A stretch of 49,350 nucleotides of DNA, taken from Ignavibacteriota bacterium. GTDB lineage: Bacteria; Bacteroidota; Ignavibacteria; UBA10030; SZUA-254. This document shows, in pieces, positions 1 to 49,350 of this stretch. Location of the stretch: NCBI GenBank assembly GCA_016212665.1, contig JACREZ010000036.1, positions 1 to 49,350 of the forward strand, written 5' to 3'. The first letter of the stretch is position 1. Each line of letters opens with the position of its first letter. Below the pieces are notes generated by a model. The model was not told the DNA's origin, did not search any database, and was given only the letters and a program-made list of their open reading frames with translations. The position numbers were made by a program, and so were the translations under genes.

Positions 1-94
1 AGACCTAATCTTCCCTACTTCACGCCTGTTCTTGGGAACTTCAGACCTAATCTTCCCTACTTCACGCCTGTTCTTGGGAACTTCAGACCTGATT
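1..94. repeat. 42-bp direct tandem repeat, two full copies plus the start of a third
   Basis: Positions 1-42 and 43-84 are identical. The next unit starts with the same hexamer (85-90) and then diverges. The array reaches the left window edge and may continue beyond it. There are no spacers between units, so it is a plain tandem repeat and not a CRISPR. No coding role is apparent. Confidence 0.9.
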
Positions 95-110
95 TTCTCA
101 AGTTTTCTTT

Positions 111-134
111 AGGTCACGAAATGGTTCGTGACCT
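111..134. repeat. Perfect 10-bp hairpin (AGGTCACGAA / TTCGTGACCT)
   Basis: Two perfectly complementary 10-base arms flank a 4-base loop (ATGG). No T-run follows on either strand, so this is not a classical intrinsic terminator. It could be a transcription end, an operator or part of a small palindromic repeat. The rest of 135-312 is AT-rich and shows no gene. Confidence 0.6.
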
Positions 135-312
135 ACGGAATTATTTAACAATAGTTTTTAGAATAATTTACTTTGTGTCTTCTGTTAGATTTTGTTTATT
201 TTCCAACGTTATAATTGCTACTGCACTCTGCATCCACTCCGTAGAGTGAAATGTACAACTGTTCCTACTAAGACCGTAGGAAGGGGAACTCAATAACTGA
301 AAGATAGTTTCT

Positions 313-801
313 ATGAATCAAATATCAATCATAACAATTTTCATATGGGTAGCTTTTACTCTGGGAGGTTGCACATTTCCACATATTGTTCAACCTTTAC
401 GGTTGTATGACCTCGAAAGTGGAAACACTCTCGAAGTGATATTTCATGCAACCAATCGTGAACACGGAACGATTTCATCATCAAACACGGAGGGGAGCCA
501 GTTCAGAGGTGAGTATGTTCTGTACGATAGGGGAATAACTTATCCCGGTCACGAATCATATTCGAAAGGGACAACAAGCATGTTGAACGATTCGACAAGC
601 AAGAATTTTGCTGACTTGTATGGCTTCTCAAAAGAGTATCGTGCACGACCTGTTGGAACAGGTATTATCGTCGGGGATGACGGAACAGTCATAGAAATTA
701 TTTTTTACAACATCGCGCATAACCTTGAATCAGGTGACGGAGTTGGGAAAGATAATAAAGGGAGATATTACAGAATATATCTCAGCACGGAAAGTCGTTG
801 A
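313..801 (+). CDS. Small hypothetical lipoprotein
   Basis: This 162-residue protein starts with a lipoprotein signal: a short hydrophobic stretch and the lipobox LGGC with the acylated Cys at residue 20. It should therefore be exported and lipid-anchored. The mature part (about 140 residues) is polar with no domain I recognise; the C-terminal third alternates hydrophobic and glycine residues (GTGIIVGDDGTVIEI), suggesting a beta-rich fold. It lies 17 bp ahead of the TPR gene on the same strand and could be cotranscribed with it. The function is unknown; only the lipoprotein nature is well supported. Confidence 0.7.
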   Translation: MNQISIITIFIWVAFTLGGCTFPHIVQPLRLYDLESGNTLEVIFHATNREHGTISSSNTEGSQFRGEYVLYDRGITYPGHESYSKGTTSMLNDSTSKNFADLYGFSKEYRARPVGTGIIVGDDGTVIEIIFYNIAHNLESGDGVGKDNKGRYYRIYLSTESR

Positions 802-818
802 CATCAATGTAAACAACC

Positions 819-2060
819 ATGGACGAACAAGAACTCATCAAAGAACAACTCGAAAAGAATCCGAAGGATGCCGATTTGTGGTATCTTCTCGGGAATACGT
901 ATCAAGTAGAGTCGTATTCCTTTGCCGAACAGAAAATGTTCGATGAAAAAAGAAATTGCTACGAGAAAGCAATCAAGTGCAATCCGTTTCACAACGATGC
1001 GCGCTTCGCATTGGCGCAGATGGAAGAACTACGGAATTGGGAAGACGGCGCGCTCACTCATTACGAATACATCAAGAAACGTACTCCTGAATATCCTACT
1101 ATTGACGAATGTATCAGGCGTTGTGAAGAGAAGAAATCGAATTGGCATTCAAAAGACATTCCTCGCTTTGTTGAAAAAGTAAAAGAGAATCCAACGGATG
1201 CAAATGCGAACAGGCAACTTGGATATTTGTACTGGAGTCAGAAACAATACGACCTTGCTTTGAAGTATCATACACGAGCATTCGAACTTGCACCGGGAGA
1301 ATCGGAGAGTGCGGCATTCCTCGCGATAACACTCGCCGCAATGAAGAATTTTCGCGAAGCAATAACGTACTGCCTCATACAACTTTCGCTCGAAGAGGAT
1401 GAAGGGGAACAAGGAGTTATTCTCCGCCACATCGGTGAGTATTATACTGAATTGAAAGAGTACGCGAAAGCACGGGAGTATTATTTCAAAGCATTAGAAA
1501 AGTTTTCCGATGACCCTCAATTTCAGGCATACACGAAGGAAGATATCGGCTTCACCTTTTACATGGAAGAACATGATGAGACAGCTCTTGTTTATTTGCT
1601 CGACGCACTTTCACAACAGACCGATGAACATTATATTCAACCACTCCTGTCTAAAATAGGAGAGTTGTATTGCAGGATGAGTAAATTTCAGGAAGCTCTC
1701 CCTTATTTGCAACGGGCTGTTACATTGAAGAAAGATGATGATAAATCCTTCTATGTCTTAGGTATTGCGTACTCATCGCTCGATGAATTCGGATTGGCAG
1801 AAACAGCATACAAGATGGCGCTCAATGCAAATCCGAGGTTTGACCGTGCATTGCATAATTTAGCCCTTATCTATCGGCGGAACGGCGACTATACAACTGC
1901 GATTGAATTGTTTAAACAAGCAATCGCCTCAAATCCTGATTTACTTCTCGCTTACTCAAATCTTGCACGGATATATCTCCGTTTACAAGATGAAGAACAA
2001 GCGGCGATATATCTGGAAGAGTATTTGAAACGCGGGGGAAAAGAAGAAGATTTGTATTAG
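819..2060 (+). CDS. Tetratricopeptide-repeat (TPR) protein
   Basis: The 413-residue protein has no signal peptide and is built from repeated 34-residue helical hairpins. Clear units begin near residues 14, 47, 114, 148, 275, 309, 343 and 377, with the usual W/L-G-Y-A-F-A-P pattern (for example LGIAYSSLDEFGLAETAYKM and LALIYRRNGDYTTAIELFKQ). TPR superhelices act as protein-protein interaction scaffolds. No enzymatic domain is attached, so the partner is unknown. It is probably cytoplasmic. It ends against a palindromic element that separates it from the convergent lipoprotein genes. Confidence 0.9.
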   Translation: MDEQELIKEQLEKNPKDADLWYLLGNTYQVESYSFAEQKMFDEKRNCYEKAIKCNPFHNDARFALAQMEELRNWEDGALTHYEYIKKRTPEYPTIDECIRRCEEKKSNWHSKDIPRFVEKVKENPTDANANRQLGYLYWSQKQYDLALKYHTRAFELAPGESESAAFLAITLAAMKNFREAITYCLIQLSLEEDEGEQGVILRHIGEYYTELKEYAKAREYYFKALEKFSDDPQFQAYTKEDIGFTFYMEEHDETALVYLLDALSQQTDEHYIQPLLSKIGELYCRMSKFQEALPYLQRAVTLKKDDDKSFYVLGIAYSSLDEFGLAETAYKMALNANPRFDRALHNLALIYRRNGDYTTAIELFKQAIASNPDLLLAYSNLARIYLRLQDEEQAAIYLEEYLKRGGKEEDLY

Positions 2061-2063
2061 TCA

Positions 2064-2175
2064 AAGAGGATGTCCAAAAGTCGTAGACGCAACCTTTATG
2101 GTTGCGTTTCCAAACTAAGAACGCGGACGTATAGTCTGCACCTACATGCCAATCTGACTTTTCGGACACCCTCTT
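2064..2175. repeat. Palindromic intergenic element, about 112 bp, with long terminal inverted repeats
   Basis: The left arm (2064-2082, AAGAGGATGTCCAAAAGTC) pairs with the right arm (2156-2175) with one mismatch and one extra base. Inside, 2087-2094 and 2100-2107 form a perfect 8-bp hairpin (ACGCAACC / GGTTGCGT) with a 5-base loop. It fills the gap between two convergent transcription units, so it may act as a bidirectional terminator. The size and terminal repeats also fit a small non-autonomous mobile element. There is no open frame. Confidence 0.75.
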
Positions 2176-2220
2176 AACCATTCAGTATATTCGGCTTATC
2201 AAACCGAGGCGAAACATCAG

Positions 2221-2562
2221 TTACTTAAACCGAATCGCAATTCCTTCTGCGCCGCCGCCTGCTTGTGGCTCCAAAACTAATTTGAATGAAATTATTGCAT
2301 TCGCTCCAAGTTGAGCGGCACGTTCTTTCAATAGATCGCGGAGTGTGTTTCCTTTATCCTGCGCCTGAGCATCATACACAGAAATGTAACCAATGACTAT
2401 ATACTCACCTTCCGGTTGGGAGACTGCATACACACGAACATCCTTCGCATTGGTAGGTTGATATGCCTGAACAGATTTAAGATACGTACCGTATCCCGGA
2501 CCACACCCGGTAAAGGAAATCAGCAAACTCAGCGTCGTAATAGCCAGCAATATTTTTTTCAT
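2221..2562 (-). CDS. Small lipoprotein, paralogue of the upstream gene
   Basis: A 113-residue lipoprotein with lipobox FTGC and the acylated Cys at residue 20. The mature part contains the pattern K-D-V-x-V-Y...GEYIVIGYISV...LLKERAAQLGANAIISFKL, shared with the neighbouring 132-residue lipoprotein (GFVTV...FLKEKAAKQGADAIINFEV). This resembles small domains in which a 'tough metabolite-like' beta strand is followed by a helix and the A-x-x-x-G-A-[ND]-A-I-I motif. Its start codon overlaps the stop of the upstream gene by 4 bases (ATGA), so the pair is translationally coupled. Function unknown; periplasmic or outer-membrane location inferred. Confidence 0.75.
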   Translation of the reverse strand: MKKILLAITTLSLLISFTGCGPGYGTYLKSVQAYQPTNAKDVRVYAVSQPEGEYIVIGYISVYDAQAQDKGNTLRDLLKERAAQLGANAIISFKLVLEPQAGGGAEGIAIRFK

Positions 2563-2957
2563 AACGTTTTTCCTATGCTTGAAGTGTTCAGAGAATATTT
2601 TACCGCAACGCCGGAAGCAATATAGGTATTTTCATAAATCGGGATGAATAAAATCAGCGCGGCAAGCCGGCGATAAACATGAACTTCAAAATTGATGATT
2701 GCATCCGCTCCTTGCTTCGCCGCTTTCTCTTTGAGAAACGTCACTGCCGCTTGAACATTTTCCTGATGTTCAACTGTGACAAAGCCAACTTCTGTAAACG
2801 CACGGGTTGGACTTTCTATAGTTAAAAATATTTCGATTGCATCTTTGTTTGTTACTGGGTACACTTGCTCGGTATTTGTCAGCGTTTCCTGAAAATGTGT
2901 ACATCCGATAAGCAAGACAAAAACACTGCAGATAAGAATAGGTGAGTACTTCATCAT
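2559..2957 (-). CDS. Small lipoprotein, paralogue of the downstream gene
   Basis: A 132-residue lipoprotein with lipobox LIGC (acylated Cys at residue 19). Residues 40-100 repeat the domain of the downstream gene: an I-E-I-F strand, TEVGFVTVEHQ, then the helix LKEKAAKQGADAIINFEV. A hydrophobic stretch near residues 98-108 (LAALILFIPIY) replaces the glycine-rich tail of its paralogue. The two genes form a duplicated, coupled pair. The exact role is unknown. Confidence 0.75.
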   Translation of the reverse strand: MMKYSPILICSVFVLLIGCTHFQETLTNTEQVYPVTNKDAIEIFLTIESPTRAFTEVGFVTVEHQENVQAAVTFLKEKAAKQGADAIINFEVHVYRRLAALILFIPIYENTYIASGVAVKYSLNTSSIGKTL

Positions 2958-2983
2958 GTTTTCCTTATTGTTTATGTAACATA

Positions 2984-4009
2984 TTAATTGACTATAACTC
3001 CCACCGTAAGTTGAATCAAGGTGGTCTTTTGTTTTAACTTAAATTTTGCCCCGGAAACATCTGTTTCATATTCGGGTTCACTTGCAGAATATATTCCTTC
3101 GAGAACAAAACGATTGATGCTGAAACCGAAATATCCTCCGTATGCAAAATCAGCGCCCGCCGCGCTGGATAGTTTTACGGAATTATATCCGTCCGTTGCA
3201 GATATTTCCGGACTGACACCAAGCAAAACACCTAATAATCCTCCGAAATTAATTCTCTTATCTTCTTGAATTCTGATATTCGCTCCGAACCCACCCATCG
3301 TCCACCATGTAAACCATGGTCCTGCATCCACACTCACGCCCGAAGGAAGACCACGTGAATAACTTGCTTCATCAACTGTATTATAACTGAGGTATTCTTT
3401 CAGTGTTAATTCTATTCCTTCATTCGGAACATTGTGATAAAAGAATCCCACAGAAAATCCTTGCTTCGCTAATCCGGCTTCTGAATTATGAATATCGGTA
3501 GAACCAAAATCTGATGTGGGGAAACTCATTCCAACAAAAATTGTCCAACGGGTATAGGAATCTTCTACGAGTGCATACGTAGGTTCAACATACTCACCGC
3601 TTTGTTCTCTGACTGAAGGTATATAGTTGGTGATTTTTTGAACTCGCGTTTTCGGGATGATACGTCTCTCATCGTAGGTTTGAATGGTCAGGGAATCGCT
3701 TGTCTCCATAATGATTATTCCCTTGATGATACTACCATCAACCAACTGAATCATCTGACGTTCGCGATTCGTAACGGGTGTTTCAGTAGTAGCGCCAAAC
3801 TCTCTTGTTTGGATTTCCGATTTTCGAATCGTCATTTCACCGTACTCCGTAGCAACAACAACCGTTGTATCGTTCTGACTGATAACCTTACCACGCAGTG
3901 TTGTTCCATCTTTAAGATGATATGTCTCAATCTTTTCCTGACCCAGTGAAATACTACAGAAACAGAAAAGGAATCCGAGTAGAAATAAATGTTGAATACT
4001 ATTTTTCAT
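2984..4009 (-). CDS. Secreted protein: two Sm/SH3-like repeats plus a beta-barrel-like C-terminal half
   Basis: The start is placed at 4009 because a GAGAG ribosome site precedes it and a clean signal peptide follows (MKNSIQHLFLLGFLFCFC, cleavage after SLGQ). A start at 4054 would add 15 unlikely residues. The mature N-terminal part has two similar small-barrel repeats, DGTTLRGKVISQNDTTVVV (about 35-70) and DGSIIKGIIIMETSDSLTI (about 90-125), a pattern common in Bacteroidota secreted proteins. The C-terminal 200 residues alternate aromatic and glycine residues and end in TTLIQLTVGVIVN, like an eight- to ten-stranded outer-membrane barrel. The barrel and the function are inferred. Confidence 0.7.
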   Translation of the reverse strand: MKNSIQHLFLLGFLFCFCSISLGQEKIETYHLKDGTTLRGKVISQNDTTVVVATEYGEMTIRKSEIQTREFGATTETPVTNRERQMIQLVDGSIIKGIIIMETSDSLTIQTYDERRIIPKTRVQKITNYIPSVREQSGEYVEPTYALVEDSYTRWTIFVGMSFPTSDFGSTDIHNSEAGLAKQGFSVGFFYHNVPNEGIELTLKEYLSYNTVDEASYSRGLPSGVSVDAGPWFTWWTMGGFGANIRIQEDKRINFGGLLGVLLGVSPEISATDGYNSVKLSSAAGADFAYGGYFGFSINRFVLEGIYSASEPEYETDVSGAKFKLKQKTTLIQLTVGVIVN

Positions 4010-4065
4010 ATAACTCTCATGCCCGTTGTTGGATATTCTTGTAACTACAAACATTCAATACATTA

Positions 4066-4196
4066 GGAGCGTGTTGCCGAATGGTCATTGCGAGCGCAGC
4101 GAAGCAATCTCACTATTGAAAGTAGAGTGGAATGCGGGATTGCTTCGTCGCTTCGCTCCTCGCAAAGACAATTTTCGGTGTTCGGCAAAACGCTCA
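4066..4196. repeat. Nested inverted-repeat element, about 130 bp ('attgcttc' family, copy 1)
   Basis: The outer arms (4068-4081 AGCGTGTTGCCGAA and 4181-4194 TTCGGCAAAACGCT) are inverted repeats with one mismatch. Inside, 4085-4110 (TCATTGCGAG...GAAGCAATCTC) is mirrored by 4137-4169 (GGGATTGCTTCG...CTCGCAAAGAC). Related elements lie at 27791-27891 and 47791-47856. No transposase is present, so this is a MITE- or REP-like dispersed repeat. The open frames read through it are by-products of the repeat. Confidence 0.8.
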
Positions 4197-4371
4197 TTAG
4201 TAAAATCCGTAGAGGAACTTACAGTCGTGAATACTTCACACACTAAAAAAGAACATGAGCTACTCAAGATGGTAGAGTATAGTATTTGCCCCAAATAAAT
4301 TCGCCAGAAGATAGGTCATTTTTCTGAATAATCAAACAGAATCTGAACAAATTTTTCATGGAAGAATAAAA

Positions 4372-4495
4372 AAGGGGCTGTCTCAAAAGTTGGTAGAACA
4401 GGCATTCCTGCCTGTCACGTTTGTGAATATGACAAGTTTTCGACAGACAAGAATGTCTGTCCTACCATCATTTGTGCCTTATGAGACAGCCCCTT
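4372..4495. repeat. Nested palindromic element, 124 bp, with 14-bp perfect terminal inverted repeats
   Basis: The termini AAGGGGCTGTCTCA (4372-4385) and TGAGACAGCCCCTT (4482-4495) are perfectly complementary. Just inside, a 26-base block from 4391 (TGGTAGAACAGGCATTCCTG...) matches the reverse complement of the block ending at 4468 with four mismatches. Each inner block is itself a small hairpin (ACAGGCA / TGCCTGT). It has the architecture of a MITE. It lies between the M13 peptidase 3' end and the previous element. Confidence 0.8.
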
Positions 4496-4534
4496 AGTAG
4501 ATTGAAAATCACTTTGTGCGTTCTCAAATCTCTC

Positions 4535-6568
4535 TCACCAGATTTTCGCCTTCTCTCTTCTCACCATTGGGTCCCCTTCTTTCGCATCGAATGCTTTCAT
4601 CCATTCTTCCATGTTTGAAACCGGACCGATGCAACGGAACCGACCGGGAGAATGGGGGTCGGTGTTCAAACGAAGCCGTAACGCTTCATCACGAATGTTC
4701 TGTCTCCAAATCTGACCGAACGAAATAAAGAATCGTTGTTCGGCAGTAAAGCCATCAATATCTGCCGGTCGTCCGTTCTTCCGGAAAGAACGTTGCAACG
4801 CATCGTACGCGATGGAAAGTCCGCCGAGGTCGGCAATATTTTCTCCCAACGTTAATGCGCCGTTCACATGTTGAGTATCGAGCGCAACGTAATTGTTGAA
4901 TTGTTGTTCAACGACTGCCGCCTTTGTTTCATACAATTTACTATCACCGTCCGTCCACCAGTCAATCATGTTTCCGTCGGCATTGAACTTTCTTCCTTGG
5001 TCATCAAATCCGTGTGTGATTTCATGTCCAATGACAGCGCCGATTCCGCCATAGTTCACAGCGTCATCTGCATTCGCATCAAAAAAGGGCGGCTGTAATA
5101 TTCCGGCAGGAAAAACAATCTCGTTCATGCTCGGATTGTAATACGCGTTCACCGTCGGCGGCGACATTCCCCATTCGGTTCTATCCACCGGTTTTCCAAT
5201 CTGACTCAGATTGCGTTTGAACTCAAACTGAGAAGCACGAAGAACATTAATAACGTACGCGCCTCGTGTAATATCAAGTGAAGAATAATCACGCCATTTA
5301 TCGGGATACCCAATTTTCACAGTAAACGCATCTAATTTTCTCAGCGCTTCCTTCTTCGTTAAGTCACTCATCCAATCTAGATTCTTCACCTTCTCGCGAA
5401 ATGCATCCTGAATATCTTTCACCATTTCCAACGCCCGCTTCTTCGCCTGCGCGCCGAATGCTTTTTCGACATACAGTTGTCCGAGCGCCTCTCCGATATT
5501 TCCGTCAATGGTTTGAAGAACGCGTTTCCATCGCACTTTCATTTCTTTCTGCCCCGTCATTGCACGACCAAAGAAATCGAAATGTTCATTCACAAATTCT
5601 GAACTCAAATAATCTGCTGTTGCATTGATAAGATGCCAACGCAGATATGTTTTCCAACTCTCTAACGTCACATCCATAACCATGTTTGCAACTTCTTTAA
5701 TGAATTCCGGCTGACCGACATTCACATCGCCGGGATTTGGTAAGCCAATGCCTCTGAAATATTGTTGCCATGGGAACATGGGTGTCAATTCACTCATCTC
5801 ATCTAACGTCATTCTGTGGTAACTGTTTTCCGGGTCACGCAACTCAACTCTTGTCAGAGATGCTTTTGCGAGGCGTGTTTCCATATCCATCACAATCTTC
5901 GCGTTTGATTCAGCGGTAGATGCATTGTCGCCAAGTAATTGGAACATCTTCGCAACATGCGCTAAATACTTTGAGCGTAACTCTTTCGACTTATCATCAT
6001 CCTTCAAATAATAATCTCTGTCCGGTAATCCAAGTCCGCTCTGAAACAGGTTTGCAATAATCGCTGTACTGTTCTTCATATCCTGCATCGCGTAAAATGC
6101 AAAAGGAACTCCGGCTGATGCTGTGTGAAAATATGCAATCAAATCAATTAACTCTCTTGAGTTTTTTATTTTTGCAATTCGGTTGAACTCATCAGCCAAC
6201 GGAAATGCCCCTTGCTTTTGAATACTCAACGTATCCATCCCGCTGAAATAAAAATCGCCGACCTTCTGAACGATACTTCCCTTTTTCGCTCCGGTGTTTG
6301 CCGCGGCTTCGTCTAATATTTCATGGAGGATTTTGAAATTCCGTTCCTGCACTTCACTGAAACTTCCCCACCGACTCTGGTCGGGTGGTATCGGATTGTT
6401 CTTCATCCACGTACCGTTCACATAAAGAAAGAAATCGTCTGTTGGCTTAACAGATATATCGAAATTTTGAGTATCAATCGGTTTCTGTGCAAACGAAACA
6501 GATACCAGAAAACTCAGCGCAGTGAAAAATAAAATAACCTTTGGAAAATGAAATGTGTTAAAAACCAT
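4535..6568 (-). CDS. M13 (neprilysin/PepO-type) zinc metallopeptidase
   Basis: A secreted 677-residue endopeptidase that cleaves peptides. A signal peptide ends at about residue 27 (SFAQ). The M13 N-terminal domain covers about 40-425 and the catalytic domain about 480-677. The zinc site GHEITHGFDDQG (HExxH near residue 515) and the downstream ENIADLGG motif, which supplies the third zinc ligand, are intact. So are the substrate motif NAYY and the family C-terminus GDPMV...IW. An AAAGG ribosome site precedes the ATG. Length and motifs match the full-length family, and no lipobox is seen, so it is probably periplasmic or released. It is a single gene between repeat elements and hrpB. Confidence 0.95.
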   Translation of the reverse strand: MVFNTFHFPKVILFFTALSFLVSVSFAQKPIDTQNFDISVKPTDDFFLYVNGTWMKNNPIPPDQSRWGSFSEVQERNFKILHEILDEAAANTGAKKGSIVQKVGDFYFSGMDTLSIQKQGAFPLADEFNRIAKIKNSRELIDLIAYFHTASAGVPFAFYAMQDMKNSTAIIANLFQSGLGLPDRDYYLKDDDKSKELRSKYLAHVAKMFQLLGDNASTAESNAKIVMDMETRLAKASLTRVELRDPENSYHRMTLDEMSELTPMFPWQQYFRGIGLPNPGDVNVGQPEFIKEVANMVMDVTLESWKTYLRWHLINATADYLSSEFVNEHFDFFGRAMTGQKEMKVRWKRVLQTIDGNIGEALGQLYVEKAFGAQAKKRALEMVKDIQDAFREKVKNLDWMSDLTKKEALRKLDAFTVKIGYPDKWRDYSSLDITRGAYVINVLRASQFEFKRNLSQIGKPVDRTEWGMSPPTVNAYYNPSMNEIVFPAGILQPPFFDANADDAVNYGGIGAVIGHEITHGFDDQGRKFNADGNMIDWWTDGDSKLYETKAAVVEQQFNNYVALDTQHVNGALTLGENIADLGGLSIAYDALQRSFRKNGRPADIDGFTAEQRFFISFGQIWRQNIRDEALRLRLNTDPHSPGRFRCIGPVSNMEEWMKAFDAKEGDPMVRREKAKIW

Positions 6569-6692
6569 ACTGACCTTTGTTAATAAGTAATGAAACGGCG
6601 GTGAAATTAAGAAAAATCTCCCAGAGAACCTAAGAATTTTTCTTCGCTTACGGAATCAACGCGAGCTTGTTTCGTAGTCAACACCGCTTACG

Positions 6693-9161
6693 CTAACGTC
6701 TCTTCGTCCGTCTCGTCGGCTCTGCTTCTTTCGGATTTTCGGGCCAATAATGTTTCGGATACCTTCCACGCATATCTTTCCGAACATCTGGATACGCGTT
6801 CTTCCAGAAACTCGGCAAGTCCTGTGTAATCGCAAGCGGACGATGCGCCGGAGAAAGAAGATGCAACAGGACTTTCACTTTTCCGTTTGCAACTGTTGGC
6901 GTTTCTGTCTCACCAAACATTTCCTGAAGTCGAACGGCAAGGACTGGTTGCTCGCCTGAATAATCTATCGGGATATGTGAACCGGTCGGAACGGTGAGAT
7001 GCGTTGGCGCAAGTCGTTCAACTTCCCGAAGTTGTTCAAACGAAAACATTGCACGAACAATCATACTCATATCAAGTTTCTGCAAGTGCACACGCCGCGT
7101 AATTCCTGAGAGATACGGTGCAAGCCAATCCCCCAATGTTTCAAGGAGATATTCATTACTTACATTCGGCAATGATGATTTTGTAAGATTATGAATACGC
7201 AGCCACTCATTTCGCGTTCGGATTGAATTTGCATCCTTCGTCCACGGTAACGCATCAAGCCCAAGCAATCGAATTCCATCGAGCATCGCATTCGTTGTTT
7301 TCTCAGAAGAAGTTGATAACGGAACCACCGATAGTTCCAACGCACCGAGACGAGTAATCTTTCTTGCTACTACCGATTCTTCACGTTCATCCCAATGGAC
7401 TTCTTCCGCTTCGGTAAGTTGTTCATCGAATGCAAGACGGATTTGTTTCTCAGACAACGGAGCGGCAAGAAATATTTTCACTTCACTCCCTATGCCGTCC
7501 ACTTCCCCAATAGCAAGAAACTCCTCCCGCGAAAGCATACTCTTCTTTGGCAAGAGTGCGCCCGTACCTGAAACCATTTGATACCGTCCTTCGCCCGAAT
7601 CTCGTCGCCGTGCAACTCGTTCAGGATAAGCGAGAGCAAGCAACAAACCCAATTCTTTTTCATCACTCTTTCCATGTCTGACATTTAGAAGGTGACGAAG
7701 TCGTACAGATTGTTCCTGTGCTCGTTCCAAAGCAAACCGACTCGCCCCTTTTCCTGTTTCCAACACATGCCATCGCGAAGCAAGGTCAATATCCGAATCG
7801 TTCTCGCCACGGAGAATGTCTCGCTCCTCCAACAACGCCGCCACATCGCACGCCATACTTCCAAAATGCAATTCCTTCCCTTTCAACAACATGTGCGCAA
7901 GCCGCGGATGCACGGGAAGTTCAGCCATTGCTTTGCCATGTGGCGTCAATTTTCCTTTTGCATCAAACGCGCCGAGTTGCGTTAACAAGGTTCGCGCTTG
8001 TGTCAGATGTTTTTCCGACGGCGCATCGAGGAAGCGAAGTCGCTTTGCCTCGGCATCTCCCCATCGTGCAAGTTCAAGAGCGAACGGCGCTAAATCACTT
8101 ACAAGAATTTCCGGAGAAAGAAACTTTGGCAATTCCGTTTGTTGTTGTTCTGTCCACAAACGATAACAGACTCCGGGCGCTTGTCTTCCCGCTCTTCCTC
8201 GTCGTTGTTCCGCGTTCGCCTGAGAAACTTGCGTTGTCACAAGTCCCGACATTCCCCGCTTCGAATCAAATCGCGGTACACGCGCAAGTCCCGAATCAAT
8301 CACAACTTGAACTCCATCAATCGTCAAACTTGTTTCGGCAATACTTGTTGAGAGAATGATTTTCCTTTTCCCGTTAGGCGCTGTTGCAAGCGCGGTTTGT
8401 TGTTGCTTTGGCGATGCCTCACCAAACAATGTGTGAATGATAATTTCTTCTGGCAATTCCTTATCAAGCAATAACGATTCAACTCGCCGAATCTCCCTCT
8501 GCCCCGGAAGAAACACCAGCACATCTCCTTCATCTTCCTTTATTGTTTGATGAATTGCTGAAACAATGAGCGGCTCAATCGCTCCATCATGAACTCGTTT
8601 CAAGTAATGTGTCGTAATCGGAAATGTTCTCCCTGCGCTTTGAAGAACCGGCGCATTCCCAAGCAATGAAGAAATTGAAATCCCATCAAGCGTTGCTGAC
8701 ATGACAAGAATTCTCAAATCATCCCTCAACTGTTCCTGAACATCCAATGCAAGTGCAAGTCCAAGGTCAGCGTGGATACTTCTCTCATGAAATTCATCGA
8801 AGATGAGCAAACCGACATCGGATAAATCCGGCTCGCTCTGAATCATACGAGTCAAAATTCCTTCCGTCACCACTTCGATTCTCGTCTTCGCTCCAACTTT
8901 CGCGTCTCCTCGAATTCTGTATCCAATTGTCGCTCCCACGTTCTCATGTATTTGCTGAGCCATGTATGACGCCGCCCGTTGCGCCGCCAATCGTCTCGGC
9001 TCCAGCATAATAATCTTCTTCCCGCTCAACCACGATTCATTCATCAACGCAATCGGAACCCTCGTTGTCTTCCCCGCGCCCGGCTCGGCGGAAAGAACAA
9101 CGTTGGTAGTCGTTTGCAAAGTCGAACGGAGTTCGGGGAGAATGTTTTCTATTGGAAGCAA
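6693..9161 (-). CDS. hrpB: ATP-dependent helicase HrpB (DEAH family)
   Basis: This 822-residue protein is a DEAH-box RNA helicase of the HrpB family. Visible motifs are Walker A GAGKTT (residues 28-33), DEFHERS (motif II, about 120), SAT (motif III, about 155), STSIAETSLTI (motif V) and QRRGRAGR (motif VI). The helicase-associated HA2 region follows, then the HrpB-specific C-terminal domain that ends in a basic tail (RRTKRR). Length matches the family (about 800-840). HrpB proteins are widespread; their exact RNA substrate is generally not defined. No frameshift was seen. Confidence 0.95.
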   Translation of the reverse strand: MLPIENILPELRSTLQTTTNVVLSAEPGAGKTTRVPIALMNESWLSGKKIIMLEPRRLAAQRAASYMAQQIHENVGATIGYRIRGDAKVGAKTRIEVVTEGILTRMIQSEPDLSDVGLLIFDEFHERSIHADLGLALALDVQEQLRDDLRILVMSATLDGISISSLLGNAPVLQSAGRTFPITTHYLKRVHDGAIEPLIVSAIHQTIKEDEGDVLVFLPGQREIRRVESLLLDKELPEEIIIHTLFGEASPKQQQTALATAPNGKRKIILSTSIAETSLTIDGVQVVIDSGLARVPRFDSKRGMSGLVTTQVSQANAEQRRGRAGRQAPGVCYRLWTEQQQTELPKFLSPEILVSDLAPFALELARWGDAEAKRLRFLDAPSEKHLTQARTLLTQLGAFDAKGKLTPHGKAMAELPVHPRLAHMLLKGKELHFGSMACDVAALLEERDILRGENDSDIDLASRWHVLETGKGASRFALERAQEQSVRLRHLLNVRHGKSDEKELGLLLALAYPERVARRRDSGEGRYQMVSGTGALLPKKSMLSREEFLAIGEVDGIGSEVKIFLAAPLSEKQIRLAFDEQLTEAEEVHWDEREESVVARKITRLGALELSVVPLSTSSEKTTNAMLDGIRLLGLDALPWTKDANSIRTRNEWLRIHNLTKSSLPNVSNEYLLETLGDWLAPYLSGITRRVHLQKLDMSMIVRAMFSFEQLREVERLAPTHLTVPTGSHIPIDYSGEQPVLAVRLQEMFGETETPTVANGKVKVLLHLLSPAHRPLAITQDLPSFWKNAYPDVRKDMRGRYPKHYWPENPKEAEPTRRTKRR

Positions 9162-9169
9162 GTTGGTTA

Positions 9170-9330
9170 ATGGTGAGTTGTGATTGGTGAGGAGTGAGTG
9201 GTTGGTAGCGGTTATAGGTTACAGATTTCCTGTTTCATAAAGAAAAAAATTATGCTCATACACAAAAAATACAAATGACTAATGACGAATGACAATTGAC
9301 TAAACCGATTAACAATTAACTGATAACAAG
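9170..9330. repeat. Low-complexity spacer of short degenerate tandem words
   Basis: The gap between hrpB and radC consists of degenerate 7-10-base words, such as variants of GGTGAGTG/GGTTGGT (9172-9210) and AATGACTAATGACGAATGAC (9273-9298), followed by GATTAACAATTAACTGATAAC. Similar word-repeats occur in other gaps (14500-14640, 16722-16905, 27699-27755). They resemble the short tandemly repeated repetitive sequences of cyanobacteria. No gene or clear promoter is seen. Confidence 0.55.
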
Positions 9331-9335
9331 TAACG

Positions 9336-10079
9336 TCAGATAAGGCCACGCTCTGCGAACGAAGTAAATGTATGTCCCGCGATGATGATATGGTCGTGAA
9401 CAGGAATACCAATGATTTTTCCCGCTTCGACAAGTTGCTTCGTGATTTGCATGTCTTCCGAACTTGGTTCAGGATTTCCACTCGGATGATTGTGAAGGAG
9501 AATGATGCTCGCCGCCGGTTCTGCGATTGCAGGACGAAACACTTCTCGCGGATGTGCAAGAGAAGAATTGAGCGTACCGCTTGTAATCTTTTGTTCGCGA
9601 ATGAAATGGTTTGCGCTATCTAACATAACAATAAAAAACTCTTCTTGTTTCAGGTTTTGCATTTTACTCATAAACATATCGGCAATGACTTCCGGAGAAT
9701 GAACCTGAATCTTCTTCTTGTTTTTTATATCGTTCGCTATTCGTTTTCCAATCGTGAATGCAGCAATCAGTGTGATAAGTTTTGCCTTTTTCAAACCGGG
9801 GATTTTTTCATCAATCAATTCTTGAACAGTGCGGTGTGAAATGTCATGCAACGATTTGTATTTGTTCATCAACTGCTTCCCGATGTCAACCGCCGTTGCA
9901 TTTTTCGTCCCTGTTCTGATGAGAATGGCAAGCAATTCCGCATCTGACAACGTATCTGCCCCGTGATTGAGTAATTTCTCTCTCGGTCGGTCATCTTCGG
10001 GCCAATCGAGGATGCGTGAATACTTAACCTGTGGTTCTGAAGTTTGATTTGATTTCATTTCCCCAACCGGTTTACTCAT
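9336..10079 (-). CDS. radC: RadC-family JAB/MPN-domain protein
   Basis: The RadC family has an N-terminal helix-hairpin-helix-like UPF0758 part (PREKLLNHGADTLSDAELLAILIRTG) and a C-terminal JAMM metalloprotease-like domain with HNHPSG...SSED, the zinc ligand set H-x-H...D. Both are intact. The start is set at 10079 (MSKPVGEM), preceded by a purine-rich GAAGAAG; the reading frame opens 27 bases earlier, but that would give an untypical N-terminus. The protein is 247 residues. Despite the historic DNA-repair name, its biochemical role is not established. It lies 51 bp downstream of the TPR/binding-protein gene. Confidence 0.93.
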   Translation of the reverse strand: MSKPVGEMKSNQTSEPQVKYSRILDWPEDDRPREKLLNHGADTLSDAELLAILIRTGTKNATAVDIGKQLMNKYKSLHDISHRTVQELIDEKIPGLKKAKLITLIAAFTIGKRIANDIKNKKKIQVHSPEVIADMFMSKMQNLKQEEFFIVMLDSANHFIREQKITSGTLNSSLAHPREVFRPAIAEPAASIILLHNHPSGNPEPSSEDMQITKQLVEAGKIIGIPVHDHIIIAGHTFTSFAERGLI

Positions 10080-10130
10080 AAATAAACTTCTTCTTTCAAT
10101 ATTCAAAATTCGATATTCAATACTGAAAAA

Positions 10131-12053
10131 TCAATCAACGAATATCTCCCTCAATCTTTTCACTTCTCCGTCTTTGAATTGCAAAATCTGCATCACCCGG
10201 TTGACACGATTTGGCTTCAACGATATCATCGAATGTAATCCTTCGAAGTGCTGCATATTTTCGAGACATTCACGAATCTCATCCCGTTTCACCGCTCCGC
10301 TTTCAAAGCATGAAGTCAGCATGTTCATTACATCGTAACCGAACAACGAGTATTTTGTTGGGCGTCGCTTGAGTTTATTCTGAAATGAAATTGTCGCATC
10401 GTCACTGTCATCAATAAAATAATCAGAGCAGAAAATCACGCCATTCAAATACCGCCGTTGATTTTCGAGAATTGCTTCATCGTACCACTCTGCACTTCCG
10501 AGCAATTGCGCTTTGATATTGTAATACGTCATCTGTGATGCAATCACTCCGATATCTTCAGGATATGCAACAGGCACAAACACTCCTTGAATTGCATACA
10601 CCGGAACTTCAACATTCGATGCGTGTGATTTCGGATTGATGATTTTCATCTTTAATGATTCCGCCTTCCGTAACCCATTCGCTCCGAATAATCGACTGAC
10701 AGGAATTTTTCCTTTTGTCTCAATTAATGAATCAACAAGTTCTGCATTTGCACCGGCTTGAAGAATTTTCTTTCTGAATGCTTTGTTGACTCGCATGTCG
10801 AATGAAACAAGAGGTTCGGAATTCGCAGTCGCTTTCCTCAGTGCAATGAATTGCTTGCTCAAATCATTCGAACTCTTTTCATATTCCTCCGATGCGAGTA
10901 TCTTAGCCCCGAGTCGCGTTGCTTCATCAATAAATTCTTTTGTTATGATTTTACTATTCGGATTGTTCGGTGAAAGAATGGCAAGCGTTGTCATGCCGAG
11001 ATGATTGACAGCATATTGTGCTAATGCTTTTCCGTGCATCGAAATATCAGCGTTCGCCTGAACGATGTACTTTCCCATTCCCGCAAGTCCGTTCATGTTT
11101 GCCGTAGGAGTAATGAGCGGAATCTCTTCATCCTCTGCAATCGGCACACACGATTGCGTGATATTGCTGAACAATTCTCCGATGATGACAGAATTATCAT
11201 CGTTGTTTGAAAGTTCTCTCATCTGCTTTTTTGCAATGTTCGAATCACGCTCTGAGTCTCTCACATCAAGCACGATGCTGACATTGTCGTTCGCCTGCTC
11301 GAATTCTTCCTGCGCTATTCTGATTCCATCCAACACTTCTTCCGACGCTTTCTTGGCAGGACTGGAAGCAACATTTTCCATCAGCGGTAGTAACACACCG
11401 ATATTGATGACCTTGTTCTTCAATTGCTTTTTATTCGATTCCTTCGCCTCATCCTCTTTCTGAAGAACAATCGTTCTCTCTTCCAGTATTTTTGAAAACA
11501 GAGATTGTACGAGTGAATTTGAAATTTCGTCTCGTAATTCCTGAACTTCGGAAAGCGGGAGAACAAATCGGGCAAGTGAATCAAGAATCTCCAACGCCCG
11601 CTTCGTTCTTCCGTCTTCATTGATTGAATCAAGTGCAAGTGAGAATTCCCTCGCGCTGTTTTTATTCAGATTCAAATAATAATATGCCGAGCCGAGTGTG
11701 AAATGCGCCTCGCGTGCATACTCTGTTTCAGGAAACCGTTTGAGAAGATTATTCATCAGAAACATTGCTTGTGCATGTTCATGCAATTGCATCCACGATT
11801 TTGCCGCCATCATATAACAGGCAGTCGTACGTTGATGAACGGGGTTAATGTTCAGCGCTTGCTCAAATGCATCCGCCGCATTTTCGTAAGCGATGGAATC
11901 ATAAAAAACAATTCCCTCTTGGAAGAGTTGCTCTGCTTCTTCGTTGTATCGGTAATTTTCCTGTGCAACTCCGAACGAGATGCAAACAACGGAAATAAAA
12001 AAGTAGAAGGTGTGTTTCAATGTTTTGTAGAAAAGTCTCACTCGAAAACTCAT
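10131..12053 (-). CDS. TPR domain fused to a periplasmic ligand-binding (Leu/Ile/Val-type) domain, exported
   Basis: A 640-residue exported protein: signal segment FYFFISVVCISFGVAQ, TPR-like helices at about 25-150 (AADAFEQALNINPVHQRTT), then from about residue 200 a type-1 periplasmic-binding fold (IGVLLPLM...EEVLDGIRIAQEE, later LAILSPNNPNSKIITKEF). The same layout occurs in LpoA-type penicillin-binding-protein activators and in Bacteroidota 'amino-acid ABC substrate-binding' proteins. No matching permease is next door, so it may be a regulator or scaffold in the periplasm. The start at 12053 (MSFRVRL) is preferred over 12068. Fold is well supported; role is not. Confidence 0.82.
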   Translation of the reverse strand: MSFRVRLFYKTLKHTFYFFISVVCISFGVAQENYRYNEEAEQLFQEGIVFYDSIAYENAADAFEQALNINPVHQRTTACYMMAAKSWMQLHEHAQAMFLMNNLLKRFPETEYAREAHFTLGSAYYYLNLNKNSAREFSLALDSINEDGRTKRALEILDSLARFVLPLSEVQELRDEISNSLVQSLFSKILEERTIVLQKEDEAKESNKKQLKNKVINIGVLLPLMENVASSPAKKASEEVLDGIRIAQEEFEQANDNVSIVLDVRDSERDSNIAKKQMRELSNNDDNSVIIGELFSNITQSCVPIAEDEEIPLITPTANMNGLAGMGKYIVQANADISMHGKALAQYAVNHLGMTTLAILSPNNPNSKIITKEFIDEATRLGAKILASEEYEKSSNDLSKQFIALRKATANSEPLVSFDMRVNKAFRKKILQAGANAELVDSLIETKGKIPVSRLFGANGLRKAESLKMKIINPKSHASNVEVPVYAIQGVFVPVAYPEDIGVIASQMTYYNIKAQLLGSAEWYDEAILENQRRYLNGVIFCSDYFIDDSDDATISFQNKLKRRPTKYSLFGYDVMNMLTSCFESGAVKRDEIRECLENMQHFEGLHSMISLKPNRVNRVMQILQFKDGEVKRLREIFVD

Positions 12054-12091
12054 GCCGAGAACATACAAAAAGGTTCGCTGAACTTCAAACC

Positions 12092-13777
12092 TTAAAAATC
12101 CCGTTTGATTGCCTTCAATCCTACTGAGTGCGACACAACCATCAATATTGCAGAACCGAGCAGGAACACTCCGATGCTGACAAAAAACATCGCGCTTGAA
12201 TATGGAATATGCTTGTATGACATCTGGAAATATCCAAACAACGGGAAGAACAACATCGCAATCAGAAAGACAAGATAGGCGATGCTCATTAGGAAGGTCA
12301 GCGTCGCGCCTTGTGAAGAAGAAATTTTTATTGGATTTGTTTCGCGGTAATCAGCAAAGAATGTTCCCGTGCCGAGATTCAAACTGATGATGGAGAGAGC
12401 AACAAACACTGATGTCAATAATCCCATCAGCACAATCATTTGGTGGTGAGCGATTGCATGATGCGAAGCAATCATGAGAACTTCGTTGGCAATTAACACA
12501 GGAATAACGGCAAGGAGAAATTTCAACCAATAAACCTTGCTGAGTTGAATCGGTGCGCTCCGCACTTTCCAGAAACTCAATCCCTCCGTACTCATCATCG
12601 GATAAACAAACCGTAATGCGACGGAAGTAACAAGAAACGCGTTGAACACATACATCACCAAATACGAGACCGTTTGCAAATAGGGTTGATTTGTTCCGAG
12701 CGTTAGTTGAAAAATACTTGCCACGAAAACAACAATGAGCAACAAAATGATTGCAAGGTGAATCCACTGACTCGGCTCCCGAAAGAACTGCCAGAATTCT
12801 TTCTTGATGAGAACGGCAGTTTGCGGTTCAAACACCGACTTTTTCGCAAACGAAAAGAAGCCGTTGGCTGTTGCATGTGTTTCGCTGTGCGCTTTTAATT
12901 CAAGAAACGCAAGCCAACTTTTATAATAAAGTTTTCGCGCGATAAAGAACATGAATGAAACACAACAAACCGAAACAACAATAAGTAGCGCCGTGTTGGT
13001 TAGAACACTTGTTGTATCGCCTTTCAGATTCCAATACAACGCTTCTGTCATCCAATGATTAGGTAAGAAGGTTGATGCTGGAGGGTCGAGATAACCGAAA
13101 TATTGGTCTGTGTATGGGAAGTGTTTCATTACTCCGTTCACAAGTTTCGCCGGGTTGATTACCTTGAAATACGCTATCACGACACCGACATATCCGACTA
13201 CAAGACTGATGAGTGTTGCTTTCGTTCCGATTTTTCCGGCAATCTTCATCAACACCATTAACACAGTCACACCTAACGACGCGGCAATCAACATGAACGG
13301 AAGAAAAAGGAACAAGAGTGTGTTCACATAAAATGTCCACGGGAGTTGAAAATACTGTCCATAACCAAACAACACCGCCAAAGCAATCATGAACAGCGTG
13401 GTTGAACTGTAGAAAAAGTTATCGAGAAATTTTATAATGAAAAGAGAAAGATGCGGAACCGGCTTTGTGAAAAAGAACTCTGTCTCCTTCGAGCGATAGA
13501 GTGTCGCATACGAAACAATGATGTTGCCGATATTAATCGAAAGGAAAAAGACATATAACAGCATCGAAAGAAAGCGATGCAAGAGAAACGAACCTAAATC
13601 TGCCACCTCCATGATGTACTGAATGGTATTGTATGTAAAGAAGTACGCGCCGAGAGCGAATCCGCCAAACACGAACAATGATGCAATGCTTTTTGCCATG
13701 CTTGCAACTTTCAGTTGCGTTGTCGTCTTGAAAAAACTGAGCGCTTTGTACCAAACAATATGAAGAATTGTTCTCAT
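12092..13777 (-). CDS. ABC-2-type exporter membrane subunit
   Basis: This 561-residue integral membrane protein has about 12 hydrophobic helices (for example SLFVFGGFALGAYFFTY, IHLAIILLLIVVFVASIF, FLMSIAYLVFLIAMLFF). The soluble loop at about 285-320 separates two halves, as in large ABC-2 exporters. It starts directly after the stop of the ATPase gene upstream (no gap), so the two form one transporter that probably exports a lipid, drug or peptide. The substrate cannot be told from the sequence. The N-terminal pattern ATLYRSKETEFFFTKPV resembles the 'putative ABC exporter' permeases of Bacteroidota. Confidence 0.85.
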   Translation of the reverse strand: MRTILHIVWYKALSFFKTTTQLKVASMAKSIASLFVFGGFALGAYFFTYNTIQYIMEVADLGSFLLHRFLSMLLYVFFLSINIGNIIVSYATLYRSKETEFFFTKPVPHLSLFIIKFLDNFFYSSTTLFMIALAVLFGYGQYFQLPWTFYVNTLLFLFLPFMLIAASLGVTVLMVLMKIAGKIGTKATLISLVVGYVGVVIAYFKVINPAKLVNGVMKHFPYTDQYFGYLDPPASTFLPNHWMTEALYWNLKGDTTSVLTNTALLIVVSVCCVSFMFFIARKLYYKSWLAFLELKAHSETHATANGFFSFAKKSVFEPQTAVLIKKEFWQFFREPSQWIHLAIILLLIVVFVASIFQLTLGTNQPYLQTVSYLVMYVFNAFLVTSVALRFVYPMMSTEGLSFWKVRSAPIQLSKVYWLKFLLAVIPVLIANEVLMIASHHAIAHHQMIVLMGLLTSVFVALSIISLNLGTGTFFADYRETNPIKISSSQGATLTFLMSIAYLVFLIAMLFFPLFGYFQMSYKHIPYSSAMFFVSIGVFLLGSAILMVVSHSVGLKAIKRDF

Positions 13778-14497
13778 CTACTTTGTCAGTTCCAAAAATA
13801 CCGATTCAAATTTACCATCGAACTGTTGCTTGTATTCATGCAACGCTTCGATGGTGTTGTTGAAAATCAATTCTCCTTCTTTGATGATTCCGATTCTGTC
13901 GCACAATTCTTCTGCAACAGGCAAACTGTGCGTTGACATAAAAATCGTTACACCTTGCTGAGATTGCTCCTTAAAAATTCGTTTGACAATGTGCGCGCTT
14001 CGCGGGTCAAGACCGACCATCGGTTCATCTACAACCATTACTTTCGGACGATGTAATAATGCCGCGGCAATGCACACTCGCTGTCTCATTCCCTGGGAAT
14101 AATCTTCTGCACGCCTGTCTATCCACGAACCGAGTTCGAGCATATCAATCACTTCCTCGATTCGCTGTGATGTCATACCGTGATTTAATTTGTACAACCC
14201 CGCGCTGAAAAAAAGAAACTCCTTCCCCGTCAACTTCTCATACAAAAACGGTTGGTCGGGAATGAAACCCGTTGTCAACTTTGCTTCCGTCGAATTCTTC
14301 TGAATATCAAATCCATTGATAAGAATTTGTCCCGACGTTGGCGCAAACAATCCGGTCATCATTTTTATCGTCGTCGTTTTTCCCGCCCCGTTCGGACCGA
14401 GAAAGCCGAAGAACTCTCCTTGCTTCAATTCAAGCGAAAGATTCTTCACCGCAGTGAACGAACCGAATGTTTTTGTTAATTGATGTAATTGTATCAA
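13778..14497 (-). CDS. ABC transporter ATP-binding subunit
   Basis: A 239-residue ATPase with all key motifs: Walker A GPNGAGKT (34-41), Q-loop region, signature YSQGMRQRV (about 134-142), Walker B VMVVDEP and the switch histidine in STHSL. The DrrA/CcmA-like type fits ABC-2 exporters. It directly precedes the permease gene, which it energises. There are no extra domains and no ribosome-site anomaly. Confidence 0.95.
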   Translation of the reverse strand: MIQLHQLTKTFGSFTAVKNLSLELKQGEFFGFLGPNGAGKTTTIKMMTGLFAPTSGQILINGFDIQKNSTEAKLTTGFIPDQPFLYEKLTGKEFLFFSAGLYKLNHGMTSQRIEEVIDMLELGSWIDRRAEDYSQGMRQRVCIAAALLHRPKVMVVDEPMVGLDPRSAHIVKRIFKEQSQQGVTIFMSTHSLPVAEELCDRIGIIKEGELIFNNTIEALHEYKQQFDGKFESVFLELTK

Positions 14498-14640
14498 GTT
14501 TTCTGTTTCCTGTTTCTGATTTCAGTTTTCGGTGACAATCGGCAGTATGTAAGTTTCGAATTCAAAATAACTACTTATGTAAAATCAAGCATCAAGTATC
14601 AAGAATCTTTCAACTGACTGTTGACGACTCGACTACTCAC
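14498..14640. repeat. Low-complexity intergenic spacer
   Basis: Degenerate words such as TTTCTGTTTCCTGTTTCTGATTT (14500-14522) and ATCAAGCATCAAGTATCAAG (14584-14603) fill the divergent gap ahead of the cytochrome genes. No terminator or clear sigma-70 promoter was seen. See the finding on word-repeat spacers. Confidence 0.5.
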
Positions 14641-14728
14641 AAAAGAAACATAGAGAGATTTTTTGGAAAAGAAAAATGAACTTATATATTGTCATAAATC
14701 AATCATCATTTATTATTGTTCTTTTGTT

Positions 14729-16117
14729 ATGAAAAAACCATTCCCCGCTTTGCTTATGAGTTGCATTGCAATAACTGTAGGGTTTGTTGTTGTGTTTCTC
14801 CTCGCCACCAAACCTCTCAAGGGTTCACAACCTTCTCAACCTCTGTCCGGAAATCCCGGGCTCGGCAAAAATATTTTTGATTCGCGTTGCGCTGTCTGCC
14901 ATGGAGCGAACGGTGATGGTAAGGGTATTGTCGCTGTTAATCTCCATCCCAAGCCACGCGACTTCACCAAAGGATTATTCAAGTTCCGTTCAACAGAATC
15001 GGGAAGCATCCCGACTGTCGATGACCTTGCCCGTATCATTAACGAAGGGATACACGGGACTGCGATGGTTGGATGGAAAGAATTCATCACAGGCGATTCG
15101 CTTCAGACGCTGATTGCGTACATACAATCATTTTCCACACGATTTCAAAACGAACAACCCAAACCCGTATCTGTCTCAAACGCGATTCCTTCCTCAGTAA
15201 AAAGTATTTCTGATGGAAAAATTGTGTATGAAAAATTAGAGTGTGCAAGTTGTCATGGAACTGCGGGAGATGGAACTGATGCAATTGCGAGAGATTTCAA
15301 TGATGAATGGGGAAACATCATCGCCGCAACAAATCTGACTGAGCCGTGGACATTTCGAAGCGGCGCGTCTGCCTCCGATATTTATCTCAGATTAAAAACC
15401 GGAATTGATGGAACTCCGATGCCCTCGTACAGCGAAAGCGCAAGCGAACAGGATTTGTGGAACCTTGCAAACTTTGTTGCTTCACTCGGACGAAAACCTG
15501 CGTGGCAAATGAACGAGAATGAATTACAAACTCATTACAGCAAGTTGGATGAAACCAACAAATCAAATCCGGTACAACGTGGAAAATATTTAGTCGAAGT
15601 TTTCGGATGTGCGGATTGCCATTCACCATTCACCGAAGGACGCTCTGTTATGGAACAATTCAGAATGGCGGGCGGGTCTCGTTGGCGAATCGGACCGTAC
15701 GGAGATTTTTACACTCCCAATTTGACTTCAGACAAAGAAACCGGACTTGGTAACTGGACTGATGAAGAAATAAAGGAAGCAATAACGAAAGGAATCGTCA
15801 GGGGCGGCAGAAGAATGTTGCCTTTCCCGATGGGATGGACAGGATACTCGATGCTAACGAAAAATGACCTCAACGCGATTGTCGCATACTTGAGAACTAT
15901 TCCACCGGTACACAACAAAATTCCTGAGCCGGAACCGTTAAATATTTTTTCGTACATGTGGGGAAAATTTAAAATGTTGATTCTGAAAGAAGATTTTCCA
16001 ATAATTATTTATCCGGAAAATTCGGGACAAGCGCAAGCAACAAGTCAAACCAACACAAGCAACAACAACATTGCTCTGAAGTTTGAACCTGTTCACACAT
16101 CAGGAAAGGCAAACTAA
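14729..16117 (+). CDS. Three-haem membrane-anchored cytochrome c
   Basis: The ATG at 14729 gives a 462-residue protein beginning with a basic-hydrophobic anchor (KKPFPALLMSCIAITVGFVVVFLLA). An upstream TTG at 14663 would add 22 residues and is less likely. Three haem-binding sites are visible: CAVCH (54-58), CASCH (172-176) and CADCH (294-298). Candidate distal Met ligands lie in GTAMVGW, GTPMPSY and LPFPMGW. The third domain resembles the cytochrome subunits of membrane dehydrogenases (RGKYLVEVFGC...NLTSDKETGLGNWTDEE). It should carry electrons on the outer face of the inner membrane. The donor and acceptor are not encoded nearby. It is followed by one base and then the second cytochrome gene. 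Confidence 0.9.
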   Translation: MKKPFPALLMSCIAITVGFVVVFLLATKPLKGSQPSQPLSGNPGLGKNIFDSRCAVCHGANGDGKGIVAVNLHPKPRDFTKGLFKFRSTESGSIPTVDDLARIINEGIHGTAMVGWKEFITGDSLQTLIAYIQSFSTRFQNEQPKPVSVSNAIPSSVKSISDGKIVYEKLECASCHGTAGDGTDAIARDFNDEWGNIIAATNLTEPWTFRSGASASDIYLRLKTGIDGTPMPSYSESASEQDLWNLANFVASLGRKPAWQMNENELQTHYSKLDETNKSNPVQRGKYLVEVFGCADCHSPFTEGRSVMEQFRMAGGSRWRIGPYGDFYTPNLTSDKETGLGNWTDEEIKEAITKGIVRGGRRMLPFPMGWTGYSMLTKNDLNAIVAYLRTIPPVHNKIPEPEPLNIFSYMWGKFKMLILKEDFPIIIYPENSGQAQATSQTNTSNNNIALKFEPVHTSGKAN

Positions 16118-16118
16118 C

Positions 16119-16721
16119 ATGAAAAAGTTTTTCAAATGGTTTGGTATTATCGTCGGATGTTTACTTGTCATTGCATTCGTAGCGTTTCTTTATTTGATTC
16201 CTCCCTTCACGTTGGCTCCGCCCGAAACATTCAGTCAACAGGAAATAGATGCGGCTCCTTCAGTCGCGCATATTTCTGACCCGGCAACTCGGCTCATTGC
16301 CGAACGAGGAAAATATCTTGTCACCGTCATTGGTTGCACCGGCTGTCATACATCCGGAGGCGAACAGGGTCCTCAATGGGAAAAATATCTCGCGGGCGGA
16401 ATGAAGTTTCAAGCGAAGGAATACGGAACGGTTATCTCCCGAAATCTCACACCCGATTCACAAACCGGACTTGCGCGCCGTTCCGATGAATATGTGAAAA
16501 ATGTTCTGCGAAGCGGAGTTGATGAAACAGGAAATATCATGCTCGCAATGCCATGGAGCGCATACTCCAATCTAACCGTAGAAGACCAACATGCTGTTGT
16601 CGTGTATCTCAGAAACTTGAAATCGGTTCGACACGAAATTCCCGAACCGCAACCTTCAACAATGCCTGATGATAAGAATGCTGTTGAAAGCGCTTGGGGT
16701 GGAGATTACGCGAGGCACTGA
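16119..16721 (+). CDS. Single-haem membrane-anchored cytochrome c
   Basis: The ATG at 16119 has a strong ribosome site (AGGAAAGG, 16102-16109) inside the end of the preceding gene. The 200-residue product has an N-terminal membrane anchor (residues 8-30) and one haem site CTGCH (73-77), within RGKYLVTVIGC. It is homologous to the third domain of the upstream cytochrome (shared RGKYLV, NLT-D-TGL, IPEPQP), so the pair arose by domain duplication. Its last 28 codons recur twice as remnants at 22511-22602 and 22732-22791. Electron-transfer role inferred. Confidence 0.9.
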   Translation: MKKFFKWFGIIVGCLLVIAFVAFLYLIPPFTLAPPETFSQQEIDAAPSVAHISDPATRLIAERGKYLVTVIGCTGCHTSGGEQGPQWEKYLAGGMKFQAKEYGTVISRNLTPDSQTGLARRSDEYVKNVLRSGVDETGNIMLAMPWSAYSNLTVEDQHAVVVYLRNLKSVRHEIPEPQPSTMPDDKNAVESAWGGDYARH

Positions 16722-16905
16722 TTCAGTTTCCAGTTTTCAGTTTCCGGTTTTCGGTTTCCTGTTTATAGTTCTTTGTTGAAAGTTGTCGGTCTACGACTCG
16801 TTTAGTTGACAGTTTTAGTTCTTCGTTAACTGATTGAAAGAAAATTAGACATGGGATTTGAGACACATATCCATATCTCATATCCCATATCCCATATCGC
16901 ACAAC
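16722..16905. repeat. Low-complexity spacer: TTTTCAGTTTCC-type and CATATCCCATAT-type words
   Basis: From 16726 the sequence repeats CAGTTTCCAGTTTTCAGTTT and close variants. From 16862 it repeats CATATC/CATATCCCATATCCCATATC. Both stretches are degenerate tandem words without coding potential. They separate the cytochrome gene from the comM remnant. Confidence 0.65.
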
Positions 16906-16910
16906 TTTCT

Positions 16911-16985
16911 CTACAAGTTCTGCCACAAATTTCTATCAAGCGCTCGGTACTGAATTGCTTCACTCAAGTGTTCAGGGCAAATACT
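16911..16985 (-). pseudogene. Remnant of a comM 3' end
   Basis: Read on the minus strand, this stretch encodes [20 protein letters not shown] followed by L and a stop. It matches the C-terminus of the intact comM at 24954 in 19 of those 20 residues. Over 22 aligned codons, 11 differ and 9 of those differences are synonymous. The rest of comM is absent. That pattern means it diverged while still under selection, so it was probably brought in from a related strain and is not an in-situ decayed copy. Confidence 0.88.
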
Positions 16986-17013
16986 TGGTGGTAGTATGCA
17001 AATTAGGGACGTG

Positions 17014-17706
17014 TCACAACTGTTCTATAAATTTTCTGTAGCCCTTACCTATGGGAATGGATATGCCATGAACTTCAACTTTATCGGCTGTGTATGACTC
17101 TATCTTGCTTAACGAAATGATAAAAGACCGGTGAATCCGCTTGAAGAGATTGACAGGTAAAAGAGATTCGATTTCGTGCGTACTCATTTTTGAGATATAA
17201 TCTTTCTTTGTTGTCTTGACCTTGATGTATTCCCTCTGGCTTTCTATGTAGATGATTTCAGAAAACAAAATTTTTACTTTCTTTTTTTGCACGCTGAGGA
17301 AAATAAAATCCTTCGTTCCTTCGCTTTCCTTGAATTTCAGATTGCCGCCTTGTTTCGCTTTAACTTTGGTTACTGCTGTTAAGAATCTTTGAAACTCGAA
17401 CGGTTTTAGGAGGTAATCTATGACATTGAAGTTAAACCCTTCTACCGCATACTGATGATACGCTGTTGTTATGATGACAGCGGGCGGCTGTAAAAGCGTT
17501 CTGAGGAAATCCATTCCTTTTAGTTTAGGAAGATGAATATCTAAAAAAATTAAGTCAACAGTATTTTTCTGCAAGTACTCAGTTGCAAGAATTGCATCTT
17601 TAAATATTCCTTGCAAATCCAGAAACGGTACCTCCATGATATAATCTGATAAGACCTTGATTGCTAATGGTTCATCTTCTATTATGATGCACGTTATCTT
17701 AGACAT
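17014..17706 (-). CDS. LytTR-family response regulator
   Basis: A 230-residue regulator from the ATG at 17706 (MSKITCIIIEDEP). The receiver domain covers 1-120, with acidic pocket E10/D11 and phospho-acceptor D56 in FLDIHLP; the T/S is at ITTAY and the Lys at LLKPFEF. The LytTR DNA-binding domain covers about 130-228 (IIYIESQREYIKV...FKRIHRSFIIS). It overlaps the kinase gene by 8 bases, so the two are coupled. LytTR proteins bind direct repeats about 21 bp apart, and such repeats lie in the adjacent divergent promoter region (18789-18839). That makes the sulfur operon the most likely target. Confidence 0.93.
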   Translation of the reverse strand: MSKITCIIIEDEPLAIKVLSDYIMEVPFLDLQGIFKDAILATEYLQKNTVDLIFLDIHLPKLKGMDFLRTLLQPPAVIITTAYHQYAVEGFNFNVIDYLLKPFEFQRFLTAVTKVKAKQGGNLKFKESEGTKDFIFLSVQKKKVKILFSEIIYIESQREYIKVKTTKKDYISKMSTHEIESLLPVNLFKRIHRSFIISLSKIESYTADKVEVHGISIPIGKGYRKFIEQL

Positions 17707-18742
17707 GGCTTGCAAGATTAATTTTTAACGTGGCAGTAAAAACAAATTCGAATTGCTCAACCGAGAGACTGTAATCGGTATAGAGTAATTTGAGTTGGCG
17801 TCTCAAATTGGAAAGGCCGATGCTTTCTTTTACGCCAATTTCTTGTGGAAGTGATTCAGCAGAATTCTTCACAACAAATACTAATTGTCGCTGCCCCACC
17901 GAAAGATGAATATCCACAAACGGTCGAGTTCTTGTTTCAGATACACCATGTTTGAACGCATTTTCTACTAATGGAATTAGCAGAAGAGGTGGAAATGCTT
18001 GTTTCATATCTTCAATGTCGTAGTTGAAGTTAACATGTAAGGAATCATCGTAGCGTAATTTTTCAAGAGAAATATAATCACTGATAATTTTCAATTCCTG
18101 TTCTATAGCGATGAACTCTCCGCCTGTTTCGTATAACATGTAGCGTAATATTTTCGATAGACGGAGAATTGATTCCGGCGCCAGATCGGATTTATCTCTT
18201 GCCAATGAGTAAATGTTATTCAATGTGTTGAATAGAAAATGCGGATTCGTTTGCGACTTGAGGTAGTTCAATTCTGCTTCCTGCTTTTCAATTCGTAGTT
18301 GCTGTGCTGCCTCCTTTAATTTTCGATAATCATAAATGTGTTTTATAATCCCAAAAAAGAAGCCGGAGAAAATGCTATATGGAACATGATATTCCACTCC
18401 TTTGAACACCGAAGCGTGTGTTATTAATGGAAAATATAGATGTAGCCCGATTCCAAGCGTCCTCCATGCATACAATCCGAAAGAACATAACATCACATGA
18501 ACCCAGATAAGCACTAACCCTACAAGAATTCTTTTCCATGATACTTTGATATAAGGCAGAGAATATTCGAAAAAGATGAAATTAATAACAATAACATAAC
18601 TGATCAACCAAACATGATTCCACGCTCTCTCCAGAAAGGTTTCCGGATTGATTGATAAATCAATAAACAACCATAACAAATAGTAAGCGGCGCCGAGCCA
18701 CAAATACAATTGAAATCGTTTTCTGTCTATTGATATTTTCAT
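17699..18742 (-). CDS. LytS-type membrane sensor histidine kinase
   Basis: A 347-residue kinase with four hydrophobic helices in residues 11-135, a short coiled coil (about 140-162), the His_kinase phosphoacceptor motif QTNPHFLFNTLNNI (His168) and an ATPase domain with VENAFKHG (N box) and IGLSNLRRQL (G box). There is no periplasmic sensing domain, so the signal is probably sensed within or at the membrane. It pairs with the overlapping LytTR regulator and diverges from the rhodanese/YeeE operon. Confidence 0.93.
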   Translation of the reverse strand: MKISIDRKRFQLYLWLGAAYYLLWLFIDLSINPETFLERAWNHVWLISYVIVINFIFFEYSLPYIKVSWKRILVGLVLIWVHVMLCSFGLYAWRTLGIGLHLYFPLITHASVFKGVEYHVPYSIFSGFFFGIIKHIYDYRKLKEAAQQLRIEKQEAELNYLKSQTNPHFLFNTLNNIYSLARDKSDLAPESILRLSKILRYMLYETGGEFIAIEQELKIISDYISLEKLRYDDSLHVNFNYDIEDMKQAFPPLLLIPLVENAFKHGVSETRTRPFVDIHLSVGQRQLVFVVKNSAESLPQEIGVKESIGLSNLRRQLKLLYTDYSLSVEQFEFVFTATLKINLASHV

Positions 18743-18762
18743 TTTGTTTTGAGTTAATCCGA

Positions 18763-18839
18763 ATCGTTTATCTCTTCTATTAAATTTTTCAGTCTACATA
18801 ATCTCCTTCGCAGTCTACGAATAACCTATAATCGTCTAT
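18763..18839. promoter_or_regulatory. Direct repeats with 21-bp period, putative LytTR-regulator sites
   Basis: Three 9-mers, TCAGTCTAC (18789), GCAGTCTAC (18810) and ATCGTCTAT (18831), recur exactly every 21 bp. A fourth, ATCGTTTAT, is at 18763. They fit the LytTR/AgrA-type site pattern W-M-M-G-T-T-N-R-K at six to eight of nine positions, and the spacing is the characteristic two helical turns. They lie between the kinase gene and the sulfur operon. Binding is inferred from the pattern. Confidence 0.6.
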
Positions 18840-18873
18840 CACAAAAAAAGAAATCACCGTATAGTTACTATGA

Positions 18874-18893
18874 GTATTTCATAATTGAAATAC
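18874..18893. promoter_or_regulatory. Perfect 8+4+8 palindrome, putative operator
   Basis: GTATTTCA (18874-18881) and TGAAATAC (18886-18893) are perfectly complementary around TAAT. The site lies just upstream of the proposed -35 box of the rhodanese operon, the usual place for a dimeric activator. Its AT-richness makes chance possible. Confidence 0.5.
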
Positions 18894-18906
18894 ACTATTC
18901 GTCAAC

Positions 18907-18934
18907 TTGAAGAAAATTAACTCTTGAATATACC
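18907..18934 (+). promoter_or_regulatory. Putative promoter of the rhodanese/YeeE operon
   Basis: TTGAAG (18907-18912) and TATACC (18929-18934) are separated by 16 bases. Transcription would start near 18941, about 22 bases before the ATG at 18963. A ribosome site AAAGGA (18951-18956) follows. Confidence 0.45.
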
Positions 18935-18962
18935 AAAATTAACAAATAATAAAGGATTAAAC

Positions 18963-20609
18963 ATGTTGAAAATATTGAAGCATAGCCTCCTCATCGTGAT
19001 TGTAGTTTGTTTGCATCTACCGCTGAATCTGATTGCGCAAGATGGCTTCAACGGTAATCTTGTCACAGTCAGTTGGCTTGAGAAAAACCTGAAAAATACT
19101 GATATCGTGTTGCTCGACGCATCACCTGCACAGATTTACATGAAGAAGCACATTCCCGGTGCAATCAATTACGACATCTTTACGTATGGTGTTCAGGAAC
19201 TGCCCGTCGCTGAGATAGAAAAACGCTATCAGTCTTGGGGAATAAGCCCTGAAAAGAAAATTGTCATGTATGATCAGGGCGGCACGTACATGGCTACAAG
19301 ACTTTTTTTCTCACTCGAATATTATGGCTTCCCTGTAAACGAACTTTTCATCCTTGATGGAGGCCTCGCCAAGTGGGAAGAAGCAGGGCTACCGGTAACG
19401 AAAGATGCGACTCCATCGCCGACCAAAGGTACGTTCAAAATCAACAAGATCAATGATGATATAAAAGCAACCCTGACTGAATTCCTGAACGCATCGGGAG
19501 ATACTCGTAACAATGTTTTAGTGGATGCACTCGACGCAGGTTGGCATTTTGGAGGTCAACAGTTTTTTGACAGACCCGGTCATGTGCCCAATGCCATACT
19601 AATGCCGAGCGCCGACTTTTTCAAAGCGGATAAAACTTTCAAGTCTCCTGAAGAATTAATAAAGATGGTAAATTATTTTGGTTTAACACCAGAACAAAAT
19701 TTTTACACTCATTGCGGAGGTGGAATTGCGGCAAGTGGTCCGTACTTCGCACTTAAATTCATCATTGGCTACCCCAAGGTAAAACTGCACTCCGGTTCTC
19801 AGTTGGAATGGGTTTCTGACAAAAGAGAACTGCCGCTCTGGACGTACGACGCTCCGCATCTCATGCGAAATATTGACTGGCTCAAGAGTTGGGGCGGAAA
19901 AATGTTTAGAATGTACGGAATCTCACAAGTTAGTATGGTTGATGTGCGACCTGCTCAGGAATTCTATCAAGGTCATTTACCTTTTTCTCTAAACATTCCT
20001 GTAGATGAATTCAAAAACAATATGAACGCCCCCGAAAAACTTTCTAAAATACTGGGACCAGCCGGCGTAGATGCAACTCACGAGGCAGTGATTATTTCCG
20101 GAGCCGGATTGACGAAAGAATCTGCTCTCGCGTACGTGTTGTTGGAAAAACTTGGACAGAAAAAAGTTTCAATCTTTATTGACCCGCTTGAAAAAGGAAA
20201 AGAAACCGGCAATGCTCTTACAAAAGATACGACATCGGTAGGACCGAAAACAGGAGCCAATTTCTTATCCATTCCTCCAACGACTTACCCGGTCAGTTTC
20301 CGAAAAGATGTGATTATCAAAGACTCAAAAAGTACAGAAGGTCAATACCCAAAATTATTTATCGCATCAGGAAAAAATATTTCCGGCAAAATTAAAGATG
20401 GCAAGGTAGTTCACGTCCCATATACAGAACTTGTAAAAGATAACGGCATCCCGAAAAAAGCGAATGAAATCTGGGATATTCTATCAAAAGCCGGTGTGTC
20501 ACGATACGCGGAAATTATCTGCTTCTCTGATGATCCGGGTGAAGCGGCAGTCAATTATTTTATTCTCAAACTCATGGGCTTCCCTGACATAAAAGTCTTG
20601 ATAATGTAA
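18963..20609 (+). CDS. Exported multi-domain rhodanese-like sulfurtransferase
   Basis: The ATG at 18963 is chosen for its AAAGGA site and signal peptide (cleavage after LNLIAQ). The 548-residue protein holds four rhodanese folds: about 33-145, 165-293, 318-412 and 450-548. The first pair is arranged like a classical thiosulfate/mercaptopyruvate sulfurtransferase, with an inactive first domain (YDQGG, Asp104 at the catalytic position) and an active second domain (THCGGGIAASG, Cys251). Domain 3 has ISGAGLTKES without Cys; domain 4 has IICFSDDPGEAA with Cys520 roughly aligned. It probably moves sulfane sulfur in the periplasm and feeds the YeeE transporters encoded 2 bp downstream. Confidence 0.9.
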   Translation: MLKILKHSLLIVIVVCLHLPLNLIAQDGFNGNLVTVSWLEKNLKNTDIVLLDASPAQIYMKKHIPGAINYDIFTYGVQELPVAEIEKRYQSWGISPEKKIVMYDQGGTYMATRLFFSLEYYGFPVNELFILDGGLAKWEEAGLPVTKDATPSPTKGTFKINKINDDIKATLTEFLNASGDTRNNVLVDALDAGWHFGGQQFFDRPGHVPNAILMPSADFFKADKTFKSPEELIKMVNYFGLTPEQNFYTHCGGGIAASGPYFALKFIIGYPKVKLHSGSQLEWVSDKRELPLWTYDAPHLMRNIDWLKSWGGKMFRMYGISQVSMVDVRPAQEFYQGHLPFSLNIPVDEFKNNMNAPEKLSKILGPAGVDATHEAVIISGAGLTKESALAYVLLEKLGQKKVSIFIDPLEKGKETGNALTKDTTSVGPKTGANFLSIPPTTYPVSFRKDVIIKDSKSTEGQYPKLFIASGKNISGKIKDGKVVHVPYTELVKDNGIPKKANEIWDILSKAGVSRYAEIICFSDDPGEAAVNYFILKLMGFPDIKVLIM

Positions 20610-20611
20610 AA

Positions 20612-21130
20612 ATGCAAACTCCAAAACCATACCTCAATCCATTTCTTGCCGGCATCGGTCTTGGACTTGTTTTGCTTTCTGCATTTGTAGTTATGGGACG
20701 TGGGCTTGGAGCGTCGGGTGCGCTTAGTTCGGTCGTTACTTTCGGAGTCAATACGATTGCACCGGAACATGCACGTGCGAACACGTTCTACAAAGAATAT
20801 CTCAACACTACAAATGGAAATCCTCTGAATGACTGGCTTGTCTTTGAAATCGTTGGAGTTCTCATCGGCGGATTGATTTCCGGACTACTTTCGGGCAGAG
20901 TGAATCGGACTATTGATAAGGGTATTCGAGCAACAAACAGCACGAGATTTTTCTATGCTTTTTGCGGCGGTTTGTTAGTTGGTATTGGTTCTAAACTTGC
21001 CCGCGGTTGCACAAGCGGGCAAGCGTTGACTGGCGGTGCATTGCTGAGTGTCGGGAGTTGGGTTTTTATGTTGGCAGTTTTTGCAAGTGCATATGCGGTT
21101 GCTTATTTTTTTAAAAAGCAGTGGACATAA
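20612..21130 (+). CDS. YeeE/YedE-family membrane protein, first half-transporter
   Basis: A 172-residue protein with about four membrane helices and the family motif GIGSKLARGCTSGQALTGGA, with Cys133. In single-chain YeeE/TsuA thiosulfate importers this motif lies in one half and YCPGTC-type motifs in the other; here the halves are separate genes. It follows the rhodanese gene by 2 bp and precedes the second half by 4 bp. The likely substrate is thiosulfate or another sulfur species, by family analogy. Confidence 0.88.
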   Translation: MQTPKPYLNPFLAGIGLGLVLLSAFVVMGRGLGASGALSSVVTFGVNTIAPEHARANTFYKEYLNTTNGNPLNDWLVFEIVGVLIGGLISGLLSGRVNRTIDKGIRATNSTRFFYAFCGGLLVGIGSKLARGCTSGQALTGGALLSVGSWVFMLAVFASAYAVAYFFKKQWT

Positions 21131-21134
21131 CGAT

Positions 21135-21725
21135 ATGAATGCACCATTCTATCAACTCGGATTATTTGGAAACGATTCGGCTCTTTTTCTTGCAATCGTG
21201 ATAGGCATCGGATTCGGATTCTTCCTCGAGCAGGCAGGATTCGGCAGCAGCATAAAATTAGCACAGCAATTCTACTTACGCGATCTCACCGTTTTCAAAG
21301 TAATGTTCTCAGCAATCATTACTGCTATGCTCGGTCTCTTCTGGCTTTCATGGCTTGGATTCATTGACCTATCGTTGGTGAATATTTTACCGACATATCT
21401 TGTCCCGCAGTTAGTTGGCGGATTGCTGTTCGGTGTTGGATTCGTGATGGGAGGTTATTGCCCGGGAACGTGTTGCGTCGCGGCAGTAACAGGAAAAATA
21501 GATGGATGGATTCATCTCTTCGGAATGATGACAGGAATATTTCTTTTTGGAGAATTATTTCCGATTATGAGCGACTGGTATTCTTCTACATCAATGGGAG
21601 ATTTAACACTGCAACAAGTTTTCAATCTTTCACACGGCTCTGTTGTTCTCCTCATTGTTCTAATTGCACTTGCAGGATTTTACGGCGCTGAAAAACTCGA
21701 AGAGCGGTTTCGTTCAAAACAATAA
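21135..21725 (+). CDS. YeeE/YedE-family membrane protein, second half-transporter
   Basis: The ATG at 21135 lies 4 bp after the first half; the longer frame from 21048 would overlap that gene and is rejected. The 196-residue product has about five membrane helices and the motif FVMGGYCPGTCCVAAVTGK (Cys109, Cys113, Cys114). N-terminal FLEQAGFGSS is also typical of the family. With the preceding gene it should form the two-part sulfur-compound permease of this operon. Confidence 0.88.
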   Translation: MNAPFYQLGLFGNDSALFLAIVIGIGFGFFLEQAGFGSSIKLAQQFYLRDLTVFKVMFSAIITAMLGLFWLSWLGFIDLSLVNILPTYLVPQLVGGLLFGVGFVMGGYCPGTCCVAAVTGKIDGWIHLFGMMTGIFLFGELFPIMSDWYSSTSMGDLTLQQVFNLSHGSVVLLIVLIALAGFYGAEKLEERFRSKQ

Positions 21726-21738
21726 CATTTTGTCTATT

Positions 21739-22362
21739 ATGTCTCTTAATAAAATACTTGCCTCTGTTGCATTAACTCTGGCATTACTTGCGGCAATCAT
21801 CGGATTACCTAAACGAGACGACCCTCGCCTTGAAGAAATCGCTTTACTTATTCAATCCGAAGAAGACCACATCACTCCATTGGAACTTGCTGAACAAATA
21901 TTTTCAGGTAAGAAGATTCGTTTGATTGATATCCGGGATTCTGTTTCGCATTTCGAGGAACACATTCCCAAATCAGAATTGATGACCCTGCAACAACTTT
22001 TGAATAACGAAATGCAAAAGAATGAGTTAACGGTCATTTATTCAGAAGGTGGCATTCACGCCTCTCAGGCGTGGATGTTAATGAAAATGAAGGACTATGA
22101 TAGCATTTATACTCTATTGGGAGGATATAACGGCTGGAAAGAAACCATTTTGAATCCAAAATTACATGCTGGAAAAACCGAAGAAGAGAAAACAGAATTT
22201 GAACGTCGGAAAACGTTATGCCGGTTTTTTGGAGGAGAACCGATAATCATTACCGAGAAGATAATTCCCGAACAGAAACCCGTTCGTTCTAAACCCAAAC
22301 CGCCCCAGAAAATTCAACCCAAAAAATTAAAAGAGGAAGAAGACTTAAGATTTCAATGTTGA
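21739..22362 (+). CDS. Membrane-anchored rhodanese-like protein lacking the catalytic Cys
   Basis: The ATG at 21739 starts a 207-residue protein with an N-terminal membrane anchor (residues 5-23), so the rhodanese domain (about 45-137) faces the periplasm. The fold is clear (IRLIDIRDSVSHFEEHIP, LLGGYNGWKE), but the active-site loop reads VIYSEGGIHAS, with Ser102 where Cys is expected. The tail is Pro/Lys-rich (RSKPKPPQKIQPKK) and ends in Cys207. It ends the four-gene operon. A scaffold or sulfur-relay partner role is possible; enzyme activity is unlikely. Confidence 0.85.
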   Translation: MSLNKILASVALTLALLAAIIGLPKRDDPRLEEIALLIQSEEDHITPLELAEQIFSGKKIRLIDIRDSVSHFEEHIPKSELMTLQQLLNNEMQKNELTVIYSEGGIHASQAWMLMKMKDYDSIYTLLGGYNGWKETILNPKLHAGKTEEEKTEFERRKTLCRFFGGEPIIITEKIIPEQKPVRSKPKPPQKIQPKKLKEEEDLRFQC

Positions 22363-22510
22363 AACTATATTGAATTGCTCGATTTACTCAAGAGAGGAAC
22401 GAACCTGCCTACCCACCTCAAAACAAGGCAACCTTTTTCGGCGTTCTTGATTATACTTCTATGGAGAAAGAATGACTCACTTTGAATGAAGCATTACTAC
22501 TAAAATAATT

Positions 22511-22602
22511 GATACGAAATTCCTGTACCGCAACATCCAACAATGCCTGATGATAAGTATGCTGTTGAAAGCGCGTGGGGAGGAGATTACGCGAGACACT
22601 GA
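22511..22602 (+). pseudogene. Remnant of a cytochrome c 3' end (copy 1)
   Basis: The frame EIPVPQHPTMPDDK then YAVESAWGGDYARH and a stop matches the last 28 residues of the cytochrome gene ending at 16721, with four substitutions. DNA similarity starts near 22511 and reaches about 22616, past the stop. An in-frame TGA at 22510-22512 precedes it, so it cannot be a functional gene. It marks the right side of the sulfur cassette. Confidence 0.85.
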
Positions 22603-22634
22603 TTCTCTTTCCGGTTTACAGCTCATTTATCGTG

Positions 22635-22728
22635 CAGTCGGCTCTTTCGACCCGACTGATTTCTTCCTAAGGGATATATGTTCTTCGTGGCAAGCTGGGT
22701 CAGGTTGGAAAACCTGATCCCACACGAA
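22635..22728. repeat. Two small hairpins between the cytochrome remnants
   Basis: CAGTCGG (22635-22641) pairs with CCGACTG (22652-22658). TGGGTCAGGTT (22696-22706) pairs with AACCTGATCCCA (22711-22722) with one bulge, and outer arms TTCGTGG (22684) and CCACACGAA extend it. Neither is followed by a T-run. They look like members of dispersed palindromic families. The rest of 22363-22806 holds only the two cytochrome remnants. Confidence 0.5.
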
Positions 22729-22731
22729 ACA

Positions 22732-22791
22732 ATGCCTGAAGATAAACAATCAGTGGAAAGCGCATGGGGTGGAGATAACGCGAGACATTAA
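22732..22791 (+). pseudogene. Remnant of a cytochrome c 3' end (copy 2)
   Basis: MPEDKQSVESAWGGDNARH plus a stop matches the last 19 residues of the gene at 16119-16721 (MPDDKNAVESAWGGDYARH) in 14 positions. It is more diverged than copy 1 and ends in TAA, not TGA. No upstream cytochrome sequence remains apart from a short CACGAAA match at 22722. Confidence 0.8.
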
Positions 22792-22806
22792 TTTAATTCT
22801 GCATAC

Positions 22807-24906
22807 TTATTCCTTTCGAATAAAGGCAGGACGATCCGAAATATACGCAAACGCATGTTCACATTTTTTGACTATTTGCCCTCCACCGTCAAGATATTTT
22901 GAGCATGGACAGGTTCTATATTCACTATGGCAAATTGAACATTCTGAAGATGTAATAAAAAAAGAAGAGCAAATTGCCAATTTTTCTTCCTGAAGTGCAT
23001 AACCAAGATCGTCTTGTGTTGGATGAATCCTTAGTTCGTAAACTAATCCTTTTTTTTCTTTTGAATACAATACTTCGTATTCGGATGGTGGGAGAGGAGT
23101 TCTCTTTAGAAAAAAAATACCTGATGATTGATATATATCGGTTAGTTTTGGGCAATCAGAAATCGTTTTAAATTCAGAAGAAAGAAAATATGACATCTTA
23201 TCTGACCAATCCTGCAATGTTTCTAAATCGAAAGGGAGAAATGATAAGGGCGAGTTTAGCCAACTCAAAATATCAGCTACAGGTCCGACAAATGCAATTC
23301 GTAATTCCCTATCCGATAATGGTAAACCAAAAACAAACGATACAATTCGATCTTGATTTTTGCTCACAAATGCATTTATAAGTTGTCTAAAGGTATTAAG
23401 TAGTTTGTCTAAATTATTTTTTGTGTTATTGAACGGAATCTTGATCAAAGGAAAATCTGTATATAAATCCTCAAATGCTATAAAGTTAATAGAATCCTGC
23501 ACCTGTAGTAGAACATTATTACGTGCGCAAATTTTACGTAATTCAATAGTCTCTGTTGAAACGACTGTTAATGTTGTGTTGTCAACAGTAACAGTATCGG
23601 TGGGTACAATTTCCAAATATTCGGTTGGATGATTATCTAGATAATGAAAACTAACAGATACGCGAAAACCAGTTCCCTTTTTTATTGAATACGGAACATA
23701 CTTCAAAATGACATCAGAGGGATCCTCCTTTTCCAAAACTACTGGACGACCATCCTTTTCCTCTGGATTAATTCCAAAGTATTCTCCAATGAGATGATTA
23801 TCACGGAAATAATCGGAGATTAACCTTTTCCACTCTTCTATTCCTATAGGTATATCCAGTCGCCACAATTTTGTATATAATGTTTGCTTTCCTGCTTCAT
23901 TTATTTTCTTGTCCAATCTTAGAACCATTTCATCTTCATTGTACCCTCTAATGGCTCCATCAAGATGGATGATGTTTCGGGTTTTCTCATCAACTATTGA
24001 ATGTACATATCTACAACCGTAAAAGGATGAACCATCATCTTGCAAAACCGGACGATTCTTCAATTCTTCAATTTCCAAAATATGTTGACCATCCCTGGAT
24101 TGCCACCAGAATTCTGTTGATGATATAGAATGAAATAATCGTTCATACTTAGATGTTTCATGTCTCGTTACTCCAATTGGAATCGTCACGAGATCATTTG
24201 AAAATTTTGGACCCCACCAATATTCATGCTCTAAATGTTTTTGTTGTGTTGATGATAGCCCTACTAAATCAGAATCAAGTGCTATTGAACCATGGCTTTT
24301 ATATTTATCAATAACGGAAAAAAAAAGATCAAGAAATGCCGTGTTTAAAGTATTCAGCCTGGTATTAGATCTTCTATACCAAGGATGCGCAAATAAAAGG
24401 AGACCATTTTTTTCAAAGAGGCCTTGCCCCATATATTTTAATTCAGAGGTTGAAATAAGTGAATCTTTATCTGATAAATTGAAGAGTTCCGGAAAAACTT
24501 CCTTAGCAAGATTTTTTCGATAAAGAGTAACGCAGTTAGTTTCGAATGGAATCTCATTCCCCTGAAGATGCTCTTTAATCAGTTCATTAAGTTTATAAAC
24601 AAGATCAGGACTGCATATTTTATTAATATGTTCTGAGATATGTAGTCGTTGAGCAGTAATTACTGTTTCTATTTCAATGTCTGTTTCAGGTAAGATATTT
24701 AAACCTACAAGCCTTGTTAAGCCAGGTTCAAAGTAAACCATTGTCGGTCGCCCCCATCCTGCAAGACGTGTGATATCATGGCTAATATGCATTGGGATTC
24801 CACTATCCCACCTATCTGACAAAGCAGAAACTAAGCTTCCTGTTGAAAATTTTTGAAAATATAAATTAATGGAATCGGAGGTAAAGACGCAAAGCACTTC
24901 TTTCAT
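22807..24906 (-). CDS. Unknown 699-residue protein with a Cys/His-rich C-terminus
   Basis: I do not recognise this protein. It is intact, has no signal peptide or membrane helix, and is visibly AT-richer than its neighbours, with more AAA/ATT/TTA codons. The first 640 residues look like mixed alpha/beta soluble domains. The C-terminal 55 residues hold a cluster C646, C656, C659, H660, C666, C668, C682 and H684 (SSECSICHSEYRTCPC...KKCEH), which suggests one or two zinc sites. It sits alone between cytochrome remnants and comM, where the ancestral gene order was apparently broken. Horizontal acquisition is likely; a defence or regulatory role would be speculation. Confidence 0.8.
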   Translation of the reverse strand: MKEVLCVFTSDSINLYFQKFSTGSLVSALSDRWDSGIPMHISHDITRLAGWGRPTMVYFEPGLTRLVGLNILPETDIEIETVITAQRLHISEHINKICSPDLVYKLNELIKEHLQGNEIPFETNCVTLYRKNLAKEVFPELFNLSDKDSLISTSELKYMGQGLFEKNGLLLFAHPWYRRSNTRLNTLNTAFLDLFFSVIDKYKSHGSIALDSDLVGLSSTQQKHLEHEYWWGPKFSNDLVTIPIGVTRHETSKYERLFHSISSTEFWWQSRDGQHILEIEELKNRPVLQDDGSSFYGCRYVHSIVDEKTRNIIHLDGAIRGYNEDEMVLRLDKKINEAGKQTLYTKLWRLDIPIGIEEWKRLISDYFRDNHLIGEYFGINPEEKDGRPVVLEKEDPSDVILKYVPYSIKKGTGFRVSVSFHYLDNHPTEYLEIVPTDTVTVDNTTLTVVSTETIELRKICARNNVLLQVQDSINFIAFEDLYTDFPLIKIPFNNTKNNLDKLLNTFRQLINAFVSKNQDRIVSFVFGLPLSDRELRIAFVGPVADILSWLNSPLSFLPFDLETLQDWSDKMSYFLSSEFKTISDCPKLTDIYQSSGIFFLKRTPLPPSEYEVLYSKEKKGLVYELRIHPTQDDLGYALQEEKLAICSSFFITSSECSICHSEYRTCPCSKYLDGGGQIVKKCEHAFAYISDRPAFIRKE

Positions 24907-24953
24907 ATTCTTATAAATTCACATTCCTTATTTTACTTATAAAAATCAGCCAA

Positions 24954-26498
24954 TTAATTCTGCCACAAATTCCTATCAAGCGTCCGGTACTGTATAGCCT
25001 CACTCAAATGCTCTGGACGAATAGAAGTTGATTGTGCTAAGTCTGCAATCGTGCGTGCGACTTTCAAGATGCGGTCATACGCGCGGGCAGAAAGTCCGAG
25101 TTTGTTGATTGCCATCTTCATCAACTCCTCGCCCGAAGAATCTATCTTGCAAAATTCCTGTATCTCTTTCGATTGCATATCGGCATTGCTATACAAACCT
25201 TTTCTCCCTGCAAATCGTTTCGTTTGAATTTCTCTCGTCTGAATCACTCGTGAACGAATTGATTCGGAAGTTTCACTTACTTCTTTACTTGCAAGTTCTT
25301 TGTACTTCACTGCCGGAACTTCGATATGCAAATCAATTCTATCGAGAAGCGGACCGGAAATTTTTGCCATGTATTTCTGAATCATCCCTGTGTTGCACGT
25401 ACACTCCTTCGCCGGGTCTGTGTAGTAGCCGCAGGGACAAGGATTCATCGCACAGATGAGCATGAAGTTGGCGGGATAATCAATGGACATTTTCGAGCGG
25501 CTGATGGTCACGTGTCCATCCTCCAACGGCTGACGGAGAACTTCAAGCACGTTGCGAGCAAATTCCGGCAACTCATCAAGAAATAGAACTCCGTGATGCG
25601 AGAGTGAAATTTCACCGGGGCGAGGAATCGTTCCGCCGCCAACAAGCGCGCTATCGGATATTGTATGATGCGGCGAGCGGAACGGACGAGTTGCAACCAA
25701 GGCAGAATCGGGCGGCAACAATCCCGCAACGGAATGAATTTTTGTTGTCTCGATTGCTTCATCAAAATTCAATGGCGGAAGAATTGTCGGAAGTCGTTTG
25801 GCAAGCATCGTCTTTCCGGAGCCGGGCGGACCAATCATGATGATGTTATGACCGCCTGCCGCGGCGACTTCAAGCGCACGCTTTACATTCTCCTGTCCCT
25901 TCACATCAGAAAAATCCACCGCGTATTTTTGATGAGTGGAAAACACTTCGCGCAAATCCACATGAAATGGTTTGAGAAGTTTATATTCGCCGTTGAGAAA
26001 TGCGTACGTTTCGGAAAGCGATTCCATCGGATAGACTTCGATGCCTTCCACCATCGCGGCTTCACGTGCGTTTTCTTTCGGGAGAATTATGCCGCGTAGT
26101 TTTTGCTTTTTAACTTCCAGAGCAATCGGCAACGTGCCGTGAATCGGACGCAAGGTTCCATCAAGAGCAAGTTCGCCGAGAATCACAAAATCTTTCAGCA
26201 AATCGGAATCAACGCACTCGGACGCTGCAAGCAAACCAATCGCTATTGGTAAATCGTACGCCGAACCTTCTTTCTTTAAATCAGCAGGTGCAAGATTCAC
26301 CGTAATTTTATGTCCACCCGGGAAATACATCTCCGATGTTTTGATAGCCGCGTACACGCGGTCTTTACTTTCCTTCACAGCATTATCAGGCAAACCAACA
26401 ATGCTGAAGTAGGGCGAACCTTTCTGCAAATGAATTTCCACATCAACAATTTGCGCGTTGATGCCATACGTTCCGGCGCTGTAAATATGTGAGAACAT
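24954..26498 (-). CDS. comM: ComM/YifB family Mg-chelatase-like AAA+ ATPase
   Basis: The start is set at 26498 ([13 protein letters not shown]), the usual family N-terminus; a further 20 codons are open upstream. The 514-residue protein has the N-terminal ChlI-like domain (about 20-140), an AAA+ module with Walker [11 protein letters not shown] (about 222-231), Walker [11 protein letters not shown], the four-Cys stretch [11 protein letters not shown]...CTC, and the C-terminal Mg_chelatase_C domain. ComM is a helicase that promotes branch migration during natural transformation. Its last 22 codons recur as a diverged remnant at 16911-16985. Confidence 0.95.
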
Positions 26499-26628
26499 GT
26501 AACTCGTCTTTATTTGTTTGTCCGTCTGCAAATTACAGAACGTGGAAGTGAGATACAAATATTTCGTCTAGTTTTTGTTCACACATATACATTGAATCAT
26601 TGATTTACATTTAACAATCTTCCTTCTA

Positions 26629-26703
26629 AGCATCGAACAAAAAAATGTAGAATTTACTTTCTTGCGTGTTCGTATTGACAGCCATGTCGTTCGATGCTAT
26701 TCC
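26629..26703 (+). promoter_or_regulatory. Putative promoter with a 10-bp inverted repeat
   Basis: TTGACA (26675-26680) and TATTCC (26698-26703) are 17 bases apart. Perfect inverted repeats AGCATCGAAC (26629-26638) and GTTCGATGCT (26689-26698) bracket the -35 box, with the right arm in the spacer. This could be an operator or a folded leader. It serves the lipoprotein at 26811. The 312-bp gap (26499-26810) shows nothing else. Confidence 0.4.
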
Positions 26704-26810
26704 ACTTCCCGTTGCGGCTCGCTTAAAAGGTTGATTCCCTCCTATTTTTTTCGTATTCTCTACTCGCAAAGTAGTGTAATCGTTTAATCTATCACAAAAG
26801 AAGCAAGTTT

Positions 26811-27695
26811 ATGAAATCCCTCATTTCTTTTATTCTTCTCGCGTTTGTATTTCTTGGATGCGATAAATCTCAGGTTCAGGAATTGGAACGGAAGAATACG
26901 CAACTCCAACAACAATACGAGTCTGCAATGCGTGACCTTTCCGTGCAAAGTCAGTACATCAATGATGTTACAAACGCAATCAACGGTGTCTATTCGAACA
27001 TGCAGAAGATTACCGAAGGCGAGTCGATGCTTTCCAAATCAACCAAAGAGTTGGAAACGGGAAAAGCCGCAATGCAGACACAATTGCGCGAACAAATTCT
27101 CAGTCAGATTTCCGGCATTGATAATTATCTGGCAGAGAACAGAAAAAAGTTAAAAGAACTTGAGAACAAGTTGAAGTCAGCAAACAGAAAATATGCGGGC
27201 TTACAACAGATGGTCGAAACACTGAAACAAACACTCGCCGAAAAAGAGCGCTCCATTGAATCGCTCGAATCGAAGTTGAAAGATATGAACATCCAGATTC
27301 AATCACTCGAGGAACGGCTTGCACAAAAGACTGAATCTGAACAACAAAAAGAACAGGTAATATCCTCGCAGAAAAAAGAAATCAACAAGGCATTTTATAT
27401 CGTCGGCACATTCGATGAATTAGAGAAACTGAATATTATCAAACATGAAGGCGGATTCCTCGGCTTGGTAGGAAAAACTACAACGCTTGCAAGCGGCTTT
27501 GATAAAAGCGACTTTATTACGATTGATAAGAACGAGCAAACAACCATTGAAATTGATGGGAAGGTTGATGAAATCATCCCAAAACGTAAGCAGGAATATT
27601 ACACACTCACACAAGATGGTTCAACTGCAAAACTCCTCATCCTTGATACTGAAAAGTTTTGGACAGAGCAGTATCTTGTCATTATCACGAAATAG
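26811..27695 (+). CDS. Coiled-coil lipoprotein
   Basis: A 294-residue lipoprotein with lipobox FLGC (acylated Cys17). Residues 20-195 are almost entirely heptad-patterned coiled coil (LERKNTQLQQQYESAM, LAENRKKLKELENKLK, LKDMNIQIQSLEERL). A C-terminal globular part of about 100 residues follows (FYIVGTFDELEKLNIIKHEG...ITIDKNEQTTIEI). This arrangement is common in conserved hypothetical Bacteroidota envelope proteins. It probably spans part of the periplasm from a lipid anchor. The function is unknown. Confidence 0.8.
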   Translation: MKSLISFILLAFVFLGCDKSQVQELERKNTQLQQQYESAMRDLSVQSQYINDVTNAINGVYSNMQKITEGESMLSKSTKELETGKAAMQTQLREQILSQISGIDNYLAENRKKLKELENKLKSANRKYAGLQQMVETLKQTLAEKERSIESLESKLKDMNIQIQSLEERLAQKTESEQQKEQVISSQKKEINKAFYIVGTFDELEKLNIIKHEGGFLGLVGKTTTLASGFDKSDFITIDKNEQTTIEIDGKVDEIIPKRKQEYYTLTQDGSTAKLLILDTEKFWTEQYLVIITK

Positions 27696-27790
27696 GGTTG
27701 TTGGTTAGTTGTGAGTGGTGAGTTTTTTCAGACTAACTACTACCCACTACTAATGAACCGCATGTTTTATTCATCGTAGCATGAAAGACG

Positions 27791-27891
27791 AAGATTGCTT
27801 CACTCCGCTGAAGCGGGATTCGCAATGACCCACACTCCACTGTCATTGCGAATCCCGTTCATCATGTATAAGAACGGGATGAAGCAATCTC
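27791..27891. repeat. Nested inverted-repeat element ('attgcttc' family, copy 2)
   Basis: Outer arms AGATTGCTTCA (27792-27802) and TGAAGCAATCT (27880-27890) are perfectly complementary. Inner arms GCGGGATTCGCAATGAC (27813-27829) and GTCATTGCGAATCCCGT (27842-27858) match with one mismatch. It shares the 'attgcttc ... cattgcg' words with copies at 4066 and 47791. The gap 27696-27790 before it is low-complexity (GGTTAGTTGTGAGTGGTGAG). Confidence 0.8.
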
Positions 27892-27984
27892 ACAATCCCT
27901 TTGAAACTTTTTTCTCATTTCAAATTTTCGCATTTTTCACCCACTAAATAATGAATCCCACAGAATAATAACTCCGGAGAATCT

Positions 27985-30168
27985 ATGAAATCGAAATCCC
28001 TCTATCATCTCACAGTTCTTTTCTTATCAATTTGCCTTTTCGTCCTCCCACTTTCATCAAAAGATGAAGGACAATGGATGCCCACACAAATTAAATCGCT
28101 TGATTGGACTTTGTTGCAACAACTCGGACTTCAATTAACTCCTGAACAAATTTATAATCCCAACGGACCGAGTCTTGAAGATGCTATCGTTTTGCTTGGC
28201 GGCGGAACCGGTTCCTTCGTTTCGGCAGATGGCTTGATTATCACGAACCATCACGTTGCAGTCGGCGCGGTTCAGTCAGTCAGTTCTGTTGAAACAGATT
28301 ATTTGAACGACGGATTTGCCGCCGATACACGAGACAAGGAACTTTCCATTCCATCCTACAATGCACAGGTTGTTGTTGATATGCAAGATGTTACCAACGA
28401 CATCATGTCGGTAGTGAGCGATACCATGTCGCCCGAAGCCCGTGCGAAAGCGATTCGAACAAAATCAACAGAGTTGGAAAAGAAAGCAAAAGGCGAAAGT
28501 GACTATACCTGCCGCGTCGTAGATTTCTTTTACGGCGTAAAATATTATTTGATAAAATATGAAACATTGAAGGATGTCCGGCTCGTCCTTGCGCCGCCGG
28601 TTTCCATCGGTACGTTTGGCGGCGATGATGATAACTGGATGTGGCCCCGACATACAGGCGACTTCGCGTTCATGCGAGCGTATGTTTCTCCCGAAGGAAA
28701 ATCGGTTGCGTATGCGAAAGAAAATGTTCCGTATAAACCGCGCAAATTCCTCCCTATGTCAACCGAAGGAATTCAGGAAGGAACATTCTCCATGATTATG
28801 GGGTTCCCCGGAAGAACATTCCGCTATCGCACATCGCCGGAAATCCAAATTCAAGTAGATGAAACACTGCCGCTCGGAATTGATTTAGGGAAAACTCAAA
28901 TTGATATTATTAATGAAGCGCGGAAAAAAGACCACGCTGTTTCCATCAAGTACCACAGCCGCGTTCAGGGAATTTCCAACGGATGGAAATATCGTGAAGG
29001 CGCGTTGCTCGGAATCAAATCGGCAGACGTGATTAAATTGCGACAGAATGAAGAAACAAAATTCAAATCATTCCTCTCCACTTTTCCGGAACTTCAGAAG
29101 AAGTATGGGAACATCATTTATGAAATTGACCAGTTGTATAAAGAACTTCGCACGTTCAACAAAAAACAAATCGTTCTCGGTCAAGGAATATATGTTGCAG
29201 ATGCAATCCGCCTTGCCGGAGCGTTTAAAGATTTTGCAAACTCGTTTGAAAAGGATTCTGCAAGCGGCGACATGAAACCGACAGAATCTGCAATAAAGAA
29301 TCTGAAAGATACTTACACAAACGTCTTGAAAAACTCTGACGTGAATGTGGACAAGACATTGCTCGTTGCTATGCTGAAGAAAGCAACGGAACTTCCCGCG
29401 GAACAGAAAATTTCAGTTGTACAAAAAATAGCCGGTGAGAAAACCGGAGAGAAACTTGATAAAGCAATCTGGAATTTTGTTAATGATTTGTATGATGATT
29501 CTCGCGTTATGACAGTCGAAGGGTGTGAGAAACTTCTCACGAAAGATGCAGATGATATAAAAGATGATGCATTTGTACAATTCGCACTCGAACTTGATAA
29601 AGATTTTGTCCCGCTTCAAGAAGCCACGCAAAAGTTCAATGCGAAGGCAGGAGCGTTACGCACGAAATTGATGGAAGCATGGCTCAAATATAAGAACACG
29701 GAAATTTATCCCGACGCGAACCGCACCTTACGATTCACGTACGGACAAGTGATGCCGTATTACGCACGTGATGCTGTACGCTACAATTATGTAACAACAT
29801 TATCCGGCGTAATGCAAAAAGAGACTGGCGCCGACCCGTTTGTTGTTCCGGAAAAATTAAAGACACTCTACGATAAAAAAGCATTCGGTGAGTACGCAGA
29901 CCCGAAATCGAACGATGTTCCGGTTGCGTTCGTTGCGACGCTTGATATTACCGGCGGCAACAGCGGAAGTCCCGTGATGAACGGAAAAGGCGAACTCATC
30001 GGCGTTGCATTTGATGGAAACTGGGAAGGAATGGCAAACGACTATTACTACCAACCCTCCGTCAACCGCACAATCTCCGTTGACTCGCGCTACGTGTTGT
30101 TCTACATTGACAAATATGCCAATGCACAAAATATTTTGAATGAGATTAAGGGGAAGGTTTCTCAGTAA
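27985..30168 (+). CDS. S46-family dipeptidyl-peptidase, DPP7-like
   Basis: An exported serine peptidase of 727 residues that removes dipeptides from peptide N-termini in the periplasm. The triad is readable: His90 in ITNHHVAVGA, Asp226 in WPRHTGDF and Ser660 in GGNSGSPV. The spacing His-Asp (136) equals that of Porphyromonas DPP7. Gly678 lies 18 residues after the Ser (FDGNWEG), where DPP7 has Gly and acid-specific DPP11 has Arg, so a preference for non-acidic penultimate residues is inferred. The residue after the His pair is Val, where most family members have Cys. A signal peptide is present (LFLSICLFVLPLSS). Confidence 0.95.
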   Translation: MKSKSLYHLTVLFLSICLFVLPLSSKDEGQWMPTQIKSLDWTLLQQLGLQLTPEQIYNPNGPSLEDAIVLLGGGTGSFVSADGLIITNHHVAVGAVQSVSSVETDYLNDGFAADTRDKELSIPSYNAQVVVDMQDVTNDIMSVVSDTMSPEARAKAIRTKSTELEKKAKGESDYTCRVVDFFYGVKYYLIKYETLKDVRLVLAPPVSIGTFGGDDDNWMWPRHTGDFAFMRAYVSPEGKSVAYAKENVPYKPRKFLPMSTEGIQEGTFSMIMGFPGRTFRYRTSPEIQIQVDETLPLGIDLGKTQIDIINEARKKDHAVSIKYHSRVQGISNGWKYREGALLGIKSADVIKLRQNEETKFKSFLSTFPELQKKYGNIIYEIDQLYKELRTFNKKQIVLGQGIYVADAIRLAGAFKDFANSFEKDSASGDMKPTESAIKNLKDTYTNVLKNSDVNVDKTLLVAMLKKATELPAEQKISVVQKIAGEKTGEKLDKAIWNFVNDLYDDSRVMTVEGCEKLLTKDADDIKDDAFVQFALELDKDFVPLQEATQKFNAKAGALRTKLMEAWLKYKNTEIYPDANRTLRFTYGQVMPYYARDAVRYNYVTTLSGVMQKETGADPFVVPEKLKTLYDKKAFGEYADPKSNDVPVAFVATLDITGGNSGSPVMNGKGELIGVAFDGNWEGMANDYYYQPSVNRTISVDSRYVLFYIDKYANAQNILNEIKGKVSQ

Positions 30169-30187
30169 TCAGTACTAAGTATTCAGA

Positions 30188-30234
30188 TGGAGTCCACTCG
30201 TAGCAATTCCGTACCTGATAATGAGTGGACTCCA
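30188..30234. repeat. Perfect 12-bp inverted repeat after the S46 gene
   Basis: TGGAGTCCACTC (30188-30199) and GAGTGGACTCCA (30223-30234) are perfectly complementary around a 23-base loop. There is only a weak T-run afterwards (CTATTTGG), so it may be a terminator or a dispersed palindrome. Confidence 0.55.
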
Positions 30235-30273
30235 CTATTTGGAAAAGAAAAACACTAAATAATTAGCGGGATC

Positions 30274-31224
30274 ATGAGACTGAAATCAATTTTATTTATT
30301 TTTATTTTCAGCATAACTTCCTATTCGGATGATTCTTATCTCGGTTCAGTAGGTGGAAACGCCTTTCCTATGGGTAGAGCAGATTCGATACAAATGATCA
30401 AAGAGAACATTTATATTCAATTATTCCAGAATGACTCTCACGTTAAATGTCAATTTTGGTTTTATAATTCTGGTTCTAATGATGTTGTGTCCGTCGGTTT
30501 TCCTAATTTTCATATCAACCCAGGAACATCTTCTAATCCAATTAGAAATTTCACTTGTAGAGTTAACGGCGAAACAGTAACAGATATTGGAGAAACAAAA
30601 CTTCAAACATCCTATCGCTACGATAGCACTGAGGAAGAAGAAAACTGGTATACATGGATAGTTGAATTCAAAAGTAAGGATACAGTTTTTATTGAAAACG
30701 AATACGACGGGGATTGGAGTGGTACAATGTGTGAGCAAGCTTTTGTTTATACTATAGGGACAGGTTCATCTTGGGCAGGTCCTATTAAAGAAGGTCGGAT
30801 TGTTTTTGATCATTCAAATTTGGCAACAACGAACTTTGTTATTAAGAAATCTATTTGGGCTCAATTGAAACCCGAATTCTTTAACGATAGTACTGTATAC
30901 TCATTTTCAAATTATTTGCCAAAACGAAATGAAGAAGTAGATATTTGGTTTCACTCATATTGGTCTTTTTCAGAAGAAACAGATACTCATCCATGTCCGG
31001 AATTTTATGGTACCATAGAGTCGATTGAGCAAGTACGTTTAATGAAAAATGAGTTATTCGCCAGACATGGATATGTATTTAAAGATACTTCGTTATCAAA
31101 TTATTTTGCAAAACAGACGTGGTACAAACCCAACAATGAGTTCGAGCCAAATATGTTGCCGAATGGGGAAAAACAATATGTAAAAAATCTACTTGGAATT
31201 AAGGAGAAACTTATGAATAGATGA
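30274..31224 (+). CDS. Exported protein with C-terminal YARHG domain
   Basis: A 316-residue protein with a signal peptide (MRLKSILFIFIFSITSYS). Residues 22-245 form an unknown beta-rich domain with many aromatic residues. The C-terminal 65 residues match the YARHG extracellular domain: LMKNELFARHGYVFKDTSLS...TWYKPNNEF. YARHG domains are found in exported proteins and are thought to bind the cell wall or peptidoglycan. Base composition is AT-richer than the S46 gene before it, which suggests separate acquisition. Molecular role unknown. Confidence 0.8.
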   Translation: MRLKSILFIFIFSITSYSDDSYLGSVGGNAFPMGRADSIQMIKENIYIQLFQNDSHVKCQFWFYNSGSNDVVSVGFPNFHINPGTSSNPIRNFTCRVNGETVTDIGETKLQTSYRYDSTEEEENWYTWIVEFKSKDTVFIENEYDGDWSGTMCEQAFVYTIGTGSSWAGPIKEGRIVFDHSNLATTNFVIKKSIWAQLKPEFFNDSTVYSFSNYLPKRNEEVDIWFHSYWSFSEETDTHPCPEFYGTIESIEQVRLMKNELFARHGYVFKDTSLSNYFAKQTWYKPNNEFEPNMLPNGEKQYVKNLLGIKEKLMNR

Positions 31225-31332
31225 GGAAGTTTTTTTTATTTCTATTGTCCATATCCATAGTGACAAAAACAACTGTTATTTACTTTGGTGTCACTGTCCC
31301 TACATGGAACAAACACGATGTTTTGCTCTCTT

Positions 31333-32394
31333 CTACCTCTTAAACACAATCACACTCGGTCCCATTTGTGCAGTGAATAATTTTTTCAGTGTTCCATCCT
31401 TCTTGTAAATCTGTACTTCCCCGTCTGCATTGAATTGCTTCACATCGGTAACATAGATTTCATCCTCTGCCTGGTCAACTGCAATATTGTAATACGTGCC
31501 GGCTATAAAATTCATCGTCACTACTTTCGTATCCGGATTGAGACGATGCACGGGACCGCCATAGTAACTCCCTGCAGTTACTCCGAGAACGTACACCGAG
31601 CCATCGAATCCAACGGTAATACTTCCAAATAAATTTTCTGCAACGTCAATCGTATCTTCAATCGTATTTGTGGATGGGTTGATAATCACAAGTCTGCCGA
31701 ATGATGTCGCATTACCTGTACACGAAATAATTACTTTCCCGTTTTTCAACGCGGTAATGCCGGAAGGTCCATAGCCGACTCTGAGCGTTGTTTTCACCGT
31801 GTCCGCGTTTACGTCAATCACTGTCACCGTACTGTCTGCTCCGTACCCGGAATTGCACACATACAATTGACTATCAACCACTAACATCCCTTGCGGATTT
31901 GTCCCGACATCAATCGAATCGCTCAACACAAAACCTGCAAGGTTCATCACGTAAATCGAATTGCTGAACAAGCGCGTGATGTATGCCTTACTTCGGTTTG
32001 AATCAATCACACGGTCGTGCGGCGTAGAAGAAAAATAAAACGTCTGTGTCACTTTCAAATCGCTTTCGCGCATCACTACAAGATTCATGGAGCCGCTCAT
32101 CAGTGCGTACAACCTCCCGCGTAAATATTGCAAATCATCCCCCGTACTTCCGAGATGGATTCCACCGTTTGCAGATTCAAACACGTTGTAATAGACCGTG
32201 TCATCGGTGATGTTATACTTCATCAACCTCGCGCCGAACGGGTCTCCGAAATTTCCTTCATTCAGGATATACACAACCTTCGCAGGTGGTGGTGGCGTAG
32301 GTGGAGGAACATAGATTTCAGATGTTGAAACCGGTTCATCTTTACATCCCAAGTAAATAAAAGCAACAAGTAAGAGATAAAAGAATTTTTTCAT
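31333..32394 (-). CDS. Beta-propeller surface lipoprotein, BtuG/YncE-like
   Basis: A 353-residue lipoprotein (lipobox YLGC, Cys17; Pro-rich linker PPPTPPPP) folded as a YncE-like seven-bladed propeller with repeats such as VTVIDVNADTVKTTLRVGYG and IDVGTNPQGMLVVDSQLYV. In Bacteroides, BtuG is a lipoprotein propeller on the cell surface that binds cobalamin very tightly and hands it to BtuB. This gene lies 8 bp downstream of the riboswitch-controlled TonB receptor, the same arrangement. The assignment rests on context and fold, not on close recognition of BtuG itself. Confidence 0.75.
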   Translation of the reverse strand: MKKFFYLLLVAFIYLGCKDEPVSTSEIYVPPPTPPPPAKVVYILNEGNFGDPFGARLMKYNITDDTVYYNVFESANGGIHLGSTGDDLQYLRGRLYALMSGSMNLVVMRESDLKVTQTFYFSSTPHDRVIDSNRSKAYITRLFSNSIYVMNLAGFVLSDSIDVGTNPQGMLVVDSQLYVCNSGYGADSTVTVIDVNADTVKTTLRVGYGPSGITALKNGKVIISCTGNATSFGRLVIINPSTNTIEDTIDVAENLFGSITVGFDGSVYVLGVTAGSYYGGPVHRLNPDTKVVTMNFIAGTYYNIAVDQAEDEIYVTDVKQFNADGEVQIYKKDGTLKKLFTAQMGPSVIVFKR

Positions 32395-32402
32395 GGCATA
32401 AT

Positions 32403-34421
32403 TTACGTTAATTCAATACTAAAAGAAAACCTGTATGAGCGCATCGGCATCGGATATGCCGGCATGACTTGATACTCCTGCTCAAAAATGTTCTTCACTT
32501 CAAATTTCATGTTCAACATAGCGCTTCCGACTTTCGAACGGAGCCGAATGTTTCCATCGTACAAACGATAGCCGGGCACATAGTTTTTATTATCCTCCGT
32601 GGTGAATCTGTACCCGACAAACTGATGTGTGAACGTTACTCCGATAAGAGAAACAAAACTCTCATGCACTTTGTTGTTGATAGAAATTGCAAAGTTCATC
32701 ATCTCCTCAGGAACGAACGGGAGTTGATTGTGTATCGTTGGGTCTCCTGAATACTCTGCTAATGTTTTGACGCTCTTTCCATTCGTATAATTCAAATCAA
32801 TCGCTAACAATTCATCGAACAATGTTCCATTATATGCTGTCTCGATTCCGTACGAAGAAACAGAGCGAACATTCTTCGGAGTAACAACTCCAAAGCCTGC
32901 GGCAGTCCAGATAATTCTGTCCGTCATTGAAATAGTGTAATATGTCGCTTTCAAAGAATGACTACCAAGAGCAATAAATGTGTACAATATTCCTCCATCG
33001 AAATTGAATGCTCGTTCCGGGTTTAAGTTCGGATTGCCGATGCCACCTCCACCGCTCCAATACAATTCATTAAAGGTCGGCGCGCGAAAGTTTTTACTGA
33101 TATTCATCCGAAGCATCAATTCAGATTCAAGCAAGGTAATATTCTTAAAGTGTAATCGTGTCTCAAGTTGCGGACTGAATGAATTCAAAAGAGAGGAAAC
33201 AATATCATACCGAACCGAAGGAATGAGCGCGACAGTTCGCAGGATACGTGTATTCACATCCAGATGTAAATCTGACCGGATATACGCGGCATATTGTTCC
33301 CGTTGTATTTTCGTTTTCATAACATTCCCTTCAGCAAACGTGTTGACAAATTCGCCGCCAAGAGTTAATGAGAGCGAACTGTCGTTGATGTACGATACTG
33401 TAGGTTCAAATCTCAGTTCATTATTTTTGAAATAATTATCGAGCGGCTTCCCCGCCACATTCAGCAACGGGTCTGAATACCGTTCATATTGATGATGTAA
33501 TTGCGCGTTCAATCCAAAAGAAAAATTCTTTTCGAACGAACGATAATAGAATGTCTGAAATACTCCTTCATCATCAGTTTGTCGTGCTTTACTTTCGCCA
33601 ACAGGACCAACAACCAATCCCCCACTCCCCCGCTCGGATGAATACCAATATCCTGCAACATTGAGTAAATCATTTCCATTCAATGAAAACGAAGTTTGCA
33701 CTGTCTCGTGTGTTGCCCGCAAATCAACATTCTTCCGTTCCAAATTGTACGTTAAATATCCGTTTGAAAAAGTGAATGGAAAATTTCCCTTGCTTCGCTG
33801 TTGCCCGGCACCAACCCGTACATTCGCGTTCCCGATGTTCACTGACCCGTTTACAGATAATTCCTGTTCACCAAAAGAACCGAACGAAGAACGTAATCGA
33901 AGTTTATTCTGTCTCACGGATGGAATTGTTACTAAATTCACCACACCACCAATCGCATCAGCACCAACGAGCGCGGAATATCCTCCTTGAGCGATTTCCA
34001 GCAGTTCCAGTTCTTCAACCGGGAACATTCCCAAATCCATCAACCCGTTTTGCATCGAACTGACTCTCATACCATTCAAAAGAATAACACTGTGTTCCGT
34101 TCCAAGCCCGCGTTGTGAAATTGTTTTTATTCCTGAACCGCCATAATCTTTTACAAAAACGCCGCCTGAAATTGAAATAAGGTCGCTTACAGTATTTGCT
34201 GATAATTCCTCGATATCTGTTTTGCGCAATTGTTTGGTCATCATTCCTATTTGTGCGCTCAACCGTCGTCCATGAATCAGCACTTCTTCCAACTTATAGG
34301 TTTTCAGTTCTTTCGTTGAATCAATCACTTGTGAACGCACATTCCATGGATTCATCATAAAGAAAATCAATCCAAGCAAAAGTCGAACAGTAAGAATCTC
34401 TTTGAGTGCTTTATGAAACAA
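32403..34421 (-). CDS. btuB: TonB-dependent cobalamin receptor (BtuB-like)
   Basis: An outer-membrane receptor for cobalamin. A TTG start at 34421 gives 672 residues and a signal peptide (ALKEILTVRLLLGLIFF); upstream ATGs would read through the terminator and riboswitch. Next comes the plug domain (about 60-160), with DISGGVF-type plug motifs, QRGLGTEHSVILLNGMRV and GADAIGGVVNLVT. A 22-stranded barrel follows, with TonB-receptor motifs such as NFRAPTFNELYW and NLNPERA near residue 490, and the C-terminal Phe-x-Phe pattern (YRFSFSIELT). Control by the cobalamin riboswitch supports the ligand. It forms an operon with the propeller lipoprotein. Confidence 0.88.
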   Translation of the reverse strand: MFHKALKEILTVRLLLGLIFFMMNPWNVRSQVIDSTKELKTYKLEEVLIHGRRLSAQIGMMTKQLRKTDIEELSANTVSDLISISGGVFVKDYGGSGIKTISQRGLGTEHSVILLNGMRVSSMQNGLMDLGMFPVEELELLEIAQGGYSALVGADAIGGVVNLVTIPSVRQNKLRLRSSFGSFGEQELSVNGSVNIGNANVRVGAGQQRSKGNFPFTFSNGYLTYNLERKNVDLRATHETVQTSFSLNGNDLLNVAGYWYSSERGSGGLVVGPVGESKARQTDDEGVFQTFYYRSFEKNFSFGLNAQLHHQYERYSDPLLNVAGKPLDNYFKNNELRFEPTVSYINDSSLSLTLGGEFVNTFAEGNVMKTKIQREQYAAYIRSDLHLDVNTRILRTVALIPSVRYDIVSSLLNSFSPQLETRLHFKNITLLESELMLRMNISKNFRAPTFNELYWSGGGGIGNPNLNPERAFNFDGGILYTFIALGSHSLKATYYTISMTDRIIWTAAGFGVVTPKNVRSVSSYGIETAYNGTLFDELLAIDLNYTNGKSVKTLAEYSGDPTIHNQLPFVPEEMMNFAISINNKVHESFVSLIGVTFTHQFVGYRFTTEDNKNYVPGYRLYDGNIRLRSKVGSAMLNMKFEVKNIFEQEYQVMPAYPMPMRSYRFSFSIELT

Positions 34422-34455
34422 GTTTTTCTTCGTGTGTTTCGTGTACTTCGTGGCT

Positions 34456-34493
34456 AAAAAAAATACCCAACCTTCAAAATGAAAAAGTTGGGT
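34456..34493 (-). terminator. Intrinsic terminator of the cobalamin riboswitch leader
   Basis: On the minus strand ACCCAAC pairs with GTTGGGT (plus-strand arms 34465-34471 and 34487-34493). A run of eight U (34456-34463) follows. It lies between riboswitch and btuB start, so the switch probably acts by premature termination. Confidence 0.8.
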
Positions 34494-34549
34494 AAAAAGG
34501 AAAATCATTCCTTCTTCCTCAACCTTCCCGCGAAGGTGTTTCAAGGCAA

Positions 34550-34715
34550 GATGAGAGTCGGTCTCCTGGCTTGCCCTTGAGTCGGTCTGTCTTCCCATCC
34601 CGATAAATCGGAACAGTGACACTACTTGATCAACTACATGTTCGGGCTTACAGTTGCGGGGCAGCTTCCGAATTATTCGCCGCGGCGAATTCACGGAATT
34701 CCCTTTCTCCCATTT
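34550..34715 (-). ncRNA. Cobalamin (B12) riboswitch
   Basis: Read on the minus strand, the conserved blocks come in order: GGGAATTCCGTGAA (near 34700), AGCTGCCCCGCAACTGTAAG (near 34660), TGTCACTG (near 34617), GGGAAGAC (near 34593) and the B12 box AAGCCAGGAGACCGAC (34557-34572). These are the core elements of the AdoCbl riboswitch. It precedes btuB and should lower btuB/propeller expression when cobalamin is plentiful. Reading frames open across it are chance. Confidence 0.95.
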
Positions 34716-34754
34716 TTGGGAGAATACTTTCATCGCTATGTAAATTGTAGAGTG

Positions 34755-34783
34755 AATATACACTCGCACGGTTTCAAATCCAA
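34755..34783 (-). promoter_or_regulatory. Putative promoter of the riboswitch-btuB operon
   Basis: On the minus strand TTGGAT (34783-34778) and TATATT (34760-34755) are 17 bases apart. Transcription would start near 34748, about 30 bases before the riboswitch core. Confidence 0.5.
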
Positions 34784-34804
34784 GACTTTTTCAAAATATT
34801 TTTT

Positions 34805-34833
34805 TTGACAATGAATGCACCTTTCCTTATACT
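34805..34833 (+). promoter_or_regulatory. Consensus-like sigma-70 promoter, almost leaderless
   Basis: TTGACA (34805-34810), a 17-base spacer and TATACT (34828-34833) form a near-perfect promoter. The expected start, 34840-34841, is only 2-3 bases before the ATG at 34843, so the mRNA would be almost leaderless with no ribosome site. Confidence 0.65.
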
Positions 34834-34842
34834 TCACCAACC

Positions 34843-35787
34843 ATGAAGACGAACCATACATACTTCTTCAAAACGATTCTTTTCCTCCTCCTGATAGAAT
34901 CCGCATTGATGGGACAGCATCAACTCCCAAAGTTAGTAACTCCAGAACTCCAAGACTCCATCACTTCAATGCTTCAGAACTTGAACTCCCAAAATCTTGA
35001 AATGAAGAATGACTCGGAAATTGTCGAACAAGAACTTTCTCCGCTTCGTTTTGGATTAGTCGTTGGCGCTTCAGCGGGAATAATTACTGTTGCACATCTG
35101 CAAAACTATAACTCATGGTGGAAAGGCGAACGCTCTCCATTTCATCTCGACAATGATGAAAATGCAAATTTGTATGCAGATAAATTCGGACATTTTCTTT
35201 TTAGTTATGTCGCAAGCGATATCATGACTCAGTCATTTTACTGGTCTGGGATGAAACAACAAAACGCCGCGCTCCTTGGCGGAGGAATTGCCCTCGCGTT
35301 TCAACTCTACGTGGAAATCGAGGACGCATTTCATCCCAATCTTGGATTTAGCATAGGCGATGGAGTTGCGGATATTGCCGGCGCGGCAATCCCGTTTCTT
35401 CGTGTGCAATATCCCTCTCTTCATTCCGTCACCTTCAAATGGAGCGTAATTCCATCTCCACGATTCCGAAACGGAGAATTCAGAAGCCTGATTGATGATT
35501 ATGAAAGTCAATATTATTGGCTTAGTGTAAATATCAAAAATGCTCTCGGCAAACATGCCCCCGATTTCCTCCCCTCATTCCTCAACATTGCTCTCGGTTA
35601 TGGAGTCAAGAACCTCTCGTCAAGCAAAGAATCCGAACTCTATCTTAGCCTCGACATTGATTTCACGAAACTCCCCGGCGAAGGGGGATTCATCAGTACA
35701 TTAAAACGCGTATTAAATTATTTTCATGCGCCAATGCCTACACTTAAAATCTCACCGAGTGTTGTAGCGTACGGAATAAGATTTTAG
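34843..35787 (+). CDS. DUF2279-like exported/outer-membrane protein
   Basis: A 314-residue protein with a signal peptide (FFKTILFLLLIESALMGQ). The central part (about 75-185) has the hallmark of DUF2279-type proteins: YADKFGHFLFSYVASDI, a His-Gly-containing helix, then LYVEIEDAFHPNLGFSIGDGVADIAGA. The C-terminal region has alternating beta-strand patterns (FLNIALGYGVKNL, SELYLSLDIDF) and ends in RF, compatible with the outer membrane. Its promoter diverges from the btuB operon. The function of the family is unknown. Confidence 0.75.
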   Translation: MKTNHTYFFKTILFLLLIESALMGQHQLPKLVTPELQDSITSMLQNLNSQNLEMKNDSEIVEQELSPLRFGLVVGASAGIITVAHLQNYNSWWKGERSPFHLDNDENANLYADKFGHFLFSYVASDIMTQSFYWSGMKQQNAALLGGGIALAFQLYVEIEDAFHPNLGFSIGDGVADIAGAAIPFLRVQYPSLHSVTFKWSVIPSPRFRNGEFRSLIDDYESQYYWLSVNIKNALGKHAPDFLPSFLNIALGYGVKNLSSSKESELYLSLDIDFTKLPGEGGFISTLKRVLNYFHAPMPTLKISPSVVAYGIRF

Positions 35788-35862
35788 TCGCACGAATTTG
35801 TTTTTCATCCCTTTTCCTGCTACAATTGCATAGAAACCGAACTAATTAGAAATGAAACTGAG

Positions 35863-36234
35863 ATGATGAAACCACTTGTCCTATTTGTGGATGATGATAG
35901 AACAATCCTGAAAATTCTTTCGGAAGGATTAAAAGACCATGATATTGATGTTATCACCACTGATAATCCAGCCGACGCGCTCGAACGATTAAAATCGTTT
36001 ACTCCCGACGTTATTATCACTGATTTAAAAATGGAACCGATGAACGGATTTGAATTTTTTCAACATGTGAAAAAAATCAACCGACTTTCCACCATTCCAT
36101 TTTTCTTCCTCACTGCGGTTGAAGACCCGCTCTCAAAAAAATATGGTACGTCGCTCGGTGCAACGGAATACTTTACAAAACCGGTTGACCTCGACAAACT
36201 CGCTGAGGCAATAATACATTCCTTGCAGAAATAA
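35863..36234 (+). CDS. Single-domain response regulator (CheY-like receiver)
   Basis: A 123-residue receiver domain with the complete phosphorylation site: acidic pocket VDDDRT, phospho-acceptor Asp in IITDLKM (about Asp53), Thr in FLTAV and Lys in TKPVD. No output domain is attached and no kinase gene is adjacent, so it must act with a kinase encoded elsewhere or as a phosphorelay intermediate. The start is either of two adjacent ATGs at 35863/35866. Confidence 0.92.
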   Translation: MMKPLVLFVDDDRTILKILSEGLKDHDIDVITTDNPADALERLKSFTPDVIITDLKMEPMNGFEFFQHVKKINRLSTIPFFFLTAVEDPLSKKYGTSLGATEYFTKPVDLDKLAEAIIHSLQK

Positions 36235-36245
36235 CACATTCTGAT

Positions 36246-37394
36246 TTGTCATCACTCCAACCTACAACTCAACGAATAGCATTTGTTGATTTGCTTCGCG
36301 GCTGGGCTGTCATCATTATGATTGAAACCCATGTTGTGAATGCCTTGCTGATGCCTTCTCTTCGTGAACATGCGTTTTTTTCCTATGTGACATTCTTCAA
36401 CGGACTCGTTGCCCCTTCATTTCTTTTCTGTGCTGGCTTTGCCTTTGCAATTACTTTACAAAAAAAATGGATTGAGTACATCAGTTTCAACAAATCGTTC
36501 TGGCTCTACATCAGACGATTACTATTCATCTTGATTGTCGGGTACGCGCTGCATCTCCCACTCTTTTCGCTCGGAGGGATGATGAACCTGTCTGATGCAT
36601 ACAAATGGGAAACATTCTTCCAGGCTGATATTCTTCATGTTATCAGTCTCACTCTTATTGCCACAGCAGTACTTGTAGCGCTCATCAAAAAACAAAAACC
36701 ATTTTTCGCCATCACATTGTTGTCCGGTTTGTTGTTTGTATTTCTTGCCCCGTTCGTTCGCTCGGTTGATTATTCTGAATTTTCCGTTCTGCTTCGTCCC
36801 TATCTTTCCATCAAATACCAATCGCAATTTCCACTTTTCCCTTGGTCGGCATTTCTACTCGGAGGAACAATCGTTGGACGATTCGTGCTTAATGAAATGA
36901 ATCAGAACAAAAACCCGAAAACTCTTCAACGCTCCATTGCTTTGATTTCATTTTCTGTTATCGTTCTTTCTTTATTAATTGAATGGCTCCCATGGAATCT
37001 CTATTCAAACCATAACTTCTGGAATGCAAGTCCTGAATTTTTCTTTGTTCGATTTGGCATCGTTTGTTTATTGCTTGTCGGATGTTGGTTCGTTGAACAT
37101 CTTCCTTCCGGCTATGTCAGAAAAGGAGTGGCATTAATCGGAACCGAGTCTTTGCTTGTGTATGTCGCACACTTACTCGTCGTGTACGGACATACATTTG
37201 AATGGAGTTTCATTCGGTTTTTCGGTCCAACGCTTGGATACGCCGAGTGTATCGGACTCACTGCCGGATTGATTCTTGCAATGTACTTGTTAGCGTTTGG
37301 TTGGAAATTCATCAAGCAGAAAAACAAAAACGCCGCAACCGTAATTCAGTATGCGACGTTGGCAGGTATCGTTATTCGATTTGTTGTCTGGTAA
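36246..37394 (+). CDS. DUF1624/heparan-acetyltransferase-like membrane protein
   Basis: A 382-residue integral membrane protein with about ten helices. The N-terminus IAFVDLLRGWAVIIMIETHVVNALL, with the pattern D-L-x-R-G...E-x-H, matches the DUF1624/acyltransferase group that includes heparan-alpha-glucosaminide N-acetyltransferase-like proteins, where the His is catalytic. It probably transfers acyl groups to a cell-envelope glycan; the substrate is unknown. The start is TTG at 36246, 11 bp after the response regulator. It converges on surE with a 3-bp gap. Confidence 0.75.
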   Translation: MSSLQPTTQRIAFVDLLRGWAVIIMIETHVVNALLMPSLREHAFFSYVTFFNGLVAPSFLFCAGFAFAITLQKKWIEYISFNKSFWLYIRRLLFILIVGYALHLPLFSLGGMMNLSDAYKWETFFQADILHVISLTLIATAVLVALIKKQKPFFAITLLSGLLFVFLAPFVRSVDYSEFSVLLRPYLSIKYQSQFPLFPWSAFLLGGTIVGRFVLNEMNQNKNPKTLQRSIALISFSVIVLSLLIEWLPWNLYSNHNFWNASPEFFFVRFGIVCLLLVGCWFVEHLPSGYVRKGVALIGTESLLVYVAHLLVVYGHTFEWSFIRFFGPTLGYAECIGLTAGLILAMYLLAFGWKFIKQKNKNAATVIQYATLAGIVIRFVVW

Positions 37395-37397
37395 AAC

Positions 37398-38186
37398 TTA
37401 CCGCAATTTCTCCACTCCCCATGAATCTAATGTCTTAAGCAAATTGTAATCTGTCAAGTCATAATGAATCGGCGTGACGGAAACATTCTTCTTCATCACG
37501 GCAATCTGGTCTGTGTCTTCCGAGTGGTCTAAGATTTCAAGTTCACCCGTGAGCCAATAATAGGTATTTTTGTACGGGTCGAGCCGTGTGTCAAATGTAT
37601 CGTTCCAGTTTGTCTTTCCTTGTCGTGTTATTTTTATTCCTTTGATTTGATTTTCAGGAACTGCAGGAACATTGACATTTAATAACGTTGCTTTTGGCAA
37701 TCCCTTCTTCAAAACAAGTGTAGAAAGTTTCCGCGCAAACTTCGCGGCAAATAGAAAATCCTGGCTCTTGTATGAAGTCAATGAAACAGCGATGGATGGA
37801 ATTCCCAACACAGTTCCTTCCGTTGCGGCAGAGACCGTTCCGGAATAAATAATATTAATTGCCGTGTTCGAGCCATGATTGATTCCGGAGACAACCAAAT
37901 CCGGAGGAGAAGGAAGCAACGAACGCACAGCTAATTTCACACAATCGGCAGGCGTTCCTTCCACTGCGTAACCGAAAAACTTTCCGTTCTTATTGAATTT
38001 ACTTACTCGCAATGGATAATTCATCGTGATGGCATGACCGACGGCGCTTTGCTGTTTGTGCGGCGCTACAACGGTAACATCACCAAGTTTCTTCATTTCG
38101 CGAACAAGAGCAAAGATACCTGCTGAATCTATGCCGTCATCATTGGAGACTAAAATTTGTAATCGTTTCTTTGATGTTGTCCTCAT
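37398..38186 (-). CDS. surE: 5'/3'-nucleotidase SurE
   Basis: SurE hydrolyses nucleoside 5'/3'-monophosphates and is linked to stationary-phase survival. The 262-residue protein has the family's signature ILVSNDDGIDSAGI (metal-binding Asp-Asp near residues 15-16), Ser-rich APHKQQSAVGHAIT and SGINHGSNTAINIIYSGTVS. It is the last gene of the long envelope/cofactor operon, 6 bp after panB. The sequence is intact. Confidence 0.95.
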   Translation of the reverse strand: MRTTSKKRLQILVSNDDGIDSAGIFALVREMKKLGDVTVVAPHKQQSAVGHAITMNYPLRVSKFNKNGKFFGYAVEGTPADCVKLAVRSLLPSPPDLVVSGINHGSNTAINIIYSGTVSAATEGTVLGIPSIAVSLTSYKSQDFLFAAKFARKLSTLVLKKGLPKATLLNVNVPAVPENQIKGIKITRQGKTNWNDTFDTRLDPYKNTYYWLTGELEILDHSEDTDQIAVMKKNVSVTPIHYDLTDYNLLKTLDSWGVEKLR

Positions 38187-38192
38187 CGTACC

Positions 38193-39017
38193 TTAATAAC
38201 TCTCTTTGTCTGATGGAAACTTCTGCAACTTCACATCATCAATATATTGTTTGAATGCGCCACGCATAACGTTTGCGAGTTCAGCATACCGACGAACAAA
38301 GCGCGGCTTAAATTCTTCCGTCAATCCGAGCATATCATACACAACAAGAACCTGCCCGTCACAATCCGTTCCCGCCCCGATGCCAATCGTGGGAACAGAA
38401 ATTGATTCCGTTACACGTTTAGCAAGTTCGGACGGAATTTTTTCCAACACAATTGCAAACACTCCTGCTTCTGCAAGCACTTTTGCATCATTCAATAATT
38501 CCTCCGCCTCTGCGTCATCCGTCGCACGCACTTCATACGTCCCGAATTTATTAATTGCCTGCGGCGTCAATCCCAAATGCCCCATCACCGGAATTCCCAC
38601 TTTCACCAAATGTCGAACGATGTCTGCGATATACGCGCCACCTTCAAGTTTTACCGCACCAACACCGACTTCCTTCATAATTCTTCCGGCGTTTCGAACT
38701 GCATCATCGGTACTTGTTTGAAACGACATGAACGGCATATCAACCACAATCAACGCGTTCTTCACCGCTCGCTTTACCGCTTTCGCATGATAAATCATAT
38801 CATCTACCGTTACGGGCAATGTCGTTTCGTACCCCTGCACAACATTTCCAAGTGAATCGCCGACGAGAATAATATCAATCCCCACCTCATCTAAATACTT
38901 TGCGACGAGAAAATCGTAACCGGTGAGCATGGAGATTTTTTCTCCGGTTTGTTTCATCTTCAAAACGGTTTTCGTTGTTACGACACGCGGTTTTTGTTTT
39001 GTCTTATTGTTTTTCAT
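38193..39017 (-). CDS. panB: 3-methyl-2-oxobutanoate hydroxymethyltransferase
   Basis: PanB makes ketopantoate, the first committed step to pantothenate and CoA, using methylene-tetrahydrofolate. The 274-residue protein has the usual motifs: [41 protein letters not shown] (metal-binding Asp-Ser), [13 protein letters not shown], and [14 protein letters not shown]. Length fits the family (about 265-275). It lies 7 bp after the octanoyltransferase gene in the envelope operon. Confidence 0.97.
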
Positions 39018-39024
39018 TTCGGTT

Positions 39025-39798
39025 TCACTGTACTGTTGTATGAATAGTTATTGCGTCAAGAAGAGTATCTGACGGTTCTTCAAATCTAATAGAATGTACT
39101 CGTTCAAATCCTGCCTGAATACAGATTGATGCTTCTTCAAATGACACATCCCTTCCGAGGATGCTTTTTGCATCAATCGCATGTTCGAGCAAATGTTGTT
39201 TCATGGAATTTTGTCGTGAAGTATTTTCTTCGCTCAACATCGAACTAATTTCAAGATGTTGTGGTCCCAACAACAGCGAGCCATGTTGAAGGACAACGTT
39301 CCCGATTTTCCGTTGCGCGCTTCCAATCAACTTCCTCCGTTGATATTGAATTTCTGACTTTGCGGAACTTGAAAAGCACGCGGCTGAAGTCGTTTCATAA
39401 TACATCTGATGTGTTGAACTGCCTGACTCAAAAAGTTCTGCCTCAATTCCCATTAACCGAACACCTTCGAGTAAGCCCAAATTCAGGTAGCGGTAAATTT
39501 CCTTGAGTCCTTGTTGTTCAATCGGCATGATGGCGCTGTAGGTTAATTCGTTCCAGTGAAGAATTGCCCGACCGCCCGTCGGTCTTCGCACCAAATCAAT
39601 TCCGGCTTGTGAAAGTTTCGTTTCATCAAACTCATGAATATCCTGATTGTACCCGATGGTTATTGCCGGGGGATTCCAACCATACAATCGCAGGACTGCT
39701 CCGTTTTGTTCTTCATTCAAACATTTTGCAAGCGCAACGTCTATTTCCATGTTGAGTTTGCCTGAAAGAAATCCTGTTTGAAGCAACTGCCACTTCAT
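39025..39798 (-). CDS. LipM-like octanoyl/lipoyl transferase
   Basis: A 257-residue BPL/LPL-family protein. [18 protein letters not shown] is the substrate motif, and the central [40 protein letters not shown] matches the LipM-type octanoyl-ACP:GcvH transferases, in which a Cys in this position (here SAACF) is the acyl carrier. LplA enzymes lack it. It should attach octanoyl or lipoyl groups to lipoate-dependent proteins. The start overlaps the lpxA stop by 4 bases (ATGA). LipM versus LplA rests on the Cys context. Confidence 0.82.
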
Positions 39799-40580
39799 CG
39801 GTACGCAGGGATGATGCCTCGTTTACTCGCTTCGATGAATTCGACAATATATTTTACTTCCTCCGTCATTTGCATTTCTTTTTTGATTGTCTCAAGCGCT
39901 TGCGAAACATTCATCTTCCTGTGATAAATTATTTCGTACGCATGCTCGATGTTGCGGATGACATCAGGAGAAAAGTTTCTCCGTCGTAATCCAACTGAAT
40001 TTAATCCTTCAAACATCAGCGGGTCGTGACCTGCAAGCGCGTAGGGCGGAATATCTTTCGAGACACGGAAGCCTCCGCCTATCATTACATGACGACCAAT
40101 GCGTGTGAACTGATGAATCGGAACCATACCGCCAATGACTACATGGTCTTCAATCTTTACATGTCCCGCCATGTTGACAGAATTTGCAAGAATCACATAA
40201 TCGCCGACCTCACAATCATGAGCAACATGAGCATACGACATGATGAAACAATGACTACCAACTTTTGTTTTGCCGGTTGCGGATGTTCCGCGGTTCAATG
40301 TTGCATATTCTCTCACCGTCGTGTGGTCGCCAACCACAAGCAATGATTCTTCACCATGAAATTTCAAATCTTGTGGAACAGTCCCAAGCACTGCGCCATG
40401 ATGAATTCTGCACTCTTCTCCGACGCGAGTTCCTTTTGCAAGCACCGCGCTCGAACCGATGCGCGTTCCCCGCCCGATTATGACATCATCTTCAATAACA
40501 CTGAACGGACCGATGACGACATCCTCGCCTATTTGTGCATTCGGACTTACAACGGCTCTTGTATCAATTGCTGTACTCAT
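39795..40580 (-). CDS. lpxA: Acyl-ACP:UDP-GlcNAc O-acyltransferase
   Basis: LpxA performs the first step of lipid A synthesis, adding a 3-hydroxyacyl chain to UDP-GlcNAc. The 261-residue protein has hexapeptide repeats (VVSPNAQIGEDVVIGPFSVI...) forming a left-handed beta helix through about residue 190, then a helical C-terminus. The LpxA-specific segment AVLGTVPQDLKFHGEES and catalytic His in SYAHVAHDCEVG are present. It lies 15 bp downstream of lpxC-fabZ and overlaps the next gene by 4 bases. Confidence 0.97.
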   Translation of the reverse strand: MSTAIDTRAVVSPNAQIGEDVVIGPFSVIEDDVIIGRGTRIGSSAVLAKGTRVGEECRIHHGAVLGTVPQDLKFHGEESLLVVGDHTTVREYATLNRGTSATGKTKVGSHCFIMSYAHVAHDCEVGDYVILANSVNMAGHVKIEDHVVIGGMVPIHQFTRIGRHVMIGGGFRVSKDIPPYALAGHDPLMFEGLNSVGLRRRNFSPDVIRNIEHAYEIIYHRKMNVSQALETIKKEMQMTEEVKYIVEFIEASKRGIIPAYR

Positions 40581-40595
40581 ACTTTTATGTTTTAC

Positions 40596-42026
40596 TTATT
40601 GTGGATTGGAGGAACCGGGAAGTGTTGTTCTGTCAACAATTGCCGCACTTAAATCTGCTTCTGCGGCTAACACGCCATCAACAAATGCTTTGGCATTCAT
40701 CTGCGCCATTCTTGCACGACGGTTTTGCATCGTTACTTCCATCACCAATGTATCTCCGGGGACAACCGGTTTTCGGAATTTCGCATTGTTGATGCTCGTA
40801 AACATAGCAAGTTTCCCATCAGGATTTTCAACACCGTTCAACAGCAACACGCCGCCTGCCTGTGCCATCGCTTCAATGATTAACACGCCCGGCATAACGG
40901 GTTTGCCCGGGAAATGTCCCTCGAAAAACCATTCGTTCATGGTAACATTTTTCACACCGACTATTTTTTCATCAAGTTTGAACTCGATAATTTTGTCAAC
41001 AAGAAGAAACGGAAAACGATGCGGAAGAATTCGTTGAAGTGCGTTCACATCAAATATTGTCCCTTGCTTTCCGTCGAGTTGATATTTCTTGACCAATTTA
41101 TGCTGGAGATATTTCTTCCTGACTTTCTTCGCGAACTCAACGTTGCTTGCATGTCCCGGACGAGCGGCAAGAATCTGTGCTTTCAGCGGCGCGCCGATGA
41201 GCGCAAGGTCTCCCATCAAATCAAGGAGTTTGTGCCGTGCAGGTTCGTTTTTATAGTGAAGTTGTTTATTGTTGAGCGTCCCCCCTTTATCCATGACGAT
41301 TGCATCACTGATGCCAAGTTTCTTCGTGATTCGGTCAATGTCTTTCCTTGGCAGTTCTCTATCAACAATAACGATTGCATTGTTGAGATTACCTCCTTGA
41401 ATCAACCCCTGTTCATACAAATGTTCTACTTCGTGGAGGAAGCAAAATGTACGTGCCGAAGAAAAATCTTCGATAAATTCTTTTTCGAGATTGAACAAAC
41501 CCGTGTGCTGACTTCCGAGAGCGGGATTTGAATAATCAATCATGACGGTGAGACGATAATCATCGGTCGGAAGTGCAACGATGTCCACACCATTTTTTTC
41601 ATCAACATATCTGATAGTCTCATCAACCACCAAGTAATCCCGAAGCGCCTGTTGTTGTTCGATTCCTGCCTGAAGCAAGACATCAACAAATGGTTTCGCG
41701 CTTCCATCGCAAATGGGCGGCTCGATGTTGTTCAACTCGATGATAACATTATCAATCTGTAATCCAACCAACGCGGCAAGAATGTGTTCCGTTGTATAAA
41801 CCTTTGCATCGCCAAGTTGTATCGTAGTCCCACGCGCAACTTCAACAACATGGTCGGCAAGAGCAGGAACTTCCGGTGTATCCGGTAAGTCAACCCGTTG
41901 AAAACGAATTCCGTAATCCGGTGGCGCCGGTTTGAACGTCATCGTTGTGTTGACACCTGTGTGTAACCCTATTCCTTCAAGCGTAACGGGATGCTTAATT
42001 GTGTGTTGATATTTTTCCATGAACAA
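40596..42026 (-). CDS. lpxC/fabZ: Bifunctional LpxC deacetylase / FabZ dehydratase
   Basis: The 476-residue protein fuses two enzymes, a layout typical of Bacteroidota/Chlorobi. Residues 1-310 are LpxC, the zinc-dependent UDP-3-O-acyl-GlcNAc deacetylase committing lipid A synthesis, with TTEHILAALVG (zinc His) and HKLLDLMGDLAL (zinc His and Asp). Residues about 325-476 are FabZ, the beta-hydroxyacyl-ACP dehydratase, with HRFPFLLVDKI and EGHFPGKPVMPGVLIIEAMAQ (catalytic His/Glu). The fusion links lipid A and fatty-acid synthesis. It follows lpxD by 3 bp. Confidence 0.97.
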   Translation of the reverse strand: MFMEKYQHTIKHPVTLEGIGLHTGVNTTMTFKPAPPDYGIRFQRVDLPDTPEVPALADHVVEVARGTTIQLGDAKVYTTEHILAALVGLQIDNVIIELNNIEPPICDGSAKPFVDVLLQAGIEQQQALRDYLVVDETIRYVDEKNGVDIVALPTDDYRLTVMIDYSNPALGSQHTGLFNLEKEFIEDFSSARTFCFLHEVEHLYEQGLIQGGNLNNAIVIVDRELPRKDIDRITKKLGISDAIVMDKGGTLNNKQLHYKNEPARHKLLDLMGDLALIGAPLKAQILAARPGHASNVEFAKKVRKKYLQHKLVKKYQLDGKQGTIFDVNALQRILPHRFPFLLVDKIIEFKLDEKIVGVKNVTMNEWFFEGHFPGKPVMPGVLIIEAMAQAGGVLLLNGVENPDGKLAMFTSINNAKFRKPVVPGDTLVMEVTMQNRRARMAQMNAKAFVDGVLAAEADLSAAIVDRTTLPGSSNPQ

Positions 42027-42029
42027 AAG

Positions 42030-43091
42030 TTATGTTGTTTTTTCTATCTCTGATTTTAGCCGCTCGATTTCGTTTCGTAGTGACCGGACCTCAACAAGCA
42101 AATCGGGTAGTTGTTGAATTGCACCCTGTACTCGAAAAGCGAAACGCGCTTCCTTCGCCGGACTACCAAAAATTGTCGTCCCGGTTTCATTCACCGATTT
42201 GGATACTCCCGATTGAGCGCCAATCGTCGTTCTGTCTCCAAGTGTAATATGTCCGACCAAACCGACCTGTCCCGCAATAACACAATTCTTCCCGACCTTC
42301 GTACTGCCGGAAATTCCCGCTTGAGCCGCAATGACAGTGTTTTCACCAATCACAACATTATGCGCGACTTGAATGAGGTTGTCCAACTTTGCCCCACGTT
42401 TGATTCGTGTTTCTCCAATCGTTGCCCGGTCAATCGTACAATTCGCTCCAACCTCTACATCATCTTCAATGATGACGATTCCACGCTGAGGAATTTTTTC
42501 ATACGTTCCATCCGGAGTCGGCGCAAAACCGAAGCCATCACTTCCAACAACTGTTCCCGGGTGAATGATGACTCGCTTTCCGATGTTACACCCTTCTCGC
42601 ACAGAAACGTTTTGATACAACAAACTTCCCTCATCTATCGAGACATGTTCACTCAAAACAACACCGGGATGAAGCGTGACATTTTTTCCAATCGTACATC
42701 CATCACCAATAACCACACACGCTCCGATTGCAACACCTTCACCGAGTGTTGCGATTGGTGAAATCACTGCTGAAGGATGAATTCCCTTTTGTAGCGGAGT
42801 TGCCTTGGGATGAAAGATATCAATGAGTTGCAAAAAGGCACGATACGAATCTTCAACCCGGACAACATGAATTGGTGTTGTCCGTTGTGCGAGTTCTTTT
42901 GCTTCAATATTTTTTGTAATGAGAATTGCTGTTGCGGATGTCTTGCTAAGATGGTTTGCATATTTCGGATTCGCGAAGAATGTGATATCACCTTCACCCG
43001 CATCTTCGATTTTTGCAAGCCGTTCGATTTCAATTTCCGCTCCTGAGGAAATCTCACCGTTCAGCAACCGGGCAATTTCACTAAGTGTCAT
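42030..43091 (-). CDS. lpxD: UDP-3-O-acylglucosamine N-acyltransferase
   Basis: LpxD adds the second (N-linked) acyl chain after LpxC. The 353-residue protein has an N-terminal uridine-binding domain (1-100), then hexapeptide repeats from about 105 to 310, including GSDGFGFAPTPDGTYEKIPQ and the catalytic His in LIQVAHNVVIGENT. The C-terminal helix (LRNEIERLKSEIEK) has the usual coil. It overlaps the skp gene upstream by 4 bases (ATGA), so translation is coupled. Confidence 0.97.
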   Translation of the reverse strand: MTLSEIARLLNGEISSGAEIEIERLAKIEDAGEGDITFFANPKYANHLSKTSATAILITKNIEAKELAQRTTPIHVVRVEDSYRAFLQLIDIFHPKATPLQKGIHPSAVISPIATLGEGVAIGACVVIGDGCTIGKNVTLHPGVVLSEHVSIDEGSLLYQNVSVREGCNIGKRVIIHPGTVVGSDGFGFAPTPDGTYEKIPQRGIVIIEDDVEVGANCTIDRATIGETRIKRGAKLDNLIQVAHNVVIGENTVIAAQAGISGSTKVGKNCVIAGQVGLVGHITLGDRTTIGAQSGVSKSVNETGTTIFGSPAKEARFAFRVQGAIQQLPDLLVEVRSLRNEIERLKSEIEKTT

Positions 43092-43621
43092 TTCGACTCG
43101 GAGAAGTTCGTCAGTTTCTCCAACACTTTTTGAGTCATATCAAGAGCCGGATTTGAATACATGAGCAGGATTTCACCACTTTTATCAAAGATGTAATCGA
43201 ATTCTTCATCTTTCGCTACCTCTTCAAGAATTTTGTAAATCTTGTTTTGAACGGGTTTCATCAAATCGTTCTGCTTTTGAAACAACTCTCCGTTCTGTCC
43301 GAACTTCTTGTTCCGGAATTCAGAAATCTTTTGGTCAAGTTCGCGCAACTCTTTTTCAGAATCAGCACGAAGTTGGTCGGTAAGAATGAGTTTCTTTTTA
43401 TCGTATTCTTCAAATTTCTTCTTCCACTCGTTCTGCATTTTGGCAAGTTCCGCCTGCCAATCTGCGACGATATTGTCGAGTTGATGTTGTGCGTCCTGCG
43501 CTTCAGGATATTTTTCCATTATCGCCTGAGAGTTAAACCAACCAATTTTTGATTGTGCGTTCACAACAAATGCGAAACACATCATCAATAAAACTGCTTT
43601 GAATGAATAGTTCAGAATCAT
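43088..43621 (-). CDS. OmpH/Skp-family periplasmic chaperone (copy 2)
   Basis: A 177-residue Skp-like chaperone with a signal peptide (MCFAFVVNAQ). The mature part is a long amphipathic helical hairpin (AELAKMQNEWKKKFEEYDKK, LRELDQKISEFRNKKFG) flanked by a small beta body (IGWFNSQAIMEKYP, FDYIFDKSGEILLMYS). Skp proteins hold unfolded outer-membrane proteins for BamA. It is the second of two adjacent copies, 27 bp after the first, and overlaps lpxD. Confidence 0.93.
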   Translation of the reverse strand: MILNYSFKAVLLMMCFAFVVNAQSKIGWFNSQAIMEKYPEAQDAQHQLDNIVADWQAELAKMQNEWKKKFEEYDKKKLILTDQLRADSEKELRELDQKISEFRNKKFGQNGELFQKQNDLMKPVQNKIYKILEEVAKDEEFDYIFDKSGEILLMYSNPALDMTQKVLEKLTNFSESK

Positions 43622-43648
43622 CTTCGTATTCCTTTTGATTATTTTGAT

Positions 43649-44185
43649 TTACTTGCCGCGGGTAAGGCGGTCAAGCACTAAATTAGTGTAATCGAATTTC
43701 ACATCGCCATAGAGCAAGATTTGAATCGCTTCGTTCTTATCGAACACGAATGTGAGTTTCTCATCTTTTGCAAGAGAAGCAATTGATTTCAGAACTTTTT
43801 CCTTAATCGGGTCGAGCAAGCGTTGTGTAACAATAGCCAATTCTCCGTCTCGTCCTAATTTCCTGTCGCGGAATTCGTTGTAGCGCTGCTCAAGCATGAT
43901 TAGATCTTGTTGTTTTTCTTTCTTCGCCGCATCGTTTAACATGGATTCCTTCGTCTGATAGTCCTTCAGTTTGTCTTGATATTCTTTGTTGAATATATCA
44001 AGTGAATCCTGAATCTTCATCTGGAATGCATCAATCTGCTTCTGTGCATCTTTCGCTTCAGAAAATTCCTGCATGATTTTCGCGGAATTCACGTACCCGA
44101 TTTTCATCGTCTGTGCATGAACTATTCCGCCAAAAAGTAAGCCGGCGATTATCAATAATAAAATATTTTTGTGTAGTACTTTCAC
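43649..44185 (-). CDS. OmpH/Skp-family periplasmic chaperone (copy 1)
   Basis: A 178-residue Skp-like chaperone with signal peptide (LLLIIAGLLFGGIVHAQ). It has the same plan as its neighbour: IGYVNSAKIMQEFSEAKDAQ, a helical arm (MKIQDSLDIFNKEYQDKLKD), then LTFVFDKNEAIQILLYGDVKFDYTN. The pair lies directly downstream of bamA, the usual place. Two copies may serve different client sets or form mixed trimers. Confidence 0.93.
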   Translation of the reverse strand: MKVLHKNILLLIIAGLLFGGIVHAQTMKIGYVNSAKIMQEFSEAKDAQKQIDAFQMKIQDSLDIFNKEYQDKLKDYQTKESMLNDAAKKEKQQDLIMLEQRYNEFRDRKLGRDGELAIVTQRLLDPIKEKVLKSIASLAKDEKLTFVFDKNEAIQILLYGDVKFDYTNLVLDRLTRGK

Positions 44186-44310
44186 TTGTTCCTCGTGTTG
44201 TTATTGTTTTGAGTAAATGTAAATAAATAAATACAAATTGCATCGGGGCACTGGAGTGGAGTGAATGGGAGAATTCTCCCTTGCGCTCAACACCCTGCAC
44301 CCCTGCATAT

Positions 44311-46719
44311 TCAGAATCCTCTTCCAAACTGGAAATGAAACTGCCAGCCGTCCGGTGTGCCGTCCGGGAAACCATACTTCCCGCCGCTGACATCATCAAT
44401 TCCGTAGCCATAATCAAAGCCAATCAGTCCGAGCGGATTCATCAGCAATCGTGCGCCGATACCGTACGAGCGTTTCAAATCGAATAAGTCTGCATGAGAG
44501 AAATCCGTAAAAACATTTCCACCTTCTAAGAAGGCAAGAAGATAAATCGGAATTGGTTCAAGCGTTACCGCGAGACGAAGTTCCATCGTTTGCTTAGTCA
44601 TCACTTTGCCGCCTAACTCTGTCCCCGCATCGCTTCGTGGTCCGATACTTCGTTCTTCATACCCACGCAACGGAGTTGTTGCAACCGCGCCAAGTCCGCT
44701 TCCACCCATCCAGAAATATTCAAGTGGCGGAATGACGGAATTATCTTCAAATCCGTCAACAAAACCAATCGAAGTCTGAGACGCTAACACAACTTTACTT
44801 GAACCGAATAGCGGTGTGTACCAATCTCCTTGAAATTGCCACTTGTGGTAATCCACGTTGCCAGGGAGGAACGGTCCGCCTGTCAATTCGATAGAAAGCG
44901 AAACGCTCGAACCGAATGACGGAAATATTGGATTGTCAATACTGTTCCGGGAAATTGACTGACTGATACTGTACTGCTGTGTGTTCCCTGTTTGATAATA
45001 ATAAATCCCGCCATTATCCCGAACATTGTTGTTCTGAAATCTCACTGTCCAATCTGCGCGGAAATAATCGTCGGGCCACTTCAAGCGGCGACCGAACCGA
45101 ACAGAAATTCCTGTCTGTTGAATATCTAAAAAGTAACTCTGTCGTGTGTCGAACAAGTTCACACCGAGTGTTGTTGGCGAACCGTAGAGCCACGGCTCGG
45201 TAAATCCGAAACTGAATGTTCTGTACCGTTGCCCCTCACCGAATTGCCACTCGAAGTTAAACACTTGTCCCGCGCCGCCGCCGAGCGGGTCTTTTATCGA
45301 AAAATTGTTGATGGTAAATCCAAGCGCACCCGTTACGCCGAACACCTGACTGTATCCAATCGAAGCGTTCACATTGTCGCTCGATTTTTCTTCAAGGTCG
45401 AAGACAACGTTTACTGTTTGGTCATCCACTGGAGAAAGTTCCGGTCCTTTCCCAAGTTTCTCCATGTTAAAATAATTCAATTGTTGTAACTGTCTGATGC
45501 TACGAACAATTTTTGCCTGACTGTAATATTCTCCCGGCTTCACAAACAACTCACGACGAATCACATAGTCGTGCGTCTTTGTATTCCCGCGTACTTCTAC
45601 TTTCCCCACTTTGAATTGATTCCGTTCAATAACTTGAATTGCAATATCAACACTGTCCCCTTCAACTCGCTTAACCTGCGGGTCAAGTTCCATTGTCAAA
45701 TACCCTTGGTCACGATACATTGAGGAAACATCGTTCAAGTCTTTGTTGCCGCGAAGATTTCCTTCGAAGCGTTCTTCATCAAAGATGTCTCCCTTCTTCA
45801 TGTCAAGACGTTCATTCAATGTTTCTGTCGGATAGACCGTTGCACCCTCCCATGTCATCGAACGAACTTTGTACTGTGGTCCTTCATGCACACGAACAGT
45901 GAGATTCACGTTCTCTTTATCTTCACTGTACCAAACTGAATCTGAAAGTATCTCCGCATCGAGGTAACCGCTTTTCCTGTAGAATGAAAGAATGCGCTTC
46001 TTGTCTTCTTTATATTTTACTGAATCAAACTGCGGCGATGACCAGAACTGCCACCAGACTTTTTCTTCCGTATCTTCCATTTCTCCTTCGAGTTCACCAT
46101 CGTCGAACGCTTCATTCCCCTCAAACTCAATTGAGCCAAGCATCACTTCAGGTCCTTCATCAATCGTAAACTTCACCACGACATAATTTGGCTTTGTCGA
46201 GTCTTCGACTACAGATTCCGAGGTTACTTTTGTCAGTAAATATCCTTCTGAAAAATAATACTCTTTGATTTTTTGAATCGCTTTATGGATTTCGCTCGGA
46301 GTGACGTATTGTCCTTCTGTGAACGTAAATTTCTTTTGAATATCATCCGCATCCAACTCATCGTTTCCGAGAATTTCAACACGAGTGAGACGGGAATTTT
46401 CCCTGACTTTAATGACTAAATAAATTCCGTTATCTATTTTTTTGTCGGAAAGAATCTGAACATCAGAAAAAATTCGTAACGCAAGCAACCGATTAATCGC
46501 ATTCCGATATTGATTTCCGGGAATCGTCACTTCATCACCGACACTCAACCCCGAATGTGTAATGATGGCGTTCGCATCGGTTCCGCCCTCTGTATTTCCT
46601 TCTACGGAAATCCCCAACACTTTATAAATTTTCTGCTCTCGCTGTTGCGCATTTCCACTCTGGAAAACAATCAACGAAAGAAATAAACTGAGTAAAACTA
46701 TGAAAGATTTTTTAAGCAA
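44311..46719 (-). CDS. bamA: Outer-membrane protein assembly factor BamA
   Basis: BamA is the essential insertase of outer-membrane beta-barrel proteins. The 802-residue protein has a signal peptide (FLSLIVFQSGNAQ), five POTRA domains (about 30-410; for example IYKVLGISVEGNTEGG, KVGKVEVRGNTKTHDYVIRR) and an Omp85 barrel (about 430-802) with the conserved GGSGLGAVATTPLRGYEERSIGP region and a C-terminal Phe (FQFGRGF). An acidic stretch (ELEGEMEDTEEK) sits in one POTRA linker. It heads the skp-lpx genes, downstream of uppS. Confidence 0.96.
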   Translation of the reverse strand: MLKKSFIVLLSLFLSLIVFQSGNAQQREQKIYKVLGISVEGNTEGGTDANAIITHSGLSVGDEVTIPGNQYRNAINRLLALRIFSDVQILSDKKIDNGIYLVIKVRENSRLTRVEILGNDELDADDIQKKFTFTEGQYVTPSEIHKAIQKIKEYYFSEGYLLTKVTSESVVEDSTKPNYVVVKFTIDEGPEVMLGSIEFEGNEAFDDGELEGEMEDTEEKVWWQFWSSPQFDSVKYKEDKKRILSFYRKSGYLDAEILSDSVWYSEDKENVNLTVRVHEGPQYKVRSMTWEGATVYPTETLNERLDMKKGDIFDEERFEGNLRGNKDLNDVSSMYRDQGYLTMELDPQVKRVEGDSVDIAIQVIERNQFKVGKVEVRGNTKTHDYVIRRELFVKPGEYYSQAKIVRSIRQLQQLNYFNMEKLGKGPELSPVDDQTVNVVFDLEEKSSDNVNASIGYSQVFGVTGALGFTINNFSIKDPLGGGAGQVFNFEWQFGEGQRYRTFSFGFTEPWLYGSPTTLGVNLFDTRQSYFLDIQQTGISVRFGRRLKWPDDYFRADWTVRFQNNNVRDNGGIYYYQTGNTQQYSISQSISRNSIDNPIFPSFGSSVSLSIELTGGPFLPGNVDYHKWQFQGDWYTPLFGSSKVVLASQTSIGFVDGFEDNSVIPPLEYFWMGGSGLGAVATTPLRGYEERSIGPRSDAGTELGGKVMTKQTMELRLAVTLEPIPIYLLAFLEGGNVFTDFSHADLFDLKRSYGIGARLLMNPLGLIGFDYGYGIDDVSGGKYGFPDGTPDGWQFHFQFGRGF

Positions 46720-46837
46720 AATATTTATTTGATAAATGAAAAATAATAATCACCCAAGCACCCTTCTCCTCACACCCTTGCAGGGAAAGAAGAAAGAAAT
46801 GGTTCGGATGACAAAGAATCGTCAACGTAAAAACACG

Positions 46838-47689
46838 TTACGACTGAACTACCTGCAACTGTTCGCTCACCATTCCGAACCGTCGCTCACGTGATTGATA
46901 ATTCCGAATCGCTTCGTACAATTCTTCACGACGAAATTGGGGCCAATAACATTGACTGATATAAATTTCCGAATATGCAAGTTGCCAGAGAAGAAAATTA
47001 CTGATGCGAAGTTCACCGCTCGTCCGAATAAGTAAGTCCGGGTCGGGAACTCCTTTGGTTGACAAATATTGTTCGATGAACTTCTCACTAATTTGTTCCG
47101 GGAGGATTGTTCCCTGCTTCGCATCTTCCGCAATCTTCCGGACGGCGCCGACTAAATCCCATCGTCCGCTGTAACTTAATGCGAGAAACAAATTTAATCC
47201 GGTGTTGTGCTTCGTCCGTTCGATGGCGTCGTACAATTCATCCTGCACTTCTTTCGGGAGCGATTGCGTCTCGCCGATTGTATGAACACGAACATTGTTC
47301 CTGTGGAGTTTATCGGTCTCATCTCGTAACGCACGCATCAATAAACGCATCAACATCGAGACTTCGTCTTTTGGGCGTTTCCAGTTCTCAGTTGAGAACG
47401 CATACAACGTCAGATACTTCACACCGAGTTGACCGCACGCCTCAACCGTATCGCGCACCGATTCAACTCCTTCGCTGTGCCCGGCTATACGCGGCAAACC
47501 ACGTTGCTTTGCCCAACGACCGTTTCCATCCATAATGACAGCAATATGAGTAGGGATGTGACCGTTCTGCTTCAGGTTTTCCTGAACTGTCCGGTCATCA
47601 CCGTTGGCAGGCTCGCCTAAGTTCTTTGAACGATGGCGAGCAGGCGCAACGCCTTGAGCGTTCACGTTAAATAGACCTATTTTCTTCAA
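46838..47689 (-). CDS. uppS: Isoprenyl transferase (undecaprenyl diphosphate synthase)
   Basis: UppS makes the C55 lipid carrier for peptidoglycan and other envelope glycans. Motifs are complete: AVIMDGNGRWAKQRG (catalytic Asp), GHSEGVESVRD, TLYAFSTENWKRP, LFLALSYSGRWDL, RTSGELRISNFLLWQLAYSEIY and YWPQFRREEL. The 283-residue frame starts at TTG and has about 45 extra N-terminal residues compared with the family; a GTG 24 bases later (MNAQGVAP...) is an alternative start. It is the first gene of the long envelope operon. Confidence 0.95.
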   Translation of the reverse strand: MKKIGLFNVNAQGVAPARHRSKNLGEPANGDDRTVQENLKQNGHIPTHIAVIMDGNGRWAKQRGLPRIAGHSEGVESVRDTVEACGQLGVKYLTLYAFSTENWKRPKDEVSMLMRLLMRALRDETDKLHRNNVRVHTIGETQSLPKEVQDELYDAIERTKHNTGLNLFLALSYSGRWDLVGAVRKIAEDAKQGTILPEQISEKFIEQYLSTKGVPDPDLLIRTSGELRISNFLLWQLAYSEIYISQCYWPQFRREELYEAIRNYQSRERRFGMVSEQLQVVQS

Positions 47690-47790
47690 TTTTTTCGATT
47701 TTTACGGAACAAAGTTAATCTATTTTGCATAGAAAAACAAGGAGTTTGAATTGTAGATTTATTCATTTACGATTGTACCATTGATGATGC

Positions 47791-47856
47791 GCGTGTTGTC
47801 GAATAGTCATTGCTTCTCCCGATTTATCGGGAGAAGCTATCTCACTGTCACTTGAA
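47791..47856. repeat. Half element of the 'attgcttc' family (copy 3)
   Basis: GCGTGTTGTCGAATAGTCATTGC matches 4069-4091 with two differences. The inner hairpin GCTTCTCCCGAT / ATCGGGAGAAGC (47812-47837) is perfect, and ATCTCACT follows as in copy 1. Outside it, 47690-47790 and 47857-47966 show no gene. Confidence 0.75.
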
Positions 47857-47966
47857 TTACAAACAATCGTTGTTGATAACAAAATATTGTGATTGAAGAA
47901 GATAACACAATGTATAAAAGATTGGTTCAAACAAAACCAACCGTTACATTGTGCTAACTCATACGC

Positions 47967-48797
47967 ATGAAGAAAATATTCACACGCATAATGTTCCTCC
48001 TTCTCCCTCTCGCCGTCGGACTTCTCCTCGGCATCATCCTCATTCTCTTGTTTGAAAACAATGTTGTCTATCATCCTATAAAATACTCAGAGGGAATGTG
48101 GAATACCTCTCTTCTTGATTTACCGATTGAAGAATGTACGTTTACAACTTCCGATGGATTGAAATTACACGGTTGGTTCCTCCCGAATGACACCGCTACT
48201 ATAACACTTCTATGGCTTCATGGAAATGCAGGCAATATTATTCACCGGCTCGACCAACTACGAAGATTCCGCTTGCTCCAATGTAATATCTTTATCATTG
48301 ACTACAGGGGATACGGAAGAAGCGAAGGCGAGCCGACAGAAGACGGATTATATCTCGATACTGTTGCCGCATACGATTATCTCCGCACACGCAACGATGT
48401 TCAACACTCGAAAATATTTGTGTACGGACAAAGTCTCGGCACCGCAGACGCGGTTGACCTTGCAACAAAACGAAGTTGTTCCGGCTTAATTCTTGAATCC
48501 TCCCTCACGAACGCAAAAGATATGGCTAAAGAAATGTTCCCCTGGTTCCCCATTCATCTTTTCATCCGTTCCCGGTTTGATTCAGAAACAAAAATCCGGT
48601 CGCTACATCTTCCTCTCCTGTTTGTTCACGGAAGTGATGATGACATTATTCCGATAACACTTGGAAAGAAACTATTTGACTCAGCGAACGAACCGAAACA
48701 ATTTTATGAAATCTCCGGTGCGGGACATAATGATTGTTATGTTGTGGGTTCGACGGTGTATATGCAACTCATAAAAGAATTTATGATACAGACTTAA
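47967..48797 (+). CDS. Membrane-anchored alpha/beta hydrolase
   Basis: A 276-residue protein with an N-terminal hydrophobic helix (FLLLPLAVGLLLGIILILLF) and an alpha/beta-hydrolase domain of the ABHD/S33 type. The oxyanion motif LHGNAGN, the nucleophile elbow GQSLGT, the acid residue in HGSDDDIIP and the His in GAGHND give a complete Ser-Asp-His triad. Length and layout match bacterial 'BEM46/ABHD13-like' hydrolases, probably esterases or lipases acting near the membrane. The substrate is unknown. Confidence 0.9.
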   Translation: MKKIFTRIMFLLLPLAVGLLLGIILILLFENNVVYHPIKYSEGMWNTSLLDLPIEECTFTTSDGLKLHGWFLPNDTATITLLWLHGNAGNIIHRLDQLRRFRLLQCNIFIIDYRGYGRSEGEPTEDGLYLDTVAAYDYLRTRNDVQHSKIFVYGQSLGTADAVDLATKRSCSGLILESSLTNAKDMAKEMFPWFPIHLFIRSRFDSETKIRSLHLPLLFVHGSDDDIIPITLGKKLFDSANEPKQFYEISGAGHNDCYVVGSTVYMQLIKEFMIQT

Positions 48798-48818
48798 CAA
48801 AATCAAATGAATCAACTT

Positions 48819-49027
48819 CATAAACCTTTAATCCATAATTTCTGTATGACGTGCCTTGTAACTACTGAAACATAATCGCGTTTTTTAGGAGGCTTATTCA
48901 ACTTTGTGTTAAATACAAAAAATAACTCAGGCAGTTTAATGAGAATGATAGGCACTTTAAAAAGTATCGCTCTTAGATATAGGTAGAATGTCCGCCCTGT
49001 TCTAACATGAATATCGATGTTCTTCGA
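48819..49027 (-). pseudogene. Possible 3' fragment of a gene, no start codon
   Basis: The minus strand is open for about 68 codons with no ATG start, ending at 48819 (TRHVIQKLWIKGL). The composition is protein-like, with a hydrophobic middle (FYLYLRAILFKVPIILIKLP). It could be a truncated gene or a chance open frame. No family is recognised. Confidence 0.25.
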
Positions 49028-49350
49028 TTATTAACGCCTCTAAAATCCGACATGGAAAATTATGAGGGGCAAATCCAACAAATACGTGAAAAGTAAGAAC
49101 TAGATACACCCATGAAATGGTGGATGAGGAAATAAAACAGAGGAATTAGAACGAACGATGTTCAAAAAAAGAGAACTACGTTATCCATTAAATAAAGCAC
49201 ACCCCTGCTCTCTTGACGAGTGCCAATCCTTGAACAAGTCTTCTGTATCTATTGAGCGAGTCCTTCTGTTGTGCTACACACCGAGCGGGATGTGTCGCAT
49301 GGTCAAATACGACCGTGCAAGAAATTCCACCCACGGTATCGGTGCAGCCA
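49007..49350 (+). pseudogene. Frameshifted coding remnant, cut by the window end
   Basis: A 29-residue frame (MNIDVLRLLTPLKSDMENY...) stops at 49094-49096. Shifting frame twice restores LDT, HEMVDEEIK and TEELERTMFKKRELRYPLNK, with the last frame open to the window edge. The pieces join into a continuous protein-like sequence across two small shifts and one stop, so a decayed gene is likely. A downstream ATG at 49158 could instead begin a separate real gene running past the window edge. Confidence 0.4.

Follow-up and report, generated by a model that had tools for sequence, protein, structure and literature searches.

Stranded gene ends beside comM suggest entry of a regulator and rhodanese/YeeE module in an Ignavibacteriota bacterium

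Results

Gene content and repeated gene ends of the locus

The window, that is, the whole stretch of DNA analysed (49,350 nucleotides), is an entire contig, one of the 45 in the draft assembly of its genome, and locus coordinates are those of this contig. A pair of cytochrome genes lies on the forward strand, the first coding for a three-domain c-type cytochrome (14663..16117; three stretches matching Pfam Cytochrom_C) and the second, intact cytochrome being located at 16119..16721. It is followed, on the reverse strand, by comM' (16917..16985), a stranded 3' tail of comM that corresponds to residues 492-514 (91% amino acid identity by tblastn, 83% at the nucleotide level). Next comes a module composed of a LytTR response regulator (17014..17715, reverse; Pfam Response_reg and LytTR) and a LytS-type histidine kinase (17699..18742, reverse; His_kinase), and of four forward-strand genes: a three-domain rhodanese (18924..20609; three Rhodanese stretches), two YeeE-type sulfur transporter halves (20612..21130 and 21048..21725, both Sulf_transp, the listed start of the second overlapping the preceding gene) and a single-domain rhodanese (21664..22362; Rhodanese). 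Beyond the module we observed two cytochrome 3' tails on the forward strand, cyt' (22511..22621; 88% over 111 nt) and cyt'' (22728..22798; 80% over 71 nt, with a stop codon different from that of the cytochrome), both resembling the last 30 codons of the intact cytochrome, then a reverse-strand gene for a 699-aa protein (22807..24906; an ORF without Pfam match) and the intact comM, also on the reverse strand (ORF 24954..26558, start used 26498; Pfam Mg_chelatase, as determined with the protein of the congener G002, which is 98% identical).

A sequence-only reading of this DNA had described a diverged comM 3' end near 16911-16985, a diverged cytochrome 3' end at 22511 and an extra cytochrome remnant near 22732, and repeat search and self-BLAST identified all three as real: 16918-16983 matches the comM 3' end at 24958-25023 (66 nt, 83%, E 1.6e-13), 22511-22621 matches the cytochrome 3' end at 16630-16740 (111 nt, 88%, E 3e-35), and, within the remnant at 22728-22798, 22728-22793 matches 16658-16723 (66 nt, 82%, E 2e-12). 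All three pairs are direct repeats and far exceed what chance would give. An assembly or binning artefact joining two strains would be suggested by the draft state of the assembly and by copies that look like strain variants, but the longest exact matches between copies are only 20 (cyt'), 12 (cyt'') and 14 nt (comM'), which makes a k-mer misjoin unlikely, and a congener whose genome was assembled independently has the comM part as well; we regard an artefact as extremely improbable. A search of the genome at E 0.01 with the 448-bp interval matched only the interval itself and the cytochrome, and so revealed no dispersed repeat between cyt' and cyt''.

The 699-aa gene has no relative in Pfam, PADLOC or viral contigs and was not found in the other 14 family genomes examined (1/15 carries it). 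Its GC content is 34-37%, against 44-48% over cytochrome and comM, the LytS/LytTR stretch being equally low. Weak matches connect residues 122-377 of the protein with a hypothetical protein present on three Pseudomonas aeruginosa plasmids, and residues 161-377 with one unannotated phage record; matches in the PDB were not significant, and structure prediction gave no reliable fold (mean pLDDT 32).

The module at comM in a congener

In G002 (same genus, L061), the module (2409-7766) lies directly between an intact comM (542-2086) and a stranded comM tail (7823-8010), without the 699-aa gene, and is 85.6% identical to that of the window over 5265 nt. The module is thus flanked by a direct repeat of the comM tail in both genomes. 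Neither the cytochrome nor a cytochrome tail was found in G002 (a fragmented assembly, 83% complete or less), and its interval from the second rhodanese to comM gave no sign of a cytochrome remnant (P 0.78). As module and comM tail occur in G002 in the absence of the cytochrome, the comM tail belongs with the module, and the cytochrome tails need a separate event, seen only in the genome of the window. The stranded tails are short, of 23 codons in the window and 62 in G002, and start at different codons (492 and 452, respectively), so that the joints differ. The comparison covers two congeners, both with fragmented assemblies (81-83% complete), and the module was seen at comM in one of them; in the other, G001, the contig stops 0.7 kb past comM, and an empty site would accordingly be hypothetical for this genus. 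The outer flanks of the comM-module-comM' block also differ between the window and G002, and, with the gene order around the block scrambled, they could not polarise the events. As a side observation, the two comM copies of G002 are identical over an unbroken stretch of 43 nt at their 3' ends (P 0.012), with no such stretch in the window (P 0.25); this hints, marginally, at a recent exchange between the G002 copies.

Divergence between copies and between congeners

Differences between comM tail and comM are mostly synonymous, with 10 synonymous and two nonsynonymous changed codons in the window (neutral expectation 9.3 nonsynonymous) and 16 and three, respectively, in G002 (neutral expectation 15.8); for both tails, 0 of 5000 neutral simulations were as low in nonsynonymous change. 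This pattern indicates copies that diverged as working genes, and argues against tandem duplication followed by decay. The alternative kept by the sequence-only reading, in which the cytochrome-comM region was duplicated in tandem and then lost internal parts, would account for the direct order of the repeats, and a local copy could explain cyt' alone, as its four synonymous and five nonsynonymous changed codons are compatible with neutral decay (P 0.21, at low power). For comM', where a decaying duplicate would differ from what is seen in both congeners, this alternative is disfavoured, and as a whole we consider it very unlikely. The differences between cyt'' and the cytochrome have the pattern of an allele diverged under constraint (P 0.007).

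Between the congeners, synonymous difference is 0.35 over LytS, the three-domain rhodanese and the first YeeE gene (1067 codons) and reaches 0.55 in six genes of the flanks (2666 codons, 0.45 being the lowest value for a 500-codon segment); the genes at the module edges (LytTR, second YeeE and second rhodanese) have synonymous divergence near the core level. Within comM, a step at codon 131 separates a synonymous divergence between window and G002 of 0.69 before it from one of 0.44 after it (P 0.003, one comparison); the two comparisons with G001 gave no step (P 0.39 and 0.88), a weak control near saturation. Although codon bias could account for the low values in the middle of the module, the lower divergence of this middle and of the comM 3' part relative to the flanks suggests lateral exchange in which comM may have served as anchor.

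The cytochrome genes and comM

The sequence-only reading had proposed that a DNA circle carrying a diverged convergent cytochrome/comM junction and the module was inserted by a single crossover, leaving the order cytochrome, comM', module, cyt' and comM. Order and orientation fit, both junctions consist of a cytochrome tail followed by a comM tail, and comM' and cyt'' diverged under constraint, as expected of foreign alleles. The last 20 codons of the cytochrome have 22-52% nucleotide identity to 10 relatives, this C-terminal stretch being private to the lineage, so the source of the tail copies would be this lineage or one very near to it. G007, of the same family, has a distant c-type cytochrome (37% identical to the first gene of the pair and 25-27% to the second) that is convergent with comM across a single intervening gene. 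Against these points, the empty site predicted by the sequence-only reading did not turn up for this cytochrome among 11 other genomes with a close relative (E below 1e-30): none has it convergent with comM, and only in G032 do the two share a contig, where they lie 3.8 kb apart with the same strand orientation; cyt' may be a local copy; and two cytochrome tails and the 699-aa gene require additional events. What stands of the proposal is the diverged comM tail stranded beyond the module, a topology recurring in G002; the cytochrome, absent there, does not seem to belong to the same event. A circle fits the comM topology and is not demanded by it, as linear DNA that recombines on one side produces it too. 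The insertion of such a circle as originally drawn is possible, if doubtful.

comM as an integration site across the order

The arrangement of intact comM, cargo and stranded comM part was also identified, with other cargo, in G014, G019, G032 and G033. In G014, comM is followed by two ORFs, including an Mrr nuclease, a comM tail starting at codon 466 and a 3-dehydroquinate synthase gene, which in G003 and G006 lies directly after comM. In G019, G032 and G033, the intact comM is followed by cargo, a helix-turn-helix (HTH) gene and an extra comM C-part; that of G033 is 98.8% identical to the intact one, so a diverged allele is not seen in every parallel case. A divergent XRE-type HTH gene lies at most 75 nt away from 13 of the 14 comM C-parts starting at codons 339-378 (11 genomes), in five genomes the comM N-part has a serine recombinase immediately next to it, and G010 has four comM C-parts within 15 kb. 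comM is a repeated integration site elsewhere in the order, partly used by a serine recombinase, a kind of site that is already known. The three-domain rhodanese is present in 10 of 294 class genomes at E 1e-100, the window's own counted, and G072 has the full module on a contig without comM.

These observations would agree with a module that came as, or on, a comM-targeting element of the serine recombinase type with its own comM C-part, followed by later deletion of the recombination end, its HTH gene and the beginning of the stranded copy; G019, G032 and G033 share the topology of the window. Nevertheless, the tails of the window, G002 and G014 have no HTH gene and begin away from the serine-recombinase crossover codon (about 350), and the recombinase had no match at E 1e-60 in G000, G001 and G002. 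Nor did alignment against shuffled sequences reveal a significant XRE-type HTH remnant at the LytTR/comM' boundary of the window (P 0.97) or of G002 (P 0.20), the boundary in G014 giving a short gapped match (P 0.04). We judge this origin unlikely. A similarity to the HTH gene seen by eye in G002 is not claimed, given the same P of 0.20.

Discussion

DNA from a relative seems to have entered the chromosome beside comM, and the locus suggests a clear and fairly ordinary trace of gene exchange. The reading that we hold to be probable is that the module entered at the 3' end of comM, a recurrent entry point for foreign DNA, with the cytochrome tails and the 699-aa gene reflecting further events. 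A portable LytTR/LytS and rhodanese-YeeE-YeeE-rhodanese module would have arrived in the genus with a comM 3' part that now completes the intact comM, the native comM end of the recipient being displaced to the far side of the module as comM'. The homologous anchor would be comM, and the other end would have been joined inside the comM tail. This second joint could stem from a single crossover of a circle or from illegitimate recombination of linear DNA; for the comM part, a circle explains the data no better and no worse than a linear molecule joined by homology at one end and illegitimately at the other. Directly observed support comprises the recurrence of the topology in a congener, the divergence of the tail as a working gene and the patchy distribution of the module. 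Entry at comM does not predict the cytochrome tails, so extra events are needed, and at least one further exchange or copy at the cytochrome/comM junction, with the 699-aa gene, would have occurred in the genome of the window alone.

In homology-facilitated illegitimate recombination, the non-homologous join often occurs with microhomology. Displaced 3' ends in T6SS immunity arrays of Vibrio cholerae and in Rhs loci were attributed to this process (PMC5361080). As there, homology-anchored DNA would have added cargo and left the old 3' part of the recipient downstream as an orphan; unlike there, comM would provide the anchor and remains intact, regulator and sulfur genes make up the cargo, and the illegitimate joint is one that we infer. 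Serine-integrase elements are located in a magnesium chelatase-like gene, i.e. comM (PMC10083194), and genomes of this order likewise have a recombinase at comM and extra C-parts, but the tail in the window lacks the recombinase, the HTH gene and the boundary at codon 350. AbaR islands also bring foreign DNA to comM, in Acinetobacter, and are reported there to inactivate it (PMC7508600), whereas comM is intact here. In Streptococcus pneumoniae, merodiploids formed by natural transformation have duplications of about 100 to 900 kb (PMC3784515); there too, segments become duplicated when the DNA taken up is partly repeated in the chromosome, whereas the duplicates in the window are limited to short, diverged gene ends.

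A broader and quite unlikely picture would make comM an integron-like trading post of the order, where mobile cassettes, each with cargo, an HTH gene and a comM 3' part of its own, are inserted serially, restoring comM every time and pushing older ends outward; the window and G002 would then hold old, eroded members, with the cassette now spread between strains by ordinary recombination, the comM ends acting as homology arms.

Our results suggest that a competence gene can serve as an anchor for the gain of whole functional modules without being lost itself, and that stranded gene ends are a record of module acquisitions. In Acinetobacter, comM takes part in natural transformation (PMC7508600), and the same locus may thus both receive foreign DNA and affect the amount received. 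Across the order, comM tails would constitute a countable record of such insertion events.

Gene order at the comM locus

The window, one of the 45 contigs (3.9 Mb in total) of its genome, carries a cytochrome gene pair (+), a stranded 3′ tail of comM (comM′, 16917-16985, −), LytTR and LytS-type kinase genes (both −), a rhodanese, two YeeE halves and a second rhodanese (all +), two cytochrome 3′ tails (cyt′, 22511-22621, and cyt″, 22728-22798), a 699-residue gene of unassigned family (−) and comM (−). Names such as LytS, YeeE and comM derive from Pfam matches or from the sequence itself, and the functions are predicted. The repeats noticed in the sequence-only reading are real (E values 3e-35 to 2e-12 in a repeat search and self-BLAST). 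The best named match to the window comM, L074 from an Ignavibacteriae metagenome assembly, has 80% identity. The orphan 699-residue gene (22807-24906) is low in GC; its residues 122-377 have weak similarity to a hypothetical protein of Pseudomonas aeruginosa plasmids, located near insertion sequences in one plasmid, and residues 161-377 to a phage record.

In a set of 60 genomes (the window genome and 59 relatives), matches were obtained for comM in 55 (E 1e-50), the cytochrome in 32 (E 0.001) and the large rhodanese in 6 (E 1e-40). G002, a member of the same genus whose comM protein is 98% identical to that of the window, gave no cytochrome match in this search; the congeners are drafts, 81-83% complete. 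Its 11-kb contig L061 presents comM, the LytTR/LytS and rhodanese/YeeE module and a 188-nt comM fragment, followed by GT87-type and family 2 glycosyltransferases, with no cytochrome remnant in the interval between module and comM. The two modules are 85.6% identical over 5265 nt, with the same gene order and relative orientations. The comM-comM′ pair thus frames the module by itself, and this insertion topology at comM is present in both the window genome and G002. The contig of the other congener, G001, stops 0.7 kb past comM, where a PemK/MazF-type gene is found.

The module is patchily distributed: of 294 genomes sampled from the class, 10 have the large rhodanese, the window genome among them. 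The full set is present in G072, on a contig lacking comM; G210, G257 and G282 have LytTR, LytS and rhodanese, and G028 LytS and rhodanese, in each case with no comM along the stretch examined. In G049 the large rhodanese lies directly behind a comM end, on a contig that starts inside comM. G049 belongs to another family of the order, and no second comM tail was seen on its stretch (L176, 1-2365).

Divergence of the stranded tails

Tandem duplication, the alternative named in the sequence-only reading, fits comM′ poorly. The tails are short. Over 69 nt in the window and 186 nt in G002 they differ from intact comM at 14 and 23 nucleotides; the changed codons are 10 synonymous and 2 nonsynonymous in the window and 16 and 3 in G002. 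Under random mutation 9.3 and 15.8 nonsynonymous codons would be expected, and none of 5000 simulations was as low in either case. Since the changes are mostly synonymous, both copies were functional genes for most of the time since they diverged, which argues against in-place duplication and decay. The picture for the cytochrome is mixed: cyt′ (4 synonymous, 5 nonsynonymous codons, P 0.21) is compatible with a local copy, and cyt″ (5 and 4, P 0.007) with an allele that evolved apart. Nucleotide identity to the 10 relatives compared is only 22-52% over the final 20 cytochrome codons, so both tails come from the window lineage or a very near one.

Synonymous-site difference between window and G002 is 0.55 in six flanking genes (2666 codons) and 0.35 in LytS, first rhodanese and first YeeE taken together (1067 codons), a value lower than in any 500-codon core window (minimum 0.45). 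The module edge genes (LytTR, second YeeE, second rhodanese) are near the core level. Within comM it is 0.69 up to codon 131 and 0.44 beyond it (P 0.003). Against G001, neither comM has a step (P 0.39 and 0.88), these comparisons being near saturation. We interpret these values as lateral exchange of a block that takes in the comM 3′ part, but codon bias may contribute to them.

comM copies across the order

A comM C-part query (E 1e-12) matched 82 of 98 genomes, 14 of them more than once, although the matches in G036, G049 and G074 may be pieces of one gene. Close reading of 15 loci in 14 genomes, leaving out further copies in G010, G065 and G091, revealed two classes. In the first (11 genomes) the C-part copy starts near codon 350; a divergent XRE-type HTH gene lies within 75 nt of 13 copies, one lacks it and one more is at a contig edge. 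In the second, the tail starts at codon 452 (G002), 466 (G014) or 492 (window), and no XRE-type HTH gene stands beside these three tails. Serine recombinase genes (Pfam Resolvase and Recombinase; E 1e-60) were found in 6 of the 98 genomes, at 8 places, 5 of which adjoin a comM N-part ending near codon 360. In G009 (L167, 8257-10786), G010 (L166, 4858-7441), G012 (L169, 1828-4360) and G055 (L172, 4956-7485), comM is split near codon 353, the recombinase being convergent on the N-part with slight overlap and the C-part lying elsewhere, beside an HTH gene.

G019, G032 and G033 retain an intact comM with an extra C-part past cargo, the topology of the window. The copies have diverged in G014 (dN 0.23, dS 1.38) and G032 (dN 0.18, dS 1.11), unlike those of G033, which are 98.8% identical. 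In G003 and G006 the gene immediately after comM encodes 3-dehydroquinate synthase; in G014 it is the stranded tail that adjoins this gene, the appearance expected of a displaced native end. Between comM and tail (L065, 5711-8316) G014 has ORFs for an Mrr-type restriction endonuclease and a protein without Pfam match, possibly a defence insert. G010 has four tandem C-parts within 15 kb (L165, 8-265, 4123-4608, 11480-11974 and 14640-15038), with a few cargo genes between them. A divergent XRE-type HTH gene accompanies all three that are away from the contig edge, and the array resembles the outcome of cassettes inserting one after another at comM.

Probable course of events

DNA from a relative was probably anchored by homology in comM and supplied the present comM end, while its other side joined within the tail of the comM already there. 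The same product would result from a single crossover of a circle or from linear DNA joined illegitimately at one end, and both fit equally well; the codon-131 step, upstream of the tail, leans to linear DNA or repeated conversion. The differing tail starts (452 and 492) imply different joints or later erosion, and the cytochrome tails need at least one additional event. For these, a circle carrying a cytochrome/comM junction, as proposed from the sequence alone, may be the source. On the directly convergent genes which that proposal predicted in relatives without the cassette, the evidence is mixed. They were not found among 11 other genomes with a close cytochrome relative (E <1e-30); of these, G032 alone carries comM on the cytochrome contig, 3.8 kb away and on the same strand. 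In G007, a genome of the same family, comM has a convergent c-type cytochrome one gene away; this cytochrome is a distant one (37% over 163 residues to the first gene of the window pair). The arrangement makes the circle proposal slightly more likely but may be chance, c-type cytochromes being frequent in these genomes. This stretch (L213, 1968-5193), with the cytochrome and a second ORF, is the nearest approach to the junction seen outside the window.

None of the literature matches listed concerns this locus in this phylum, which does not prove absence. For Vibrio cholerae effector arrays and Rhs loci, one-sided recombination has been proposed to leave displaced 3′ ends (PMC5361080). Duplication can arise by transformation when the DNA taken up is partly repeated (PMC3784515), AbaR islands in Acinetobacter comM are reported to inactivate the gene (PMC7508600), and magnesium chelatase homologues are the target of 12.4% of predicted site-specific integrases, comM-like genes being an already published frequent target of serine recombinases (PMC10083194). 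By this comparison, we regard the window case as a further example of an already known kind of event.
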